This document shows, in pieces, positions 1 through 64,000 of a stretch of 64,000 nucleotides of DNA (positions are counted from its first letter, which is position 1; each line of letters starts with the position of its first letter). The stretch covers positions 1 to 64,000 of the forward strand of contig JADZBE010000007.1 of assembly GCA_020852275.1 (NCBI GenBank), read 5' to 3'. Below the pieces are notes generated by a model. It ran no database searches. It was not told where the DNA came from and worked only from the letters and a program-made list of their open reading frames with translations. The position numbers and the translations under genes were made by a program. Origin of the DNA: Phycisphaerales bacterium (GTDB lineage Bacteria; Planctomycetota; Phycisphaerae; UBA1845).

Positions 1-458
1 AGCTTGCTGGACTCGCTCACGCGCCGGACGTTTTCGCCGAGCACCGACCGCAGACTCTCATACACGTCGGGCACAGATTCGGCGACGATGCTCGCGTAGT
101 CTTCGTGATAGGCTTTGTACGCGGCCTTCTGGATGGCGACGATCACGTCGTCATACGCCTTCGCCTCTGCGTAGGCCGCGTCGACCATTTCTTTCGTCAG
201 GTTCTCGTTGCAGCCCTCCTCGAACTCCTCTGCCAGCGTTTCCCACGCGATCCACAGCCGTGTGCATTCGTTGGTTTCCTCGGGCGTGGGCAGCAGTTCT
301 TGGAGATTCAGCGGCGTGCGGCACAGTTCGACGGAGACGATCAGAGCGTGCGCTTCGTCGGGCTTCTCGTCCATGAGGCGCTGCACGTCGGCGTCGATGA
401 TCGGGCCATCCGCGCGGGCGATGCGAGGGGCGCACGTGATGAATGCGAACGCGAGCAT
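1..458 (-). CDS. Hypothetical secreted protein, N-terminal part (runs off left edge)
   Basis: This frame is open on the minus strand from an ATG at 458 to the window edge. It begins with a short hydrophobic stretch (MLAFAFITCAP) ending near ARADG, which looks like a signal peptide. An arginine-containing n-region lies upstream in the same frame, so a TTG near 509 may be the true start. The mature part is acidic and predicted helical, with many Glu, Asp and Ala residues, for example ELLPTPEETNE. I recognise no family. Other open frames here lack a sensible composition. It probably acts outside the cytoplasm, but its function is unknown. Confidence 0.5.
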   Translation of the reverse strand, partial: MLAFAFITCAPRIARADGPIIDADVQRLMDEKPDEAHALIVSVELCRTPLNLQELLPTPEETNECTRLWIAWETLAEEFEEGCNENLTKEMVDAAYAEAKAYDDVIVAIQKAAYKAYHEDYASIVAESVPDVYESLRSVLGENVRRVSESSK

Positions 459-915
459 GGCCGTGGTTAGTGCGACGCGCGGACGAGGGCAAAGTTGGCC
501 GATGAGCAAAGGGCGCGAGAGGTCACGTCGAACCAACCCCGCGCAAGCTCGACTCCCAAGGAAGGCGAGCCTCCGCGCGCGGAGGCGGAGAGAGAGAGAG
601 AGAGAGAGAACCCGTCCCCGTTACGCCGGGGCCTTCCCGGTCAGCTTCCATTCGCATTCGGACCTCCTTTCGGTCAGGCAGACCTCAACCGGCCCGATGG
701 TGGGGGTATTCTACCTCAAGGTGGGTTGGCGGGCAAGGGGGTTCGAAAGGCCGGCAGGGGCACAGTTCGGTGGCACGCACCTCCGGGGCGTGCTGCACGT
801 CTCGGAGATCCGTGCCACCCATCAGAGTGCTCGCACCCATCAGAGTGCCCGCACCCATCGGAGTGCCCGCACCCATCGGAGTGCCCGCACGGACTTGAGG
901 CTGCCTTCCACGCGG
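459..915. other. Gene-free stretch with microsatellite and tandem repeat
   Basis: Between the left-edge gene and porB I see no credible coding frame. The stretch holds a GA-rich microsatellite (about 588-608) and the 18-bp tandem repeat at 816-887. Its composition suggests neutral spacer. No terminator hairpin followed by a T-run is evident. Confidence 0.5.
816..887. repeat. 18-bp tandem repeat, four units
   Basis: Four consecutive 18-bp units with the core CACCCATCAGAGTGCTCG differ at only a few positions (A/G at unit position 9, T/C at position 16). The unit length is a multiple of three, so frames stay open across it, but nothing suggests translation. It lies just downstream of the porB stop. 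Confidence 0.85.
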
Positions 916-1815
916 CTACTCGGAGCCGGGGAACGCGCGCTCCATCCCTTCAAGCCATGCCCACTGCTCTGCGACGTGCCTGCGGACCCCTTCCAAGTTC
1001 ATCGAGGCCGCGGCGTAGCGGCGCTGGCGCTCGGCGTACTTTTCCAGCGGCGTGCCATCCGGGCGGACGTTGATGCGGTAGCGCATGCCGTCGAACACCT
1101 CGAACACCGGAAAGACGCCGCAGCGCACGGCCAGGTCGATCAGGTCCACGCTTTCCTGCGGCTCGGATTTCCACCCCGTCGGGCACGGCGAGAGCAGGAC
1201 GAGAAAGCGAAACCCCTTCACGGTCAGCGCGTATCGCACCTTGCGCAGAAAGTCATCGCGGTGCGCCACCGACAGCGTCGCCGCATACGGAATGCGGTGT
1301 GCCGCCATGATGGCCATCATGTCTTTCTTGCGCTCGGCCTTGCCGCGGGGCGTGGTTGAGGTGGTGACATACTCGGGCGTGGCGCTGCTGCGCTGCCCGC
1401 CGGTGTTGCCGTAGATCTCGTTGTCGTAGCAGAAGTAGAGAACGTTCTCGTTGCGCTCCGCGGCGGCGGAGAGGGTGGCGACGCCGATGTCATACGTTCC
1501 GCCGTCGCCCGCCCAGACCATGACCGGCGCGTCCTCGCCGTTGATCTCGCCGACGAGGCTCAGCCCCGTTGCGACCGCGGCGGCGCTGGCGAAGGTGCTG
1601 GCGGCCACGGGCGCGCCGTACGCGCTGGTGGGAAAGGCGCCGGCGGTGACGATGCCGCAGCAGGCGGGAATGGCCATCAGAGGCTTGCGGTCCTTGCCCA
1701 GCGCCTGCTCGAGCAGTTGCAGCCCGATGGACATTCCGCAGCCGGCGCAGTTGGTGTTTCCCGCGCGAAGCAGCGCGTCGCAGTTCGACTCAACCTGGGT
1801 TGCCATCGCCGTCAT
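916..1815 (-). CDS. porB: Pyruvate/2-oxoacid:ferredoxin oxidoreductase, beta subunit
   Basis: This is the thiamine pyrophosphate-binding subunit of a 2-oxoacid:ferredoxin oxidoreductase, which oxidatively decarboxylates pyruvate (or another 2-oxoacid) to an acyl-CoA while reducing ferredoxin. NCAGCGM at residues 22-28 and the ACCG cysteines near 52-53 form the family's C-x2-C-x(~24)-C cluster pattern. WAGDGGTYDIG near 101-111 is the TPP/Mg motif, and a later cysteine in SPCPTGW fits the fourth [4Fe-4S] ligand. The 299-residue length is normal for a separate beta chain. Its ATG overlaps the porA stop as ATGA at 1812-1815, implying translational coupling. Substrate specificity cannot be read with certainty, but the close PorB-like motifs favour pyruvate. 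Confidence 0.93.
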   Translation of the reverse strand: MTAMATQVESNCDALLRAGNTNCAGCGMSIGLQLLEQALGKDRKPLMAIPACCGIVTAGAFPTSAYGAPVAASTFASAAAVATGLSLVGEINGEDAPVMVWAGDGGTYDIGVATLSAAAERNENVLYFCYDNEIYGNTGGQRSSATPEYVTTSTTPRGKAERKKDMMAIMAAHRIPYAATLSVAHRDDFLRKVRYALTVKGFRFLVLLSPCPTGWKSEPQESVDLIDLAVRCGVFPVFEVFDGMRYRINVRPDGTPLEKYAERQRRYAAASMNLEGVRRHVAEQWAWLEGMERAFPGSE

Positions 1816-2984
1816 ACGCCCACCTCCTGCCAGATCGGCTCGCCAGCGGTCATGCGCGTTTGCAGATCGTCCGCGATCATGCCGAGCACCTCGGGCGTTA
1901 CGTCGCCGCCGCCAAGACCCACGATGTAGTTCTGAACCACCAGGTCGCTGCGCCCCTGAAAGGTCGCCGCCACCTCGCCCCAGAACACCCCGCCGGAGCC
2001 GGCCGAATGGTTGCGGTCCAGCACGCCCAGCCGCTTCGCCTTTCCGACGGCTTCGCGCAACTGACGGCGCGGAAATGGCCGGAACATCTTGAGCTTGATC
2101 AGCCCGAGTTTCTCACCTTCTGACTGACGGGATTCCACCAGACGCCTTGCGGTCCGGGCCATCGTGTTGCATGCCACCAGCATCTGCTCCGCGTCTTCCG
2201 CATGTTCAACCCGCAGCGCGCCGTCAGGCCGGCGCCCGAACACCTTCTCAAACTCGTCCAGCGCCTCCTCCAGCACCTCCGGCACTCGCTCCATGGCCGA
2301 CTGAATCTGCCGCCGGTGATGCGCCGTCTCCTTCGGCCAAGTCAAGCCGCCGACGGTCGCAGGGTGATCGACGCGCAGGCGATGCGGCACGTGGCACGGC
2401 GGCAGGAAGCGATCGACCTGCGCCTGCTCGGGCAACTCCACGCCCATCAGCGTGTGCGAAACGACAAAGCCGTCGAGCGCCACGCACACGGGCAGCAGAA
2501 TGCGCGGGTCTTCGGCGACGCGAAAGGCAAGAAGCACCGTGTCCACGAGGTCCTGGTGCGACTCGGTGTAGAACTGAATCCACGCGGCGTCGCGGAACAT
2601 CAGGCTATCGCCCTGGTCCACCCAGATGTTCCACGGCGGACCGAGCGTGCGGTTCACGGCAATGAGCACGATCGGCAGGCGGTAATAGCCCGCGGCGAAA
2701 ATGTTCTCAACCATGTACGCCAGCCCGTTGGCGGAGCTGGCGGTGAACGCCCGCGCGCCGTTCAGCGCCGCGCCGATGCACACGGCCATCGCGCTGTGCT
2801 CGCTCTCCACGGGGACGACGCGCCCGCGTGAGAAGTTGAATCCACGGAGGTACTCGACGATCTCCGTCTGCGGGGTGATCGGATACGCGCCGGCGACGCA
2901 GCCGCGCGCGGACCGGTTCGCCTCGCCGCAGACGGACAGAGCGTATCCTGCTGCATGATTCCCGGTAATCAACGCCTTGCCCAT
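1812..2984 (-). CDS. porA: Pyruvate/2-oxoacid:ferredoxin oxidoreductase, alpha subunit
   Basis: This is the alpha chain of the oxidoreductase, carrying the pyrimidine-binding part of the thiamine cofactor site and the transketolase C-terminal-like domain. GAYPITPQTEIVEYL and the later NRTLGPPWNIWVDQGDS are typical of PorA. I chose the ATG at 2984 (MGKALITGNHAAG) because GGAGAGG lies just upstream. The frame continues about 45 codons further upstream, but those residues are Arg-rich and unlike the family. That gives 390 residues, the usual size. It is followed by porB with a 4-bp overlap. Upstream, 58 bp away, is the WD40 gene, an unexpected neighbour inside a por cluster. Confidence 0.92.
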   Translation of the reverse strand: MGKALITGNHAAGYALSVCGEANRSARGCVAGAYPITPQTEIVEYLRGFNFSRGRVVPVESEHSAMAVCIGAALNGARAFTASSANGLAYMVENIFAAGYYRLPIVLIAVNRTLGPPWNIWVDQGDSLMFRDAAWIQFYTESHQDLVDTVLLAFRVAEDPRILLPVCVALDGFVVSHTLMGVELPEQAQVDRFLPPCHVPHRLRVDHPATVGGLTWPKETAHHRRQIQSAMERVPEVLEEALDEFEKVFGRRPDGALRVEHAEDAEQMLVACNTMARTARRLVESRQSEGEKLGLIKLKMFRPFPRRQLREAVGKAKRLGVLDRNHSAGSGGVFWGEVAATFQGRSDLVVQNYIVGLGGGDVTPEVLGMIADDLQTRMTAGEPIWQEVGV

Positions 2985-3042
2985 GTGCACACCTCTCCGG
3001 CCTGGTCGTATCACGATCCGCCCCACGCGCCGCCCAGCACAA

Positions 3043-4281
3043 TTACAGGCACTCCGCCGACGCACCCAGCCGGCACCAGCGCAGCGTCGCCGAATGCGTG
3101 CCAGCCGATACGCCCGCATACTTCACTTTCAGTTTCCCACGGTCGTTCGTTCGAAACTCACGGCAGTCGCCGCCGTCAAGGCACATCGGGTACAGCGCCC
3201 CCGGCGTCCCCTTCTTCAACCGGACGATGAACGTGTACCGACCTTCCGCGCCCGGTTTGCACACCGCGCTCATCGCCTCACGCATGTTGCACTCGAACGG
3301 GTTGTCCGCCACGACGACCCAGCCGTCGTCGCGCCCGAAACCGTATTCATTGCCTCCGGCGGCGAACTGCACGGTGCGCGGTCCGGAATACGGCCAGTAG
3401 GCGACGTTGCCCGTTTCTTCGTCATACTTCCGCAGCTCGGAGTAGTCGCCCGCGTTCCATAGTTTCAACGTGGCGTCGCGGGCTCCGGTGGCGAGAAAGC
3501 GGCCGTCCGGCGACAGCGCGATCGTGTTGATGATCTCGGCGTGCGCGTTGCGGAGGGAGTGAACCAGCGCCCCGTCCGACACGCGCCAGAAGTTTACCGT
3601 GCCCTCGAACTCATCCTGGATCGCGGAGCCTCCCGAAGCCAGCACCTCGCCGCGCGGCGGAACAAACGCCAGCGACTGGACGGTCTGCGGATACCCGTAT
3701 CCCATCAACTGCACGAGCTGCCCGTCCGACACGCGCCACACCCGCACCCATCCGTTCTGCCCGCCGCCCGCCAGCAACTGTCCGTCAAACGAGAACGCCA
3801 CCGCATCCGAGTACGCCGGCAGATCGTGCAACACCTCGCCGGTGGCGATGTCGATGATCTTCGTGCTCGACCACTGGTCCGCCGCGCCGAGCACCGTCCC
3901 GTCCGGGCTGTACGCCAGCACGGTGATGTCGTGGTCAAACTCGTGGATGGTCTCCTGCAGTGCCCCATCCGACACGCGCCACAGGGTGATCGCCGTTCCA
4001 CCCGCGGCGGCCAGCGTCCGTCCATCCGGCGAGAAGCACACGTGCGCACCGTAGCCCGCGAGCGTGCGGATCGGCGTGCCGTCGCTCGCTTTCCACAGCT
4101 TGATGCCCTGCGTGTAACTTCCCGTGGCGACCAGCGCGCCATCCGGTGAGAAGGCGATGCCGCTGGTTTGAGCGCCGTGCGCGGCCTGCTTCCAGAGAAT
4201 GTCCGGCGGCCCCTGCGCCTCCGTCGCCGCGACCGAAGCAGCCAGCCCCGCAGCCACAAGCATGATCCCGATCCACTTCAT
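3043..4281 (-). CDS. Secreted WD40 beta-propeller protein with shared C-terminal module
   Basis: MKWIGIMLVAAGLAASVAAT is a signal peptide, which favours the start at 4281 (ATGs at 4311 and 4341 are also in frame). Residues about 35-320 form roughly seven WD40-type blades, with recurring FSPDG and LWRVSDGA motifs, so a protein-protein or ligand-binding propeller outside the cytoplasm is likely. The last 80 or so residues hold a cysteine-bearing module (GTP, then LDGGD, then NDRGKLK) that also ends the kelch protein at 8455-9858 and makes up most of the product at 11191-11466. It lies between the gamma fusion and porA, all on the minus strand and closely spaced, so it is probably co-transcribed. 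Why a secreted propeller sits in a cytoplasmic redox operon is unclear. Confidence 0.82.
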   Translation of the reverse strand: MKWIGIMLVAAGLAASVAATEAQGPPDILWKQAAHGAQTSGIAFSPDGALVATGSYTQGIKLWKASDGTPIRTLAGYGAHVCFSPDGRTLAAAGGTAITLWRVSDGALQETIHEFDHDITVLAYSPDGTVLGAADQWSSTKIIDIATGEVLHDLPAYSDAVAFSFDGQLLAGGGQNGWVRVWRVSDGQLVQLMGYGYPQTVQSLAFVPPRGEVLASGGSAIQDEFEGTVNFWRVSDGALVHSLRNAHAEIINTIALSPDGRFLATGARDATLKLWNAGDYSELRKYDEETGNVAYWPYSGPRTVQFAAGGNEYGFGRDDGWVVVADNPFECNMREAMSAVCKPGAEGRYTFIVRLKKGTPGALYPMCLDGGDCREFRTNDRGKLKVKYAGVSAGTHSATLRWCRLGASAECL

Positions 4282-4366
4282 GATGCTCGTTGTCTGACTG
4301 TCCGCGAACATCGCGTTCGCAACCTTCCCCCCGGCCGCCATTCCATCTGCTTCGCGATTCCTGCGC

Positions 4367-6706
4367 CTACAACTCCGTCATGTACACCACGCCGCGCGGG
4401 CAAACGGACGCGCACACGCCGCATCCCTTGCACTGTCCGTAATCAAACTGAAACTCCTCGCCGCAGCGCAGCAGCACCCCCTCCGGGCAGTAGTGAACGC
4501 ACCGGTCGCAGAGGTTGCACACGCCGCAACTGAAGCAGCGGTTCGCCTCGTCCTCCGCGGGGTGGAACACCGGATCGTCCACCAGCCCGCGCCGAACTTC
4601 CTCAAACGACACGCGCCTCGCGGCCGGCGGGATCGCGCGGCCGTCATGCCTCGGCGCATGCTCGAAGATGTGCATCGTGATCTGTTCCGGACCCGCGACG
4701 GGCGGCGGTGTGGGGAAGAGGTCCTCGCCCGTCAGCGTCCGATGGATGTGCAGCGCGGCGCGCCGGCCGCTGCCGATCGCGGCGGATACGGTTCCTTCGT
4801 TGCTCGCAAAATCGCCGCCGAAGAAGACCGGCGCGGCGGTCATGCCGACCAGCGCCTCGCCCTCGCGCACCTCCGCGCCTTCCGGCAGGATGCCCACGTC
4901 CGCCGACTGCCCCAGCGCGAGGATCACGCGGTCGCAGCGCAGATCGAAATGACTGTCCTCGCCGACGTGCGGCACGCTGCGGCGGCGCCCGTCCGCGTCC
5001 GGCTCCGCGAGTTTCATCCGCTGGCACGTGAGCATCGTCGCGCCCTTCTCGCGGAAGATCCGCAGCGGCTGCACCAGCTCATCCAGCGCGATGCCCTCTT
5101 CCAGCGCCTCGTCGATCTCCTCGCGGATCGCCGGCATCTCCTCGCGCGAGCGGCGGTACACGATGCGCACGTGCCGCGCGCCCAGACGCAGTGCCGTCCG
5201 CGCCGCGTCCATGGCCGTATTGCCGCCGCCGACGATGATGACCTCCTGCTGCTTCGTGGATTCCTCGCCGCGTCGGGCGCGATCCAGGAAATCCAGCCCC
5301 TCGATCACCCGCCCGTCCGCCTCGGGGCCGAGGTCCATCCCGCGCGCCTGCTGCAGGCCCGTCGCCAGGAACACGGCGGCGAAACGCTGCGTCAACTCGA
5401 CCAGGTCCGCGCGGGTGACACGCTTGTGGCACGGCTCCACGCCGCAACTGAGGATGTGGCGGATCTCCCGATCGAGCACGTCGCGCGGTAGCCGGTAGGC
5501 GGGAATCCCCGTCCGCAGCACGCCGCCCAGCTCCTTGTCCGACTCGAAAAGCGTGACGGGGTATCCCAGCCGCGCAACGTGATACGCCGCGGAGAGACCC
5601 GCCGGCCCGGAGCCGACGACGGCCACGCGCTCCTCGCGGCGCGGCTGCGTCGGTGGCGGAAGTTCGCCGTGGTCCGCCGCGTAGCGCTCCAGGTCGCGGA
5701 TGTTGACGCTTTCATCAAAGATGCGGCGATTGCAGGCGTCCATGCACGGCGCGGGGCACACGCGCCCGCACACGCCCGGCAGCGGCGTCGTCACCAGAAG
5801 GATCGACAGCGCCTCGGTGGCGTCGTTGCGCTGCAGCGCCTGCACGAACGCCTGAATATCGTTGCCGGCCGGGCACGCATGGTTGCACGGCGGCGTGAGC
5901 TGATGCCGCTGCGGCTGGCGCGTGGCCCAGTTGCCCGTGCGGATGGCGGGCATTCCGCCCACGTCCGCATCGAGCAAGTCCTTCGGCGGCGCGCCGGGCG
6001 CACGCGCTTTCGGCGCCGCCGCCGCGCCGGGCAGCTTCTCCAGGCGGACGGACTCGAACGCCTCGCGCGCGGCTTCGAGATTAGCGCCGCCGAACTTCGA
6101 CTGCGCCAGCGTCTCGGTCACGTCCTTGAACGTCAGCCCGATCGCCTTCGGCACGTCTGAAGTGCGTGGCACGTCTGACGCGCGTGGCAGGTCTCGCGTG
6201 CGCAGCGCTTCCGGCCTGCCCGGCGCACTTCTCGTGCGCGGCGCGTCCGGCGAGGCGGCAAGGCCCAGCACTTTCGCCACCGCGCCGAGCAGCGTCGTAT
6301 TCACGATCGGGACCGTCCGCGTGCCCAGCCCGTGCGCCACCGCGATCGACGTGGCATCGAGGCAGGCCACGTTGCGCCCGGGAAACATCTCCGCGAACGC
6401 CTCCGGCGGCTGCGGCGTGTTGAGAAGGATCCAGCCATCGGGCTTGTGGCCGTCGAGGATGTTCGGTGCGATGAGCGTGCGGTCGAGGACGATGACGTGG
6501 TCGGGCGTGCGGACCTGGTTGTGGTTGGTGATCTCGGCGTCGTCGATGCGGACGTAGGCCTGAAGCGGCGCGCCGGAGCGCTCCGCGGCATACACGCCGA
6601 ACGCCTGCACATGCTTGCCGCGGTTGAAGTAGGTCGAGGCGATCAGCTTGGCGAGCGTGACCCCGCCCTGCCCGCCGCGCCCGTACAGCGTCATCTCGAT
6701 CATCAT
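4367..6706 (-). CDS. 2-oxoacid:ferredoxin oxidoreductase gamma subunit fused to GltD-like NAD(P)/FAD oxidoreductase and 2x[4Fe-4S] ferredoxin
   Basis: There are three parts. Residues 1-150 are a Por gamma domain (GRGGQGGVTLAKL near 9-21). After a repeat-rich linker, residues about 265-690 resemble the glutamate synthase small subunit and other NAD(P)H oxidoreductases: an N-terminal Cys cluster (CNHACPAGND, CGRVCPAPCMDAC), an FAD motif (VGSGPAGLSAAYHVA), an NAD(P) motif (VGGGNTAMDAARTA) and a closing GGDFASNEGTVS segment. The C-terminus has two ferredoxin clusters (CGVCNLCDRCVHYCP and CKGCGVCASVCP) equivalent to Por delta. At 779 residues it combines functions usually spread over two or three genes. 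I infer coupling of 2-oxoacid oxidation to NAD(P) reduction, or the reverse. It is first in the cluster with WD40, porA and porB. Confidence 0.88.
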   Translation of the reverse strand: MMIEMTLYGRGGQGGVTLAKLIASTYFNRGKHVQAFGVYAAERSGAPLQAYVRIDDAEITNHNQVRTPDHVIVLDRTLIAPNILDGHKPDGWILLNTPQPPEAFAEMFPGRNVACLDATSIAVAHGLGTRTVPIVNTTLLGAVAKVLGLAASPDAPRTRSAPGRPEALRTRDLPRASDVPRTSDVPKAIGLTFKDVTETLAQSKFGGANLEAAREAFESVRLEKLPGAAAAPKARAPGAPPKDLLDADVGGMPAIRTGNWATRQPQRHQLTPPCNHACPAGNDIQAFVQALQRNDATEALSILLVTTPLPGVCGRVCPAPCMDACNRRIFDESVNIRDLERYAADHGELPPPTQPRREERVAVVGSGPAGLSAAYHVARLGYPVTLFESDKELGGVLRTGIPAYRLPRDVLDREIRHILSCGVEPCHKRVTRADLVELTQRFAAVFLATGLQQARGMDLGPEADGRVIEGLDFLDRARRGEESTKQQEVIIVGGGNTAMDAARTALRLGARHVRIVYRRSREEMPAIREEIDEALEEGIALDELVQPLRIFREKGATMLTCQRMKLAEPDADGRRRSVPHVGEDSHFDLRCDRVILALGQSADVGILPEGAEVREGEALVGMTAAPVFFGGDFASNEGTVSAAIGSGRRAALHIHRTLTGEDLFPTPPPVAGPEQITMHIFEHAPRHDGRAIPPAARRVSFEEVRRGLVDDPVFHPAEDEANRCFSCGVCNLCDRCVHYCPEGVLLRCGEEFQFDYGQCKGCGVCASVCPRGVVYMTEL
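6158..6254. repeat. Repeat-derived linker inside the gamma/GltD fusion
   Basis: Within the coding sequence, short copies of a GGCACGTCTGA / GCGCGTGGCA type motif recur back to back and in inverted orientation. They encode an Arg/Ser/Pro-rich linker (RTRSAPGRPEALRTRDLPRASD) with no similarity to either flanking domain. A similar CACGTC...GTGCCACC motif occurs in intergenic DNA at 11856-11890. I read it as a repeat that entered a tolerant inter-domain linker. Confidence 0.55.
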
Positions 6707-6719
6707 CAGCCCTCCAGCC

Positions 6720-6785
6720 CAGCGAGCCGCGTGGCTTCAGCCCGCGCGATTTCAGCCGAGCCGCGTGGCTTCAGCCCGCGCGAGT
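6720..6785. repeat. Two copies of the GCGGGCTGAAGCCCGC-type palindrome (reverse orientation)
   Basis: GAGCCGCGTGGCTTCAGCCC appears twice within 65 bp. It is the reverse complement of the CGGGCTGAAGCC palindrome found at 11777, 21127, 22337 and, in frame, in the gspI leader (32563-32675). It follows directly upstream of the gamma-fusion start codon, so it sits in that gene's 5' region. Confidence 0.7.
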
Positions 6786-7068
6786 CCGACCCATCCCCTG
6801 GACCCTCCGCCGTCAGGATCCCTCTCCACTTGGGGAACCCGGCAATCCGCGTTCCTCAACGGGTTTCAGACCCTTGGCTTCACCATTCTTACGGCTTTCC
6901 AGCCGTTCCTTCGTCCCGAGAACATCCTCAGGACTGCCCCGTCCGCCCTTGGGGTGCGCCGAATGACCCAATCGCCCGCCGCATCCTCAGCCCCCTCGCC
7001 TCACCCCGCAGCGCCCGTGCCGGTGCATCGAGGACCGAGAGGCAGGTCAACGATCCGGGGAGCAGAGG

Positions 7069-7106
7069 GTATCCGCAGAGGACGCAGAGGGCGCAGAGAA
7101 GTCAAG
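7069..7106. repeat. CGCAGAGGACGCAGAG repeat element
   Basis: GTATCCGCAGAGGACGCAGA followed by GGGCGCAGAGAAG is a tandem of about 9-bp units built on CGCAGAG. The same element occurs at 11588-11632 and inside mtfA at 25231-25258. It belongs to a dispersed family in this genome. Confidence 0.7.
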
Positions 7107-7675
7107 AAAGGTCCCCAAAGCGTTGCGCACAGAGCAGGCGGCAATCGCCAAGAAAGAAAAGAAACCAACGCACCTGCCGCATCCCCATCTGCGCAATCAG
7201 CGTCCTCTGCGGACACTTCCTTCTGCGGACCGTGCGCCGGCAGACACAGGCCATGGAACGCGTCGGCCCCGCTGGGGATTGTGCGGTCCCTGCATGGGTA
7301 TGGACGATTCCGGCCTTGGGACGGGAGACTATTGCCGCGAAGGAAGCGACGCTCGCCGGGGCGAGGGCGACCCCCGCCGAAGAGGGAGCGATGCCGGCCT
7401 GGGAGGGGGCGATGCCCGCCGGGGAGGGAACGAACTCCATGCGTCCGGTCACGAGTCAACGCAGCGCGGTTCTGATCGCTGGGAGAATCCGTTTCCGCCG
7501 CGACGCAGCGCCCGTTCCGAGCTCCCGTGCGCCCATTGCAGGGAAAGATGCACGCGCATCAAGGCACGGAGCGTCAGCTTCAAGGAACGGACCGCAACTC
7601 CAAGGAAAGGAGCGTCCCCTCCAAGGAATGGATCGTCCCCTCCTAGGCACGGCGCGTGATTCCTTGACGGCGATG

Positions 7676-7770
7676 ACCCATCCCAAGGCGGGGACGGCCC
7701 ATCCCAAGGCGGGGACGGCCCATTCCAAGGCGGGGGCGGTGCATTCCAAGGCGGGGATGACTCATTCCGT
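7676..7770. repeat. 21-bp tandem repeat
   Basis: At least four units of CCCATCCCAAGGCGGGGACG (plus G) follow one another, with decay at both ends. Related CCAAGGAA-containing units continue on the left to about 7560. The unit length gives 7-residue periodicity in translation (for example NGPSPPW on the minus strand), which explains the misleading open frames here. Confidence 0.75.
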
Positions 7771-8118
7771 GGAATGGCCGCCCTGTTCCTTGGAATGGAC
7801 GGCTCATTCCCGGGAATCGCGCTCGATTCCCGGCCCACAGGCCCCTTTCCGGCCCCGCAAACGCCATTCGGCTCTCTTTAAAACCTCCACTTTAATCCCA
7901 TGCCGGCGCTGCCGATCCGGTGGTCGAGCTTCGAGGCGAAGGCTCCCGGGAGGGGCCGAGGAGATCCCGTCCGCAGAGGTGCGTCGGCGCGCCGGCCCTC
8001 CTCCGCCCCTGCCGGGGCGGGCTTGCGCATCGCCGACCTCCCCACGGGTTTCGGTCGCCGCGGCGACCTCCACCCGTGGCTACAATCCGTCGCCCCATCC
8101 GGGGCGAAAACTGCCCCG

Positions 8119-8368
8119 CCGGTTCCGTCACAGACGCAGGCCGGTCCAGTCACGTCCCTGCGCCGGTTCGGTCACAGGCCCGCGCCGGTTCGGTCACAGG
8201 CCCGCGTCGGTTCGGTCACAGGCCCACGCCGGTTCGGTCACAGGTCCACGCCGGTCCGGTCGTTGGCCCACGCCGGTTCGGTCGTTGGTCCGCGCCGGTC
8301 CAGTCGTTGGCCCACGCCGGACCGGTCTTGAGTCTCCGCCGGTGCGGTCATTGGCCCCCGCCGGCTTG
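8119..8368. repeat. 22-bp tandem repeat, about eleven units
   Basis: Units of the form CGCCGGTTCGGTCACAGGCC (plus CA) repeat about eleven times. Left-hand units carry TCACAGG and right-hand units carry TCGTTGG, so the array has two sub-types. There are no unique spacers, so it is not a CRISPR array. It ends about 85 bp before the kelch gene's start codon. Confidence 0.85.
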
Positions 8369-8454
8369 ATCGCGGCAAGAATCCGTTTCCGCCGCGACGC
8401 AGCGGCCGGTACAATGGGAGCGATTGTCCCAGTAACCCTTTTGGAGGCTTCACG

Positions 8455-9858
8455 ATGTCGATTCTTCGCATCGCTCTCGGCGTAGTCGTGGTAGCCATGC
8501 TTGCGCTTTTGATGAGCGCCCCGGCGGCGGCGCAGGATTGCATGGTGTGGGAGCAGGTCGCCACGACCGGGCCCAGCCCGCGCTTTGGACACGCCATGGC
8601 CTACGACAGTGCCCGCAGTGTGACGGTGCTGTTCGGGGGTTACGACAACGACGGGCGTGACGGCGAGACGTGGGAGTGGGACGGCAGCGCCTGGGCGCTG
8701 CGGGCCACGTCCGGGCCCAGCTCGCGCTTTGAACACGCCATGGCCTACGACAGCGCCCGCGGGCGCGTGGTGCTGTTCGGGGGCTTCGACGACTCGTATG
8801 ACGGCGAGACCTGGGAGTGGGACGGCAAGGTCTGGGCGCTGCGGGCCACGTCCGGGCCGAGCCCGCGCAATCGCCACGCCATGGCCTACGACAGCGCCAG
8901 GGGTGTGACGGTGTTGTGCGGGGGTTTCGACAACGGCGCGCGTGACGGCGAGACGTGGGAGTGGGACGGCAGCGCCTGGGCGCTGCGGGCCACGTCCGGG
9001 CCAACCCCGCGCCTTGACCACGCCATGGCCTACGACAGCGCCCGCGGTCGGGTGCTGTTGTTCGGCGGTTACGACGGCGCGCTCGACAGCGAAACGTGGG
9101 AGTGGGACGGGAGCGCCTGGGCGCTGCGGGGCTCGTCCGGGCCGAGCCCGCGCTATCACCACGCCATGGCTTACGACAGCGCCCGCGGGCGCGTGGTGCT
9201 GTTCGGGGGTGAAGACAATGGTGGGCGTGACGGCGAGACATGGGAATGGGACGGCAGCCTTTGGGCGCTACGCGCGACGAGCGGACCGAGTGATCGCCTT
9301 TGGCACGCCATGGCCTACGACAGCGCCCGGGGTGTGACAGTCCTGTTTGGGGGGGACCTCGACTATGACGGCGAGACATGGGAGTGGGGCCCGGACGACG
9401 ACACTGACGGCGACGGTACCGGCGATGCCTGCGATGGGTGCCCGGACGATCCCAACAAGATCGAACCGGGCGTGTGCGGTTGCGGCGTGCCTGACACCGA
9501 CCGAGACGGCGACGGCACCGCCGACTGCAACGATGGCTGTCCGGATGATCCCAACAAGACGGAGCCGGGTCAGTGCGGTTGCGGCGTGCCCGATGACTGT
9601 TGCGACCATGTCACCCGGCTGAAGTCCCAGTGCAAGCTCAGGGACGGGCGCTACAAGATTCGTGCCTCGATGGTGGCGCAGCTTCCCGAAGGCACGCCGT
9701 TCACCTTCACCCTCGACGGCGGTGATCCGCACGCCGTCACCCTCAACGATCGCGGGCGGGCGAAGACGAGCTGGGTGACGCTGGTCAAGGGCGAGCGCGA
9801 GGTGTGCCTCGAAGAATGCCGCGACGCGGGGCTGTGCCGGCATCCGGTGTGCGAATGA
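8455..9858 (+). CDS. Secreted kelch-repeat protein with thrombospondin type-3 motifs and shared C-terminal module
   Basis: The start is fixed by TTTTGGAGG just upstream and a clear signal peptide (cleavage expected after APAAA near residue 26). Residues about 30-330 contain six near-identical kelch units of about 50 residues, each with HAMAYDSARG and GETWEWDG, predicting a six-bladed propeller. The units are highly similar at DNA level, indicating recent duplication or gene conversion. Residues about 330-385 carry two Asp-rich calcium-binding segments of thrombospondin type-3 kind (DTDGDGTGDACDGCPDDPNK). The last 80 residues are the LDGGD/NDRG module also seen at 3043-4281 and 11191-11466. 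It is probably an extracellular or periplasmic structural or binding protein. Confidence 0.88.
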   Translation: MSILRIALGVVVVAMLALLMSAPAAAQDCMVWEQVATTGPSPRFGHAMAYDSARSVTVLFGGYDNDGRDGETWEWDGSAWALRATSGPSSRFEHAMAYDSARGRVVLFGGFDDSYDGETWEWDGKVWALRATSGPSPRNRHAMAYDSARGVTVLCGGFDNGARDGETWEWDGSAWALRATSGPTPRLDHAMAYDSARGRVLLFGGYDGALDSETWEWDGSAWALRGSSGPSPRYHHAMAYDSARGRVVLFGGEDNGGRDGETWEWDGSLWALRATSGPSDRLWHAMAYDSARGVTVLFGGDLDYDGETWEWGPDDDTDGDGTGDACDGCPDDPNKIEPGVCGCGVPDTDRDGDGTADCNDGCPDDPNKTEPGQCGCGVPDDCCDHVTRLKSQCKLRDGRYKIRASMVAQLPEGTPFTFTLDGGDPHAVTLNDRGRAKTSWVTLVKGEREVCLEECRDAGLCRHPVCE

Positions 9859-10035
9859 CGCAAGTCTTCGCCAAGGTCGAGCGCTGGTCGAGGGCACGCC
9901 GACTCGGCGATTTCCATCGCTTTCGGCGGTTTTGGATTGAATGCCGTACGCCGTTTCGACAGGATGGGCGGTCGTGAATCGCCAGTCGATGATCGCAAAA
10001 CGTGAACGCGGAGTCCGGCGGCGGGAGGACAGGGC
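9859..10035. other. Intergenic spacer before the Sel1 gene
   Basis: This is 177 bp without repeats I can recognise. It ends with GGGAGGAC eight bases before the ATG at 10036, a good ribosome-binding site. Confidence 0.5.
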
Positions 10036-11163
10036 ATGAATCTGGTACTCAAGGGATGGCTGGCCTGCGCGGCCCTTCTCGGTGTGACCTCCGTCGCACC
10101 GCGGCAGGATGGACCTGTGCAGAAGACACCTGATGCCGAGGAGCTTCGCAAGCGTGCCGAGAGCGGTCATTCGATGTTGGGCCTCGGTGTAAAGTACGAG
10201 TTGGGTCTCGGGGTTCCGAAAGACGACAAGGCTGCCGCAGAGTGCTATCTCAATGCTGCGGAGCTCGGGAACGCTGTCGCAATGTGCTCGCTCGCCACGA
10301 TGTGCATGGAAGGGCGGGGGGTTCCGATGGACCACAAGGTGGCCGCCGAGTGGTTCCGGAAGGCCGCTCAACTTGGCAATGCACTTGCGATGGGCTCGCT
10401 CGGCGCGATGTATGCCGATGGGCGCGGGGTTCCAAAGGACCAGAATGCAGCTGGGGAATGGTTCCGAAAAGCTGAGCAGCATGCGAGAAGTCACGAGTTT
10501 GTCTCGCTCGGACGCATATTGCAGGACGGTCACTTGGTTTCCAAGAATGACAGGGCCGCCGCCGAGTGGTACCGCAAAGGTGCGGAACGCGGCGACATCG
10601 AGGCGATGGTCTTGCTCGGCGAGATGTACGAAGCTGGCAGCGGGGTTCCGAAGGACGAGAAGGCGGCGGCCAATTGGTTCCGGAAAGCAGCTGAACTTGA
10701 GGATCCAAAGGCCATGGTCTTGCTCGGCGACATGTATGCTGATGGACGGGGCGTGCCAAGGGAAAACAAGATCGCCATCGAGTGGTACAGCAAGGCCGCA
10801 GAGTTCTGGGTGAACAGCATACGCGCGCTACTTCCAGGGAGAAGCGAGCCAGGAGGTGGGGTCTCGCATGACGACATTGCGGCGGGCGTGTGGAACCGCG
10901 AAGCTGCGGAACGCGGAGATGAGTTCGCAATGCTCTATCTCGGTGCGGCGTATACCATCGGTCGCGGAGTCCCGAAGGACTTAGTGTGCGCGCACATGTG
11001 GTTGAACTTGGCGGCCGCTCATGGAGATCGCTCGGCCGTGCCTACTCCGCATCGCACGGCTGCCAAGTTACGGGAGAGTCTTGAGAAGATCATGTCACCA
11101 ACGCAGATTGAGGAGGCGCAGCGCCTTTCGCGAGAATGGATGGGCAAACAACCTTCCAAGTAG
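10036..11163 (+). CDS. Sel1-repeat (SLR) protein, secreted
   Basis: MNLVLKGWLACAALLGVTSV is a signal peptide, and GGGAGGAC precedes the start. The rest consists of about seven or eight Sel1-like helical repeats of about 36 residues with the usual pattern G(D/N)..AM..LG.MY..G.GVP.D...AAEWFRKAAE. Such solenoids bind partner proteins or peptidoglycan-related ligands. The specific partner is unknown. The frame ends with TAG at 11161-11163, yet continues open in the same frame for another 100 codons into a copy of the module that ends the kelch gene. The 375-residue product may therefore be the truncated form of a longer ancestor, or the stop may be genuine. Confidence 0.85.
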   Translation: MNLVLKGWLACAALLGVTSVAPRQDGPVQKTPDAEELRKRAESGHSMLGLGVKYELGLGVPKDDKAAAECYLNAAELGNAVAMCSLATMCMEGRGVPMDHKVAAEWFRKAAQLGNALAMGSLGAMYADGRGVPKDQNAAGEWFRKAEQHARSHEFVSLGRILQDGHLVSKNDRAAAEWYRKGAERGDIEAMVLLGEMYEAGSGVPKDEKAAANWFRKAAELEDPKAMVLLGDMYADGRGVPRENKIAIEWYSKAAEFWVNSIRALLPGRSEPGGGVSHDDIAAGVWNREAAERGDEFAMLYLGAAYTIGRGVPKDLVCAHMWLNLAAAHGDRSAVPTPHRTAAKLRESLEKIMSPTQIEEAQRLSREWMGKQPSK

Positions 11164-11190
11164 TCGACCATTGATCACAACTGCGACGGC

Positions 11191-11466
11191 GTGTTCGATG
11201 AATGCGAGTGCGATCACGTCACCCGCCTCAAATCCCAATGGAAGCTCAGGGACGGGCGCTATAGGCTCCGCGCTTGGATAGTCGTGCAGCTTCCCGATGG
11301 CACGCCGTTCACCTTCACGCTCGACGGCGGGGATCCTCACGCGGTCGCGCTCAACGATCGCGGGCGGGCGAAGACGAGCTGGGTGACGCTGGTCAAGGGC
11401 GAGCACGAGGTGTGCCTCGAAGAATGCCGCGACGCGGGGCTGTGCCGGCATCCGGTGTGCGAATGA
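11191..11466 (+). CDS. Orphan C-terminal module (LDGGD/NDRG), in frame after the Sel1 stop
   Basis: The 91 residues from the ATG at 11191 are almost entirely the module that ends the kelch protein. The last 100 bp are nearly identical to 9757-9858, ending in the same RHPVCE. The frame is the same as the Sel1 gene, and between TAG (11161) and this ATG it reads STIDHNCDGVF, a calcium-binding-like linker typical of the middle of a longer protein. There is no signal peptide or obvious ribosome-binding site. Alternatives are the tail of a Sel1 gene broken by a nonsense change, a stop-codon readthrough extension, or a duplicated remnant of the kelch 3' end. I favour a remnant or broken gene over an independent gene. 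Confidence 0.5.
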   Translation: MFDECECDHVTRLKSQWKLRDGRYRLRAWIVVQLPDGTPFTFTLDGGDPHAVALNDRGRAKTSWVTLVKGEHEVCLEECRDAGLCRHPVCE

Positions 11467-12091
11467 AAGGCGGGCGGGCGTCGGCGGCATCGTTGCGGTG
11501 AGTTCGCGTGCGACCTGCGCGAATTAGGAATCACCCCCCGGGGCTTCGCGCCGATGCGTCGCGGGCGGCACACCGAGCGCGCCGCAAGAAGATATCTGCA
11601 GAGAACGCAGAGGGCGCAGAGGACGCAGAGAAGGCAGCAACCGCCCAAATGAGGAAGCATGGCAGCCCGATTGCCGCATCCCCTCTGCGTCATCTGCGGA
11701 TAATGCCTTCCTTGGCAGCGTCCGCCGGGCGGCGACTGGCTTGCGCGCGGACTGAACTCTCCGGCTGTCTGGGGTTCGCGCGGGCTTCAAGCCCGCGGCT
11801 CGGTTTGGCCGGACGAGCAGGCCGGACCGTGTCACGCACATGCGGCGATCATGTGCCGCCGAAGGCACGTCCCGGAGGTCCGTGCCACCCGGTTTCCCTG
11901 CCGCGAGCTTCCACTTAAGATGCGGGGAGAAGTCGAACCGTCTGCTTTGGGTGCGGGGAGAAGTCGAACCGTCTGCCTCGGGTGCGGGGAGAAGTCGAAC
12001 CGTCTGCTTCGGGTGCGGCGCGAGGTCGAGCCGTCTGCTTTGGATGTGGGGGGAAGTCGAACCGTCTGCCGCACACGAGGGATCGCCATTC
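11467..12091. other. Intergenic repeats upstream of dnaE
   Basis: About 620 bp carry a CGCAGAGAACGCAGAG element (11588-11632), a partial inverted partner (CTCTGCGTCATCTGCGGATA near 11683), a GCGCGGGCTTCAAGCCCGCG palindrome (11777-11800), a GGCACGTCCCGGAGGTCCGT element (about 11864-11890) and the 30-bp array at 11921-12072. I see no gene. The long open frame through it into dnaE is produced by these repeats. Confidence 0.65.
11921..12072. repeat. 30-bp tandem repeat, five units, directly upstream of dnaE
   Basis: Five copies of TGCGGGGAGAAGTCGAACCG (plus TCTGCTTTGG) lie head to tail. The last ends about 20 bp before the dnaE ATG. The unit is ten codons long and the frame is open into dnaE, but the encoded residues are unlike DnaE. 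They are more likely untranslated leader or promoter DNA. Confidence 0.85.
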
Positions 12092-15000
12092 ATGGCCACG
12101 GATGCCGGGTTCGTTCATCTTCACGTTCACACGCACTTCAGCCTGCTCGACGGCGCCACGCGCATCGGCGAGCTGATCGACACGGCCAAGCGGATGAACA
12201 TGCCCGCCGTGGCCATCACCGATCACGGCAACCTCTTCGGCGCCATCGAGTTCTACCAGACCGCGAAGAAAGCCGGCATCAAGCCGCTGATCGGCTGTGA
12301 GCTGTACCTCGCGGCCGAGCACCGGCGCAAGAAGGAGCCGTCGCAGACGAAGGAGGCGTTCCACCTTCTCGTGCTCGCGCAGAACATGACTGGCTACCGG
12401 AACCTCCTGCGCCTCTCGACGCTCGCGTACACGGAAGGGTTTTACCGCAAGCCGCGCATCGACAAGGAGCTGCTGCGCGAGTTCAACGAAGGGCTGATCT
12501 GCACCAGCACCTGCCTCGGCGGAGAGATTCCGCAGGCGATGGTGGCCGAGGATCGCCGCAAGGTCGAGGAGCTGGCCGAGTTCTACCTGTCCGTCTTCGG
12601 TCCGGAGCGGTTTTACATCGAGCTGCAGGACCACGGCATCGACGATCAGCGGAAGATCAACCCCGAGCTGGCGGACCTGGCGAAGCGGCGGGGCGTCGGC
12701 CTGATCGTCACCAACGACGTGCACTACCTGGAAGCCGGCGACGTGGAGGCGCACGACATCCTCTGCTGCATCAACACGGGCGCGCTGGTCACGGATGAAG
12801 ATCGCTTCAAGTTCCCCACCGGCGAGTTCTACTTCAAGTCGCCGCAGCAGATGGTCGAGCTGTTTCCGCGGCATCCGGAGGCGCTGTCCAACACGCTCCG
12901 CGTGGCGGAATTGTGCAACCTGGAGTTCGACTTCAGCAAGCGCTACGCGCCGGTGTACCAGGTGCCGGAGAAAAACGCCGAAACGCCGAAACGCCGAAAC
13001 GACGAAAGAGGAAATACCGAATGCCGAATGCGGAATGGCGAAAGCGGGAATGCAGAATGCCGAATGCGGAACGCCGAAAGCTCCGGCGGGGAGGTGAAAC
13101 GCGCCGGCGTCGCTGACTCCGATATTTCGGCACTCGACATTCAGCATTCAGCATTCAGCGATCCGCATTCAACATTCTCTTCTGAGCCTGCCGACGCCGC
13201 CTACCTGCGCAAGCTGGTGTACGACGGGGCGCTGGAGCGTTACGGCGGCCTCTCGCCGGAGCTGCGCGAACGCATCGACTACGAGCTGTCCGTCATCGTC
13301 AGCAAGGGTTTTGCCAGCTATTTCCTCATCGTCTGGGACTTTGTGCACTACGCCCGGTCGCGGGGCATTCCCTGCGGGGCGCGCGGCAGCGGGTGCAGCT
13401 CCGTCGTCACCTACTGCCTGCGCATCAGCCAGCCGGACCCCATCCGTTACGAACTGTACTTCGAGCGCTTCATGGACCCCGACCGCGACGAGATGCCTGA
13501 CATCGACGTGGACATCTGCCAGGACGGGCGCGCGGAACTGATTGAATACGTGCGGAGAAAATACGGTCACGTCGCGCAGATCATCACCTTCAACACCATG
13601 AAGGCCAAGGCGGCGCTGAAGGACGTGGGGCGCGTGCTCGGGCTGTCTTTCGACAAAGCCAACGCGCTCACCAAGCTCGTGCCCGCCGACCTGCACATCA
13701 CGCTCGACAAGGCGCTGCAGCAGGAGCCGGAGCTGAAGAAGCTCTACGTCTCCGACGAGCAGCTCCGCAAGGTCATCGACATCAGCCGCAAGCTCGAAGG
13801 GCTGGCGCGCAACGCCGGCGTTCACGCGGCCGGCGTCGTCGTCGCGGACCAGCCGATGGTTAACTTCCTGCCGCTGTACCAGTCTCCCCGGCAGGATTTT
13901 GTCATCACGCAGTTCGACGGCCCCACGGTCGAGAAGGTGGGCCTGCTCAAGATGGACTTCCTGGGTCTGCGCACGCTCAGCGTGCTGGAGCGGGCGCGGA
14001 AGCTGGCGGAGGAAAGCGCGCGACGGGAGATCGACCTGGACGCCGTCGACCTGACGGATGCGCGCGTGTACGCCCAGTTCGCGCGCGGCGAGACGATGGG
14101 GATCTTTCAGTTCGAGTCCCCCGGCATGCGCGACGTGCTGAAGCGCATGCGCCCCAACCGCATTGAAGACCTCATCGCCGCCAACGCCCTCTACCGGCCC
14201 GGCCCGATGGCCTACATCGACGCCTATGTGGCGCGCAAGCACGGAGAGGCATGGACCACGCCGCACCCGATCATGACCGACGTTCTCGCCGAAACGTACG
14301 GCATCATGGTCTATCAGGAGCAGGTCTCGCGTCTGGTCAACCGGCTGGGGAATATCGAGCTGAAGAAAGCCTTCCGGCTCGCCAAGGCGATCAGCAAGAA
14401 GAAGGTGGACCAGATCGAGGCGTTCCGCGAGCCGTTCCTTGCGGGCTGCGCCGCGAACGGCCTGCCTCGCACGACCGCCGAGGAGATCTTCGAGGCCATT
14501 CTCAAGTTCGGCGGTTACGCCTTCAACAAGGCGCACAGCACGGGCTACGCGCTGGTGGCGTATCAGACGGCGTGGATGAAAACGTATCACCCGGCGGAGT
14601 TCATGGCCGCGCTGCTGTCCTACGAAATGGGGGACATCAGCAAGGTGGCTGAGTACCGCGAATCCGCCGAGCAGATGGGCATCACGCTTCAGCCGCCGTC
14701 GATCAACCGCTCGGGGCGGGACTTCACGGTGGAGCGGGGGAAGGTGGGGCAGGTCTCCGACCTGCCACTGGACCAGCAGGTCTCTGACCTGCTGTCAGGT
14801 GCAGGGACGGTTGGACCGCTTCCTTACGGGCGCGGCTGGGAAGGGCGCGGCTCTGCGGGGCGCGGCTCTGACGGGCGCAGCCCTGAAGCACCTTTGCCCC
14901 ATGCGCGCGGTTCGATCGGTCGCATCCGGTTCGGGCTGGGCGCGATCAAAGGCGTGGGCGAGAAGGCGATCGAGGCGGTGCTTTCCGCACGCACGCGGGG

Positions 15001-16078
15001 CGGCGCCTTCCACGACATCTTTGATTTCTGCGAGCGGGTCGAACTGACCGCGCTGAACCGGGCGGTGATCGAAGCGTTGATCTGCGCCGGCGCCTTTGAC
15101 GAGACCGGCGCCATGCGCCGCGCCATGTGTGAAATCCTCGACGACGCCATCGCTTCCGGACAGCGCGTGCAGGAGGACCGCAAGAGCGGGCAGATGATGA
15201 TGTTCGGCGCGGCGGAGCTGACGCCCGATCCGCAGCGCGCCGGACGCCGGCTCTCCGCGGCCGAGTGGTCCGAGGCGGAGATGCTGGCGCGCGAGAAGGG
15301 GGTCTTGGGCTTTTACATCACGAAGCACCCGCTGGCGGCGCACGAGGCCGTCATCAACGCCTGCGCGACGGCGCGCATCGCCGAACTCGCCCGCTACGGG
15401 GACGGCGTGGAAGTTGTCATCGGCGGCATGATCTCTACGCTGCGCACGGTCATCACGAAGTCCGGGCGCAACCCCGGCTCGCGCATGGGCGTGCTGACGA
15501 TCGAGGATCTCTCCGGCAGAATCGAAGCCATTCTCTTCCCCGACGACCTGACGAAGTTTCGCCCGCTGCTTGCGCCGGACACGATCGTGTTCCTCGTGGC
15601 GGAAGTCGACCGGCGGCGGGAGACGCCGTCGCTTCGCGTGTCGAACGTGGTGCCGCGCGAGGAAGCGGTCAGCACCTTTGCGCATGGACTGGTCCTGACC
15701 CTCGCCTCGACGCAGCGGTTCGACGCGGTCGAAAGCCTGCTTCGAGGACATCGCGGCGGCAAGACCGTTTATCTTCAGGTGCCGATGCAGCAGGAGTCCG
15801 CGGACGCTGCCGGGGGCGGTGCGAACGGCGCTTTGCGCAGGGGGATTGCCGCGGCGGCTGAACAGCCTTGCGCGGCCGCGCTGCTGGAATGTTCGCGCGA
15901 GCTGCGCGTCGAGTGCAGTGATGAGTTGCTCACGCGCTCGGTGGACTTGCTCGGCGCGGAAGCGGTCGCCGTCATCGGTCCGGAACCGCGCCGCGCGAGG
16001 ATCTCCGGCAAGGCGTTGCTCACGTCGATGCAGCGCTCGCAGAACGCCGACGCAGACTCCGAAGCGCAGGTGGCCTGA
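12092..16078 (+). CDS. dnaE: DNA polymerase III alpha subunit
   Basis: This is the catalytic subunit of the replicative polymerase. The ATG at 12092 gives MATDAGFVHLHVHTHFSLLD, the standard N-terminus of the PHP domain, and GAGGGA lies upstream. The PHP domain spans residues 1-280. The polymerase core includes GARGSGCSS and the catalytic aspartates in PDIDVDIC (near residue 470), with the fingers and a helix-hairpin-helix region after it. A C-terminal OB fold covers about 1100-1190. At 1328 residues it is long for a DnaE1. The excess comes from two repeat-derived insertions, at about 294-364 and 884-945. The core motifs look intact, so the gene should be functional. No other polymerase gene is nearby. 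Confidence 0.95.
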   Translation: MATDAGFVHLHVHTHFSLLDGATRIGELIDTAKRMNMPAVAITDHGNLFGAIEFYQTAKKAGIKPLIGCELYLAAEHRRKKEPSQTKEAFHLLVLAQNMTGYRNLLRLSTLAYTEGFYRKPRIDKELLREFNEGLICTSTCLGGEIPQAMVAEDRRKVEELAEFYLSVFGPERFYIELQDHGIDDQRKINPELADLAKRRGVGLIVTNDVHYLEAGDVEAHDILCCINTGALVTDEDRFKFPTGEFYFKSPQQMVELFPRHPEALSNTLRVAELCNLEFDFSKRYAPVYQVPEKNAETPKRRNDERGNTECRMRNGESGNAECRMRNAESSGGEVKRAGVADSDISALDIQHSAFSDPHSTFSSEPADAAYLRKLVYDGALERYGGLSPELRERIDYELSVIVSKGFASYFLIVWDFVHYARSRGIPCGARGSGCSSVVTYCLRISQPDPIRYELYFERFMDPDRDEMPDIDVDICQDGRAELIEYVRRKYGHVAQIITFNTMKAKAALKDVGRVLGLSFDKANALTKLVPADLHITLDKALQQEPELKKLYVSDEQLRKVIDISRKLEGLARNAGVHAAGVVVADQPMVNFLPLYQSPRQDFVITQFDGPTVEKVGLLKMDFLGLRTLSVLERARKLAEESARREIDLDAVDLTDARVYAQFARGETMGIFQFESPGMRDVLKRMRPNRIEDLIAANALYRPGPMAYIDAYVARKHGEAWTTPHPIMTDVLAETYGIMVYQEQVSRLVNRLGNIELKKAFRLAKAISKKKVDQIEAFREPFLAGCAANGLPRTTAEEIFEAILKFGGYAFNKAHSTGYALVAYQTAWMKTYHPAEFMAALLSYEMGDISKVAEYRESAEQMGITLQPPSINRSGRDFTVERGKVGQVSDLPLDQQVSDLLSGAGTVGPLPYGRGWEGRGSAGRGSDGRSPEAPLPHARGSIGRIRFGLGAIKGVGEKAIEAVLSARTRGGAFHDIFDFCERVELTALNRAVIEALICAGAFDETGAMRRAMCEILDDAIASGQRVQEDRKSGQMMMFGAAELTPDPQRAGRRLSAAEWSEAEMLAREKGVLGFYITKHPLAAHEAVINACATARIAELARYGDGVEVVIGGMISTLRTVITKSGRNPGSRMGVLTIEDLSGRIEAILFPDDLTKFRPLLAPDTIVFLVAEVDRRRETPSLRVSNVVPREEAVSTFAHGLVLTLASTQRFDAVESLLRGHRGGKTVYLQVPMQQESADAAGGGANGALRRGIAAAAEQPCAAALLECSRELRVECSDELLTRSVDLLGAEAVAVIGPEPRRARISGKALLTSMQRSQNADADSEAQVA
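12971..13185. repeat. Repeat-derived in-frame insertion 1 in dnaE
   Basis: Between the end of the PHP domain (YQVPE) and the conserved YLRKLVYDGALERYG helix, about 70 residues are encoded by tandem 7-8 bp units: first CGAAACGC-type, then GAATGCCGAATGCGGAAT-type. On the right come inverted units (CATTCAGCATTCAGCATTCA), so the two arms could form a large hairpin. The same units fill intergenic DNA at 30669, 32206, 33407 and 50080. Confidence 0.85.
14743..14927. repeat. Repeat-derived in-frame insertion 2 in dnaE
   Basis: Between FTVERG and the conserved RIRFGLGAIKGVGE segment lie about 60 extra residues. They are encoded by a CAGGTCTCCGACCTGCC palindrome pair followed by CGCTTCCTTACGGGCGCGGC and degenerate GGGCGCGGCTCTG units. 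The CTTACGGGCGCGGCT element also occurs at 56437-56460 and, in reverse or variant form, at 16170, 32407 and 50205, all intergenic. Confidence 0.85.
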
Positions 16079-16268
16079 CCACGGCACGACCGAGCGTCGA
16101 CCGCAAGGAAGCGAGCGCCCCGAGTGAAAGCCGCGCCCGCAAAGAAGCGGGTTCTGACACCCAGAAGCGGGACCGCTCCCTTACGGTCGCGGCTTGGATA
16201 AAATGCAATCTCAACGAGTCACGACACTGGAACCGGCCGGTTGAAGCAGGATCCCCGAACTTCGGGCA
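16079..16268. other. Intergenic spacer with CTTACGG-type element
   Basis: The 190 bp after dnaE contain GACCGCTCCCTTACGGTCGC followed by GGCTTGG (16168-16196), an imperfect palindrome of the family inserted in dnaE. I see no clear terminator with a T-run. Confidence 0.5.
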
Positions 16269-17327
16269 TTGCAGGGACGGGCGACGTTGGACGAGAAACT
16301 CTCAAGATATTCCCGACAGGTTCTCTTTGAGCGCTTTGGCGAGGCTGCCCAGCGACGGCTCATGGCGTCGCGCGCACTGCTTGTCGGCTGCGGGGCGTTG
16401 GGGACGGTGATGGCGGATTCGCTCGTTCGCGCGGGCATCGGCTTCCTGCGGCTGTGCGACCGCGACTACATCGAGCGCGACAATCTCCAGCGGCAGGTGT
16501 TGTTCGACGAGGACGATCTGGCGTCGGGACTGCCAAAGGCGGAAGCCGCGGCGCGGAAGCTGCGGAGGATCAACCCGGACGTCGAGGTCGAGCCGCACAT
16601 TGTTGATGTCCACCCCGGCAACATCGAGTGCCTCGCGGAGGGCGCAGACGTGCTGCTGGACGGCACGGACAATTTCGAGACGCGGTTTCTCATCAATGAT
16701 CTGGCCGTCAAGACGGGTCGGCCGTGGGTTTACGCCGCGGTCATTGGCGCGTCGGGGCTGGTGATGCCCGTGCTTCCCGGCGAGACGCCCTGCCTGCGCT
16801 GCGTTTTCGAGAGTGCTCCGCCGCCGGAGATGAATCCCACGTGCGACACGGCCGGCGTCCTCGGTCCCGCGGTGAAAGTGGTGGCGGCGCTGGCGACGAT
16901 GGAGGCGATGAAACTGCTGTCGGGACTGAAAGACGAGGTGACGCGTGGGTTGATGACGGTGGACGTCTGGAGCGGGCGGGTGACGACGATGAACGCGTCA
17001 GGGGCGATGCAGCAGGGGGAGTGCCCGTGCTGCAAGGGGCGGGAGTTTGAGTACCTGGGCGGCAAGCTCGCCTCGACGCACGTCACCCTGTGTGGGCGCG
17101 ACGCGGTGCAGATTCAGCCGCCGCAAGGGACGCGCGTGGACTTCGCCGCTTTGGCGGAAAAAATAGAGAGGGCGAGCGGGCGACCCGCGCGGCGCAGCGC
17201 CTTCATGCTCCAGGCGGAAGTGGACGGATTGACGTTGACCGTCTTCGGCGACGGGCGCGCGATCCTCAAGGGGACGAAGGACGCCCCGCGGGCGAAGTCG
17301 ATTTATGCAAAGTACATCGGGAATTGA
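16269..17327 (+). CDS. ThiF/MoeB/HesA-family E1-like adenylyltransferase
   Basis: Enzymes of this family adenylate the C-terminal glycine of a ubiquitin-like sulfur carrier (ThiS, MoaD) for thiamine, molybdopterin or thiolation pathways. The ATP-binding GCGALG is at residues 40-45, the acidic metal-binding DGTDN at 131-135, zinc-type cysteines in PCLRC (175, 178) and CPCC (near 253), and a candidate catalytic cysteine in TCDTAGVLGP (192). About 75 residues beyond the usual core follow. The start is a TTG at 16269, with an alternative TTG at 16287 directly before DEKLSRYSRQ, the usual family N-terminus. No sulfur-carrier gene is adjacent, so the pathway cannot be named. Confidence 0.85.
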   Translation: MQGRATLDEKLSRYSRQVLFERFGEAAQRRLMASRALLVGCGALGTVMADSLVRAGIGFLRLCDRDYIERDNLQRQVLFDEDDLASGLPKAEAAARKLRRINPDVEVEPHIVDVHPGNIECLAEGADVLLDGTDNFETRFLINDLAVKTGRPWVYAAVIGASGLVMPVLPGETPCLRCVFESAPPPEMNPTCDTAGVLGPAVKVVAALATMEAMKLLSGLKDEVTRGLMTVDVWSGRVTTMNASGAMQQGECPCCKGREFEYLGGKLASTHVTLCGRDAVQIQPPQGTRVDFAALAEKIERASGRPARRSAFMLQAEVDGLTLTVFGDGRAILKGTKDAPRAKSIYAKYIGN

Positions 17328-17369
17328 ATGAGCGGCGGCCGTAGCACCGTTCTGCAGTTGGACGGTATG

Positions 17370-17416
17370 GCACCGGTTTCCAACCGGTGAATGGAGCACA
17401 GGTTTCCAACCTGTGG
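17370..17416. repeat. GGTTTCCAACC palindromic repeat pair
   Basis: CACCGGTTTCCAACCGGTG and CACAGGTTTCCAACCTGTG lie side by side. Both are near-perfect palindromes able to form stem-loops. The same family occurs seven times upstream of the giant gene at 40491-40727. Here it is between the ThiF gene and fmdB. Confidence 0.8.
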
Positions 17417-17498
17417 AGGTCTGGAAGCCGATTGTGACGATGCAGACATTTGGGAGGCAGTGAGCTTGATTCGCGCCGGCGGTTGAGGAGAATCATCA

Positions 17499-17762
17499 AT
17501 GCCCATCTATGAGTATCAAGCGGAACAGAAAGGCTGCGAGCATTGCCGTCAAGTGTTTGAAATCATGCAGTCGTTCAGTGACGCCGAACTGACGGAATGC
17601 CCGAAGTGCGGCTGCGCCGTGCGGCGAATTTTCTCGATCCCAGGCCGCCCGGGACGCAACATCATGAGCAACTCCAGCCTCGCGGAAAAAGGGTTTACCA
17701 AATACAAGAAACGCAGCGACGGCCGCTACACGAGAGAATGCGGGCCCGGCCCCGAGATATGA
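17499..17762 (+). CDS. FmdB-family zinc-ribbon protein
   Basis: This 87-residue protein begins MPIYEYQAEQKGCEHC, the typical FmdB start, and has paired cysteines at 13/16 and 34/37 (CEHC, CPKCGC) that should bind one zinc. GAGGAGAATCATC lies upstream as ribosome-binding site. The family is named after a putative regulator of a formamidase operon, but its biochemical role is not well defined. It stands alone, about 170 bp after the ThiF gene. Confidence 0.9.
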   Translation: MPIYEYQAEQKGCEHCRQVFEIMQSFSDAELTECPKCGCAVRRIFSIPGRPGRNIMSNSSLAEKGFTKYKKRSDGRYTRECGPGPEI

Positions 17763-17833
17763 CTTCGTGATGATCCGGCGCCAGGGGTCGCCGCCCCACC
17801 GCAAGAGACAGGCACGGGCTTGGAGGGATCGGC

Positions 17834-18187
17834 TTGAAAGAATCCGTCGCTCGACTAGAATCTCCGGGCATGGATGTGCTCGTGCGCATCAAGCGCCTTG
17901 TTATTCGCGGTCAAGTTCGCCTGACGGAGAAGGCCGCGGAAGAGCTGGATTTCGATGCGCTGACGCTGGGGGACGTGCTCGAGTCCATCTTGAACGCCCA
18001 GGCGATCGCAAAGACAATTCGATCCACAAGCCGGCATCGCGGATCATCGCGGGAAAGGCTCTATGTCATCAAGAGTTTCAACTACACCGGCACACTCATC
18101 TACACAAAAGGCGCGATCCGCAGGGAAGCGGGCGCGGATATCTTCTACGTCCTCATCTCGTCAAAAATCGCGACACTCGAAGACTGA
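17834..18187 (+). CDS. DUF4258-type protein, candidate toxin of a DUF4258/YgiT-type pair
   Basis: The TTG start at 17834 is supported by TGGAGGGA six bases upstream (an ATG at 17870 is the alternative). The 117 residues match the DUF4258 pattern: LTEKAAEELDFDALTLGDV, then ILNAQAIAKTIRSTS, then ERLYVIKS and a final FYVLISSKIATLED. The fold is related to RelE/MqsR-like small proteins, and the family is often found next to a YgiT-type zinc finger, as here with 10 bp between the genes. A toxin role is an inference from that arrangement. The family also includes proteins with no proven toxicity. Confidence 0.8.
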   Translation: MKESVARLESPGMDVLVRIKRLVIRGQVRLTEKAAEELDFDALTLGDVLESILNAQAIAKTIRSTSRHRGSSRERLYVIKSFNYTGTLIYTKGAIRREAGADIFYVLISSKIATLED

Positions 18188-18197
18188 ATCCGGCGGG

Positions 18198-18362
18198 TTG
18201 ACACGCTGCGTGATGTGCGGCGCGGATGCAGTCCGTCCCCGGCGGATTCGCAGGAAGTCGCGCGGTGGGGCCCTGCTCGCCGTCACCGTGGAGCGATGCA
18301 CTCACTGTGGTGAAACGTACTACGATATTCCGACCCTGCGTGCTTTGGGCTATGACCGCTGA
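18198..18362 (+). CDS. YgiT-type zinc-finger protein, candidate antitoxin
   Basis: This is a short protein of 54 residues from the TTG at 18198 (in-frame ATG at 18213). It has two CxxC pairs, CVMC and CTHC, of the YgiT/MqsA N-terminal zinc-binding kind, and ends ETYYDIPTLRALGYDR, also characteristic. Unlike full MqsA it lacks a C-terminal helix-turn-helix, so it would neutralise a partner rather than regulate its own operon by that domain. It follows the DUF4258 gene by 10 bp, presumably co-transcribed. Start choice is uncertain because no strong ribosome-binding site is visible. Confidence 0.75.
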   Translation: MTRCVMCGADAVRPRRIRRKSRGGALLAVTVERCTHCGETYYDIPTLRALGYDR

Positions 18363-18798
18363 CTCGACCTGGCGCTTGTAGTCTCCCGAATCGTCCAGCC
18401 GCGCCCCACCCCGGAGAAGCGCCGTGCAGGCCGCCCGATCACGCTCACCAAGGACATTTGCGCTGACTGCGGCGAGCGAGATTACACTCGAGTGGGAGGC
18501 GAGCCTTGCTCGGCCACGCCGAGGTTAACGGGCTGTGGTGGAGCTGGAAACCGGGCATGGGGCCTGCCACCCCCGGGCCTGCGAGGGTCCAGTCCGATCC
18601 GGAGAACCGCTGGACTCGCATGTCGTCGGAGGCAACCGGCTGGATTCCGCCTTCGCAGGAATGACGATGTTGGATTCCTGCCTTCGCGGGAATGACGATG
18701 CTGGATTCCCGCCTGCGGGGGAATGACGAACGTCGCCGTTCACCACGGACTGTTCGGAAGGGTCGGACGCAGGTTGGCTGAGCATCGAGGCTCGTCGC
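18363..18798. other. Intergenic DNA with possible coding remnant and dispersed repeats
   Basis: The first 120 bp translate in one frame to a plausible fragment (RPITLTKDICADCGERDYTR) with no start and no continuation, perhaps a gene remnant. The right part holds three GGATTCC...GGAATGACGA units. I see no complete gene. Confidence 0.4.
18641..18729. repeat. Three copies of the GGATTCCCGCCTGCGGGAATGACG repeat
   Basis: Units of about 30 bp containing CTGGATTCCCGCCTGCGGGG and AATGACGA are palindromic around the GCCTGCG centre. The same family occurs in inverted orientation at 23157-23262. Very similar elements are common in many high-GC genomes. Confidence 0.85.
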
Positions 18799-19095
18799 GT
18801 GATCCATATCTCGAATACTCCGGGTGGCATCCGCCTTGCGGTCAAAGTCGTCCCCGGCGCCTCGCGCGATCGGTTTCTCGGCGAGTGGGACGGGCGGGCC
18901 AAGATTGCCGTCGCCGCGCCGCCGGAAGACGGCAAGGCCAACAAGGCGGTGTGCGCCCTGCTTGCGAAACTTCTCGGCGTTCACCGCCGTGACGTGGAGG
19001 TGGTGCAGGGGCAGACCTCACCGCTCAAGACGGTGCTTATCCGCGGCGTCGCACTCGAACACGTTCGCGCGGCGGTGGATCAGGCCCTACTCTGA
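18799..19095 (+). CDS. DUF167 (YggU-like) protein
   Basis: This 98-residue protein starts with GTG at 18799. It shows the family signature: AVKVVPGASRDRF near the N-terminus and APPEDGKANKAVCALLAKLLGV in the middle, followed by VEVVQGQTSPLKTVLI. DUF167 proteins are small alpha/beta proteins of unknown function, often next to membrane-protein genes. Its last 9 bp overlap the end of the convergent mlaD gene. Confidence 0.9.
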   Translation: MIHISNTPGGIRLAVKVVPGASRDRFLGEWDGRAKIAVAAPPEDGKANKAVCALLAKLLGVHRRDVEVVQGQTSPLKTVLIRGVALEHVRAAVDQALL

Positions 19096-20211
19096 TTTTT
19101 CGTCCTTTTTCTTGAGGTCGATGGAGGTCGGGATGTTGCCGACGGCGGTCTTCACCTTGATGGGGATGCGCTCCTCTTCCGCGATCTTCTCCGCCAGCGG
19201 CTGGAGCGTGGCGATCAGCTCGCCGAGGCGCTGGAAGGAATACACCATCGACTCGTAAAGCCGCGGGTCTTTCAGCATCAGCGCGGCCGTGCCCTTGCCT
19301 TCATTCAGCTCTCGCGCCGCCAGCGCCACCTGGTCCGACGCGTCATCGAGGTTCTCCAGCACGTCATTGGCCGCGGCGAAGAACTCGTCGAGGTGCTGCT
19401 CCGTGCGGTCCACGCCGGTGTTGACGTTGTCGGCCAGCTGCTGGCTTTCACTGCGCCACAGGTCGAGCAAAGTGTTGAGCTTGTCTCCGGCCTCGTGCAG
19501 GCGCGAAGCGACGGTCTTGAAATCCTCCTTCATCGTCGCGTCGCCCAGCACGTCGTTGATGTTCTTGAGCGTGGCGTCGAAGCGCTCGATGGCCGTGGAG
19601 AGATTAGCGGTGATCTTCTCCGCCGAAGCGAGCGGCTGATCGACCTCGCCGACGGTCCGCCGTTCGAGCAATCCGTGCATGTCGCGGGCGACCGGCGTCA
19701 GCTCCTCGGCGAACTGGCCGATCTGTTCGACCGTGATGCGGAACGAGTCCATCGCCTCCTCGGAGACGATCTCATTGAGCCGGTTGGCCATCTCCCCGCG
19801 GATCTCGGCCGTGTCATCCTTGGAAAGGACCGCGCCGCTGAGCGGGTCGTCAACAACGATCTCGATGATGCCGCGCCCGATGCCCAGTGTGGGTCCGTAC
19901 ACCAGCGCCCGCGCGGAAGCGGGAACGGAAAAGTCGTTCTTGATCAGGACGACGATGTCCACACCGAGTCCAGGGCGCTGATCGTCCTTGAATTCAAGCC
20001 GGTCCACGCGCCCGATGGCCACGCCGTTGAGCGTGACCTCGTTGCCCTCGCGGATGTCGCGAAGCTGCGAGACGCCGCGGATGCGCATCGCCCACTCCAC
20101 GCCGCCCAGCCATTCCGGGCGCTCGCCGAACATGACCATCAGCGCCGCCAGGACGGCGAGGCTCCCAATGACAAAAAGCCCCACGAGGGCGTTTCGCGTC
20201 GTTTCTTTCAT
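19087..20211 (-). CDS. mlaD: MlaD/MCE-family protein of a lipid ABC transporter
   Basis: This is the substrate-binding component of an Mla-type transporter that moves phospholipids between inner and outer membrane. One N-terminal transmembrane segment (residues 7-27) is followed by a single MCE domain (about 38-115, RGVSQLRDIREGNEVTLNG). A long helical, coiled-coil-like C-terminal region (160-330) and a charged tail complete the 374 residues. Its ATG overlaps the mlaF stop (20208-20211), so translation is coupled. MCE proteins form hexameric rings, and the long coiled coil could form a periplasmic tube. No mlaB or mlaC is in the window. Confidence 0.92.
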   Translation of the reverse strand: MKETTRNALVGLFVIGSLAVLAALMVMFGERPEWLGGVEWAMRIRGVSQLRDIREGNEVTLNGVAIGRVDRLEFKDDQRPGLGVDIVVLIKNDFSVPASARALVYGPTLGIGRGIIEIVVDDPLSGAVLSKDDTAEIRGEMANRLNEIVSEEAMDSFRITVEQIGQFAEELTPVARDMHGLLERRTVGEVDQPLASAEKITANLSTAIERFDATLKNINDVLGDATMKEDFKTVASRLHEAGDKLNTLLDLWRSESQQLADNVNTGVDRTEQHLDEFFAAANDVLENLDDASDQVALAARELNEGKGTAALMLKDPRLYESMVYSFQRLGELIATLQPLAEKIAEEERIPIKVKTAVGNIPTSIDLKKKDEKSE

Positions 20212-21017
20212 ATCTCGTCTCGCTGGTGAAGCGCTTCCAAGTCCTCGGCGCTGGCGCGTCCCTCGATGAACCGCTGCACGCGCGCGTCCGTGCTGCGCCG
20301 GATGTCCGCGGCCGAGCCGTCGAAGATCAGCCGGCCCCGGTGGAGCATGACGATGCGATCCGCCACCTTGAACGCGCTGGCCATGTCGTGCGTCACCACG
20401 ATGCCGGTGACGCGCATGGCGTGGCGCAGGCGCAGGATCAGCTCGTTGATTACGTCGGCGCGCGGCGGATCCAGCCCCGTCGTGGGTTCATCGTACAGGA
20501 TGACCTCCGGGTCCAGCGCGATCGCCCGCGCCAGCGCGACGCGCTTCTTCTGTCCGCCGGAAAGCTCGGATACACGCTTCGCCTGCAGGCCGTCCAACCC
20601 GACCATGGCCAGCTTCTGCGCCACGACGGAGTCGATCTCCCGGCGCTTGCGGCGCGTGTGGATCGTGAGCGGAAAGCCCACGTTCTCCCCCACGGTCAGC
20701 GAATCGAACAGCGCCGAAAGCTGGAACAGAAAGCCGAAGCGCATTCGCGGCTCGACCCAATCCCGCTCGCTCAGCCCATCCATGCGGCGACCATGAAAGT
20801 ACACCGATCCGGCATCCGGCCGAAGCAGCCCGACGATGTGCTTCAGCAGCACGCTCTTGCCCGTGCCGCTCTCGCCGATGACCACGGTGGTCTCGCCGGC
20901 GCGCAGATCGAGATCCAGCCCGGTCAGCACCTCGAGCGGTCCAAACCGCTTGTGCAGGTTCTCCAGGCGGAGGATCGGCTCACTCGTTGTAAGGTCGCGT
21001 TCCACGCTGTCGATCAA
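20208..21017 (-). CDS. mlaF: MlaF-family ABC transporter ATP-binding protein
   Basis: This is the ATPase of the MCE lipid transporter. Walker A is GESGTGKS at residues 48-55 (the MlaF variant), the signature is LSGGQKKRVALARAI, Walker B is VILYDEPTTGLDP, and the switch histidine is in VTHDMASA. At 269 residues it has the family's usual length. It is coupled to mlaD by a 4-bp overlap and separated from mlaE by 184 bp containing repeats. It energises the MlaE permease at the cytoplasmic membrane face. Confidence 0.94.
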   Translation of the reverse strand: MIDSVERDLTTSEPILRLENLHKRFGPLEVLTGLDLDLRAGETTVVIGESGTGKSVLLKHIVGLLRPDAGSVYFHGRRMDGLSERDWVEPRMRFGFLFQLSALFDSLTVGENVGFPLTIHTRRKRREIDSVVAQKLAMVGLDGLQAKRVSELSGGQKKRVALARAIALDPEVILYDEPTTGLDPPRADVINELILRLRHAMRVTGIVVTHDMASAFKVADRIVMLHRGRLIFDGSAADIRRSTDARVQRFIEGRASAEDLEALHQRDEI

Positions 21018-21201
21018 CCCTTCAAGCCCGCCGCAAATCCTCGGCCCGGTGTCCCCTTGCCACTTGGGCGTTGTTGCAAGACCCCCTCCGTGCCATGCCC
21101 GGCGCTCTCAGCCATCGGAGCATCCGCGCGGGCTGAAGCCCGCGGCTCGGGTTTCGAGAGTGTCTTACCCGTTGCCTATTGCCTCTTGCCTGTTGCCTTC
21201 T
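21018..21201. repeat. Repeat-bearing spacer between mlaE and mlaF
   Basis: The 184 bp hold a GCGCGGGCTGAAGCCCGCGG palindrome (21127-21150) and a run of TTGCCTATTGCC/TTGCCTGTTGCC units (21171-21198). Because mlaE and mlaF normally abut or overlap, these elements probably entered an operon junction. Confidence 0.7.
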
Positions 21202-22011
21202 TCAGATCAACGGCCTGAATCCCCAGATCGTCTTGTACATGCCCTGCATGAGCGTGGCGATGAAGAAGTCCGTCGCGAGGATGGCGATGAAGCTGACGAC
21301 GAACGCCTCGGTGCAGGCGCGGCCCACGCCCTCGGCGCCGGGGCGGCAGTTGAATCCCTTGTAGCAGGCGACCATGCCGATCGCGCCGCCGAAGACCAGG
21401 CTCTTGATGAATCCCGTCAGCACGTCCCACCATTCAACCGCGTCGGCGATGTAGTACCAGTACGGCTCGGACGGAATGCCCTTCAGGCCCACGGCGATCG
21501 ACCAGCCGGCGAACGAGCCGATCAGGTCGCAAAAGAACGTCAGCAGCGGCGAGAGCAGCAGACAGGCGACGAAGCGCGGCAGCACGAGGTGCCGGATCGG
21601 ATCCACCCCCATCACGCGCAGTGCGTCGATCTGCTCCGTCACGTGCATCGTGCCCAGTTCCGCCGTCAGCGCGCCGCCGACCCGCCCGGCCAGCATGACC
21701 CCCGCCAGCACCGGACCCAGCTCCTTCACCAGTGAAAGCGTGACCAGCACGCCCATGCGCTCCTCGAACCCGGCGGCCTTGAGCTGGTCGTAACTCTGCA
21801 CCGCCAGCACAAGCCCCACGAACATGCCGGTAATGAGAATGACCGGCAGGGTTCGGTTGCCCACTTCGTAGAACAGGGGCATGGTCCGCCCCCAGGTGCG
21901 CCAGCGCGGCAGGTCGGGCGTGAGCCACACGGCCATGTGCCAGGTGAACACCCAGAACTGCCCGAAGGCGGAGAGTGCGGCTACGGTTTGTGATCCGATG
22001 TAAGTAAACAC
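21202..22011 (-). CDS. mlaE: MlaE-family permease of a lipid ABC transporter
   Basis: This is the inner-membrane permease of the MCE system. Five or six hydrophobic segments are visible, and the family signature is clear: MFVGLVLAVQSYDQLKAAG, then LVKELGPVLAGVMLAGRVG, then LGTMHVTEQIDALRVMGV. At 269 residues it has the normal length. It is the first gene of the mlaE-mlaF-mlaD run on the minus strand, with the substrate path running from its MlaD partner through the membrane. Confidence 0.94.
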   Translation of the reverse strand: MFTYIGSQTVAALSAFGQFWVFTWHMAVWLTPDLPRWRTWGRTMPLFYEVGNRTLPVILITGMFVGLVLAVQSYDQLKAAGFEERMGVLVTLSLVKELGPVLAGVMLAGRVGGALTAELGTMHVTEQIDALRVMGVDPIRHLVLPRFVACLLLSPLLTFFCDLIGSFAGWSIAVGLKGIPSEPYWYYIADAVEWWDVLTGFIKSLVFGGAIGMVACYKGFNCRPGAEGVGRACTEAFVVSFIAILATDFFIATLMQGMYKTIWGFRPLI

Positions 22012-22375
22012 AGCATTGCCGCGGAGCCTGGCTGCGCGCCGCGCCGAACACGCGACGCTGCACGCAGGGCGTCAAAACATCAAAGCACGCCGCTCAATCT
22101 CCCGGCGTGGAACCGCTCCGAGCCGGGAGCGCGACGTTGGCAACCTGCCCGCGCCCGCAAGCTTGTACCTTTCGGCCGCCGTGCGCGTCGCAGTCACGGC
22201 CAGCGTCTGGACGGTCTCGCTCACGGCGATGGTCTGGTTATGTAGTAGGCCCGCCGATGGCTGTCAAAGGTCTAGAAGCTGTATCAAAACCAACTCCGGA
22301 GTTCGGCCGAACACCAGAATCCGCAGGAGCAATCGCGCGGGCTTCAAGCCCGCGGCTGAGGTGATGAAACAGCGT
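22012..22375. other. Intergenic spacer between mlaE and queC
   Basis: About 360 bp include a GCGCGGGCTTCAAGCCCGCG palindrome (22337-22356) and a segment around 22118-22155 (GAGCCGGGAGCGCGACGTTG followed by GCAACC) that resembles DNA at 27955-27995 upstream of the kinase gene. It should contain the mlaE promoter. No gene is seen. Confidence 0.5.
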
Positions 22376-23068
22376 CTAAGTTGTCTGATACGCCGCCGGA
22401 TCCGCGACGCCGGCCTGCCGGAATCCCTCGCGCCGCAGAAGGCAACTGTCGCAGCGACCACAGGCTTGCCCTCGCTCGTTGGGATCGTAGCAACTGTGGG
22501 TGAGGCCAAAGTGCACGCCAAGCCGCGCGCCCTCGCGCACGATCTGCGCCTTGGTCATCTGCAGCAGCGGGGCGTGGATCCTCGGCGCACGACCCTCCAG
22601 GCCCGCCCGCGTGGCGACGGCGGCCAGCGCCTCGAACATGCTGAGGAACTCCGGACGGCAGTCGGGATAGCCGGAGTAATCGACGGCGTTGACGCCGATG
22701 AAGATGTCCGCGGCGCCGACGACCTCCGCGAAGCCCAGCGCGAATGCGAGGAAGATCGTGTTGCGCGCCGGAACATACGTGATGGGGATCCCGCTTGGCA
22801 GGTCTGCGACGCGGTCGTGTTTCGGCACGGCGATGTCGTCCGTCAGCGCCGAGCCGCCGAACGCGCGAAGGTCCATGTGCTGGAAGAGATGCCGGCGGAT
22901 GCCCAGCGACGCCGCGACGCGGCGGGCGGCCTGCTCCTCGATCGCGTGGCGCTGCCCGTAGTGAAACGAGAGCGCGTGCAGAGCGAAGCCGCGCTCCCGC
23001 GCGATCGCGGCGGTCACGGCGGAGTCCAGCCCCCCGGAGAGGAGGATGATGGCGGGCCGTGGATTCAA
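22376..23068 (-). CDS. queC: 7-cyano-7-deazaguanine synthase
   Basis: QueC converts 7-carboxy-7-deazaguanine to preQ0 using ATP and ammonia, in queuosine biosynthesis. SGGLDS at residues 11-16 is the PP-loop. The C-terminal zinc site is made by C193, C203, C206 and C209 (ACGRCDSC). I chose TTG at 23068 ([13 protein letters not shown]), giving 230 residues as in the family. The frame extends to an ATG at 23161, but those 31 residues run into a dispersed repeat and match nothing. No other queuosine gene (queD, queE, queF) is in the window, and I see no preQ1 riboswitch. Confidence 0.92.
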
Positions 23069-23156
23069 GGACCGCTGCCTGTCCTGTGATGGTGGTGCAT
23101 GGGTGCCCGGTTCGAAACTACAGTTTCCGAAGAACCCGCAAGGGCGTGCGGAACTC

Positions 23157-23262
23157 GTCATTCCCGCGCAGGCGGGAATCCAGACCCGTCATTCCCGCGC
23201 AGGCGGGAATCCAGCGAGCATGGGGTGCGCCCTGGACCCCCGCCTGCGCGGGGGAGACGACC
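23157..23262. repeat. Three copies of the CGTCATTCCCGCGCAGGCGGGAATCCAG repeat
   Basis: Two tandem copies of GTCATTCCCGCGCAGGCGGG followed by AATCCAG, and a third degenerate inverted copy (CCCCCGCCTGCGCGGGGGAG). This is the same family as 18641-18729 in opposite orientation. Each copy is a strong stem-loop and sits just upstream of queC. Confidence 0.85.
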
Positions 23263-23286
23263 TGGTCCGTCATGACCGCGGAGTCC

Positions 23287-23772
23287 TCACACCGGCTTCG
23301 TCAGCGCCGCGGCGAAGGCGGTGCGGTATCCCTCCACCATCTTCCAGACCCTCGTCCGCACGTCGTCCCGCGAGAGGTCGTCCATGGAGGACAAATCCAA
23401 CGGCGTGGCGAACGTGAAGTCCTTGCCCCGGTCTCGGTAGTGCTCGACCGGCGGGTCGCGCCAGTCAAGATCGACCTCGTGGAAGCCCGCCTCGACAAAC
23501 TCGCTCATCGTGTCGCCGGTGGACTCGACCGCTTCTTCAAGCTCCTCGTTCTTCCAGCGGTCGTCCGTCACGATGCCCACGCGGACCTGCGGGATGTACG
23601 GGCGAACGGCCACCTCAAGCCACGTCTGCGGTCCGGCAGGGAAGCGAGTCAGAAGCGAGGATCCGTCCGCGCGGTCGTCGCGCAGGCTGGGATCGCCACC
23701 GCTCGCCCTGCGAGCATCGAGCCAGTCACGAAACGAGGAAATGATCGAAACATCGCAATCCGAAAGCGGCAT
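23287..23772 (-). CDS. Conserved-looking hypothetical protein, 161 residues
   Basis: The product is mixed acidic and basic with no signal peptide or membrane segment. It has a plausible globular composition, with motifs such as WLEVAVRPYIPQVRVGIVTDD and a C-terminal KMVEGYRTAFAAALTKPV. I do not recognise the family. It lies alone between queC and the kinase/peptidase pair, preceded by 255 bp without features. Confidence 0.65.
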   Translation of the reverse strand: MPLSDCDVSIISSFRDWLDARRASGGDPSLRDDRADGSSLLTRFPAGPQTWLEVAVRPYIPQVRVGIVTDDRWKNEELEEAVESTGDTMSEFVEAGFHEVDLDWRDPPVEHYRDRGKDFTFATPLDLSSMDDLSRDDVRTRVWKMVEGYRTAFAAALTKPV

Positions 23773-24027
23773 GGTCCAACGTCTCCCACTCTGGTTTCCG
23801 TCGAAGAAGCAGTGTATCGAACGGCGATGGAAGAACCAAGCCTCGCAAGACCCTCGCCGCAGTCGGCTCTCCCGAAACCTGGGTGGATGCCCTGCATGAC
23901 CGTGGCGATGCGCATTCCTGATGGCGAAGTCCTGCCGGTGGCCGTCCGGCCAATGACCTTCCTCGCTGGCGCCACGGGTTCTGATTGCAGGGCCGAATCA
24001 CGACTTCACGAGAAACCGAAGCTCGCC
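23773..24027. other. Intergenic spacer
   Basis: This is 255 bp between two minus-strand genes. I see no gene, repeat or terminator that I can support. Confidence 0.4.
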
Positions 24028-24822
24028 TCACGGATCATGCGGCGCGTCAGGCTCCACGCGCCCTCGCTCCAGTCCCGCGCGGCGCGGGTCGATTCGATCC
24101 AGCACCGCGCGGCGAAGCAGAGTAAACGGTCGAGTCAGCCAGCGGTGCGCGTGCACGTACCACGGCCGACGATACGACGCCGCCAGTTGCTCGGGCGGCA
24201 GTTGATCCGGCCTCGTGCGGCGTTGAAGCTTCACCAGGTGATACCGGTCCGCCTCCTGCAACCGCCGACGCAGCCAGCGCACGGGCCATGCGTCCTCACC
24301 CCATCGCCAAGGCCAGTAGAATGCGATCTGAAAGTCGATGAGGTAGGGGTTGCCATCGTCGCCGACGAGCACGTTTTCGCATTTCTCAAGATCGACGTAG
24401 GCCATGCCGCGCCGGTGAATGTCGGCGACGATGGCGGCGAGCCGGAGATGAAAACCGTCCGGCACGCGCTCGCCCTTCTGCATGGCGTGCCCGGGGATGA
24501 AGGCGTGGATGATACCCGTGCTTTCCCATCGACCCAGGAACCGCGGAATCCCCCCTACGTCCGCGAGCCGCGCAAAAGCGGTCGCTTCGTGTCCCGCCAG
24601 CCAGCGCCCGATCCATCGCAGCGGGATGCCCATGACTGGCGCCTGGCGGTTGGCTTTGAGAACGACGCTGCCGTTCGGCGATGCATACCGTGCCGTGACC
24701 GCGAAGAAGTCGTTCTTGTAAACCTGTGCGAGGGAATACTCGGCATCACCGACAACGAGCGACGCCGGCAGGTCGCGTCGCCCCAGGGACTTCAGCCAGG
24801 CTGGCACGTTTCGTTCGCTCAT
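24028..24822 (-). CDS. WaaP/RIO-like kinase-fold protein
   Basis: The second half carries a protein-kinase-like active site of the lipopolysaccharide-kinase/RIO type: IHRRGMAYVDLEKCENVLV, with catalytic Asp near 144 and Asn near 150, then LIDFQ with metal-binding Asp near 163. Earlier, VVLKAN near 53-58 could supply the ATP-binding lysine. I chose the ATG at 24822 (MSERNVPAWLKSL). The longer frame to 24894 overlaps the upstream gene and is Arg-rich. It is 264 residues long and starts 4 bp after the MtfA-like peptidase gene, so the two are almost certainly co-transcribed. The substrate may be a sugar or lipid headgroup and is unknown. Confidence 0.75.
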   Translation of the reverse strand: MSERNVPAWLKSLGRRDLPASLVVGDAEYSLAQVYKNDFFAVTARYASPNGSVVLKANRQAPVMGIPLRWIGRWLAGHEATAFARLADVGGIPRFLGRWESTGIIHAFIPGHAMQKGERVPDGFHLRLAAIVADIHRRGMAYVDLEKCENVLVGDDGNPYLIDFQIAFYWPWRWGEDAWPVRWLRRRLQEADRYHLVKLQRRTRPDQLPPEQLAASYRRPWYVHAHRWLTRPFTLLRRAVLDRIDPRRAGLERGRVEPDAPHDP

Positions 24823-24826
24823 CGGG

Positions 24827-25894
24827 TCAAGCGTCCATCCACTGGGCCGGGTCCTGCCGGTAGAGCGCCGCAAGCTGCTGATACAGCGAGGCATGGTGCC
24901 GCTTCATGCGGTTGGGTTCGAGGAAAAAGGCCTCCGTGGCGACGGCGAAAAACTCCGTCGGGTCTTCCGCCCCGTAGGGGTCGAGAAACGTGCGCCGGCC
25001 CCGCTCGGCGGCACGGACCAAGGTCTCATATTCTTCCGTGAACACGCGGACCCAGTCCGCCAGCCGCGGGTCGCAGCCCAGTGGCGGCGTTCCGTCCCAG
25101 AGACCGTCAAGGGAATCGAGCGCGTGGGCGAACTCGTGGAGGATCACGTCGCCGCTGGCCGGGGATAAACGTTCTACGGCTGGCGTTTGAAGGTCCGGGT
25201 GCGGCGCATCCAACGATTGAAGAGAAGTATCCGCAGAGAACGCAGAGTGCGCAGAGGAGGGAAGGGGGGGGGGTTGCTGCATCGGCGCCGTCGGCTCACT
25301 TCCGCCGGGGATGGGTGTAGAGGTCGCGGATGTGCGGCTTTCGAGAGGTTCCTTGCTGGCGCTGCGGGTTCCGGCGGGAGGTCCCTCGCTGGCGCTACGG
25401 GTTCTGATTTCGGCGTTTCGGCGTTTCGGAGGCTTGGCGTTTCGCAGCGGTGGCTTGATGCTGTCCCATGCCAGCAGGACCGGGCCCCGGTAGTGCGTCT
25501 CACCCAGGAGCAGATCCTCGACGTCGTGCGCCGTGCCGTCCGGGGCGATGGCCGTGACGCGAGCGCCGAACTCGCGCGGGTAGAGGATCACTTCTTTCGT
25601 GCGGGGATACAGCCCGAAATCCTGATTCTCCAGCACGAGCAGGCAGGCGTAGGCCGCGACGATGACTTTCATCTCATCCGTGACGACGAGATTCTCAGCG
25701 CCCCACCATTGCTTCTCGTCGACGAACCGAACGATCAGGACAAGGAGTCGCTCCCGCTGCCGGGACGGAAGCCGCTCGTAGAACGCCACCTCGCAACTGA
25801 GGGTGCGCCTCCAGGATTCCGGGAACGCGGTGATTTCGGGCCGGGGACGCGCCGCCGACGCGGATGAAAGCAGTTGTCTAAGCCACCTCAGCAT
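24827..25894 (-). CDS. mtfA: MtfA-type (M90) zinc metallopeptidase with repeat-derived insertion
   Basis: MtfA (DgsA antirepressor) is a zinc aminopeptidase that in E. coli binds the glucose-system regulator Mlc. The N-terminal RRTLSCEVAFYERLPSRQRE, the middle VLYP-like VILYPREFG with YRGPVLLAWDSI, and the zinc motif HEFAHALD (253-260) with a downstream glutamate in EYETLV or TEFFA are family features. Between residues 149 and 247 lies a Ser/Pro/Arg-rich stretch encoded by dispersed repeats, absent from normal MtfA (about 265 residues versus 355 here). The insertion falls just before the catalytic helix, yet the zinc ligands are intact. Co-transcribed with the kinase-like gene. Confidence 0.88.
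   Translation of the reverse strand: MLRWLRQLLSSASAARPRPEITAFPESWRRTLSCEVAFYERLPSRQRERLLVLIVRFVDEKQWWGAENLVVTDEMKVIVAAYACLLVLENQDFGLYPRTKEVILYPREFGARVTAIAPDGTAHDVEDLLLGETHYRGPVLLAWDSIKPPLRNAKPPKRRNAEIRTRSASEGPPAGTRSASKEPLESRTSATSTPIPGGSEPTAPMQQPPPLPSSAHSAFSADTSLQSLDAPHPDLQTPAVERLSPASGDVILHEFAHALDSLDGLWDGTPPLGCDPRLADWVRVFTEEYETLVRAAERGRRTFLDPYGAEDPTEFFAVATEAFFLEPNRMKRHHASLYQQLAALYRQDPAQWMDA
25154..25450. repeat. Repeat-derived in-frame insertion in mtfA
   Basis: Read on the plus strand, this part of the gene contains GTATCCGCAGAGAACGCAGA followed by GTGCGCAGAGG (as at 7069 and 11588), then GCTGGCGCTGCGGGTTCCGG / GCTGGCGCTACGGGTTC direct repeats, then TTCGGCGTTTCGGCGTTTCG (the GAAAC-type 8-mers seen in gsp intergenic DNA). 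At least three repeat families are therefore stacked in one coding insertion. Confidence 0.85.
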
Positions 25895-26105
25895 GTTTTC
25901 GCAGTGTTCGAGCGTGCCCGGCGGATGTCAAGGAAGGACGGTGAGATGGCGGAAGCGAGGCGTGGCCGTGGAAGGGAAGAGTGGCCACGAATGCGCCGCG
26001 TGGATACAGGAGGCCCGGCATGGACAGGAAGCGCCGTTTGGACGAGGAAGCTCGGCGCGGACATAGGCGCGCGGCTTGGAGATGAACGCCCTTCCGCTGA
26101 GCGGA
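25895..26105. other. Intergenic spacer
   Basis: This is 211 bp between the mtfA start and the phosphatase stop, with no gene or dispersed repeat that I recognise. The mtfA promoter should be here. Confidence 0.4.
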
Positions 26106-26963
26106 CTACGCCACCGCCGCGAACGGGCGGATTCGCGAGGTCAGGTCGGAGATGCTCGTCGGGCGGCGCGACAGGTCGATCGGCAGGAACGTGCCGTGGT
26201 TGTGGTCGCTGGCGAGGATGATCATCCGGTCGTGCAGCACGTCGTAGCCCTGCTCCTGCGGCTGGTGTCCGCAGATGAAGAAATCGCAGCCCAGCAACAT
26301 GCGCAGCGCCTCCAGCTCCTCGGCCGTCTGGTAGCGCCCCCAGACGAGCAGGTATCCGGAGCCAGGCTCCACGAGGTCCTGCTCGCTCACCGTGCGCTGA
26401 AACACGGTGGCGTCGAAGCGGTGCAGCTCGCGCGGCGAGGGCAGCGAATGCGAGATGAAGATGCCGGTCGCGGTCTTCGCCGCCAGCGGAAGCGAGCGGA
26501 TGAACTCGGCGATGCCGAACAGCAGCTCCGGCGCCTCGCGGTCGAAGGCGCGGCGGATGCTGCGCTCGAACTCGTAGGTGGCGATGCGCCCGTTCTTGGC
26601 GATCTCGTGGCCCGTAAGCTGCGACAGCTCGTGGTTGCTCTGCAGGAAATGGACCTGCTCCGGGAAGTCGCACTTCCACCGCGCCGCATCAAACAGCAGC
26701 TCGTAGGAGGTGTCCGCCGCATCCCAGGTCGCCGGCTCCTCGTGAATCAACTCGTGCAGCATTACGTGCCGCGCGGGCGAATGCTCGAGGTCGCAAAATC
26801 GCTGAAGTTTGCCGAAATTGCGCCGATGCCCGTGGATGTCCCCGGTCATGACGAGCTGTCCGTACGACGGGAACTCCATGATGGACCCGGCGAGGTACGG
26901 ATCCTGGCGGTTGAACTCCGCCGCGCGGCGCAAAGACTGGATGGCCTGTTCAGCGGCGGTCAT
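26106..26963 (-). CDS. Calcineurin-like metallophosphoesterase (candidate Ser/Thr phosphatase)
   Basis: The product shows the binuclear-metal phosphoesterase motifs: GDIHGH at residues 41-46, SNHE at 109-112, FISHSLP and FICGHQP downstream. The usual GDxxDRG block after the first motif is not conserved, being replaced by LHELIHEE, so the metal site may be atypical. At 285 residues it has the size of PPP-family enzymes. The ATG overlaps the stop of the upstream kinase gene (26960-26963), tying the two together. A phosphatase reversing the kinase's action is the natural inference. Confidence 0.83.
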   Translation of the reverse strand: MTAAEQAIQSLRRAAEFNRQDPYLAGSIMEFPSYGQLVMTGDIHGHRRNFGKLQRFCDLEHSPARHVMLHELIHEEPATWDAADTSYELLFDAARWKCDFPEQVHFLQSNHELSQLTGHEIAKNGRIATYEFERSIRRAFDREAPELLFGIAEFIRSLPLAAKTATGIFISHSLPSPRELHRFDATVFQRTVSEQDLVEPGSGYLLVWGRYQTAEELEALRMLLGCDFFICGHQPQEQGYDVLHDRMIILASDHNHGTFLPIDLSRRPTSISDLTSRIRPFAAVA

Positions 26964-27904
26964 TCGTTTGTCTCGGCCACGTCCAACTCGCTCCCGTCGT
27001 CGTCCGGTTCCAGCTCATGTCCTGACACGGCGGGGAACGACCTCCCATTGCCGCCCGACAGGTACTCCTGACGGAACGCCTCGCGCTGCCGCTTCCAGAC
27101 CTCCTTCGCCGCGCGGATGCGGTGGATCACCTGCATCATATCGGCTGGACGCTGCGTCGGGTCCGACCGGCAGCAATCCATGACGAGATTGGACAGAGCC
27201 AGCGGTATCTTGTCGTTAATCTCGATGGGGGCAAGGGGACCGGCCGCGTCCACCAGCGCGATGCCGCCGCGCAAATCGGCCCCGCGCACCTGCGTGGGGA
27301 ACGTCTTCAGCGTCAGGACGTAGTACATCGTCGCGCCGAGGTTGAACACGTCCGTGCGCTGGTTGAGCGGACCCCGATCCACCTGCTCCGGCGCGATGTA
27401 GTCCGGCGTGCCCTGGATGCGGTCCTTGCGATGCCCGATCGGACAGGCCTGCCCGAGGTCGATGATCTTCACCCCGCCTTGCCCTATCAGGATGTTGTTG
27501 GGCTTGATGTCCGTGTGGACAAAGCCGGCAACGTGCATGGCGTGCAGTCCCTCGGCCACGCGAATGAAGAGCTTCAAGAAGGCGATCAGCCGGTTGGGCA
27601 TGGTGCGGTCCAGCCCGGTGCCGGCGACGTACTCCATGACGAGGTAAAGCTCGCGCACCTGGAGCAACTTTCGGGCGCGGTGGATGTCGTAGCACTTGCG
27701 GACGCCCGGGTGATCCACTTTCCCGGCGACGGCAAACTCATTCTCGGCCTGCTCGATGAAGCGGTCGTCCTCCGGGCCTCCGCGCACGACACGCTTGACG
27801 GCGAAGCGCTGCCCCGTCTTCACGTCCACCGCCAGGTAAATGCGCGAACGGGCGCCCGTGCCGATTCCCTGAGTCAATCGTATTCCCGGTATCGAGAAAC
27901 TCAC
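26960..27904 (-). CDS. Ser/Thr protein kinase with HTD/DLG variant motifs
   Basis: This is a single-domain kinase without membrane segment. The glycine loop is GIGTGARS, the ATP-binding lysine is in FAVKRV (residue 37), the catalytic loop is HTDIKPNN (130-137; HTD instead of HRD) and the metal motif is DLG (149-151; instead of DFG), followed by GTPDYIAPEQ. I chose GTG at 27904 (MSFSIPGIRLTQGIG), giving 314 residues. The frame to 28051 is made of repeat-like DNA and would add 49 unlikely residues. A short acidic tail (DDDGSELDVAE) may be a regulatory or docking region. Coupled by ATGA overlap to the phosphatase. Confidence 0.85.
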   Translation of the reverse strand: MSFSIPGIRLTQGIGTGARSRIYLAVDVKTGQRFAVKRVVRGGPEDDRFIEQAENEFAVAGKVDHPGVRKCYDIHRARKLLQVRELYLVMEYVAGTGLDRTMPNRLIAFLKLFIRVAEGLHAMHVAGFVHTDIKPNNILIGQGGVKIIDLGQACPIGHRKDRIQGTPDYIAPEQVDRGPLNQRTDVFNLGATMYYVLTLKTFPTQVRGADLRGGIALVDAAGPLAPIEINDKIPLALSNLVMDCCRSDPTQRPADMMQVIHRIRAAKEVWKRQREAFRQEYLSGGNGRSFPAVSGHELEPDDDGSELDVAETNE

Positions 27905-28398
27905 CCCTGGCAACAGTTCCCCTCGTGGATTCCCCACATGTGCGCCGTCGTGGAGCCGGGAGCGTTGGCGCGGGCAGCCAACGTCGCAGCTCCGCCTGGG
28001 CGAAACTGCAGCCCCGCGCAACCTTCCCTCCGGCCTCCCGGGGCGAAACAAGGAGGCTGCCGCTCTGCTTCTCTACTGTACCGATTTCCCTCGGGTTCGC
28101 AAAACCGCTGAGGTCGTGTCTTGGGGCCCTTCAATTCTCGCCGGGTGGCATGCTCTCGCTGTGCTCAGCGTGAGCATGTTGCCAGGTGAGTAGGCATGTG
28201 ACGAGGGGATGCCGCCTTCCCAAGCCTGTCCGCAGGGCCCTTCCATTCTCGGCCGCTGCGATGACGTAGTCTGCCTGCCAGTCGAACGACGCAGGGATGA
28301 GTCGATCACCGAAGCCGGGGATTGGGATGATTGAAAGGCCCTAAGATGCTGGGTCCGACGCTGGCGATCCCACCCTGCGCCGGTAACATCCGTGGGCG
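27905..28398. other. Divergent intergenic region between kinase and cmk
   Basis: Nearly 500 bp separate the minus-strand kinase from plus-strand cmk, so promoters for both should lie here. I can see two copies of a GGGCCCTTCAATTCTCGCCG / GGGCCCTTCCATTCTCGGCC element (28124-28143 and 28235-28254) and a repeat-like stretch at 27955-28050. I cannot assign -35/-10 boxes with confidence. Confidence 0.5.
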
Positions 28399-29073
28399 AT
28401 GATCATTACGATCGATGGTCCGGCGGGCTCGGGGAAATCCACGGCGGCGCGGAAGCTGGCGGCGCGGCTGGAGATACCCTACCTGGACACGGGAGCCATG
28501 TACCGCGCCTTGGCGTATGCCGCTTTGCAGCGAGGTGTGGACTTCGAACGGTCAGACTCACTCGCGGAGCTGGCCCGGTCCGTTCGACTGGAGGTGGACT
28601 GCGGGCCAACGCACACGCGGGTGCGCGTGGACGGTCACGACGTCAGCGAGGCGCTGCGCGACCCCAAGGTCAGCGAGGTCACGCCTTTCGTGGCGCGGGT
28701 CCAAGCGATCCGGGACATGCTCGTCCTGCGGCAGCGGCAGATCGGCGCGGAACTCGGCTCGCTGGTCACGGAGGGGAGGGATCAGGGCAGCGTCGTCTTT
28801 CCGTATGCGGACGTGAAGTTCGTCCTTGATGCTTCGGTGCAGAAGCGCGCCGAGCGGCGCGTACAGGAACTGGTGGCGGACGGGCATGACGTGTCACTTC
28901 AATCTGTCATGCAAAATTTGACAACCCGCGACGGGATCGATTCGCGACAGTGGGCACCGCTGCTCCCGGAGGGGGTTGCCATTATCATCGATACTACGGA
29001 GATGAAACTCTCCGATGTCGTCGAGAGGCTGGAAAAGGAGGTCCGCGCCCGCGTTTCGGCGAATTCCCCATGA
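28399..29073 (+). CDS. cmk: Cytidylate kinase
   Basis: Cmk phosphorylates CMP and dCMP with ATP in pyrimidine nucleotide metabolism. The P-loop is DGPAGSGKST (residues 6-15), followed by YLDTGAMYRALA, the CMP-binding VTEGRDQGSVVFP (GRDxGTVVFP in the family, with Ser for Thr here) and a lid-region RAERRVQEL. At 224 residues it has the normal length. In many bacteria cmk precedes rpsA. Here it is instead followed by repeats and the type II secretion genes. Confidence 0.95.
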   Translation: MIITIDGPAGSGKSTAARKLAARLEIPYLDTGAMYRALAYAALQRGVDFERSDSLAELARSVRLEVDCGPTHTRVRVDGHDVSEALRDPKVSEVTPFVARVQAIRDMLVLRQRQIGAELGSLVTEGRDQGSVVFPYADVKFVLDASVQKRAERRVQELVADGHDVSLQSVMQNLTTRDGIDSRQWAPLLPEGVAIIIDTTEMKLSDVVERLEKEVRARVSANSP

Positions 29074-29269
29074 TCGCGAACGATCCCGGTCTCGAAGCGA
29101 CTCTTATTCTGACCTACAACTGAACGATGATATGCAGGTCGGTGGCTTTTCAGGGCGCGGTTCGATGTGCGAGCCACAGCGGCGACGTGCGAAGCGCAGC
29201 CGTTGCGCACGGCTGCAATCCGCCGTCTGCCGGGGTGTAAAACTGGACGGCAGCGGGGCGTCGCTTGTC

Positions 29270-29427
29270 GCGCTGCGCGTGGTAGGCGGGCATAGCCCGC
29301 CCTACGCCTCTCGTGACGTAGGTATTGTCGCGCTGCGGGTGGGAGGCGGGCATGGCCCGCCCTACGTCCAGGGACGTAGGTACTGCTGCGCTGCGGGTGG
29401 GAGCGGTGGGCCTAGCCCGCCCTACGG
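29270..29427. repeat. Three copies of the TAGGCGGGCATAGCCCGCCCTACG palindrome
   Basis: GGCGGGCATAGCCCGCCCTA-type stem-loops occur at about 29270-29306, 29330-29367 and 29389-29427, each preceded by CGCGCTGCGGGTGG. They lie between cmk and gspF. The open frame that extends gspF upstream is entirely due to them. Confidence 0.85.
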
Positions 29428-29471
29428 GTTGGAAGTCAACGGCGGTCTGCGCGTGTGGATGGGACGGTGTA

Positions 29472-30668
29472 GTGCCTAGTTTCTCATACCGAGCTTTGAC
29501 GGATGGCGGCCAGCAGGTCTCCGGGGTGATCACCGCGGAGAACTACCAGGTGGCCGTGCGCCTGCTGGACGAGCAGTCGCTGTTTCCGGTGAAGATTTCG
29601 GAGGGGGTCGAGCAGTCGCGCGTCCGCGGCGCCGGGGGCAAGATCAAGACCCGGCACCTGACCATGATCTACAACCAGCTCGCGGACCTGCTGCGCGCGG
29701 GCGTGCCGATGCTGCGGTCGCTGGACGTGCTGGCCAAGCAGGAGATCAGTCCGGCGCTGACGCTGCTGGTGAAAGACCTGCGCGAAAACGTAGCGGGAGG
29801 CATGTCGCTGGGCGATGCCATGGGAAAGCACCCGCGCACGTTTCCCACGCTGGTGTCGTCGATGGTCAAGGCCGGCGAGTCGGGCGGGTTTCTGGAAGAC
29901 GTGCTGGCGCGCCTGGCGGTGTTCTCCGAACGTCAGGAGGAGCTGCGCGGGAAGATCCTCGGCTCGATGATCTACCCGGCGGTGCTGGTGACGGCGGGCG
30001 CCGGCGTCGTGACGTTCATGCTGACGTACGTGGTGCCGAAGCTGCGCGAGAACCTGCGCCCGGAGACGTTCAACGTTTTGACGCACATGGTGTTCGGCGT
30101 CGCCGACTTTCTGAAAAACGACTACATGGTGGTGATCGGCGGCATCGTGGCGCTGATCATCGTGTACTCGACGGTTCGCCGGACGCCGAGCGGGCAGCGG
30201 GCGATCGCCCACATGCAGCTTAGGATGCCGGTGGTGGGCAAGGTGTTCACGATGGTGGCCGTCTGCCGCTTCTGCCGCATTCTCGGCACGCTGCTGCACA
30301 ACGGCGTGCCGATTCTCCAGTCGCTGCGCATCGCGAAGGACTCGGCGGGCAACCTGCTGCTGGCCGAGGAAATCGAGCGCGCGGAAGAGAGCGTGCGCAA
30401 GGGGGACACGCTCTCTTCGCCGCTGACGAAGTCCGGTCTGTTTCCGCTGGACATTCTGGACATGATCTCCGTGGCGGAGGAGAGCAACACGCTGGACAAG
30501 GTGCTGGTGCAGATCGCCGACACGAACGAGACGCGGATTGGGCGGCAGGTGGACCTGGCGGTGCGCATCATCGAGCCGGTGCTGCTGGTGTGCATGGCGA
30601 CGATGGTGTTCATCATCGCGATGGCGCTGCTGATCCCGATCCTGACGATGGGGACGAAGCTGTCGTAG
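29472..30668 (+). CDS. gspF: Type II secretion inner-membrane protein GspF
   Basis: GspF is the polytopic platform protein of the secretion machine. I start at GTG 29472 because MPSFSYRALTDGGQQVSGVI is the standard family N-terminus. Two T2SF domains follow (about 65-190 and 268-390), each beginning with an L..LL.AGVPML-type helix, with hydrophobic segments near 170-190, 220-240 and 370-395. At 398 residues it has the typical length. It is the first gene of the locus here. The usual neighbour, the ATPase gspE, is absent. Confidence 0.93.
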   Translation: MPSFSYRALTDGGQQVSGVITAENYQVAVRLLDEQSLFPVKISEGVEQSRVRGAGGKIKTRHLTMIYNQLADLLRAGVPMLRSLDVLAKQEISPALTLLVKDLRENVAGGMSLGDAMGKHPRTFPTLVSSMVKAGESGGFLEDVLARLAVFSERQEELRGKILGSMIYPAVLVTAGAGVVTFMLTYVVPKLRENLRPETFNVLTHMVFGVADFLKNDYMVVIGGIVALIIVYSTVRRTPSGQRAIAHMQLRMPVVGKVFTMVAVCRFCRILGTLLHNGVPILQSLRIAKDSAGNLLLAEEIERAEESVRKGDTLSSPLTKSGLFPLDILDMISVAEESNTLDKVLVQIADTNETRIGRQVDLAVRIIEPVLLVCMATMVFIIAMALLIPILTMGTKLS

Positions 30669-30906
30669 CGGGAAACGTCACAACGGCAAAACGTCGAACC
30701 GTCGAAACGTCGAAACGCCGAAACCAGGCACCAGGCAGTGGGCAACACGCGATTGGGAACGGGCAACAAGATGCGGCGAACTGGGTTGGTGCACAGGCGA
30801 CGCGGAGTTCAGTGGCGCAGTTTTTCTGGCTGACAGCCAGTAGCTAGTAGCTAGCAGCTCTTGCGAGCTGTTGTTCACGGTTTTTTTCATCGGGAGATGG
30901 ATCGAC
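30669..30906. other. Spacer with CGAAACGT-type 8-mers
   Basis: Following gspF, 30669-30724 holds CGTCGAACCGTCGAAACGTC-type units of 8 bp. A short AGTAGCTAGTAGCTAGCAGC stretch (30839-30858) follows. GGGAGATGG just before 30907 is the gspG ribosome-binding site. Confidence 0.7.
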
Positions 30907-31371
30907 ATGGCAAAGAGGACGAATCGCAAGCGGAGGAAGGGCTTCACCCTGCTCGAGGTGCTGCTGGTCTGCGGGATTCTGGCGGTGCTGGCGGCGGTGG
31001 TGCTGCCGAACTTGATGAAGATGGGCGATCAGGCCAAGAACGACCTGGCGCGGTCGGAAGTCGAGAGGAACGGAAACATCGCCAAGGCGCTCGAACGCTT
31101 CAACTTCGAGTGCGGGCGGTATCCGGAGAAGATTGAGGACTTGTATCGCAAGCCCAGCTACATCGAGGACGAATCCGACGGCAAGACGCGCTGGAACGGT
31201 CCCTACATGGACGGCGACCCGTCGGAGTTGAAGGACCCGTGGGGCAACCAGTTCAACTACAACGGCGAGGGTCAGTACAACGAAGGCAAGTACGACCTTT
31301 GGAGCAGCGGGAAGAACGGCAAGGACGAGCGCGGCGGCGGGGACGACATCAAGAACTGGCGCGACAAGTAG
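30907..31371 (+). CDS. gspG: Type II secretion major pseudopilin GspG
   Basis: GspG subunits build the pseudopilus that pushes substrates through the secretin. The ATG at 30907 with GGGAGATGG upstream gives a 12-residue basic leader ending in Gly, then FTLLEVLLVCGILAVLAAVV with the +5 glutamate, the prepilin-peptidase site and transmembrane helix. The C-terminal half has DPWGNQFNYNGEGQYN and DLWSSGKNGKDERGGGDDIKNW, the T2SS-specific calcium-binding region, which distinguishes it from type IV pilins. It is 154 residues long. Confidence 0.95.
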   Translation: MAKRTNRKRRKGFTLLEVLLVCGILAVLAAVVLPNLMKMGDQAKNDLARSEVERNGNIAKALERFNFECGRYPEKIEDLYRKPSYIEDESDGKTRWNGPYMDGDPSELKDPWGNQFNYNGEGQYNEGKYDLWSSGKNGKDERGGGDDIKNWRDK

Positions 31372-31382
31372 GCGGAGCGTGC

Positions 31383-32204
31383 GTGACTGAGTTCAACCGC
31401 AGGGTGATGCGCAACGGAGGCGGGCTGGGCGGTCCGCCTCGCCGCGCATTCACGCTCCTGGAGGTCGTGCTGGTCGTGGCGCTGCTGGCGATCGTGGCGG
31501 CGCTGGCGCTGCCGAACCTGACGCAGGAGCTTGCCGGGCAGCAGATGTCCACCTCGGCGGAGCAGATGCGCTCGCTGCTCGAACTGATCCGGGCGAACGC
31601 GCAGATGGACGGCAAGCGGTTCCGCATCCGCATGCCGCGCGCCGATGAGCTGGACCGCATGGGCACCGACGTGCAGCCGGTCGTCGAGCGGGCGGATGAC
31701 CCGATGGAGCCGGAGACGTGGACGCTGGTCGAGGAGCCGTGGACGCTCGGCGAGACTTTTCTGCGCGACTGCCGCTGCATTCAGGTGCGTCTGGGGCGGC
31801 CAACGGTGGAGAAGCTGCGCGACCCGCAGCCTTCCCTTGCCGAAGAACTCGCCAACCTCCGCGAGGACTTCGACGTGGAGTTTCCGCCGGTCACGTTCGA
31901 GCCGGATGGTACGTCGCCTTGGGCGGTTTTCGTGGTTTACAAAGGCCCGCGCGAGAAGAAGGCCGAGGAGCTGGCGGAAGAGGACGCCCGCATCGAGGTC
32001 ATCATGGACGGCGCGACGGGGATGATCTGGCTGCAGCGCCCGCTGTATGAGTCGGAGCTGTCGCTGTTCGAGGAGAACGGGTGGCCTGTGGTGTTGCGGC
32101 GCGACTTCCTGGATCCGCGTGAGCTGACGGAGGACGACGTCCTGGAGCTGAGCGAGAGCAGCATCTCGCCGGGCGCCAACGGGGAGGCGAAGCAGGGCGG
32201 GTAG
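31383..32204 (+). CDS. gspH: Type II secretion minor pseudopilin GspH-like
   Basis: This minor pseudopilin starts at GTG 31383 (in-frame ATG at 31407). The leader ends PPRRA, followed by FTLLEVVLVVALLAIVAALA with +5 Glu. The residue before the cleavage site is Ala rather than the nearly invariant Gly, which could slow processing. The 273-residue protein has a larger C-terminal globular part than GspH of proteobacteria. It follows gspG by 11 bp. GspH assignment is from gene order and size, and another minor pseudopilin role is possible. Confidence 0.8.
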   Translation: MTEFNRRVMRNGGGLGGPPRRAFTLLEVVLVVALLAIVAALALPNLTQELAGQQMSTSAEQMRSLLELIRANAQMDGKRFRIRMPRADELDRMGTDVQPVVERADDPMEPETWTLVEEPWTLGETFLRDCRCIQVRLGRPTVEKLRDPQPSLAEELANLREDFDVEFPPVTFEPDGTSPWAVFVVYKGPREKKAEELAEEDARIEVIMDGATGMIWLQRPLYESELSLFEENGWPVVLRRDFLDPRELTEDDVLELSESSISPGANGEAKQGG

Positions 32205-32205
32205 G

Positions 32206-32389
32206 CGGCGAAACAGCGAAAGTCGAAACGGCGAGAGGCGAAACGGCGAAAGTCGAAACGGCGAAACGGCGAAAGTCGAAACGGCGAAAGTCGAAACGTC
32301 GAAAGGCGAAAGTCGAAACGGCGAAAGTCGAAACGGCGAAAGTCGAAACGTCGAACGTCGAACGTCGAAATGTCGAACGTCGAAACGTC
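32206..32389. repeat. Array of 7-8 bp CGAAAGT/CGAAACGG units
   Basis: About 25 units alternate CGAAAGT and CGAAACGG, giving 184 bp immediately after the gspH stop. The same units occur at 30669, 50080, in dnaE (12971) and in mtfA (25412, reverse). The array is strand-asymmetric (purine-rich on the coding strand). It sits in an operon junction where the neighbouring genes are otherwise tightly packed. Confidence 0.9.
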
Positions 32390-32491
32390 CAGGACACTGT
32401 TGCACAACTGAGCCGCGACCGTGAGGGAGCGCGTGTTTCCCGCCCAACCCGCGGGTTCTGAAACAGTGTGCACATGCAAAGAGGCAGGTCG

Positions 32492-33406
32492 ATGCGGTTG
32501 CGGAGCGGGGACATGGCGGGGGACGCCGGGGCGGCTGGGAGGTTCAGCGCTTGCGCTGACGCGCGTTCGCGCGGGCTGAAGCCCGCGGCTCGGTGTGAAC
32601 GTCCGGGTTCGCGCGGGCTGAAGCCCACGGCTCGGTGTGAACGTCCGGATTCGCGCGGGCTGAAGTCCGCGGATCGCGGCTACGTGCTGCTGGAGACTTT
32701 GATTGCCACGACGCTGCTGGTGCTGGGGCTGGCCGTGATCGGGACGCAGGTGCAGCGCGCGTACTTCGAAACGCTGGAGATGGAGCGCCGGACGCGGGCG
32801 CTGATGCTGGCGGAGTCGAAGCTGGCGGAGCTGGACACCGGGCTGATCGTGTTCGACTCGCTCGACGAGGTGATGGAGGAGCCGTTCGGACCGCTGTTTC
32901 CCGACTGGGGCTATCGCATCACCGTGCAGCCGACGCTGACGGAAGGGCTGAACTTCCTCAAGCTCGAAATCCTGTACTTTATGCGGAATTATGACCGGGA
33001 CGATTTCGATTTCGAGCAGGCCAAGGTGATCCACGAGCTCTACACGTTTCGCATGACGCCGCGGCGGATCGACCTGATGCTCGACTACGGCATGGACGAG
33101 GAGTCGGTCAGCAAGCTCAACGAGCTGCTCTCCGGCGTGGGCATGGAGATTCCGGAAGACGGCTTCCCGCTGCAGGACTTCCTGCGCAGCGCGGATATCG
33201 CGGACATCATGGCGTTGCTTTCGGACGAGAAACTGCTGCAGGCGATGGGCGGATTCACGAAGGAGGACATCCTCGGCGCGCTACCGCGCGAAGTGAGGCA
33301 GGCGCTGAAGGGGCTCGAGGGCGGAGGCGACGGCACGGGCGACGGCACGGGCGACGGGACGGGCGACGGGACGGGCGACGGGGGGGACGAGGAAGCGGAT
33401 GAGTAG
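32492..33406 (+). CDS. gspI: Type II secretion minor pseudopilin GspI-like with repeat-derived leader
   Basis: AGAGGCAGG precedes the ATG at 32492. The prepilin motif is DRG followed by YVLLETLIATTLLVLGLAVI with +5 Glu, typical of GspI. The leader, however, is about 63 residues rather than the usual few, and most of it is three copies of SRGLKPAARCERP-like sequence encoded by the dispersed palindrome. The C-terminal part is 240 residues, larger than proteobacterial GspI, and ends in a (GDGT)n acidic repeat. If the peptidase still cleaves, the extra leader would be removed. The gene order G-H-I-J-K supports the name. Confidence 0.82.
   Translation: MRLRSGDMAGDAGAAGRFSACADARSRGLKPAARCERPGSRGLKPTARCERPDSRGLKSADRGYVLLETLIATTLLVLGLAVIGTQVQRAYFETLEMERRTRALMLAESKLAELDTGLIVFDSLDEVMEEPFGPLFPDWGYRITVQPTLTEGLNFLKLEILYFMRNYDRDDFDFEQAKVIHELYTFRMTPRRIDLMLDYGMDEESVSKLNELLSGVGMEIPEDGFPLQDFLRSADIADIMALLSDEKLLQAMGGFTKEDILGALPREVRQALKGLEGGGDGTGDGTGDGTGDGTGDGGDEEADE
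32563..32675. repeat. Three in-frame copies of GCGCGGGCTGAAGCCCGCGGCTCGG in the gspI leader
   Basis: Copies at about 32563-32605, 32606-32644 and 32645-32675 share TTCGCGCGGGCTGAAGCCCG and, for the first two, GCTCGGTGTGAACGTCCG. They are the same palindrome as at 6720, 11777, 21127 and 22337. They encode the SRGLK repeats of the GspI leader. Confidence 0.85.
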
Positions 33407-33478
33407 GGAATTGCGAATTGCGAATGGCGAAGAGCGAATGCCGAATGCTGAATGCTGAATGCCGAATGCTGAAAGCTG
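33407..33478. repeat. GAATGCC/GAATGCT heptamer array at the gspI-gspJ junction
   Basis: About nine units of 7 bp (GAATGCCGAATGCTGAATGC and variants) span the 72 bp after the gspI stop. In the gspJ frame the units are phased so that no TGA occurs. The same units make up part of the dnaE insertion at 13018-13178. Confidence 0.85.
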
Positions 33479-33486
33479 GACACAAC

Positions 33487-34470
33487 ATGCAGAATAAAGC
33501 ATGCCGGAAGCCGTCGCTGCGGGCCGGGGCGGGCGGGATGCGCCGCCGGCGGTCGGGCATCACGCTGCTGGAGGTCATTCTGGCCGTCGGGCTGGCGGTG
33601 ATTCTGATCGGGATGGTGTTCGGCTTTTATCACTCGACGCTGAAGGACCGGGCGGAATCTCTGAAGCGGACGCAGCGGCTTCAGCTAGCGCGGGCGATCG
33701 TGGCGCAGATGGAAGAGGAGATCCGGCAGTCCAGTTCGTTCACGCCGTACTACGGCACGGGCATCGTGGGCGGGCGCGACTGGATCCAGCTTTACACGAC
33801 GCGCCTGCCGCGCAAGGTGCTCAGCGAGGACCGTTCTCGTTTCGACAAGCCCATCCCCGGTGAATTCGACCTGATGGAAGTGCGCTACTACCTCGCCAAG
33901 CACGAGGACATCAAGGACGCGGACGGGTTCCCGTTGCCGCTGGGCCTGGTGCGCAAGGAGACGCGAACGCTGGGCAAGGGCAAGGTCGTCGGCTCGGTCC
34001 ACGGGCGCAATCGCCCCGGTGACGCGGACGGAGACGGCATCGAGGACGACGCCGTCTTCGAGGGCGATCCTTCGGAGGACGAGCAGGACATCAACCTCAC
34101 CGACGAGGAGAAGCAGAACCTCGACGACACGCCGATCAAGGAAGAGCTGTACGCGCCGGAGATCAAGTTCATCCGCTTCCACTACTTCGACGGCAACACC
34201 TGGTGGCCTGACTGGCGGTTGGAGGGCGCGAACTCGCTGCCGCAGGTGGTGCGCATCACGATCGGCTTCGATCCGCAGCCGTCGTTCGAGGACAACATGG
34301 AAGACGAAGTGGACCTGTTCCTGGAAGACCCGGAAGAGCAGGATCCGCTGGCGCCGGACCAGTACACGATGTTCGTCCGCATCCTGCAATCGGACACGTT
34401 CTTCGGCTCGCGACTGACGCGGACGGCGCAGTCGATGATCGACGCGCAGGAGGAGGCGGAGGGGTTCTGA
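33487..34470 (+). CDS. gspJ: Type II secretion minor pseudopilin GspJ-like
   Basis: The prepilin motif is MRRRRSG followed by ITLLEVILAVGLAVILIGMV with +5 Glu. I give the ATG at 33487. An ATG at 33538 would make a textbook 7-residue leader, and the frame also runs up through the heptamer array to 33424. The roughly 300-residue C-terminal domain is rich in Asp/Glu and contains EVRYYL and RFHYFDGNTWWPDW, in line with GspJ. The stop overlaps the gspK start (TGATG at 34468-34472), with GGAGGGG upstream serving gspK. Confidence 0.83.
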   Translation: MQNKACRKPSLRAGAGGMRRRRSGITLLEVILAVGLAVILIGMVFGFYHSTLKDRAESLKRTQRLQLARAIVAQMEEEIRQSSSFTPYYGTGIVGGRDWIQLYTTRLPRKVLSEDRSRFDKPIPGEFDLMEVRYYLAKHEDIKDADGFPLPLGLVRKETRTLGKGKVVGSVHGRNRPGDADGDGIEDDAVFEGDPSEDEQDINLTDEEKQNLDDTPIKEELYAPEIKFIRFHYFDGNTWWPDWRLEGANSLPQVVRITIGFDPQPSFEDNMEDEVDLFLEDPEEQDPLAPDQYTMFVRILQSDTFFGSRLTRTAQSMIDAQEEAEGF

Positions 34471-36746
34471 TGAGAAGACCGCCGGACACGACGGGACGCG
34501 GGGCGAGTGCTCGGGGGGGCGGGTACTCGGGTGCTCGGGTAATCGGGTACTCGGGTGCTCGGGTAATCGGGTGCTCGGGTAGTCGGGTAGTCGGGTACTC
34601 GGGTGCTCGGGTAGTCGGGTACTTGGGCAGCGGTCCGTCCGCGCGCGCTGAATCACTGAACCCTGAACCCCGAACCCTGAACCCTTCACCCCGAACCCTG
34701 AACCCTGAATTCCGAACCCTGAACCCTGAACCCCGAACCCTGAACCCTGAACCCCGAACCCTGAACCCTCGCCGCCGTCGCGCGCTGGTGCTGCCGATGG
34801 TGCTGCTGGTGCTGGTGATCGTCGCGGTGATGGCTTCGAGCTTTGCGTTTCACACCAGCGCGCGGCTCGCCGCGACGCGCGCGGTCTCGGCGCGGCTGCA
34901 GACGCGGCTGGCGGCGGAGGCGGGGCTGGAGAAGGTCAAGCTGCTGCTGGCCAACCAGCGCATCAACATGGATGTGTGGTACCACAATCCCGAAGAGCTT
35001 CACCGCATCATCGTGTGGAAGCCGGGCGGCGACGAGACGGTGTGGGGATCGCGCGATGAATTCGACGACGAGTCGATGGTCTATCGCTTCAGCATTGTTG
35101 CCGACGATTTCAGCGACGACGAGGAGTTCATCCGGCTGGGCATCACGGACGAGTCGAGCAAGCTGAACATCAACACGGCCACCCGCGAGCAGTTTCGTGT
35201 GGTGCTGACGGCGGCGGTTGCGGAGCGGGAGGAGGAGCTTGACTACACGATCGAGGAGATCATCGACGCGATCCTCGACTGGCGGGATGCGGACAAGAAT
35301 CCGCAGGTGGAGGAAGGCGACACGGAGGGCGCGTACTACGAGCTGTTGGTGAAGCCCTACGCCGTCAAGAACGCCGACTTCGAGACGATCGAAGAACTGC
35401 TGCTGGTGAAGGGAATGGACGGCCGGATCTTTTACGGCGAGGACCAGGACCGCAACGGTCTGCTCAGCGCGAACGAGGACGACGGCGACGACACGTTTCC
35501 CAACGACAACGGCGACGGTTTTCTCAACCGCGGGCTGCAGCCGTACATCACGGTGCATTCGCTCGATCGCAACATCAGCAACGACAACCGCCAGCGGATC
35601 AACCTTTATGGCGACCCTGCCCTGCTGCGCAAACAGCTCATGGAAGATTTCGAGGAGGATCGCGAGAAGGTCGAATTCATTGCGAACGCGGTGAAGAAGG
35701 ATGGCGGCCCCGGCGGCGGACCGGGTGGTGGGCCGGGCCGAGGACCCGGTCGCGGCGGAAAGCCCGGCGCGCCAGGTTCGCCTCCGGGCGGTCCCACGAG
35801 GCCCGGCGCGCCGGGTCAGCCGGGAGGCGCGGGTCAGCCGGGCGCGCCGGGGACCAGCCCGCCGACGCGGGGCGGGACGGGACGAACTGGCGGTGTTGGC
35901 GATGCCGGCGGCAAACCTCCGACCGATGATTTCGACGATGAGAGTGATGACGAATCCGCCGCGCGCAGCGCAAAGGAAGATGCCGGGGTGAGGCTCGCGA
36001 AGTTCTCGCCCGCGGCGGGTCGCGGCGGACCCTGGCAGCCTCCGCCGGATGACGCCGGCGATGACGAAGGCGATGAGGGCGACGAAGGCGACGGCGGCGC
36101 GAGCAAGCCCCCGAAGGGAGGCGCGGGCGGCGACACCGGCGGGGCCGATGCCGGTGACGAAGGCGATGAAGCCGACGAAGGGGATGACGGGGATGGCGGC
36201 GCCAAGCCGCCCACGGGCGGTGAGCAGCCGGACGACCGGCCGATCAAAACGCCGGCGGAGTTCGTGGGCAAGCAGGACGGCTCGGGTCCGAAGACTCCGT
36301 TCACGATCGAGGATCTCCCGAAGCTGATGGACCGCGTTTCCGCGGAAAAGGAGCCGGAGCAGAAGGGGCTGATCAACATCAACACCGCTCCGCCGCTGGT
36401 GCTGCGCTGCCTGAAAGGTTTGTCGGAGGAGGATGTCGCGGCTATCGTGGCGCGGCGTGGGGAACTGGACGGGCTGACGAAGGCGGACACGTCGTGGCTG
36501 GTGACGCAGGGCGTGCTCAGCGTGGACCAGTTCATCGAGCTGGCGCCCCAGATCTGCGCGCGAGGCACGCAGTTTTCGGTGGAGTCGCTGGGGTACGCGG
36601 ATCACCTGGGGATGATGACGCGGATTCAGGTCATTTACGACATGCGCGGGCCGCTGGCGCAGACGCTGTACTACCGCGACATCACCAAGGTCGGCGGCAG
36701 CTATCCGATTCGCGAGGACGATCAGGAGAACATCCGTGTACCGTGA
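34470..36746 (+). CDS. gspK: Type II secretion pseudopilus tip protein GspK-like, with repeat-derived leader and disordered inserts
   Basis: The start at 34470 is well supported by GGAGGGG and by overlap with the gspJ stop. The first 100 residues are encoded by two arrays: 8-mers (YSGARVIG-like) and GAACCCT heptamers (LNPEPRT repeats). The hydrophobic helix (LPMVLLVLVIVAVMASSFAF) begins near residue 108, lacking a clear +5 Glu as is usual for GspK. Residues about 150-400 contain LNINTATREQF, and 630-690 contain LININTAPPLVLRCL, the paired helix-hairpin-helix-like GspK signature. Between them lie a collagen-like Gly/Pro-rich stretch (about 412-480) and an Asp/Glu/Gly-rich stretch (about 530-590). 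At 758 residues it is more than twice the usual length. Confidence 0.87.
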   Translation: MRRPPDTTGRGASARGGGYSGARVIGYSGARVIGCSGSRVVGYSGARVVGYLGSGPSARAESLNPEPRTLNPSPRTLNPEFRTLNPEPRTLNPEPRTLNPRRRRALVLPMVLLVLVIVAVMASSFAFHTSARLAATRAVSARLQTRLAAEAGLEKVKLLLANQRINMDVWYHNPEELHRIIVWKPGGDETVWGSRDEFDDESMVYRFSIVADDFSDDEEFIRLGITDESSKLNINTATREQFRVVLTAAVAEREEELDYTIEEIIDAILDWRDADKNPQVEEGDTEGAYYELLVKPYAVKNADFETIEELLLVKGMDGRIFYGEDQDRNGLLSANEDDGDDTFPNDNGDGFLNRGLQPYITVHSLDRNISNDNRQRINLYGDPALLRKQLMEDFEEDREKVEFIANAVKKDGGPGGGPGGGPGRGPGRGGKPGAPGSPPGGPTRPGAPGQPGGAGQPGAPGTSPPTRGGTGRTGGVGDAGGKPPTDDFDDESDDESAARSAKEDAGVRLAKFSPAAGRGGPWQPPPDDAGDDEGDEGDEGDGGASKPPKGGAGGDTGGADAGDEGDEADEGDDGDGGAKPPTGGEQPDDRPIKTPAEFVGKQDGSGPKTPFTIEDLPKLMDRVSAEKEPEQKGLININTAPPLVLRCLKGLSEEDVAAIVARRGELDGLTKADTSWLVTQGVLSVDQFIELAPQICARGTQFSVESLGYADHLGMMTRIQVIYDMRGPLAQTLYYRDITKVGGSYPIREDDQENIRVP
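34507..34770. repeat. Two tandem arrays encoding the GspK leader
   Basis: 34507-34627 is an 8-bp array (TACTCGGG, TGCTCGGG, TAATCGGG), about thirteen units. 34650-34770 is a 7-bp array (CTGAACC, CTGAACC, CCGAACC), about seventeen units organised in 21-bp super-units. In the gspK frame every third heptamer carries C where a T would make TGA. Both arrays are fully inside the coding sequence. Confidence 0.9.
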
Positions 36747-38889
36747 CGCCCGCGCCAAAGCGAAGAAGCGCCGCATCGTCTGCCTGGAGTGGGACGGGCG
36801 CAGCCTGCGCGTCGTGGAGGCGACGGTCAGCAGGAAGGGCGCGTCGCTCGAGAAGGTCGTATCGCTGCTGATTCCGGCCGAGGTGGACCTCGCCGATGCG
36901 TCGGCGATGGGGCAGTGGATCCGCCGCGCGCTGGAGGAGCAGGGCATCTCGGCGAAGCTCGCGGTGGTGGACGTGCCGCGCAACCAGGCGATTCTCACGA
37001 CGCTGAATCTGCCGACCGTGGTGGAGCGCGAGTTGCCCGGCATGGTGGAGTTTCAGATCGCCAAGGAGCTGCCGTTCCCGGTGTCCGAGGCGGTGGTGGA
37101 CTTCGCGGTTCCGAACAATGTCACGGAGAAAACCGCGCCGGTGCTGGTGGCGGCGGTGCGCAATGAAGTCGTCGAGCACCTCAAGTCAGTGGTGACGCAC
37201 GCGGGGCTGAAGGTGGAGCGCGTGGGGCTTCGCCCGTTCGCCAGCAAGACGGCCGTGTGCCGGCTGCTGGGCGAGACGATGCCGGAGCGCGTGCTGTTCG
37301 TGGACGTGGGTCCGACGCTGACGGAGATCGACGTCATCACGGCGGACAGCGTGCCGTTCTCGCGCGCGGCGGACGTGCTGGTTCCCGGGGACGCGGGCGA
37401 GCCGCGGACGATCAAGCTGGGTCCGACGGGAGAGCCGCCGGAGACGACGGGCGACGCGCTGACGCTGCCGCTGTTCTCGGTCGAGGCCGTGGTGGAGTCG
37501 CTCGTGCTGGAGGTGACGCGCTCGGTGGAGGCGTACCGCGCCCGCGAGCGCGGTCAGCGCATCAGCCACGCGATCATTGCCGGCAGCATGGGCATCGAGG
37601 AGGCGCTGCAGGAAGCGCTGCAGCACCGCTTCGACTTTACCGTCGAGGTGTACAACCCCGCGTCCACGTTCGGCTGGTCCGCGGAAGAGGGAGCGTCGGC
37701 CTGCGGGTTCGCTTCCGTGTTCGGGCTGGTGCTTTCGCACGACGCGGATCCCAGCCGGCACTTCGATTTTCTGCACCCCAAGAAGACGGTGACGCAGACG
37801 GAAGTGCGGCTTCGCAAGGCGCCGCGGCTGATCGGCTGGGCGGCGGCGATCATCGTGACGCTGATGATGGGGTACTGGACGACGATCCGCGACGACCTGG
37901 AGACCAAGGCGAAACTGCAGAAGCAGATCGACGAAATGCTGGCGGACCGCGACGAGAAGGAGCAGTTCATCAAGCTCGTCAAACAGGTGAAGGACTTCGA
38001 CGATCAGCAGGTGCGCTGGCTGGACGAGTTCGGCGCGCTGGTGATGCAGTTTCCCGGCAACCAGGAATTCGTGCTCAACGAAGTTCGGATGGAAGGGGCG
38101 GATCGGAAGATTCTGGCGGATGCGCGTTTCCCGGAGAAAGGCGAGCTGGGCTGGGAGCTGCCGCACGAGCTGAAGCACAAGCTGGAGTCGTTGATTCGCC
38201 CCGGGGCGACAAGGCCGCACTACGAGGTGGACCTTCAGCTCCGCGGCGAGAATCCTGGCAACTCCAAGTATGGCTTGAAGCAGGCCATCAGCTTTTACCT
38301 GCGCGACGACGGGTACACGCCGGAGACTGCGAAAGCGGAGGGATCGAGCAAGCCCGGCGGCGACACATCTGCCCCGCCGTCGTCCGGCAAGCCCGCCCAT
38401 GATCGCCGCGCGAAACCGCCTGAGGGGGCGGCTCAGCCTCCTGCTGAGCCAAAGTCTGAGCCGCCGACCGGCGAACCGGGCCCGGGCGAACCACCGACTG
38501 ACAAGAAAACAGACCCCACTCCCAACGGCGCCGGCAAGGAGTCGGGTGGGGGGGCCGAGAAGCCCGTCCCTGCGCCGAAGACGCCGCCGCGGACCGTGCC
38601 GCTGACTCGAACTCCGGCCACGGGAGGCGCGTCGAAGTCGGGTCAGCCGGCGCAGGGGGTGAAGACGGATGCGCGCGGGCGACCGATTCCGGCCGCCGGC
38701 GTAGGCACGGCCGGCGCGTCAACGACAGGGGCCAGCAGTGCGGGCGCTGGCAAGCCTGAGGCGGATCCCGCCAAATCCGAGGCAGGCGCGGATTCGGCGC
38801 AGCCCGATGCGGATGGGGATCAGGCTGCGCCCGCGGCGAACCCATCCAGCGGTGAGAAGAAAGAGGATTCGGACAAGCCGAAGGCATAG
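36736..38889 (+). CDS. gspL: GspL-like protein (PilM-type domain fused to PilN-like membrane segment)
   Basis: The GTG at 36736 follows CAGGAG and overlaps the gspK end. Residues 1-350 are a PilM/GspL actin-like cytoplasmic domain (RIVCLEWDGRSLRVVEA, ELPGMVEFQIAKELPFPV, VLFVDVGPTLTEID). A transmembrane helix lies near 365-384 (LIGWAAAIIVTLMMGYW), then a PilN-like periplasmic helical part to about 535. The last 180 residues are Pro/Ser/Gly/Ala-rich and low in complexity. GspL links the ATPase GspE to the platform. At 717 residues it is long because of the tail. Whether PilM/PilN or GspL is the better name is a matter of convention. Confidence 0.85.
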   Translation: MYRDARAKAKKRRIVCLEWDGRSLRVVEATVSRKGASLEKVVSLLIPAEVDLADASAMGQWIRRALEEQGISAKLAVVDVPRNQAILTTLNLPTVVERELPGMVEFQIAKELPFPVSEAVVDFAVPNNVTEKTAPVLVAAVRNEVVEHLKSVVTHAGLKVERVGLRPFASKTAVCRLLGETMPERVLFVDVGPTLTEIDVITADSVPFSRAADVLVPGDAGEPRTIKLGPTGEPPETTGDALTLPLFSVEAVVESLVLEVTRSVEAYRARERGQRISHAIIAGSMGIEEALQEALQHRFDFTVEVYNPASTFGWSAEEGASACGFASVFGLVLSHDADPSRHFDFLHPKKTVTQTEVRLRKAPRLIGWAAAIIVTLMMGYWTTIRDDLETKAKLQKQIDEMLADRDEKEQFIKLVKQVKDFDDQQVRWLDEFGALVMQFPGNQEFVLNEVRMEGADRKILADARFPEKGELGWELPHELKHKLESLIRPGATRPHYEVDLQLRGENPGNSKYGLKQAISFYLRDDGYTPETAKAEGSSKPGGDTSAPPSSGKPAHDRRAKPPEGAAQPPAEPKSEPPTGEPGPGEPPTDKKTDPTPNGAGKESGGGAEKPVPAPKTPPRTVPLTRTPATGGASKSGQPAQGVKTDARGRPIPAAGVGTAGASTTGASSAGAGKPEADPAKSEAGADSAQPDADGDQAAPAANPSSGEKKEDSDKPKA

Positions 38890-38945
38890 CCGAGACCCCC
38901 GCAGCGAGCCTCCGAGGGCGGGGCGCAGCGCGACGTGAAGAGACG

Positions 38946-40406
38946 ATGATGGACAAGCGAACGAGAATCCTGGCGATTGCTTTCTCCGCGCTGATCGGGC
39001 TGTGGTTCGGCTCGAAGACGGTCTACTCGTGGTGGATCAAGCCGCTGTTCACCATTCAAGAGGACATCGAGGCGCTGCGCACCAAGCGGGACGAGGCCAA
39101 CGAGTTCGACCTGGGTTACCGCAAAGCCCAGTGGGAGTACGAAAAGCTGGTGAGCCGGGTCGGCGCGATGCAGGTGGGCGCGCTGAAGGGCGACCTGCAC
39201 CGGCGGCTGGAGGAGCTGGCCCACAAGCACCATCTCAATGATCTGAAGGTCGCGCCGAAACTGCAGCAGAAGTTCGGGAAGACGGAGTGCACCCTGCTGG
39301 GCTTCACGATTTCCGGTCAGCAGAAGCTTGCGGACGTGCTCGGTTTCCTCAAGGACGTTTACGAGCTGCCGCACCTTATGCGGGTGCTCGATCCGCGCCT
39401 GCAGCCCGTCATCCCCCCGCGCGACAAGAAGCCTGAAGATCTGGTGAAGATATCCCTCGAGGTTCAGGCGCTGCTGCTGCCGCCGCGCCCCAGGCCCAAG
39501 CTCGATTACACGGTGAACAAGAAGGACCTCGTTGATCAGCCAAGCGCCTTCGCGCGGCACGGCGGGGTGGATGTAATGGCGCTGGCGGAGCGCAAGCCGT
39601 TCCTGGAGTACGAAGCGCCGAAGCCGGCCAGGCCGACCGAGCAGAAGCAACCGGAGACCAGCCCGGGGATCAAACCCCCGCCGGCGCTGACCTGCAAGCC
39701 TTGGAAAGGCAGTTGGAAGATCGTTGCGATTTCGATGATGCACGAGCCGCTTCTGCAGCGCGTGCTGGCGCAGGACGGCACGAAGACGTCGAGCCAGAAG
39801 TACATCGCGCCCGGCGAGGAGTTCGACGGGGGAATGCTGGACACCGTGTCGACGCTGGCGGCGCTGGTGCGCTATCACGACGGCAACTACGTCTATCCGC
39901 TCGGCGGCGAGTTCAAGGATCGCATCAAGGCGGAGCAGGCCGATCGCTACCCGATGCTCAAGGAGCGCGCCGCGACGCTGCCGCCTCTGTCCCAGGACGA
40001 GATTAAGGCGCTGCCGGGCAAGGCGGGGAAGACGGTCACGGCCTCGACGGCTTCGACCTCGTCCTCCAAATCAGGCTCGGACAAGAAAGGCGCTCCTTCG
40101 CTGCATCGCACGCCGTCGACCGGATCGAACGGTTCATCCAGCCGAACGACGACCACGCCGGGGCGGCTCAGCTCACCCGCCCGCACTGAGCCGGGCAGCG
40201 GGACCAAGGGGATTCCCGCGACGTCCAGACCCACGGGCAGCGCCGGTTCGCCGCCGCCTGGCCGCGGCGATCCGGACCCTGCGGCTGAGACGCCAGCCCC
40301 GCCGGATACAGGTGAGGAAGCGGAGGGGGCCGAATCCACCGGTGAGAACTTGCCGGCTGAGCCTGCTCCGGCGCCGTCGCCGCCGGGTCCGCCGGACAAC
40401 ATGTGA
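38946..40406 (+). CDS. gspM: PilO/GspM-like inner-membrane protein
   Basis: One N-terminal transmembrane helix (RILAIAFSALIGLWFG, near 7-22) is followed by a coiled-coil region and a small alpha/beta domain (about 85-185, CTLLGFTISGQQKLADVLGF), as in PilO/GspM. A second domain (about 235-340) is less clear. The last 120 residues are Ser/Thr/Pro/Gly-rich and probably disordered, like the tail of the preceding GspL. Position directly after gspL supports the assignment, which by sequence alone would be weak. Confidence 0.7.
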   Translation: MMDKRTRILAIAFSALIGLWFGSKTVYSWWIKPLFTIQEDIEALRTKRDEANEFDLGYRKAQWEYEKLVSRVGAMQVGALKGDLHRRLEELAHKHHLNDLKVAPKLQQKFGKTECTLLGFTISGQQKLADVLGFLKDVYELPHLMRVLDPRLQPVIPPRDKKPEDLVKISLEVQALLLPPRPRPKLDYTVNKKDLVDQPSAFARHGGVDVMALAERKPFLEYEAPKPARPTEQKQPETSPGIKPPPALTCKPWKGSWKIVAISMMHEPLLQRVLAQDGTKTSSQKYIAPGEEFDGGMLDTVSTLAALVRYHDGNYVYPLGGEFKDRIKAEQADRYPMLKERAATLPPLSQDEIKALPGKAGKTVTASTASTSSSKSGSDKKGAPSLHRTPSTGSNGSSSRTTTTPGRLSSPARTEPGSGTKGIPATSRPTGSAGSPPPGRGDPDPAAETPAPPDTGEEAEGAESTGENLPAEPAPAPSPPGPPDNM

Positions 40407-40490
40407 ATCCCCCGTTCGTTGAGCGGGTAGGAGGAAGGGAAAAGCGAACCGGGCGGGTTGAAGCCGCCCGGTCGGGAGTGTGAACCACAA

Positions 40491-40727
40491 GGTGCACAGG
40501 TTGGAAAACCTGTGCTACAGCCACCGGTTGGAAACCGGTGCCACAGGCGGCTTCGGATACTGGGGGTGCTGCCACAGGTTCGGAAACCTGTGCCACAGCT
40601 ACCGGTTGGAAACCGGTGCCACAGGCGGCTTCGGATACTGGGTGTGCTACCACAGGTTCGGGAACCTGTGCTGCCACAGGTTCGGAAACCTGTGCCAAAG
40701 CCACCGGTTGGAAACCGGTGCCACACA
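40491..40727. repeat. Seven stem-loop repeats of the GGTTGGAAACC type
   Basis: Alternating CACCGGTTGGAAACCGGTG and CACAGGTTCGGAAACCTGTG palindromes, seven in all, are separated by short spacers, with two copies of GGCGGCTTCGGATACTGGGG. Each can form a hairpin. The family also occurs at 17370-17416 in opposite orientation. They lie between gspM and the giant gene, and the open frame upstream of its start is due to them. Confidence 0.88.
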
Positions 40728-40779
40728 TGAAGTTCGCATGATTCGTCGCCCCGGAAGGCTGCTCGGAGATCGCAAGAAC

Positions 40780-43700
40780 ATGATTCATCGCCATCACTCG
40801 ACGTTCATCAACCGACCCTGCCGCCTGGGGTTGGTTGCGCTGCTGGGAGCACTGTGGCTGGCCTCGCCAACTTTCGCCCAAGCGCCCTCCGGCTCGGCGC
40901 AGCCTCCGTCCGCGCCGCCGACGGAAAAGCCGGAGAAGGACAAGTCGGACAAGGACAAGTCCGGCGACAAGGGTGGGAAGAAAAAGAAAAAGAAGAAGAA
41001 GGCCGACAAGGCGGAGAAGGGCGACAAATCCTCCTCCGACAAGTCCGCCAAGCCGGCAACCGGCAACGACGCAGGCAAGACCGGGACTCCGCCCGCGAAG
41101 CCGAACGGCCAGGCAGCGACCGGTCAGCCGACGCCGCCGTCCAAGCCGTTCACGGGGCTTAAGCAGCCTGAGGAGAAGCCGACTTCGCCGCCGGCATCCG
41201 GGCCTCCGGCGCAGAAGGATCCCATGACGGACGTCGGCGACAAGCCGGTCGGTCCCGGCGCGGATAAACCGGTCGGTCCCGGCGCGGATAAACCCACCGT
41301 CCCCGGCTCGGACAAGCCGGCCGTTCCCGCGAATGAGAAGCCCGGCGGAGCGAGTGCCAAGCCGTTGACACCCCCGGGCCAGCAGTCCTCGGCGGGCGGC
41401 GCGGCTCGCCCCGGCGGACCGGTGACCACGTTAGAGGATCCGCCGCTGCCCAAGCCCGCCACGGGCAAGCCGGGCGGGGTGACCTCAACCGAGATGCCCG
41501 GCGCGCAGCCGCCGACTCACGGACTTCCGGGCGACAAGGACGAACCCAAGTCCGCTCCCGGCGCGAAACCGAACTCTTCCGATGCCTCCAAATCGACCGC
41601 TCCCGGCGTCAAGCCGTCGTCCGGTTCGACCCCGCCGACCAGCGGCTCGAAGAACGTTTCGCAAGCGGAACCCCCACAGGAATCCGCAGGCGACCAGAGC
41701 CGCGAGGATGCGGAGCAGAGATCTTACGATGTCATCAGCATCGCGGGCGACTATGCGACGCTGCTGGATGAGTTTGGCCGCCAGTCGGGCCTGACGCCCA
41801 CGGGCGACATCCCCGCGGGACAGGCGTTTTATCCCGCGCCGGCGGGCAAGAAGATGTCGTGGCAGGAAGCGTTCCGCCGCGTGAAGACGGCCATCTGGCA
41901 GGCGGACGTCCTCAACCGCCGCACGATCATCCGCGACGGCGATTACCTCGTGGTGCTCAGCGTCAACGACTACTGGCGACAGATGCCGCCGGAGTACATG
42001 TACACGAGCGTGGAGGAAATGCGCGCGGCCGATCCGCACGACGACGAGCTGGTGTACGTGCAATACACCATGCCCGTGGGCACGGCGGCGAACCTCGAGC
42101 TGCTGCGGAGTTTCGTCCCGGACTACGCGCGCATCGCCCCGGTGGCCGAGGGATCGAGCGTCGTCGGGATCTACGCCAAGGTCAGCGACATCAAGAAGTA
42201 CCTGACGATGTCGGAGCGGTTCCTGGTGGACGTGAAGGACCCGCGGCGGATGGAGCGCATTGCGTGCAAGCATATTTTGCCGTCGCAGGCGGTCGAGACG
42301 ATCGACCGCTTCATCGCCAAGCCCGGGAAGGGGCCTGCGCGCCCGTCCCCCGGCGCGAAGCCCGGCGCCGGCAGCCGACCCTCGCAAAACGAAGGCCTGA
42401 GTCTTTCCGTCGGCGAGGAGCAGGAGTCGATCTTCCTGCCCAACGACGACCGCAAGGAGATCCTCGCCTACGCGCTGCCGCTGCGGCTGGAGGAGTTCAA
42501 GCAGTTCCTCGCGGACCTCGACATTGAAACCGAGCAGACCAAGCGCACGCCGGTGGTCATTCCCGTCGAGCACGCCGACGCGGCGGAGTTGGCCCGCACG
42601 ATCGAGAACATCCTCGACGCCGAAGAGGGCAAGGGCATCAGCGGCGCCGGCGGAACCGAGGGTCCGGCCAAGCCGGGCGCGTCGAAGTCCACGGCCAACA
42701 GCCGCGGCGGCGGATCGTCGCACGGCGGCGTGGTGATCCTTCCGATGGCGGACTGGAACCAGCTCGTGGTGATCGGTCCGGACGACGGGATTTCGCGGGT
42801 GCGCGAGCTGGTGGAGATGTTCGACCAGCCCGCCGGCGAGGTGGCGCTGCACGTCGTGGAGATCCAGCACAAGACGCCGTCGTTCATCGTGAACCTGCTG
42901 ATGAACTACGATCAGGCGGACGGCTCGCCGGTGTCGAAGACGGCGGGCGGATCGCCGAAAGGTCCGAAGGCGTCGCCCTCCAGCGCAAAGTTCAACCCGG
43001 ACGACGAAAACGGCAAGCTTTACATTCTCTGCGCGCAGCGCGAGTGGGAAGTCTACAAGGAGCTGATCAACCAGCTCGACATCGACGACGGCGCGGGAGC
43101 GTTCACCCGCATCGAGTTGCAGCACATCGACCCGGCCGACGCCATCGAGCGCGTCAACCAGTTTCTCGGCAGCGGCGGCGGCGCGGGTCCGCAACCGCGC
43201 GGCGGCGGAGGGGCCGCTTCGTCCGGGCGGAAGATGCTGGCGGGGGATCGCGCGATCCTGGTGTACGGCGCGGGCGCTTCAGAGCTGGAGCAGATCCGCC
43301 AGGTTGTCGGCGTGCTTGACCAGCCGTCCGAGCAGATCGAGAAGACCTTCGTGCTCGAATACGCCGAGCCGCAGACGATCATCGGCATTGTCGAGGCGAT
43401 GGTGCTGCAGTCCGGCGGCGGCGGGGCGGTGCTGGGCGGCGGCGAAGGTCCGCCGTCGAAGGGGCGGCCCAGCCCGCGCGGCTCGACCTCGTCGCACGCG
43501 GCGGCCACGCTGTATCCGCTGGACAACCGACTGCTGGTGAAGGCGTCGGCGACGACGATGTCGAAGATCGAGGAAGTGGTGAAGGAATTCGACGTGCCGC
43601 CGGTGGAGGGCACGGAGACGCGCGTGTATGAGTTCGCCGAGGGCACGGATGTGCAGGCGATGGCGGACACGCTGGGGCAGGTGATCCCCGCCATGACCGG

Positions 43701-46700
43701 CGAGGGCGGCGGCGCTGCGCCTGCGCAAGGCAGGGGGCCGGGGCGCGGACCCGGCGCGGGTCGAAGCGGCGGGCCGCAGTTTATCCCGCAGGCGTCGGCT
43801 GGAAAGCTGATCGTCATCGCGGAGAGGGCGGTGTTCCCCAAGATCGACGAGATGATCGAGCACCTTCGCGTGGAAGGCGCGTCGGTGCGGGCGATGCGGC
43901 ACGTGCCGCTGAAGAAGGCGCAGCCGAAGGAAATCGCCGCGACGATCACGGCCATGATGCGTTCCGATCCGGGCGGCGGCGTGACGATGGGCGGCGGGGG
44001 GAAGAAGGGCGGGGGCGGCGCCGGATCGTTCTACATCGATGAAGCGCCGGGCGGTCACGCGGTCGTCATGCACGGCACGGTGGCGGAGCTGGACCAAGCC
44101 CAGAAGTGGATCGAGCAGCTCGACACCGCGGCGCTGACCGGTCAGCAGGTCAAGCTGTACCACGTCAACACTGCCGATCCCAAGAAGCTTGTCGATCTCA
44201 TCATCAACGTGATTGATTCCGGCGCCGGCGCCGGCTCGGGCAATGGCAAGGATAAGGCGCCCAAGGCGCCCGCCGCGCCCAAGGGCAAGGAGAGCAGCGG
44301 CGGCAGCATCGATGATCTGTTCGGCCCGTCCGAGGAGCCGGAGTGGGAAAGCAGCCGCACCTACGTCAGCAAAGACCTCTATCTTCAGGCGGACTACTGG
44401 GAGAAGACGATCCTCGTGGTCACGTCGCCGGCAAAGCTGGACGAGATCGGCGCGCTGATCGAGAAGCTCGATCCGTCGGAAGGGGACAGCCCGATCAACG
44501 TCAAGCCCGAGCCGTACACGCTGATCTACGAGCTGACGTATGCGAAGGCGTTCGACGCTTCGCTGGACATCGACACGTATCTTGAAATCTGGGGCGACAA
44601 CAAGCCGTCCGTCTCCTCCGACGACGAGCAGAACACGCTCATCGTCCGACATCCCCGCCCGGAAGTGCTCGATGAGGTCGAGAAGGTGATCCGCACGATC
44701 ATCGACCGCCCCAAGAAGATAGGCGACCTTGTCACGGAAAGGCGGATCATCCCCGTACCCATCAGTTTCCCGGTGATAGATGCGGCGCAAGGTCTGAAAG
44801 TTGATACGGACAAGAAGCTCATCGTCGAGATCAAAGGTTCGGAGGACGAGGACAAGGAATTCGGCATCAGTCGGGTCGTACCGCGTGCGCCGGCAAAGTC
44901 GGGAGATGCGGACAAGGCAGACGATGCGGCCAAGGAGAACTCGTCCAGCGCGGATGCCGCAAGAAAGTCCGGCGGTTCGGGATGCGTGATGCCGTCGTCG
45001 CTCTCGTTCGGCGCGCTGGCGGCCACGATGCAGGTTCCCACTACAACGGACGACGAGCCGCGCGCCGGAAAAAAGCGAGGCAAGGCACAGGAAACGCCGG
45101 ATGAGAAGTCCGGCAAGAAGGACGGGAAGAAAGGCAGAGATCGGAAGGGGGGGGACAACGACTCCGCCCCTGAGGCGCTGATGCCTGATGAAGCGGATAC
45201 CCCACGGGGCGACTTGGCGACGGACTCCTCGGCAAAGGCTGATTCGCGCGGGACGGGTGGCGCGGCGGCTGCTCAGGAACCTGCCGGTGAAGAACTGCCT
45301 GGCATGACGACGGGCGGCGTAGAGGAAGATCCGTTTTTGCAGTCCTTGCGCCAGGACCCAGGTCGCATCCGGACGGTGACGCGGGACGAGAAGGCCATCG
45401 CCGAGGGCGCGCCGGGCACGATGCAGGAGATCCATGTCTGGGTCGATCCGGTGACGAATCAAATCGTCGTCGAAGGCACGACGGAGGACGTCAAGAAGAT
45501 TGAGGAGATGGTGGCGGAACTGGTGAAGGGCCAGCCGACGACCAAGCCGGACATCCGCGTGTACCGCGTCAAGTACATCGACCCGGTGCTGGCGAAGGAC
45601 ATCATCGAGGAGATGTTCGGCGCCGGCTCGCGCAACATGGCCAACATGATGCGCCAGCAGCAGCAGCAGGCGGCCGCGGCGGCAGCGCGTGCGGCGGCGG
45701 CCCGCGGCGGCAACGCCCCGAACGTTCCCGGCGCGCCGAACGCGCGCGGCGGCGGGCGTGACGAAGAGCGCGGCGGTCAGCCGCAGGTCATTCCCGGTCT
45801 GCCGGGCCAGCAGGGTCGTCCCGGGCAGCAGCAGATGGGCGGCGAGGACGGTCAGCAGAACCAGAACCAGCAGTTCCTTCAGCAGATGACGCAGCAGCAG
45901 TCCGCGGCGGAGATCAAGGTGTACGCCAACCCGCGCGACCGCACGCTCGTGTTCCGCGCGCCAACCGGGCTGTACCCGGCAATCCTCGAACTTCTGGCCA
46001 CCGTGGATCAGCCGCAGGAAGTCACCAGCAACTTCCGCATCTTCACGCTCAAGAAACTTCAGGCCGAGGATGCGGAAAAGAAGCTGCGCTCGTTTCTGAA
46101 CCTCGACGAGAAGCCCAAGGGAGCGGAGGAGCGTCTGCGCGACATCGAGGCGTTGGGCGGTCAGATGCCCGAGCCGGTGACGGACGCGCAGGGCAACGAA
46201 ATCACGCCGAACCAGATCCGCATCACCAGCAACCCGATGGCGAACACGATCATCGCCATGGCGCCGCCCGAGGCGCTGGACTACATCGGCAAGCTCATCG
46301 AGAGCCTCGAAAGCTTCGAGATGCCGGAGCGTCTGGTGGAGTGGATTCCACTGGCCAACTCGCTGGCGACCGAAGTGGTGGACATGCTCGACAAGCACTT
46401 CGCGGAAGACAAGAGCGCCGCGCCCGGCGCGCCCGGCGGCAAGAAGGGCGGCGCGATGCCCGCGACCGGCGGCAAGACCAACGTGGCCGCGCCGCCGCCG
46501 TCGTTCCTGCCCTACGCGCGGCTCAACGTCGTCGTGGTGCGGGCGACGGACGAGCAGATGAAGGAAGTCAAGGAGGTCATCGCCAGGCTGGACGTTCCGC
46601 CGGAAGGCTCGCAGTACGAGTCGGTGAAGATCACCTGCGCCGACGCCGGGCAGCTTGCCCAGCAGCTTGCGCAGATGTTCGGCAGCGCGGCCGAAGGTGG

Positions 46701-49700
46701 CAAGGGCAAAGGCGCGGGCACCACGCAGGGGGCGAAGTTCTTCGCCTCCGGCGAAGGAAACATGCTGTTCTACAGCGTCCCCAACTCGATCAAGCCCGAG
46801 GTGCTCGCCACCATTGAGAAGATCGATCAGCAGCAGTGCATGCAGCAGGAAGTGCGCATCATTGAGCTGAAGTTCGGCACGCCGTCGCAGGTGGCCGAGG
46901 CGGTCAACATGGCCTACGGCGGCGGCGGCGGGAAGACGGCCAAGAAGGGCGGCGCCGGCGGCGGCCGGATCGTCGTGGCGGGGCACGATCCCACGCGGCG
47001 GCTGTTCGTGGCCGCGCCGAATGAAGAGGCGTTCCAGGAAGTGGTTTTGCTGGTGCAGAAGCTCGACGTGCCGACGGACCTGAAGTTCGGCGCGTATCCG
47101 CTGAAGTTTCTCAACGCGCGCTCGGCGCTGGGGCTGATGCAGGGCTTGATTCAGCAGTACGGCATCCGCCCGGGGCGCGACGCGGAGAAGTTCGCGGTGG
47201 ACGCGGACGAGGCCACGAACTCGCTGATCGTGCTCGGCGGGCCGCAGACCCATGCGTTTGTCGAGGAAGCGATCAAGACGTTCGACACCGAGGAGCGCCG
47301 CGTCGGCAACGTCGTTACGGTGATCTATCAGCTCAAGCAGGCGAACGCGGTGGAGCTGGCCAAGAACATCAACACCACGCACGGCGGCAAGAGCAAGGAC
47401 GGCGCCGAGGTGAAGGCCGAGGCGAACGCGGCGCTGAACGCCCTTATCGTCGTGGCGTCGGAGAAGATGCAGAAGCAGATTGACGACACGATCATCAAGC
47501 CGCTGGACGGGATGATTCCGCCGGGGCTGCTGTCCGAGGTCATCGAACTGAAGAACGTCCACCCGGACCTTATGGCGGAAAAAATCCGCACGCTGGTCAA
47601 CGAGCAGCTCGATGGGAAGAAGATCGTCGGGCAGAAGGGCAACCTTATCGGCACGACGGTGGTCATCAGCTCCGACCCGGACACGCGGCAACTCCTCGTG
47701 CTGGCGGACAAGGAGAACATGGAGTTCATCAAGTCACGCGTGGCGATGCTCGATACGCCGGAGACTTCGCTGAAGGAAGGCCTGATCACCAAGAAATACC
47801 CCGTGCAGTGGGGCGATCCGAACGTGCTCAAGGGCGTGATCGACGAATGGACGGCCACGCGCACGGGCAAGGGCAAGACCGGCAAGCAGCAGGTGCAGAC
47901 GTCGGCGCGCGACCTGGTGCTGGCGTACGTGGACGGGGCGACGTCGTCGCTGATCGTCACCGCCAGCTCGGAGAACCAGGGGCGGATCGTCGCGCTGCTC
48001 AAAGAGATCGACGTGGACACGGGGCTTGGCTCGCAGCGCGAGGTGGTGTTCCTCAAGAACGCCAACGCGGCGGAGCTTCAGCAGGCGATCGCCCCCTCGC
48101 TCGCCAAGAGCGGCAGCGGCAACAAGCGCCAGCCGGGGCAGCAGCTTACGGTCACGGCCGTGCCGCAGCTCAACGCGCTGCTCATACAGGGCGGACCGAA
48201 GGACATCGACGAAACCAAGCAGCTCATCGCCAAGCTGGACCTGCCGCCGAACGAGGACGCGGGCGTCATCATCCGCGTCTATCCGCTGCAGTTCCTCGAC
48301 CCGCAGTTCGTCGTGAACATGGTGAACCAGGCGTTCACCAAGACGAACTCGAAGCGCCCGGAGGACACGATCAAGGCCGCGTGGACGCCGCCGAGCAACC
48401 TGATCATCGGCGCGTCGAACGAGAACCACCTCAAGATCGCGGCGCTGCTGAAGGAGCTGGACGTGGAGTCGTCGGCGCAGCGGCAGATTCACACGATCAA
48501 GCTGACGTACGCCGGAGCGACGGACCTGGCGCAGAACCTTTCGCAGCTCATTCAAAACACGCAGCAGAAGAAAAAGACCGACGTGCAGCCGATGTACATC
48601 ACCGGCGAATCCGGCACCAACAGCCTCATCGTCTACGCCAATGAGGTGGAGATGAAGTGGGTGGAGGAGCTGCTGACCAAGCTCGACGTGGCGGAAGTCA
48701 CCAGCGGGCGGACGATCAAGTCGTTCCAGCTTGCGTATGCCGATCCCAACTCCGTGTCGCAGGCGATCACGCAGGTGTTCGGGCAGAGCGCGCCGGGCGG
48801 CGGCAAGAAGAACCCGCAGGACCAGGTTGTCGCGTTTCCGGAATACGGCTCGCGCTCGGTCATCGTGGCCACTTCGCCGCGGATGCTCGAGGACGTGAAG
48901 CGCCTGGTGGCGGAGCTGGACACGTCGGAAGGGGCGGACCGGCCCATCCGCGTGGTGTCGATCAAGAACGTCGATCCGGAGGGCGTGCAGCAGGTGTTGC
49001 AGGACCTCTTCTCCGGCGGGGCGAATCCGTTCGGTGGCGGCCGCGGGATGCGCGGCGGCGGCTTCTTCTTCGGCGGCTCGCAGGCGACGGGCGGCATGGT
49101 CATCGCGCTGGTGCCGGGGACGAACAACATCGTCATCCGCGCCAACGAGGAAGAGTTCACGAAGATCATGGACGTCATCAACCAGATCGACGTGGACCTC
49201 GCCAAGAAGCAGGACATCCGCATTTTCCTGCTGAAGAACATCAATGCCCAGGAAGCGCAGGGGGCGCTGGAAAGCTACTTGGAGCGTCCCGGCGCCGGCT
49301 CGTCGATGAGCAGCATGTTCCGCGGGCGCGGCGGAAGCTCGCGCGGGACGCTGACCGGCGACGCGCGCGTCACCGTGCTGGCCTCGTCCAACGGGCTGGT
49401 GGTCACCGCGGACCGCGAGGCGATGGACGGCATCGCGGCGGTCATTCAGCAGCTCGACACGTCGGCCGAGGGACCGAACAAGCCGCGCATCATCAAGGTT
49501 GAGCACGCCAGCGTGGCCGATATCGAGCCGATGGTGACCGACCTGTTCCTGTCGGATGCGTCGCGCAGCGGCTCGGGGCGCGGTGGAGTTTCCACCCCCA
49601 AGCCGATCGTCGTGGCCGATCCGCAGCTTAACGCGTTGATCGTTCGCGCGGCGGACACCGACTTCGAGGCGATCAAGGAAATTGTTGCGTATCTCGACAA

Positions 49701-50079
49701 GGCGGACCGCGTGGGCGCGACGTTCAAGATCATCCAGGTCCCGCCGGGCTTCGGCGTGGCGGACATGGCGTCGCAGGTCTCGGACGCGATCAACAAGGGT
49801 CAGCAGGGTCAAAGCTCCTCCCGCGGCAGCTCGAAGGCCAGCACGGTGACGATCACTCCGAACGCGCGCACGCATTCGCTGATCGTGACGGGCTCTCCGA
49901 CGCTGTTCCCGCAGGTGGAGCAGATCGTGGAGCAGCTCGCCAGCATGGGCCCGCCGGGCGGGATCGCAACGAAGATCATCCCGGTGAAGACCATGAGCCT
50001 TGAAGAGGTTCAGAAGATCATCGAGCTGCTCAAGCAGCAGGAAGAGGGTCAGAGCAGCGGCTCGACGCGGCGGCGGTAG
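40780..50079 (+). CDS. Giant secretin N-domain repeat protein without pore domain
   Basis: I start at the ATG at 40780 (CTCGGAG upstream), which gives the signal peptide LGLVALLGALWLASPTFAQ; an ATG at 40738 is possible. About 3099 residues: a Lys/Pro/Gly-rich low-complexity region (35-310), an STN/N0-like start (YDVISIAGDYATLLDEFG, near 315), ten secretin N-type domains to about 1310, a charged linker (about 1310-1535), then 17-18 more N-type domains to the end. Each domain shows a strand like VIPVEHADAAELARTIENIL, a variable Gly-rich loop, then a strand of the form NALIVRA and a helix ending LD. No secretin pore segment (GDxPxxGxLF) is present. It lies directly upstream of the true secretin gene. 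A periplasmic scaffold or ring stack is my inference. Confidence 0.85.
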   Translation: MIHRHHSTFINRPCRLGLVALLGALWLASPTFAQAPSGSAQPPSAPPTEKPEKDKSDKDKSGDKGGKKKKKKKKADKAEKGDKSSSDKSAKPATGNDAGKTGTPPAKPNGQAATGQPTPPSKPFTGLKQPEEKPTSPPASGPPAQKDPMTDVGDKPVGPGADKPVGPGADKPTVPGSDKPAVPANEKPGGASAKPLTPPGQQSSAGGAARPGGPVTTLEDPPLPKPATGKPGGVTSTEMPGAQPPTHGLPGDKDEPKSAPGAKPNSSDASKSTAPGVKPSSGSTPPTSGSKNVSQAEPPQESAGDQSREDAEQRSYDVISIAGDYATLLDEFGRQSGLTPTGDIPAGQAFYPAPAGKKMSWQEAFRRVKTAIWQADVLNRRTIIRDGDYLVVLSVNDYWRQMPPEYMYTSVEEMRAADPHDDELVYVQYTMPVGTAANLELLRSFVPDYARIAPVAEGSSVVGIYAKVSDIKKYLTMSERFLVDVKDPRRMERIACKHILPSQAVETIDRFIAKPGKGPARPSPGAKPGAGSRPSQNEGLSLSVGEEQESIFLPNDDRKEILAYALPLRLEEFKQFLADLDIETEQTKRTPVVIPVEHADAAELARTIENILDAEEGKGISGAGGTEGPAKPGASKSTANSRGGGSSHGGVVILPMADWNQLVVIGPDDGISRVRELVEMFDQPAGEVALHVVEIQHKTPSFIVNLLMNYDQADGSPVSKTAGGSPKGPKASPSSAKFNPDDENGKLYILCAQREWEVYKELINQLDIDDGAGAFTRIELQHIDPADAIERVNQFLGSGGGAGPQPRGGGGAASSGRKMLAGDRAILVYGAGASELEQIRQVVGVLDQPSEQIEKTFVLEYAEPQTIIGIVEAMVLQSGGGGAVLGGGEGPPSKGRPSPRGSTSSHAAATLYPLDNRLLVKASATTMSKIEEVVKEFDVPPVEGTETRVYEFAEGTDVQAMADTLGQVIPAMTGEGGGAAPAQGRGPGRGPGAGRSGGPQFIPQASAGKLIVIAERAVFPKIDEMIEHLRVEGASVRAMRHVPLKKAQPKEIAATITAMMRSDPGGGVTMGGGGKKGGGGAGSFYIDEAPGGHAVVMHGTVAELDQAQKWIEQLDTAALTGQQVKLYHVNTADPKKLVDLIINVIDSGAGAGSGNGKDKAPKAPAAPKGKESSGGSIDDLFGPSEEPEWESSRTYVSKDLYLQADYWEKTILVVTSPAKLDEIGALIEKLDPSEGDSPINVKPEPYTLIYELTYAKAFDASLDIDTYLEIWGDNKPSVSSDDEQNTLIVRHPRPEVLDEVEKVIRTIIDRPKKIGDLVTERRIIPVPISFPVIDAAQGLKVDTDKKLIVEIKGSEDEDKEFGISRVVPRAPAKSGDADKADDAAKENSSSADAARKSGGSGCVMPSSLSFGALAATMQVPTTTDDEPRAGKKRGKAQETPDEKSGKKDGKKGRDRKGGDNDSAPEALMPDEADTPRGDLATDSSAKADSRGTGGAAAAQEPAGEELPGMTTGGVEEDPFLQSLRQDPGRIRTVTRDEKAIAEGAPGTMQEIHVWVDPVTNQIVVEGTTEDVKKIEEMVAELVKGQPTTKPDIRVYRVKYIDPVLAKDIIEEMFGAGSRNMANMMRQQQQQAAAAAARAAAARGGNAPNVPGAPNARGGGRDEERGGQPQVIPGLPGQQGRPGQQQMGGEDGQQNQNQQFLQQMTQQQSAAEIKVYANPRDRTLVFRAPTGLYPAILELLATVDQPQEVTSNFRIFTLKKLQAEDAEKKLRSFLNLDEKPKGAEERLRDIEALGGQMPEPVTDAQGNEITPNQIRITSNPMANTIIAMAPPEALDYIGKLIESLESFEMPERLVEWIPLANSLATEVVDMLDKHFAEDKSAAPGAPGGKKGGAMPATGGKTNVAAPPPSFLPYARLNVVVVRATDEQMKEVKEVIARLDVPPEGSQYESVKITCADAGQLAQQLAQMFGSAAEGGKGKGAGTTQGAKFFASGEGNMLFYSVPNSIKPEVLATIEKIDQQQCMQQEVRIIELKFGTPSQVAEAVNMAYGGGGGKTAKKGGAGGGRIVVAGHDPTRRLFVAAPNEEAFQEVVLLVQKLDVPTDLKFGAYPLKFLNARSALGLMQGLIQQYGIRPGRDAEKFAVDADEATNSLIVLGGPQTHAFVEEAIKTFDTEERRVGNVVTVIYQLKQANAVELAKNINTTHGGKSKDGAEVKAEANAALNALIVVASEKMQKQIDDTIIKPLDGMIPPGLLSEVIELKNVHPDLMAEKIRTLVNEQLDGKKIVGQKGNLIGTTVVISSDPDTRQLLVLADKENMEFIKSRVAMLDTPETSLKEGLITKKYPVQWGDPNVLKGVIDEWTATRTGKGKTGKQQVQTSARDLVLAYVDGATSSLIVTASSENQGRIVALLKEIDVDTGLGSQREVVFLKNANAAELQQAIAPSLAKSGSGNKRQPGQQLTVTAVPQLNALLIQGGPKDIDETKQLIAKLDLPPNEDAGVIIRVYPLQFLDPQFVVNMVNQAFTKTNSKRPEDTIKAAWTPPSNLIIGASNENHLKIAALLKELDVESSAQRQIHTIKLTYAGATDLAQNLSQLIQNTQQKKKTDVQPMYITGESGTNSLIVYANEVEMKWVEELLTKLDVAEVTSGRTIKSFQLAYADPNSVSQAITQVFGQSAPGGGKKNPQDQVVAFPEYGSRSVIVATSPRMLEDVKRLVAELDTSEGADRPIRVVSIKNVDPEGVQQVLQDLFSGGANPFGGGRGMRGGGFFFGGSQATGGMVIALVPGTNNIVIRANEEEFTKIMDVINQIDVDLAKKQDIRIFLLKNINAQEAQGALESYLERPGAGSSMSSMFRGRGGSSRGTLTGDARVTVLASSNGLVVTADREAMDGIAAVIQQLDTSAEGPNKPRIIKVEHASVADIEPMVTDLFLSDASRSGSGRGGVSTPKPIVVADPQLNALIVRAADTDFEAIKEIVAYLDKADRVGATFKIIQVPPGFGVADMASQVSDAINKGQQGQSSSRGSSKASTVTITPNARTHSLIVTGSPTLFPQVEQIVEQLASMGPPGGIATKIIPVKTMSLEEVQKIIELLKQQEEGQSSGSTRRR
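44711..45390. other. Linker dividing the giant protein into a 10-domain and an about 18-domain half
   Basis: Within the giant gene, about 225 residues do not follow the N-domain pattern. They start with a short beta-rich piece (RRIIPVPISFPVIDAAQGLK), pass through Lys/Asp/Glu/Ser-rich low-complexity sequence, and end before EIHVWVDPVTNQIVVEG, where N-type domains resume. There is no stop codon. It could mark an ancient gene fusion or a flexible hinge. Confidence 0.6.
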
Positions 50080-50170
50080 AAAAGCGGAAAGCTGAAACGT
50101 CGAAAGCTGAAACGTTGAAAGCTGAAACGTCGAAAGCTGAAACGTCGAAAGCTGAAACGTCGAAACGCCG
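50080..50170. repeat. GAAAGCTGAAACGTC array between the giant gene and gspD
   Basis: Six units of about 15 bp, each one heptamer (GAAAGCT) plus one octamer (GAAACGTC), follow the giant gene's stop directly. GAGCCGCGACCGTAAGGGAG lies after it (50205-50224), the reverse complement of the element in dnaE insertion 2. Confidence 0.9.
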
Positions 50171-50534
50171 GGAGCGGCGGTTTTCGAAAGACGCAGAGCG
50201 CAACTGAGCCGCGACCGTAAGGGAGCGAATGGGGGGTGAATGGACGCGGCGCCGGCGGCGAAAAACCTCGGCGTTTACCGGGGCGGGGTTGCAAACCGGG
50301 CGACTTGGTTTGTAACGAGCCAACTCCGCTGTGACTTGGCGCATCGGCGCGGGTACAAGAGGGGACGTGCGAGTGGGCGATCGGTTCGGAGAGGCGCGGG
50401 GTTAGCCGCGGGATTTTCTACGCCACGCGGGTCGGCGGGGCTGAGGCTGGGGCGGAGCGGTCACGGATCGACGAGTGGTACCCATGATGAAGACTGGCGC
50501 GAACATCAGGCATACGCGGGGGAGGGTTGGGAGC
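50171..50534. other. Leader region of gspD
   Basis: About 360 bp without a recognisable gene. It carries one CTTACGG-type palindrome and then GGGGAGGGTTGGGAG before the ATG at 50535. Open frames here are short and of poor composition. Confidence 0.45.
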
Positions 50535-53500
50535 ATGGTGAAGGTATTCTCGCTCGCCGGGCTCATGGCGGGTCTGCTTGCCGGGGCCGGTTCGCGCGCG
50601 GCGTGGGCGCTTCCGCAGGACAGCGGCGCCGGCAATCCCCAACTTGCTTCCTCACAGATTCAGCCTCCTCCAGGCGATCAGCCGCCCGCCGCAGGGAAGA
50701 AGGGGCAGGGAAAGAAAGGCAAGGGCAAGAAGGGCAAGGGCAAGGGGAAGGACGCTGCCGGCAAGGCGGATGGAGCCCAGCCGAAGGGGGAGAAGGGCGC
50801 CGGCAAGAAGCCCGTGCCCAAGATCCAGCAACCCCAGGAGACGCCCACCGCCCAGACGCCGCCTGCCCAATCCACAACGCCCGACGCTCCCATGCAGGAG
50901 GGCGAGCAGAAGCCCGGCGTTGAAGGCGAGAAGAAGGCGCCCGGTGAGAAGAAATCCTCCGACGACGGCGCGGGGAAGGGCGGCGCGACGGGCGCGGACA
51001 AGAAGCTTGGGCAGCAGGTCAACAAGATCGAGGCCAAGGATCTCGCCCGCGAACTGCTGGGCGACGAAGGCGACGGCGGGCGCCAAGGAGATGGGAAGGC
51101 CCAGCCCGGCGGTGCGCCGCAGGGCGAACCTCGGCGCTCGGATGTGCCGTTTAAGAACATGTCGGGCGAGGACATCCTCGGCGTCATCAACACAATGGAC
51201 CTCGGCCTGACGGGCGCGGACCTGCAGGTCGAAATCGTCGGCAAGAACATCGTCATCAAAGGCGCGCCCGAGGACGTGGAGAAGCTCGAGGCCCTCGTGC
51301 TCCTGCTGGACCGGCTGCAGAAGGACATGCTCAAGTCCGTCGAAACCGTCGTGCTCAAGCAGAAGGGCGCGGAGGAGATCTCCCGGGCGGTGACCGACGC
51401 CCTGCGGGACGTGTTCCCGATGCCCACCGGTCGCGCGGAGCAGCCGTTTAAAATCTCCCCGATCGGCGGCAACGTCGTGCTCATCGTGGCCATGCCGGAG
51501 CACATGGACTTCATCAAGGACGTGGTGACGCGGCTGGATGAACTTCCGCCGCCGGAGCTGGGCGAGTGGCTGACGTTCGAGATCAAGAACCGCAAGGCGA
51601 GCGACGTCCTGAAGGAAGTTCAGGACATGCTCAGCAAGATACGCACGCAGCTCGGCGTGCGGACGGGCGAGCTGGCGATCAAAGCGATCGACGCGACGAA
51701 CCAGTTGCAGGTCTTCGCGCCGGAGAAGGAGCGGGATCGGATTCAGAAGATCATCGACGCCGTGGACGTGGCGCCCAAGGAGGATTGGGGCGAGGTGAAG
51801 ATGGTCATGTTCCCTCTGCTGCACTCGAAAGCGGAGGATTTCGTCAATACGCTCAACGATCTGCTGACGTCGCAGGAGGGCCGCGACGCCGCAACGGAGA
51901 CGATCCTGCGTCTGAGCCTGATGGTCGTGGATCCCAAGACCGGCGCGGTCAACCCGATCAAGCCGATCGACTTGTCGCGGACCAACAAGCTCATCGCCGA
52001 CCCCGGCACCAACAGTATCCTCGTCGCCACGGTGGAGAAGAACATCCCCGGTTTTGCGGAGTTGATCCGCCTGCTGGACGGCATCCCCCTGGCGGAGGAC
52101 GTCCAGGTGGAACTGGTCCCCCTGCGCTTCGCGGAAGCCAGCGACCTTGAAGAGAAACTCAGCACGCTGTTCGAGAGCGGCCCGGACCTGCTGCCCGACC
52201 CCGGCGACATCAACCGCGACGGCGTGCCCAAGCAGGAGGCGGGCAAGGCGCTGGCGTACAAGTTCAGCGTCGTGGCCGACTCGCGGTCCAATACCATCGT
52301 GCTGGCGGGTCGCGCGGAGCAGGTGTCGCTGGCGAAGCGCGTGGTCGAGGGGCTGGACCAGCCGTTCCGCTACAAGCATCCGATCCGCATGATCCGGCTG
52401 CAGAACGGCGACGCGATCCGCATCGGCAAGCTGCTTACCGACATGCTCGAGCAGCGGCAGGACGCGTACAACGCGGTGGCCAACGACATGGCGGCCGAGG
52501 CGGAGCGCGTGTTCCTGACCATCGACGTGAACAGCAACGCGCTGATCGTGTCGGCCAGCGAGCCGAACATCGCCGAGATCGAGTCGCTGGTGAAGACGCT
52601 GGACATCGCGCCCACGCGGAACCTGACGCAGCTTGGGATCATCAAGTGTCATCACCTCTCGGCGACGACGCTGGCGGAGAAGATCAAGGAGCTGTGGGAG
52701 CGCAAACTGAGCATCCTCGATGAGGCGGAGCAGTTCCGCGATGAGCCGGTGATCGTGGCCGACGAGCGCAGCAACTCGCTCCTGGTGGCGGCCGGCCCGG
52801 ACGACTTCGCGCAGATTCAGCAGCTCGTGGAGAACCTCGAAAAAGAAAAGCCGGTGGACAACATCCGCATCTTCGGGCTGAAGTTCGCGGACGCGATGCA
52901 GATGAAGACGAAGTTCGAGGAGCTGTTCCAGGGCTTGTCGCCGCTGATCGGCGAGGAGAACGAGCCGACGTTCATCTCGGATGAGCGCAGCAACTCGCTG
53001 ATCGTCGCGGCGTCGCAGGACGCGATGGAGCGCGTGGAGACGCTGGTGACCAAGCTGGACGTGGAGTCCGGCCCGACAACGGCGATCCTCCAGGCGTACA
53101 CGCTTCAGTTCGCCAACGCGCTCAACATCGCGCAGAAGATGACGCGGCTGTTCGAGGATCGCCAGCAGGGCGGGGACAGCGGCGAGCGCACGCCGGTGGT
53201 GATCGTGCCGTTCGAGGGGACCAACAGCCTGGTGATCAGCGCCTCGCGCGACGACCACGCCGTGGTGACGGACCTGATGCGGCTCTTGGATCAGAAGTCG
53301 GCGCTCGCCAAGCAGGTCGAGATTTTCCCGCTGCAGTACGCCAAGGCAGAGGACGCCTCGCAATCGCTCGAGGAGCTTTTTAACCAGGCATCCTCGGACG
53401 GAGACTCCGGTCGTCCGGACGCCATCGCCGTCGTGCCGGATGCGCGCAGCAACTCGCTGGTGGTGTGGGCGTCGGCGTCGCAGCTCGAGGACGTGGCCGC

Positions 53501-55493
53501 GATGATCAAGAAGCTGGACACGACGAACGTCGGTCCGCGGCAGTCGGTGCGCGTGGTCCAGCTCAAGCAGGCGCTGGCGGAGGATTTTGCCACGGTTCTG
53601 CAGGACGCGATCTTCGGCGAAAACGAGGACGAAAACACTTCGGTGATGATCTCGTTTCAGGAGACGCGCGACGACGGGACGAAGGTCGAGCACAAGCTGC
53701 TGCGCCAGGACGTGCGCTTCACGCCGGATGCGCGGACGAACTCCATCTTCGTGTACGCGCCGGAAAAAAGCATCGACGCGCTGGAGTCCATGATCCGCAA
53801 CATCGACCAGATCCGCCCGACGGTCAATGAGATCCGCATGTTCGAGCTGTGGAACAGCAATGCCCAGTCCGTGGTCGAAATGCTGCGCGATCTCTACGAG
53901 CAGGACACGGGCGGGCAGCAGGGCGAGGCCGACATCCGCACGCAGTTCCAGGTGATGGGCTTCCCGATCGAGGGCATCCCGGCGCTGGCGGGGCAGTCGC
54001 TGCGGTTCGTGGCGGACGAGCGGACGAACACCGTCGTGGCCGCGGGCGCGCCGATCGACCTGCAGATGATCGAGGGATTGGTGCGCACGCTGGACAGCGT
54101 GGAGCGCAACGAGCGAGTGGACCAGGTGTATCGCCCCAACACACTCAAGCCGGACGAGTTGTCCACGGCGCTGACGGACTTCCTGCAGCAGGAAGAGGAA
54201 GCTTATCCGCAGGACGAGGGCACGACGTCTTCCTACCAGTTGGCGGAAAAAAAGGTTTCGATCGTCAGCATCGGCGGCGACACGGAGGAGGATCGCGGGT
54301 CCGGGCTGATGATCGGTTCAAGCCCGCGCAAGGCGCCGCAGATTCTGGATCTCATTCAGCAGCTCGATCGCCCCGAGCCGCAGGTGCGCATTTCCGTGCT
54401 CGTCGCCGAGGTCATTCTCGACGATCGCCTCGAATTGGGCATCGAGTTCGCGGCGCAGGACCTGGAGTTCTCCGAGACGGCCGTGCTGGGCCCCAACGGC
54501 ACGGTGATCGGCGACAACGACGCGTTCGACACGGTGTCGGGGACGGACATCGGCGCGGTCGGTCCCGGCGGGTTCTCGTTCACTGTGACGGGGGAGGACT
54601 TCAACTTCCTGCTCCGCGCGCTGCAGACGGAGAGCCGGCTCGAAGTGCTGTCGCGGCCGACGATCGTGGTTGAGAACAACCGCGTGGGCAACATCGACAT
54701 CGGCGACCGGATTCCGATTCCGAAAAGCTCGAATTTGTCGGATACGAGCGCGCGGACGCAGACTTCATTTGATTACGAGGACGTGGGCATCAAGCTGAAC
54801 GTGACCCCGCACATCACGCCGGACAGCTTCGTGCGCATGGACGTCAGCGCGGAGATATCGCAGCTTTCCAACCAGACCATCACCCTGACGGAGGGGTTGA
54901 CGGCGCCGGTCATCAATCAGCGCAAGCTCGAATCAAGCGTCACGGTGAAGGACGGCGAGACCGTCGTTCTCGGCGGCCTGATCACTTCGAGCCAGGAGCA
55001 CGGCGAGAACAAGGTGCCGGTCTTCGGCGATCTTCCGTGGGTGGGCGTGCTGTTCCGCTCGACGCGCGAGGTGTCGCGGCGGACGGAACTGCTGACGATT
55101 CTGACCGTGGAAGTCCTGCGGACCCCGGAGGATTACCACGAGACATCCCTGATCGAGCGCGACATGGGCGAGTCTTCGGATTGGATCAAGAGCCACCGGC
55201 TGATGGAAGGGCTGCGAATCGTGCCGGACCCGTCGATGATGGGTCCGCAGGAAGAAATGGGCCCGAATGGTCAGCCGGCGCCCAACGGAGCGGCGCCCGC
55301 CAAGCCCACGCCGCAAGGGCGCGAGTTGTACGGGCCCAAGCCGCGCCGCTACGGACCGGACCTCAGCAAGCCCGTGGCGAAGTACGGTCCCAAGCTGCCG
55401 GCGCAGAAGCCGCTTCCACCACCGCCGCCGCCACCGGTGAGCGAGGAAAAGCCGACGGCGGAACTTGCCGGCGGACCGAATGAAGAGCGCTGA
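50535..55493 (+). CDS. gspD: Type II secretion outer-membrane secretin GspD with about 13 N-domains
   Basis: Secretins form the outer-membrane pore of type II secretion. The ATG at 50535 has GGAGGG upstream and gives the signal peptide VFSLAGLMAGLLAGAGSRA (an ATG at 50475 is also in frame). Residues about 40-205 are Lys/Pro/Gly-rich. About thirteen N-type domains run from 205 to about 1280, whereas classical GspD has N0-N3. The pore domain covers about 1282-1530: QVRISVLVAEVILDDRLELG, LEVLSRPTIVVENN, GDRIPIP, VTVKDGETVVLGGLI and VPVFGDLPWVGVLFRS. A Pro-rich tail follows. The total is 1652 residues, more than twice normal. It is the only complete secretin in the window. Confidence 0.95.
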   Translation: MVKVFSLAGLMAGLLAGAGSRAAWALPQDSGAGNPQLASSQIQPPPGDQPPAAGKKGQGKKGKGKKGKGKGKDAAGKADGAQPKGEKGAGKKPVPKIQQPQETPTAQTPPAQSTTPDAPMQEGEQKPGVEGEKKAPGEKKSSDDGAGKGGATGADKKLGQQVNKIEAKDLARELLGDEGDGGRQGDGKAQPGGAPQGEPRRSDVPFKNMSGEDILGVINTMDLGLTGADLQVEIVGKNIVIKGAPEDVEKLEALVLLLDRLQKDMLKSVETVVLKQKGAEEISRAVTDALRDVFPMPTGRAEQPFKISPIGGNVVLIVAMPEHMDFIKDVVTRLDELPPPELGEWLTFEIKNRKASDVLKEVQDMLSKIRTQLGVRTGELAIKAIDATNQLQVFAPEKERDRIQKIIDAVDVAPKEDWGEVKMVMFPLLHSKAEDFVNTLNDLLTSQEGRDAATETILRLSLMVVDPKTGAVNPIKPIDLSRTNKLIADPGTNSILVATVEKNIPGFAELIRLLDGIPLAEDVQVELVPLRFAEASDLEEKLSTLFESGPDLLPDPGDINRDGVPKQEAGKALAYKFSVVADSRSNTIVLAGRAEQVSLAKRVVEGLDQPFRYKHPIRMIRLQNGDAIRIGKLLTDMLEQRQDAYNAVANDMAAEAERVFLTIDVNSNALIVSASEPNIAEIESLVKTLDIAPTRNLTQLGIIKCHHLSATTLAEKIKELWERKLSILDEAEQFRDEPVIVADERSNSLLVAAGPDDFAQIQQLVENLEKEKPVDNIRIFGLKFADAMQMKTKFEELFQGLSPLIGEENEPTFISDERSNSLIVAASQDAMERVETLVTKLDVESGPTTAILQAYTLQFANALNIAQKMTRLFEDRQQGGDSGERTPVVIVPFEGTNSLVISASRDDHAVVTDLMRLLDQKSALAKQVEIFPLQYAKAEDASQSLEELFNQASSDGDSGRPDAIAVVPDARSNSLVVWASASQLEDVAAMIKKLDTTNVGPRQSVRVVQLKQALAEDFATVLQDAIFGENEDENTSVMISFQETRDDGTKVEHKLLRQDVRFTPDARTNSIFVYAPEKSIDALESMIRNIDQIRPTVNEIRMFELWNSNAQSVVEMLRDLYEQDTGGQQGEADIRTQFQVMGFPIEGIPALAGQSLRFVADERTNTVVAAGAPIDLQMIEGLVRTLDSVERNERVDQVYRPNTLKPDELSTALTDFLQQEEEAYPQDEGTTSSYQLAEKKVSIVSIGGDTEEDRGSGLMIGSSPRKAPQILDLIQQLDRPEPQVRISVLVAEVILDDRLELGIEFAAQDLEFSETAVLGPNGTVIGDNDAFDTVSGTDIGAVGPGGFSFTVTGEDFNFLLRALQTESRLEVLSRPTIVVENNRVGNIDIGDRIPIPKSSNLSDTSARTQTSFDYEDVGIKLNVTPHITPDSFVRMDVSAEISQLSNQTITLTEGLTAPVINQRKLESSVTVKDGETVVLGGLITSSQEHGENKVPVFGDLPWVGVLFRSTREVSRRTELLTILTVEVLRTPEDYHETSLIERDMGESSDWIKSHRLMEGLRIVPDPSMMGPQEEMGPNGQPAPNGAAPAKPTPQGRELYGPKPRRYGPDLSKPVAKYGPKLPAQKPLPPPPPPPVSEEKPTAELAGGPNEER

Positions 55494-55653
55494 CTGGCAG
55501 CCGGCTGAAGGGGGAAACCGGGTGGCACGGTCTGGCGTACGCGCCTGGCCGCGACGAGCGGGGCAAGACCCTGGTGAGCGGAGTACCGTTGACCATGCCT
55601 CTCGCGCGCTGGGACCCGTTTTCATCCAGTGAGGAGTTGCCTGGCAGCACGAC

Positions 55654-56229
55654 ATGACGATTGCAGAGCTTCAACGCGATGTGACCGACGCTCGCACGGC
55701 GCCGCCTGGGACGAGGGGCGTTCGTTTGCGCAGCGCGCTGCGGACCACGGCCGGTTGTTTGCTGCTCCTGTGCGGCGCGGCCGGCTGCCAACCTTCCGGC
55801 GGCAAGTACGCGGGTCCGCGGATCCAACTGGTCTCGGTGCTGCGCGACGGCAATCCGTGGCGCAATCTCGACGTGGTGCGCGACGAAAAGCCCGAGGGCA
55901 TTCAATTCCGCGTGTTCCTGATTCCGGCCAACGAGCACAAAGGCGTGCTCGTCCCCGGTCTGCTGCACACTGAATTGTACGTTCGTCACCGGGACGCTAA
56001 AGGCGAAATCCACCGGGAATTCGTCAACAGTTGGAACTACAAAACCCAGGATTACACGCACAAGACCAAGCCGACCGCGCTGGGGTATTACTACGTCGTC
56101 GCGCTCTCCTGGGTGCCGCACGACATCCTCAACCGCGAGGTCGAGTTCATCGTGTCCTACGAAGACCCGGCAGGCCGCAAGGCGTACGCGCAGCCCATGC
56201 GGATTTACGTGCCGAAGGAGGCGTTCTAA
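55654..56229 (+). CDS. Putative lipoprotein downstream of gspD
   Basis: The frame begins at ATG 55654. After an Arg-rich stretch comes a hydrophobic segment and a lipobox-like LLLLCGAAGCQPSGG (Ala at -3 rather than the preferred Leu), so lipid attachment near residue 46 is likely. The true start may be downstream, for example GTG at 55681. The mature part (about 145 residues) is beta-rich, with RVFLIPANEHKGVL and YYYVVALSWVPHDILN, resembling planctomycete lipoproteins of unknown function. Being 160 bp after the secretin, it could be a pilotin-like accessory factor, but I see no pilotin family match. Confidence 0.72.
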   Translation: MTIAELQRDVTDARTAPPGTRGVRLRSALRTTAGCLLLLCGAAGCQPSGGKYAGPRIQLVSVLRDGNPWRNLDVVRDEKPEGIQFRVFLIPANEHKGVLVPGLLHTELYVRHRDAKGEIHREFVNSWNYKTQDYTHKTKPTALGYYYVVALSWVPHDILNREVEFIVSYEDPAGRKAYAQPMRIYVPKEAF

Positions 56230-56486
56230 GCGCGAGCGCCAGGCGGTTGCCTTGGAACCGCGCCGCGATCGCACGGGAGCCGATCAGTCCAATCCGACCC
56301 GCGAACGTGTGCGAGCGTTTCTGCCGCAGGGAACAGGCAACCGAGCCGCGATTGTACGCGAGCGTTGTCTTCCGCCTCGAGCCATGACCGCAGGGGAGCG
56401 ATTCCCGTCTCGTGGTCGAATTACAAAGCACCGCTTCCTTACGGGCGCGGCTCTGTAAGCCACCGCGTCCCAGCGGAGGAAGCGCG
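56230..56486. other. Convergent intergenic region with CTTACGG element
   Basis: This region of 257 bp between the lipoprotein stop and the stop of the minus-strand Vgb-like gene includes CACCGCTTCCTTACGGGCGC (56435-56454), the same element as in dnaE insertion 2. I see no gene. Confidence 0.5.
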
Positions 56487-58109
56487 TCACGGCGCGCGGT
56501 TGAGTTTCTTGAGCGGGAAGTGCTCGAGCTTCGTGACCTTGTTGACGCCCGTTTCAGTGAACCAGATCACGCCGTCAGGTCCGACCGTGGTGCCGTCTTT
56601 CAGGCCGGCGTTCGGCGTGGGGATCGCCAGCGACGTAAATGTCTGCGCCGCCGGGTCGAAGATCATGATGTACCCGCGGTTCCGCGTGCCGAAGACGATT
56701 TCGCCGTTGGGTCGCAGCCACATGGGTCCGCCCATCTCCGTCGGAACCGGGAAGTTGTACTCCGTGAATGTGCGCGAATCGACATTGTACACCCCCATGC
56801 CCGCCTCGTTCCAACGGGAGTAGTACACGTTGCCGTCGGAGTACACGCAGAACGCGGGCCCGCCGCCGGGCGTGAGGATGTCCGTGACGGTGCTGCCACC
56901 CAGCGGGATCCGGCCGATCTTGTTGGCGTTGTATTCGGTGAAATAGATCTGGCCGCGGTCGGTGTCTTCAAAGCCTTGGACGACCCAGCAGTTGGGCGTC
57001 GGCATGATGACGGAGCGCAGCCACGTCCGCGTGTCGGGGTCGAACTCGCTGATGCGGTTGGCCTGATGGTCCGTGACCCAGATCGAGCCGTCTGAAGTCT
57101 CGACGGGGATGGCCATGGCCGCGCTGCCATACGGGGCGGCGTAGTTGTAAACGGTGTTGGTGGTGGTATCGAGCCAGCCGAGGCTGCCGCTGTAGTACAT
57201 GCCCGACCAGATGCGCCCCAGCGATCCAACGATGAGCCCGTCCGGGCCGCGCCCGCCGCGCGCTGCGGTGCTGTACTGCGTAAACACGCCGGTCCGCGGG
57301 TTGAGCGAGGTGATAAAGTCGTCAGGCGGCTGGCTGAACCAGACGAGACCGTCTTGTGCCACCGAGATCTGATCAGGAAACGACCCGCGCGGCAGCACGT
57401 ACTCTGTAAAAGCAGCCTCGCGGGGGCTAATCTCGAAAACGGGGTCGGGGTACACCTCCGTCTCGACGATCTCGCTCGCCACGAGAACAGTGATGATTTC
57501 ACGGTCCTTCTCGCGCACCCGCTTGAGGGTGGCGGGAACGACTTGATAAACTCCCTCGCCCGCGCGCACCGGATAGTACACCCGCTCCTCGTCCTGCGCC
57601 GGCGCATCCGCGGGGGCGACATCCTGGATGGCGACCATCTTCCCGTCCATCTGGTTCTGGATGCCCAGAAACGTGCCGCGACGGAAGTGGGCCATGACCC
57701 GCGCGTCGTGCAGCACCAGCCCCCGGCGCACCAGCTCGAAGCTGAGCACGTCATTGTCGAGCCACTGGAACCGTTCAACGAACCGGGGCTCGAAGCCGTC
57801 GAAGCCCAGCCCGCGCGAACATCGCAGCAGCCAGGCGCGCACGGCTTCGGCATCGTCCGCCAGCCCGAGGGGCTGCTTGGCATCAGCAGGCCACAGCAGG
57901 TAGGGCAGCTCGGAGAAATTACGGATGGACTCAAAGACCACGCCGTCCAGCGTGACGGCCTCGATGGGGCGGTGACGATCTCCCATCACGATGCCTCGCA
58001 GGGGCTTGGGGACCTCCGCCTCGGCTGGACTTGTGCTCCAGATAAAGCCGACCCCGATGACGAAGGCGACCCGGGTCATTCTGATCCGACGCAAGATGAT
58101 GGTGCACAT
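56487..58109 (-). CDS. Secreted Vgb/SMP-30-like beta-propeller protein
   Basis: The start at 58109 has GGGAGAGC upstream, and ATG 58079 (MTRVAFVIGVGFIWSTSPAEA) is an alternative with the same signal peptide. Residues about 35-225 are a domain I do not recognise, containing WLLRCSRGLGFDG. Residues about 235-530 are a propeller like virginiamycin B lyase: repeated units such as GLVWFSQPPDDFITSLNP, GSIWVTDHQANRISEFDP, GQIYFTEYNANKIGRI and GVIWFTETGVNKVTKLE. Lyase activity is not implied, as I could not confirm the catalytic histidines. Many such proteins in planctomycetes are secreted with unknown ligands. Confidence 0.8.
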   Translation of the reverse strand: MCTIILRRIRMTRVAFVIGVGFIWSTSPAEAEVPKPLRGIVMGDRHRPIEAVTLDGVVFESIRNFSELPYLLWPADAKQPLGLADDAEAVRAWLLRCSRGLGFDGFEPRFVERFQWLDNDVLSFELVRRGLVLHDARVMAHFRRGTFLGIQNQMDGKMVAIQDVAPADAPAQDEERVYYPVRAGEGVYQVVPATLKRVREKDREIITVLVASEIVETEVYPDPVFEISPREAAFTEYVLPRGSFPDQISVAQDGLVWFSQPPDDFITSLNPRTGVFTQYSTAARGGRGPDGLIVGSLGRIWSGMYYSGSLGWLDTTTNTVYNYAAPYGSAAMAIPVETSDGSIWVTDHQANRISEFDPDTRTWLRSVIMPTPNCWVVQGFEDTDRGQIYFTEYNANKIGRIPLGGSTVTDILTPGGGPAFCVYSDGNVYYSRWNEAGMGVYNVDSRTFTEYNFPVPTEMGGPMWLRPNGEIVFGTRNRGYIMIFDPAAQTFTSLAIPTPNAGLKDGTTVGPDGVIWFTETGVNKVTKLEHFPLKKLNRAP

Positions 58110-58495
58110 GATCTGCTCTCCCCCCCAGGATTCTGTCTTCCAGCCAGCGCCAGCCGAGACGAGGTATGGAGCGACATCCTACCACAATCAGGGGAGTCCA
58201 TCGAGACCGGATTCCCGCATTCCACCACGGGAAGCGTCGCGCAGCACAAGCATTGGCAGGCGCGCGACATGAAACCGCCTGAAGACTCAGCCAAGGCCGC
58301 GCCGTCGCCGTTCTCCCTTTCGCTCACGAGCCGGTTGAGCCGCGGCTGCGGATCCGCCGGATCGCCGCCGGTCCCCGCCTGGGTGATTGGAGGAATCCGG
58401 GTATCATCACGCGGCAGTGCAGGGTCGGCGACGGGAGTCCTATCGAGGGATCGCCGCAGGGACCACGCCCTGCCGTCCCGAAAGGTTGCCAGCAC
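58110..58495. other. Divergent intergenic region
   Basis: This region of 386 bp between two divergently transcribed genes must contain promoters for both. Part of it reads open in several frames, but without recognisable product. I see no repeat family from elsewhere in the window. Confidence 0.4.
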
Positions 58496-61060
58496 ATGGA
58501 GAAGCCCGAATCCAGAGCTACGGTTTCGCCGATGGGCTCTGGCGACGGATTGCGCGGCGATGTGAATCGCCCCGTCATGGGGCATCCCGGCGGGGAGATT
58601 GGCGCCCAAGGCGCGGCGGCGGCCGACTCTCCCTTCGGGAATCCGGCGGCGCCGGATACGCAGGGGCGCGAGTCAGTCAGCCTGCCCGAGCGAATCGGTC
58701 CGTTCCGCATCCTCGGTCTGCTGGGGCGCGGGGGCATGGGAACCGTCTATGTCGCGGAGCAGGAGACTCCCGTTCGTCGGCGCGTTGCGCTGAAGATTAT
58801 CAACGCGGGGCTGGACTGGAAGTCGGTGATCGCGCGTTTTGAGATTGAGCGCCAGGCGCTGGCGCTGATGGATCACCCCTGCATCGCGCGGGTCTTCGAG
58901 GCCGGACAGACGGAGGATGGGCGTCCGTACTTCGTCATGGAGCACGTAGCCGGCGTGCCCATCAACCAGCATTGCGACCGTCATCGCCTGACGGTGGAGC
59001 AACGGCTGGAGTTGTTCATCGGCATCTGCGACGCGGTGCAACACGCCCATCAGAAGGGGGTTATTCACCGAGACCTGAAGCCCAGCAACATTCTCGTGTC
59101 CATCCATGATGATCGAGCCGTGCCGAAGATCATCGACTTCGGCGTGGCCAAGGCGATCAATCAGCGACTGACGGAGAAGACGCTGTTCACGGAGCAGGGG
59201 CGCCTGATCGGCACGCCGGAGTACATGTCGCCGGAGCAGGCGGAAATGACGGCACAGGACATCGACACGCGCAGCGACATCTACTCGCTCGGCGTCCTGT
59301 TGTACGAGCTGCTGACCGGCTCGCTGCCCTTTGATCCCAAGACGCTGCGACGCGCGGGACTGGCGGAGATTGTCCGCATCATCCGGGAGGTCGATCCGCC
59401 CAAACCCAGCACGAAGCTGAGTCTCCTCGCCCACGGCGGCGCGGATTCCTCGATGGACGTAGCGCACCATCGGCGATCGGACGCGCGCACGCTGGGCCGA
59501 TCGCTGTCCGGCGATCTCGACTGGATCACCATGAAGGCGCTGGAGAAGGACCGGACGCGGCGCTATGCGAGCGCGTCGGATTTCGCGGAGGACATCCGGC
59601 GGCATCTGCGGCACGAGCCGGTGGTCGCGGGGCGTCCGGGCGCGTTCTATCGCGCCGGGAAGTTCGTCCGCCGTCACCGCGTCGGGTCGTGCATGTCGGC
59701 GGCGACGGCCGTCCTGCTGATGGGGGCCACGATCGTCAGTTCATATCAGGCGTCTCGTGCGCGCCGCGCGGAGGCGCTGGCGGCGCTGCGGCTGAACGAC
59801 GTGATTCACGAGGCGGAGAAAACCATGGCGGTCAGCGCGTTTCTGCGGCATGTGCTGACGTCGCCCGACCCCGTGCGCGACGGACGCGACGTGCGCGTCA
59901 TGGATGTGCTTGGTCGCGCCGTGCGATCGCTTCCCGAAGGGGTGGTGGATGATCCGGAAACGGAAGCGGCGGTGCGCTGCGCCATCGGCGAAACGTACCT
60001 GAGCCTGAACATGCTTGATGAGGCCGAGCTGCAGCTCGAAACGGCGCGCGCCATGCAGACCGCGACGCTGGGCGAGCAACACCCCGATCTGGCGGAGACG
60101 CTGTACCACCTGGGGTGGCTATGCGTGCAGCGCGGCGACAGCGCCCGCGCGGAGGTTCTTCTGCGGCAGAGCCTCGACATCTTCCGCGAAGGCGGTCCCC
60201 GGCACGAGTCGCGCGTCGGTGACGTTCTGTCCGACCTGGGCGGCGTGTACCGCTATCAAGGCCGGTTCGACGAGGCTGCAGTGGCGCTACAAGAGGCTTT
60301 GGAGGTCGCACGCAGGCTTCACGGCCCACCCTCGCGCGAAGTGGGGCAGATTCTGGTCTTCCAGGCCGAGCTTGCCGGCATTCGAGGCGATCATCCATCG
60401 GCGGAGTCCACGGGACGCGAGGCGATGAACATGCTCCGGACGACCTGCGGGGCGACGCATCCGCTTTATGCAGACGCCTGTTTTCAGGTGGCCCACACGC
60501 TCGAAGTGACGAAGCGGTTCGATGAGGCTGAACCGCTGCTGCGCGAGGCGCTGGCCGTCCGCAAACACGAGTACGGCGCGGACAGCGCTCCCGTGGCGGG
60601 GTGCTGGGTGGAGCTGGGGGCGATCGATCGATCGAGAGGCCGGCTTGCCGAGGCGGAGGCATCGTTGCGGGAGGCGCTGCGCATTTACGGTGGAGTGTAT
60701 GACGAATCCCACGAATCTTACGTCACGACGCTGCTGACGCTGGCCATCGTTGTGGATGATTCAGGATCCAGCGAGCAGGCCGAACCCCTGTTTCAGACTG
60801 CGATCGCCGCCTACCTCAAGACGTACGGCGCCGAACACTGGCTGGTCGCCAATGCGCGCAGTCTTCGCGGCGTATGTCTGACGCGGCTGCGTCGGTATGA
60901 GGAGGCGGAGAAGGAGCTGCTCTCCGCGCACCCGATTCTCTTGGCGGCGGGCTTGAAGGACCACGCTCGAAACGCGGCGACCCGGCTGGCAGATCTTTAC
61001 CGCGCGTGGGACAAGTCCGCGCAGGAGGCCGAGTGGCGCGGGCGCGCGACAGCGCCTTGA
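58496..61060 (+). CDS. Ser/Thr protein kinase with transmembrane segment and TPR domain
   Basis: The domains are: a disordered N-terminus (1-65), a PknB-type kinase (about 68-375), a transmembrane helix near 398-417 (AATAVLLMGATIVSS) and a TPR solenoid (about 460-850). The active-site residues are all present: GRGGMG (78-83), Lys100 in VALKII, HRDLKPSN (191-198), DFG (214-216), GTPEYMSPEQ. TPR units such as AETLYHLGWLCVQRGDSARA recur about eight times. This kinase-TM-TPR arrangement is very common in planctomycetes and suggests sensing or scaffolding outside the membrane with phosphorylation inside. At 854 residues it is typical. No cognate substrate gene is adjacent. Confidence 0.93.
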   Translation: MEKPESRATVSPMGSGDGLRGDVNRPVMGHPGGEIGAQGAAAADSPFGNPAAPDTQGRESVSLPERIGPFRILGLLGRGGMGTVYVAEQETPVRRRVALKIINAGLDWKSVIARFEIERQALALMDHPCIARVFEAGQTEDGRPYFVMEHVAGVPINQHCDRHRLTVEQRLELFIGICDAVQHAHQKGVIHRDLKPSNILVSIHDDRAVPKIIDFGVAKAINQRLTEKTLFTEQGRLIGTPEYMSPEQAEMTAQDIDTRSDIYSLGVLLYELLTGSLPFDPKTLRRAGLAEIVRIIREVDPPKPSTKLSLLAHGGADSSMDVAHHRRSDARTLGRSLSGDLDWITMKALEKDRTRRYASASDFAEDIRRHLRHEPVVAGRPGAFYRAGKFVRRHRVGSCMSAATAVLLMGATIVSSYQASRARRAEALAALRLNDVIHEAEKTMAVSAFLRHVLTSPDPVRDGRDVRVMDVLGRAVRSLPEGVVDDPETEAAVRCAIGETYLSLNMLDEAELQLETARAMQTATLGEQHPDLAETLYHLGWLCVQRGDSARAEVLLRQSLDIFREGGPRHESRVGDVLSDLGGVYRYQGRFDEAAVALQEALEVARRLHGPPSREVGQILVFQAELAGIRGDHPSAESTGREAMNMLRTTCGATHPLYADACFQVAHTLEVTKRFDEAEPLLREALAVRKHEYGADSAPVAGCWVELGAIDRSRGRLAEAEASLREALRIYGGVYDESHESYVTTLLTLAIVVDDSGSSEQAEPLFQTAIAAYLKTYGAEHWLVANARSLRGVCLTRLRRYEEAEKELLSAHPILLAAGLKDHARNAATRLADLYRAWDKSAQEAEWRGRATAP

Positions 61061-61133
61061 ACGCACACGCGGGCGATGAGGCGAGACATGAGGTCGTCCC
61101 GCGACGTCGCCAGGGCCGCCTGCTTCGCGGCGA

Positions 61134-61523
61134 TCAGGTTTCGACGCGCCGTCGATCGCCGCGCGCTGTGCGTCGGACGCCGACTTCGCGCGAGGCCAAG
61201 GTCCGGATCGGCCCTGCGACCACCGCTTGCGACGGCGCGTCCGTGCACTCCGGCGTGGGGCCGAGGTCCTTGCGTTGGGGGTTTTCCAAGTTTTTCCGCA
61301 GGTCGCTCAGAACCGCATCCGGCACGCGCGGCGGCGGCGGCGGGTTGGGCCGAGGATGCCCGCCCGACATGAAGTCGATCATCTCCCGCCGGGTCTGCTG
61401 GCTCCACGCATCGGGGTGCGTGACCCAGGAAAGGCGCTGGGCCACGTAGGCGGTCACCAGTGCATTCAGTTGCCCCACGCTGAGATCCTTGGGGCGAAGC
61501 GGGTTGCGGTGCTGTTTCGCCAT
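61134..61523 (-). CDS. Hypothetical protein, about 129 residues
   Basis: The ATG at 61523 has a good ribosome-binding site (CTGGAGGAATCC). The N-terminal half (MAKQHRNPLRPKDLSVGQLN, then AYVAQRLSWVTHPDAWSQQ) looks like a real protein, with a helical region and then a Pro-rich stretch. The last 30 residues are Arg-rich and might be read past a lost stop. No family is recognised. It converges with the kinase-TPR gene. Confidence 0.55.
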   Translation of the reverse strand: MAKQHRNPLRPKDLSVGQLNALVTAYVAQRLSWVTHPDAWSQQTRREMIDFMSGGHPRPNPPPPPRVPDAVLSDLRKNLENPQRKDLGPTPECTDAPSQAVVAGPIRTLASREVGVRRTARGDRRRVET

Positions 61524-61756
61524 GGTCGGATTCCTCCAGGACAAGAGTGTCGCCGAATCGGACGGGGAGTCTACCTTGGTTTCGAGGAATCTCCCAGAGG
61601 CAGAACTGGGGTGAGGATTCGGGCGGGGTCGGCGAGTGCGGGTCGCGAGCCTGTGTCCGGCGCGAGACAAGGGGAGGCGGTGCGACCCTGGGCATCACCA
61701 GGCGGGCCGTGGATTTGGAGAGCGGCTGCGACCCATCGGTCGCCGTGGCTCCGCAA

Positions 61757-63151
61757 TCAGCGGCGGATCAGGGCGGGTTCGATCCAGTCGAAGCGGTCCT
61801 CGATGTCGCCGTTGTCGCCGAAGTCCACGATGAGGTGGAGGCGCTTGGCCGCGGGCGCGTCCGGGTTGGCGGAGTCGGTTGAGCGTGCGGCGGGTCGCCC
61901 CGGGCGATCCTCCGCATCCCCCGGCTTGCTGCTCGCCGGTCGCTGCCCGATCAGGTCGATGCGGATGGGCCCGAAGAGTCTGCCGCGCCGGACGTGCTGC
62001 TGCTCGAAGCGCACCTTGTCGTCCACCAGGATGCGAATGCTCACGTCTCCGGCGGGACCGCTGTCGTCGTCAAGCCCGAACGACGTGACGAACTCGCTGA
62101 ATTCTCCGGCGAGGTCGTACGCGAGGACGGAGCGGCTGTGAACGCCGATGCCATGCTCGTACACTCTTTCGTGCACCACGAGCGGTCCGCCGCGCACGCT
62201 GCGGTTGCGGCGATGGGGCCAGTCGAGCGAGAGCATCGGCGTTTCGGTCACGCTGACGGGTTCCACGTCGGACAGCCAGCTCCAGCGTCCCCCGACCCAG
62301 TGCATCGCGCGGATGTGGTCGGCGCCGGCGCGAACTTCTTCTCCGAAAACGGCCAGGCCGCGAATGACGTTGTCCTGCCAGGTGACGCTCTCGAGCGTGA
62401 CGCGTCCGCCTTCGAGCAGGTCCACGCGGAAGCAGGGCGGGACGGTGCGCGCGTCGGGCGCGTCGGCGAAGCGCACGGCCACCACGACGTCGCGCGGGAT
62501 CCTCGTGACGCCGGAGGGCGCGTCGAGCGTGAAGGCGTCGGAGTCGATGCTCGAGATGAAACCGGGCAGCGCGTCGCCGTTGGTCAGGAGCACGCGGTCC
62601 TCCGAAGTCGCAGGGGTCATCAGGTCCACGACTCGGCGCGTCCACGCAGCGGTGCGTGCCGGGGCCAGCTCCAGTCCGGCGATCATCTCGATGGGAATGC
62701 GCGCCAGACCCAGCTCGCGGTTCTGCAGGGACAGGACGTCCTCGACGCCCTCGGTGGGCCAGCCGTCGAGGATGTCGCCGTTGTGCAAGCGGACGCGCCA
62801 GCAGGCCTGCGGCGGCTCGCCGGTTGCTTCCGTGAAGATGATGCGAACCAGATCGGGCAGGCGGATGGTGCGCTGCTCCTGCGCGTTGACGCGAAGCAGC
62901 AGGCCGGCGGTCGGGTCAAGCCCGATGAGGCGACCGAAGAGCGCGTCTTCATCAACCGTTCGGACGGTGACCTCAGCGCCGGGCGGCGGAGTTTGAGGGA
63001 CGGCGCTACCGAGCGCGAGGCAGGCCGGCGCGGCGCTGGCGAAGGAGAAGACCAGCGCGGACGCGAGGCGCGAGGTGATCGCCTGCGCGGAGATGGGCGA
63101 TCCTTCCGGGTTTTGCACGGCGCGTTGTGCTGTGGTCGCGGCTTGGTTCAT
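61757..63151 (-). CDS. Secreted NPCBM-domain protein
   Basis: I start at ATG 63151 (MNQAATTAQRAVQNPEG). A longer GTG-started frame reaches 63268 but places the signal peptide too far inside. The hydrophobic stretch ASALVFSFASAAPACLALGSA (residues about 30-50) fits an export signal. Residues about 60-290 contain repeated beta motifs of the LHNGDILDGW and LLTNGDALPGF kind, with small barrels likely. The C-terminal 170 residues are an NPCBM/NEW2 carbohydrate-binding-like domain (VYEHGIGVHSRSVLAYDLAG, FGLDDDSGPAGDVSIRILVD). It probably binds glycans outside the cytoplasm. A low-complexity insertion (SSKPGDAEDRPGRPAARSTD) lies within that domain. Confidence 0.82.
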   Translation of the reverse strand: MNQAATTAQRAVQNPEGSPISAQAITSRLASALVFSFASAAPACLALGSAVPQTPPPGAEVTVRTVDEDALFGRLIGLDPTAGLLLRVNAQEQRTIRLPDLVRIIFTEATGEPPQACWRVRLHNGDILDGWPTEGVEDVLSLQNRELGLARIPIEMIAGLELAPARTAAWTRRVVDLMTPATSEDRVLLTNGDALPGFISSIDSDAFTLDAPSGVTRIPRDVVVAVRFADAPDARTVPPCFRVDLLEGGRVTLESVTWQDNVIRGLAVFGEEVRAGADHIRAMHWVGGRWSWLSDVEPVSVTETPMLSLDWPHRRNRSVRGGPLVVHERVYEHGIGVHSRSVLAYDLAGEFSEFVTSFGLDDDSGPAGDVSIRILVDDKVRFEQQHVRRGRLFGPIRIDLIGQRPASSKPGDAEDRPGRPAARSTDSANPDAPAAKRLHLIVDFGDNGDIEDRFDWIEPALIRR

Positions 63152-63268
63152 GGTTTCGGTCGGTGACGCTGACCTGATTTGCTGCCTGCAGCCGACGTTG
63201 AAGCCTGTTCGATGCTGCACCGCCGCCGGTTCGATCGTGCGCCCAGGTAGAACTGCAAGATGCCTCAC

Positions 63269-63782
63269 GGTGTTCCCTCTACGCCCACCGACGGATGCTT
63301 CCTCTTACCGCGGATCGCGAGTCGTCCCTTGCTTCGTGCGGCGTCGCGCTTGGCCGGCTTCAGCCGGGCGGTTCTTGCCACCGCCTTAAGGCGGTGGGAA
63401 CCAGCCGGCCGCGCACGGGAAGCCGGGCTTCAGCCGGCTTGCAATCTCCCCCGGACAAGCCCGGCCCAAGCCGGCTCGTGCGGTGCGCTGGACGCCCACA
63501 CCACCCGCTTAGGCGGGTGGCAAGCGCCGGTCGGCTGAAGCCGACCCCATCCCTGCCTATGCGAGCAGAGACTCTCATCGCGATCTCCTTGGAGCCTTCA
63601 AGGCTTCCGATTCGACGCATGGCAAGAGGGCAGTCCTCTTGCGGTGCTACCTGGCGCATCCGTGCGCCCCCAGCCACAGCAGCGCCCTCCCCCTGCCCCC
63701 TCCCGTGGGGGGGCAGGAGCGCCGGCGATACCTGCCTTGCCGCGCTGCTGATTGCGGAATGATGGTTGATCGCACACTCTCC
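63269..63782. other. Intergenic region with GGCTTCAGCCGG-type repeats
   Basis: About 510 bp contain several related inverted repeats: CCGGCTTCAGCCGGGCGG, GCCACCGCCTTAAGGCGGTG, GAAGCCGGGCTTCAGCCGGC, CACCCGCTTAGGCGGGTGGC and CGGTCGGCTGAAGCCGAC (63354-63545). A C-rich stretch near 63688-63716 (CCCTGCCCCCTCCCGTGGGG) is also present. I see no gene. Confidence 0.65.
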
Positions 63783-64000
63783 CTACTTCTGAAAGATCGG
63801 CAGCAGGCGGTTGGGCATTTGGAGGATGATGAGCGCCATCGCCGCCCCATATTCCGTGCCCGCCTGCCCGCGCCAGTAGCCCTCTTCCGCCTGCGTGGCC
63901 ACCAGCTCGTCGCGGATGGCTGGGTACCAGCGCTGCCAATACTCGTCGCCGGCGAGGTACATGGCCTGCGCGGCGTAATAATGTCCGTAGAAATAATGCC
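63783..64000 (-). CDS. Prenyltransferase/squalene-oxidase-repeat-like protein, C-terminal end (runs off right edge)
   Basis: Read from the window edge on the minus strand, the frame gives HYFYGHYYAAQAMYLAG, WQRWYPAIRDELVATQ, GYWRG and a final EYGAAMALIILQMPNRLLPI before TAG at 63783-63785. This is the last repeat of the alpha/alpha-toroid family (terpene cyclase, prenyltransferase), whose secreted members are frequent in planctomycetes. Only about 72 residues are visible, so the enzymatic or binding role cannot be judged. Confidence 0.78.
   Translation of the reverse strand, partial: HYFYGHYYAAQAMYLAGDEYWQRWYPAIRDELVATQAEEGYWRGQAGTEYGAAMALIILQMPNRLLPIFQK

Follow-up and report, generated by a model that had tools for sequence, protein, structure and literature searches.

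Secretins studied so far contain a handful of N-domains and build a channel of tens of nanometres. In the T2SS, the secretin GspD/PulD/XcpQ (TIGR02517; PDB 5wq7, 6hcg, 5wln) consists of an N0 domain, N-type domains and a C-terminal pore, and is encoded in gsp gene surroundings. More N-domains than usual (N0-N5) are found in the PilQ secretin of Thermus thermophilus, the channel of which is ~35 nm long, a length tied by the authors to a wide periplasm (PMC4463427). The locus analysed here lies in the contig JADZBE010000007.1 of a Phycisphaerales bacterium (assembly GCA_020852275.1), of which positions 1 to 64,000 (hereafter the window, 64 kb) were studied. It resembles GspD in all the features just named, but has ~40 N-domains after N0 instead of three, is divided over two genes, a giant pore-less one and a pore-bearing one (Table 1), and has the boundary between these genes inside one domain. 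It also differs from Thermus PilQ, which is one protein of 757 residues (PMC5745081) with six N-domains and belongs to a type IV pilus and not to a T2SS. The single-ORF giant secretins of other Phycisphaerae (loci L021-L026 and L131-L150) are homologous over the full length and have the same GspL/GspM-like neighbours; unlike the locus of the window, these are one polypeptide with the pore, and some contain a signal-peptide-like element at the junction. Within the open-licence literature, we found no description of giant or planctomycete secretins, of a T2SS secretin of such size, of a fission into two proteins or of a half-domain boundary. The component parts are already known; the size, the division over two secreted proteins and the position of the gene boundary inside a domain are apparently undescribed.

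The giant is encoded by a real ORF. The open frame spans 40462-50079 on the forward strand with its first GTG at 40480, and the most plausible start is the ATG at 40780, which begins a signal peptide (MIHRHHSTFINRPCRLGLVALLGALWLASPTFAQA) that is followed by a Lys-, Pro- and Thr-rich low-complexity leader extending to ~41720. Just 5' of this start, at 40495-40725, GGTTGGAAACCGGTGCCAC-like palindromes are repeated in tandem (period ~26/78); the array lies in frame within the longer ORF and is probably non-coding. Two long antisense open frames opposite the giant and the secretin (43279-47691, 1,470 aa, and 50652-53693, 1,013 aa, both on the minus strand) probably result from a codon bias towards high G+C. 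The Pfam profile Secretin_N matches the giant with 567.9 bits (E 7e-175), and 22 stretches each pass alone, which bears out the proposal of a first-pass annotation of this DNA that its segments are secretin N-domains. That annotation had counted 27-28 N-type domains; our own domain HMM (72 positions), trained on the two window proteins and then on relatives, agrees well with this count, finding 26-27, the last of which is a half domain, and another 12-13 in the next gene. As a control, 200 shuffled giants produced one chance match in total and the reversed giant none. One of these N-domains (residues ~1318-1581) is broken up by ~165 aa of low-complexity linker, in which a degenerate CVMP and an Ala-rich stretch occur. 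The predicted structure also matches secretins: AlphaFold2 (AF2) models the last 532 residues (48481-50076) as repeated beta-alpha-beta-beta-alpha units with a mean pLDDT of 75, all 35 Foldseek matches in the PDB at E <= 0.001 are secretins, and single predicted units superpose on N-domains of XcpQ/GspD at 0.9-1.6 Angstrom over ~60 residues (Z ~10).

Ahead of the first N-type repeat, at residues ~315-395, the giant contains an N0-type domain, which was absent from the first-pass listing and is common to its relatives. A profile built from 31 N-termini, of split and fused proteins together, aligns along its entire length with structures of GspD N0-N1-N2 (best PDB match 5wq7_A, E 1.3e-35), beginning at the N-terminal residues of the mature chain. 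The Pfam gspD_N0 profile matches 13 of these 31 relatives, with the window member below the threshold. Pfam scans detect no N0 in the pore-bearing neighbour and no Secretin pore (PF00263) in the giant, which, as previously noticed, lacks a C-terminal secretin segment; the next gene encodes the pore. This neighbour, also correctly taken for the real secretin, matches the Secretin pore profile with 160 bits and GspD (TIGR02517) with 509 bits, and its true start is possibly the ATG at 50484, 50487 or 50535. Compared with GspD, the giant alone thus has the N-terminal N0 and the tandem PF03958 domains and lacks the C-terminal PF00263, while the giant and the next gene together provide N0, N-domains and pore in order, collinear with the single-ORF relatives and set among other T2SS genes.

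Table 1. Features of the split secretin locus and of the T2SS genes preceding it (window coordinates).
Feature	Position	Strand	Content	Evidence
GspF	29325..30668	+		T2SSF 2.5e-53
GspG and further pseudopilin-like genes	30871..34470	+		T2SSG 1.9e-17, N_methyl
GspK minor pseudopilin	34470..36746	+		T2SSK; NCBIfam GspK 9.7e-26
PilM/GspL-like protein	36736..38889	+		PilM_2 8.7e-24
GspM/PilO-like inner-membrane protein	38946..40406	+	extra C-terminal domain	T2SSM/PilO matches in a few relatives; PilO PDB E 0.0045
Giant pore-less protein	40780..50079	+	3,099 aa; N0 and ~27 secretin N-type domains	Pfam, own HMM, shuffles
Putative signal peptide of giant	40780..40884	+		inspection of translation
N0-type domain	41722..41961	+	first secretin module	profile of giant N-termini vs GspD structures
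Module A	42259..44700	+	N-type domains 1-9	HMM matches, residues 494-1307
A/B junction	44731..45522	+	N-domain 10 split by low-complexity linker (~44887-45384)	second half matches HMM 26-70
Module B	45553..49938	+	N-type domains 11-27	HMM matches, residues 1592-3053; AF2 of 48481-50076
C-terminal half domain	49948..50040	+	beta1-alpha1, then basic Ser/Gly/Arg tail	HMM positions 2-33 of 72
Pore-bearing secretin	50475..55493	+	1,672 aa from first GTG; own signal peptide	Secretin_N x12 and Secretin 160 bits
Complementary half domain	51207..51314	+	beta2-beta3-alpha2; opens folded part of secretin	HMM 19-71 in window
Module C	51339..54368	+	12 N-type domains of secretin	HMM matches, residues 289-1298
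Secretin pore domain	54375..55139	+		PF00263; alignment of 19 relatives

The T2SS genes upstream of the giant recur in its relatives: a homologue of the GspM/PilO-like protein is found beside the giant or the fused secretin in ~25 loci, and PilM/GspL-like and PilO/GspM-like genes accompany split and fused forms alike. The extra C-terminal domain of the GspM/PilO-like protein is GspC-HR/PilP-like (HR being a fold that binds the secretin's N0) by eye only, with weak matches to E. coli GspC (hhalign probability 0.4, E 0.15) and to GspC in the PDB (E 1.1). In several loci (L033, L035-L037, L039, L044, L045, L047 and L048), this protein contains PKD/Ig-like insertions, none of which occurs in that of the window. 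A PF00437 search of the 64-kb window did not reveal GspE, copies of which are located on other contigs.

The boundary between the two genes is conserved. In line with the synteny expected by the first-pass annotation, the giant and secretin frames are adjacent and on the same strand in 51 of the 51 split loci examined (median gap 164 nt), and in 48 of the 49 loci with measurable ends the boundary falls inside one N-domain, the exception being L083, in which the giant's end is missing. The giant ends with the first half of this domain (HMM ~2-35 of 72), often with GPxGG before it and a basic Ser/Gly/Arg tail after it; in most split loci, the second half (HMM ~38-71) opens the folded part of the secretin. 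That these half domains are retained over many lineages is best explained by the completion of one domain between two chains. The AF2 model of a fused junction (L097) contains a strand-helix, a long disordered linker and a strand-strand-helix, the order of strands and helices expected for one split domain, with low confidence at the junction; VIA-align of this model gave no row matching both halves as one domain, and the sole row across the junction (8co1_A1, 1..507) has an rmsd of 39. Three further observations concern these loci. In the window, the gap between the genes contains a 15-bp direct repeat (GAAAGCTGAAACGTC, 5.3 copies, 50087-50165). In L047 (genome G004), a single in-frame stop (6746-6748) cuts the giant after the first half of an N-domain, which could mean that a third gene truly exists, that the gene has decayed or that the sequence contains an error. 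Finally, L098 (JANQQE010000004.1), titled Alphaproteobacteria bacterium, bears a Phycisphaerae split secretin locus, and its NCBI label is probably wrong.

Relatives in which both parts form a single protein are widespread. The N-terminal region of the giant, used as a query against 40 related genomes, matched 34 of them. In the window's own family, giants are ~2,400-3,270 aa long where complete (in one genome the giant is cut in two), and a pore ORF of ~1,520-1,760 aa is located downstream wherever the contig extends that far. Within the same order, the sister families f4 and f8 have instead one ORF of 4,144-4,890 aa that has the N-terminal region of the giant at its start and the pore at its end, with N0 and 35-44 N-domains preceding the pore. 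In other families of Phycisphaerae, single-ORF secretins are 3,294-5,073 aa long and contain 31-51 N-domains. Pore-domain surveys extended to the class and the phylum detected many more, of 3,100-5,073 aa; the 16 complete loci from outside the order contain 31-51 N-domains, mostly without a long linker. Single-protein channels of 4,000-5,000 residues are, to our knowledge, far longer than any studied channel of this kind. Outside the class, secretins of ~1,200-1,500 aa (e.g., in f33, f61 and f64) and of ~2,200-2,300 aa (f73) occur, and the expansion of N-domains may be wider in Planctomycetota. Complete two-gene pairs total 34-42 N-domains, against 35-44 in the fused members of the order; loci in which the giant is cut further give lower pair totals. 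The domains of the window (27+13) are moreover collinear with those of fused relatives (rho 0.82 with L021 and 0.92 with L023). A maximum-likelihood tree was computed from 83 pore regions, with the last N-domains included. On it, the split and fused states require a single change, compared to a mean of 28 after the labels were shuffled; every one of the 16 outgroup rows is fused, and the branch parting the two states has a moderate support of 72. The simplest history is thus the fission of an ancestral single gene, and, judging from these sequences, the giant gene would have been split once, in an ancestor of this Phycisphaerae lineage.

The linkers of the fused proteins bear on this history. 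Fused proteins of the order have two long linkers, one between modules A and B and one between modules B and C; in the window, the A/B linker is kept inside the giant and B/C is the gene boundary, and in L032 and L114 genes are cut at both places. In all 13 f8 proteins compared, the B/C linker contains a hydrophobic stretch followed by AxA|Q, AxG|Q or a close variant (e.g., TLPVFMMNVALQSAVAQ), the rest of it being poorly conserved. Over 50 fused linkers, this signal-peptide-like motif, which was picked after viewing the sequences, is present 27 times, compared with the 4.6 expected after shuffling, and the element of the window's own A/B linker is devoid of it. An internal translation start was considered as the source of the f8 element and discarded, since only about half of the inspected sequences have a Met upstream. 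A conserved GDAxWT motif ahead of the element suggests that the region is translated. The f4 fused secretins (L024, L105, L118 and L120) carry in their B/C linkers another conserved hydrophobic motif, ~AW[VI]EPxIAxTPLSPVL, mostly without a signal-peptidase-like end. The f8 element may be a working signal-peptidase site or a relict of separate genes. The first possibility would make cleavage at the fused junction possible. We hold at somewhat less than even odds the tentative proposal that two secreted proteins, each with one half of the same N-domain, rebuild one giant secretin by intermolecular domain completion and that the single-ORF sisters may be polyproteins cut by signal peptidase at the same place, yielding the same two-part channel. 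The second would imply that the fission is ancestral in the order and that refusion took place in f8 and f4; such an element at the homologous place in every f8 linker compared would then be accounted for. This history is conceivable yet rather unlikely, because it takes three changes if refusion occurred twice, against one if the fused state is ancestral (the branch order being moderately supported), and because the outgroup families have fused secretins, most of them without long linkers.

The reading that best accounts for these data, to which we assign a probability of about 0.8, is that the giant is the N-terminal two-thirds of a gene-fissioned giant GspD, that the next gene encodes its pore-bearing end, and that both chains form one long periplasmic channel. 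According to this model, the giant would supply N0 and ~27 N-domains, and the next gene half a domain, 12 more N-domains and the outer-membrane pore. Each protein would be exported by its own signal peptide, and the beta-alpha half of the giant and the beta-beta-alpha half of the secretin would then complete one N-domain, locking the chains, which are probably joined by this shared domain. As in the known secretins GspD and PilQ, the N-domains would be arranged in rings, one per layer; N0 would point to the inner-membrane platform, and the pore would be embedded in the outer membrane, where GspD forms a 12-15-fold ring. Gene order and fusion speak for shared descent and probable contact of the two proteins, not for geometry. 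The N-domains could instead constitute a flexible non-ring scaffold, i.e., bundled strands or a periplasmic fibre hung from the secretin, with only the last few forming rings. The long low-complexity linkers and Gly-rich loops would suit such a scaffold, as would the interdomain geometry of the whole AF2 model, which does not superpose on known N-domain stacks (model-normalised Foldseek TM-scores ~0.1-0.2); nevertheless, the fold of the domains is that of ring-forming secretin N-domains and N0 is located at the far end, as in GspD, and we consider this arrangement improbable. Considerably less probable is the interpretation of the first-pass annotation, in which the giant forms a periplasmic ring stack, tether or sheath of its own, working beside the secretin: although the giant has its own gene and signal peptide and no pore, the location of N0, which the giant has and the secretin lacks, the fused sisters, the collinear domains and the boundary within one N-domain led us to reject it as an independent component. 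An assembly or frameshift artefact cutting a single gene, to be considered given that the sequences are metagenome-assembled genomes and that L047 is cut by one in-frame stop, is hardly credible when the same boundary, with a conserved giant end and a signal peptide at the secretin start, is found in 51 loci of many genera and assemblies.

The ring formed by N0-N1-N2 of XcpQ is 80 Angstrom high (PMC5646246), i.e., ~27 Angstrom per domain, so that 40 domains would span ~100 nm if the rings stack. A channel of ~100 nm could suit a greatly enlarged planctomycete periplasm, a compartment that is variable and at times greatly enlarged (PMC5394234; shown in Planctopirus, another class). However, the same genome contains other PF00263 secretin matches, and its other Secretin_N frames are of only 379-771 aa; the width of the periplasm alone therefore fails to explain the length, and is doubtful as its sole reason.

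In all, if the proposed channel is true, a T2SS channel built of 35-50 layers of N-domains would rank with the longest known periplasmic tubes, and such a length raises the question of how the pseudopilus could work over that distance. The giant secretin would provide a molecular handle on how Phycisphaerae handle their envelope, and the gene break kept within one repeat domain over many genera would represent a natural split-domain assembly of a membrane machine.
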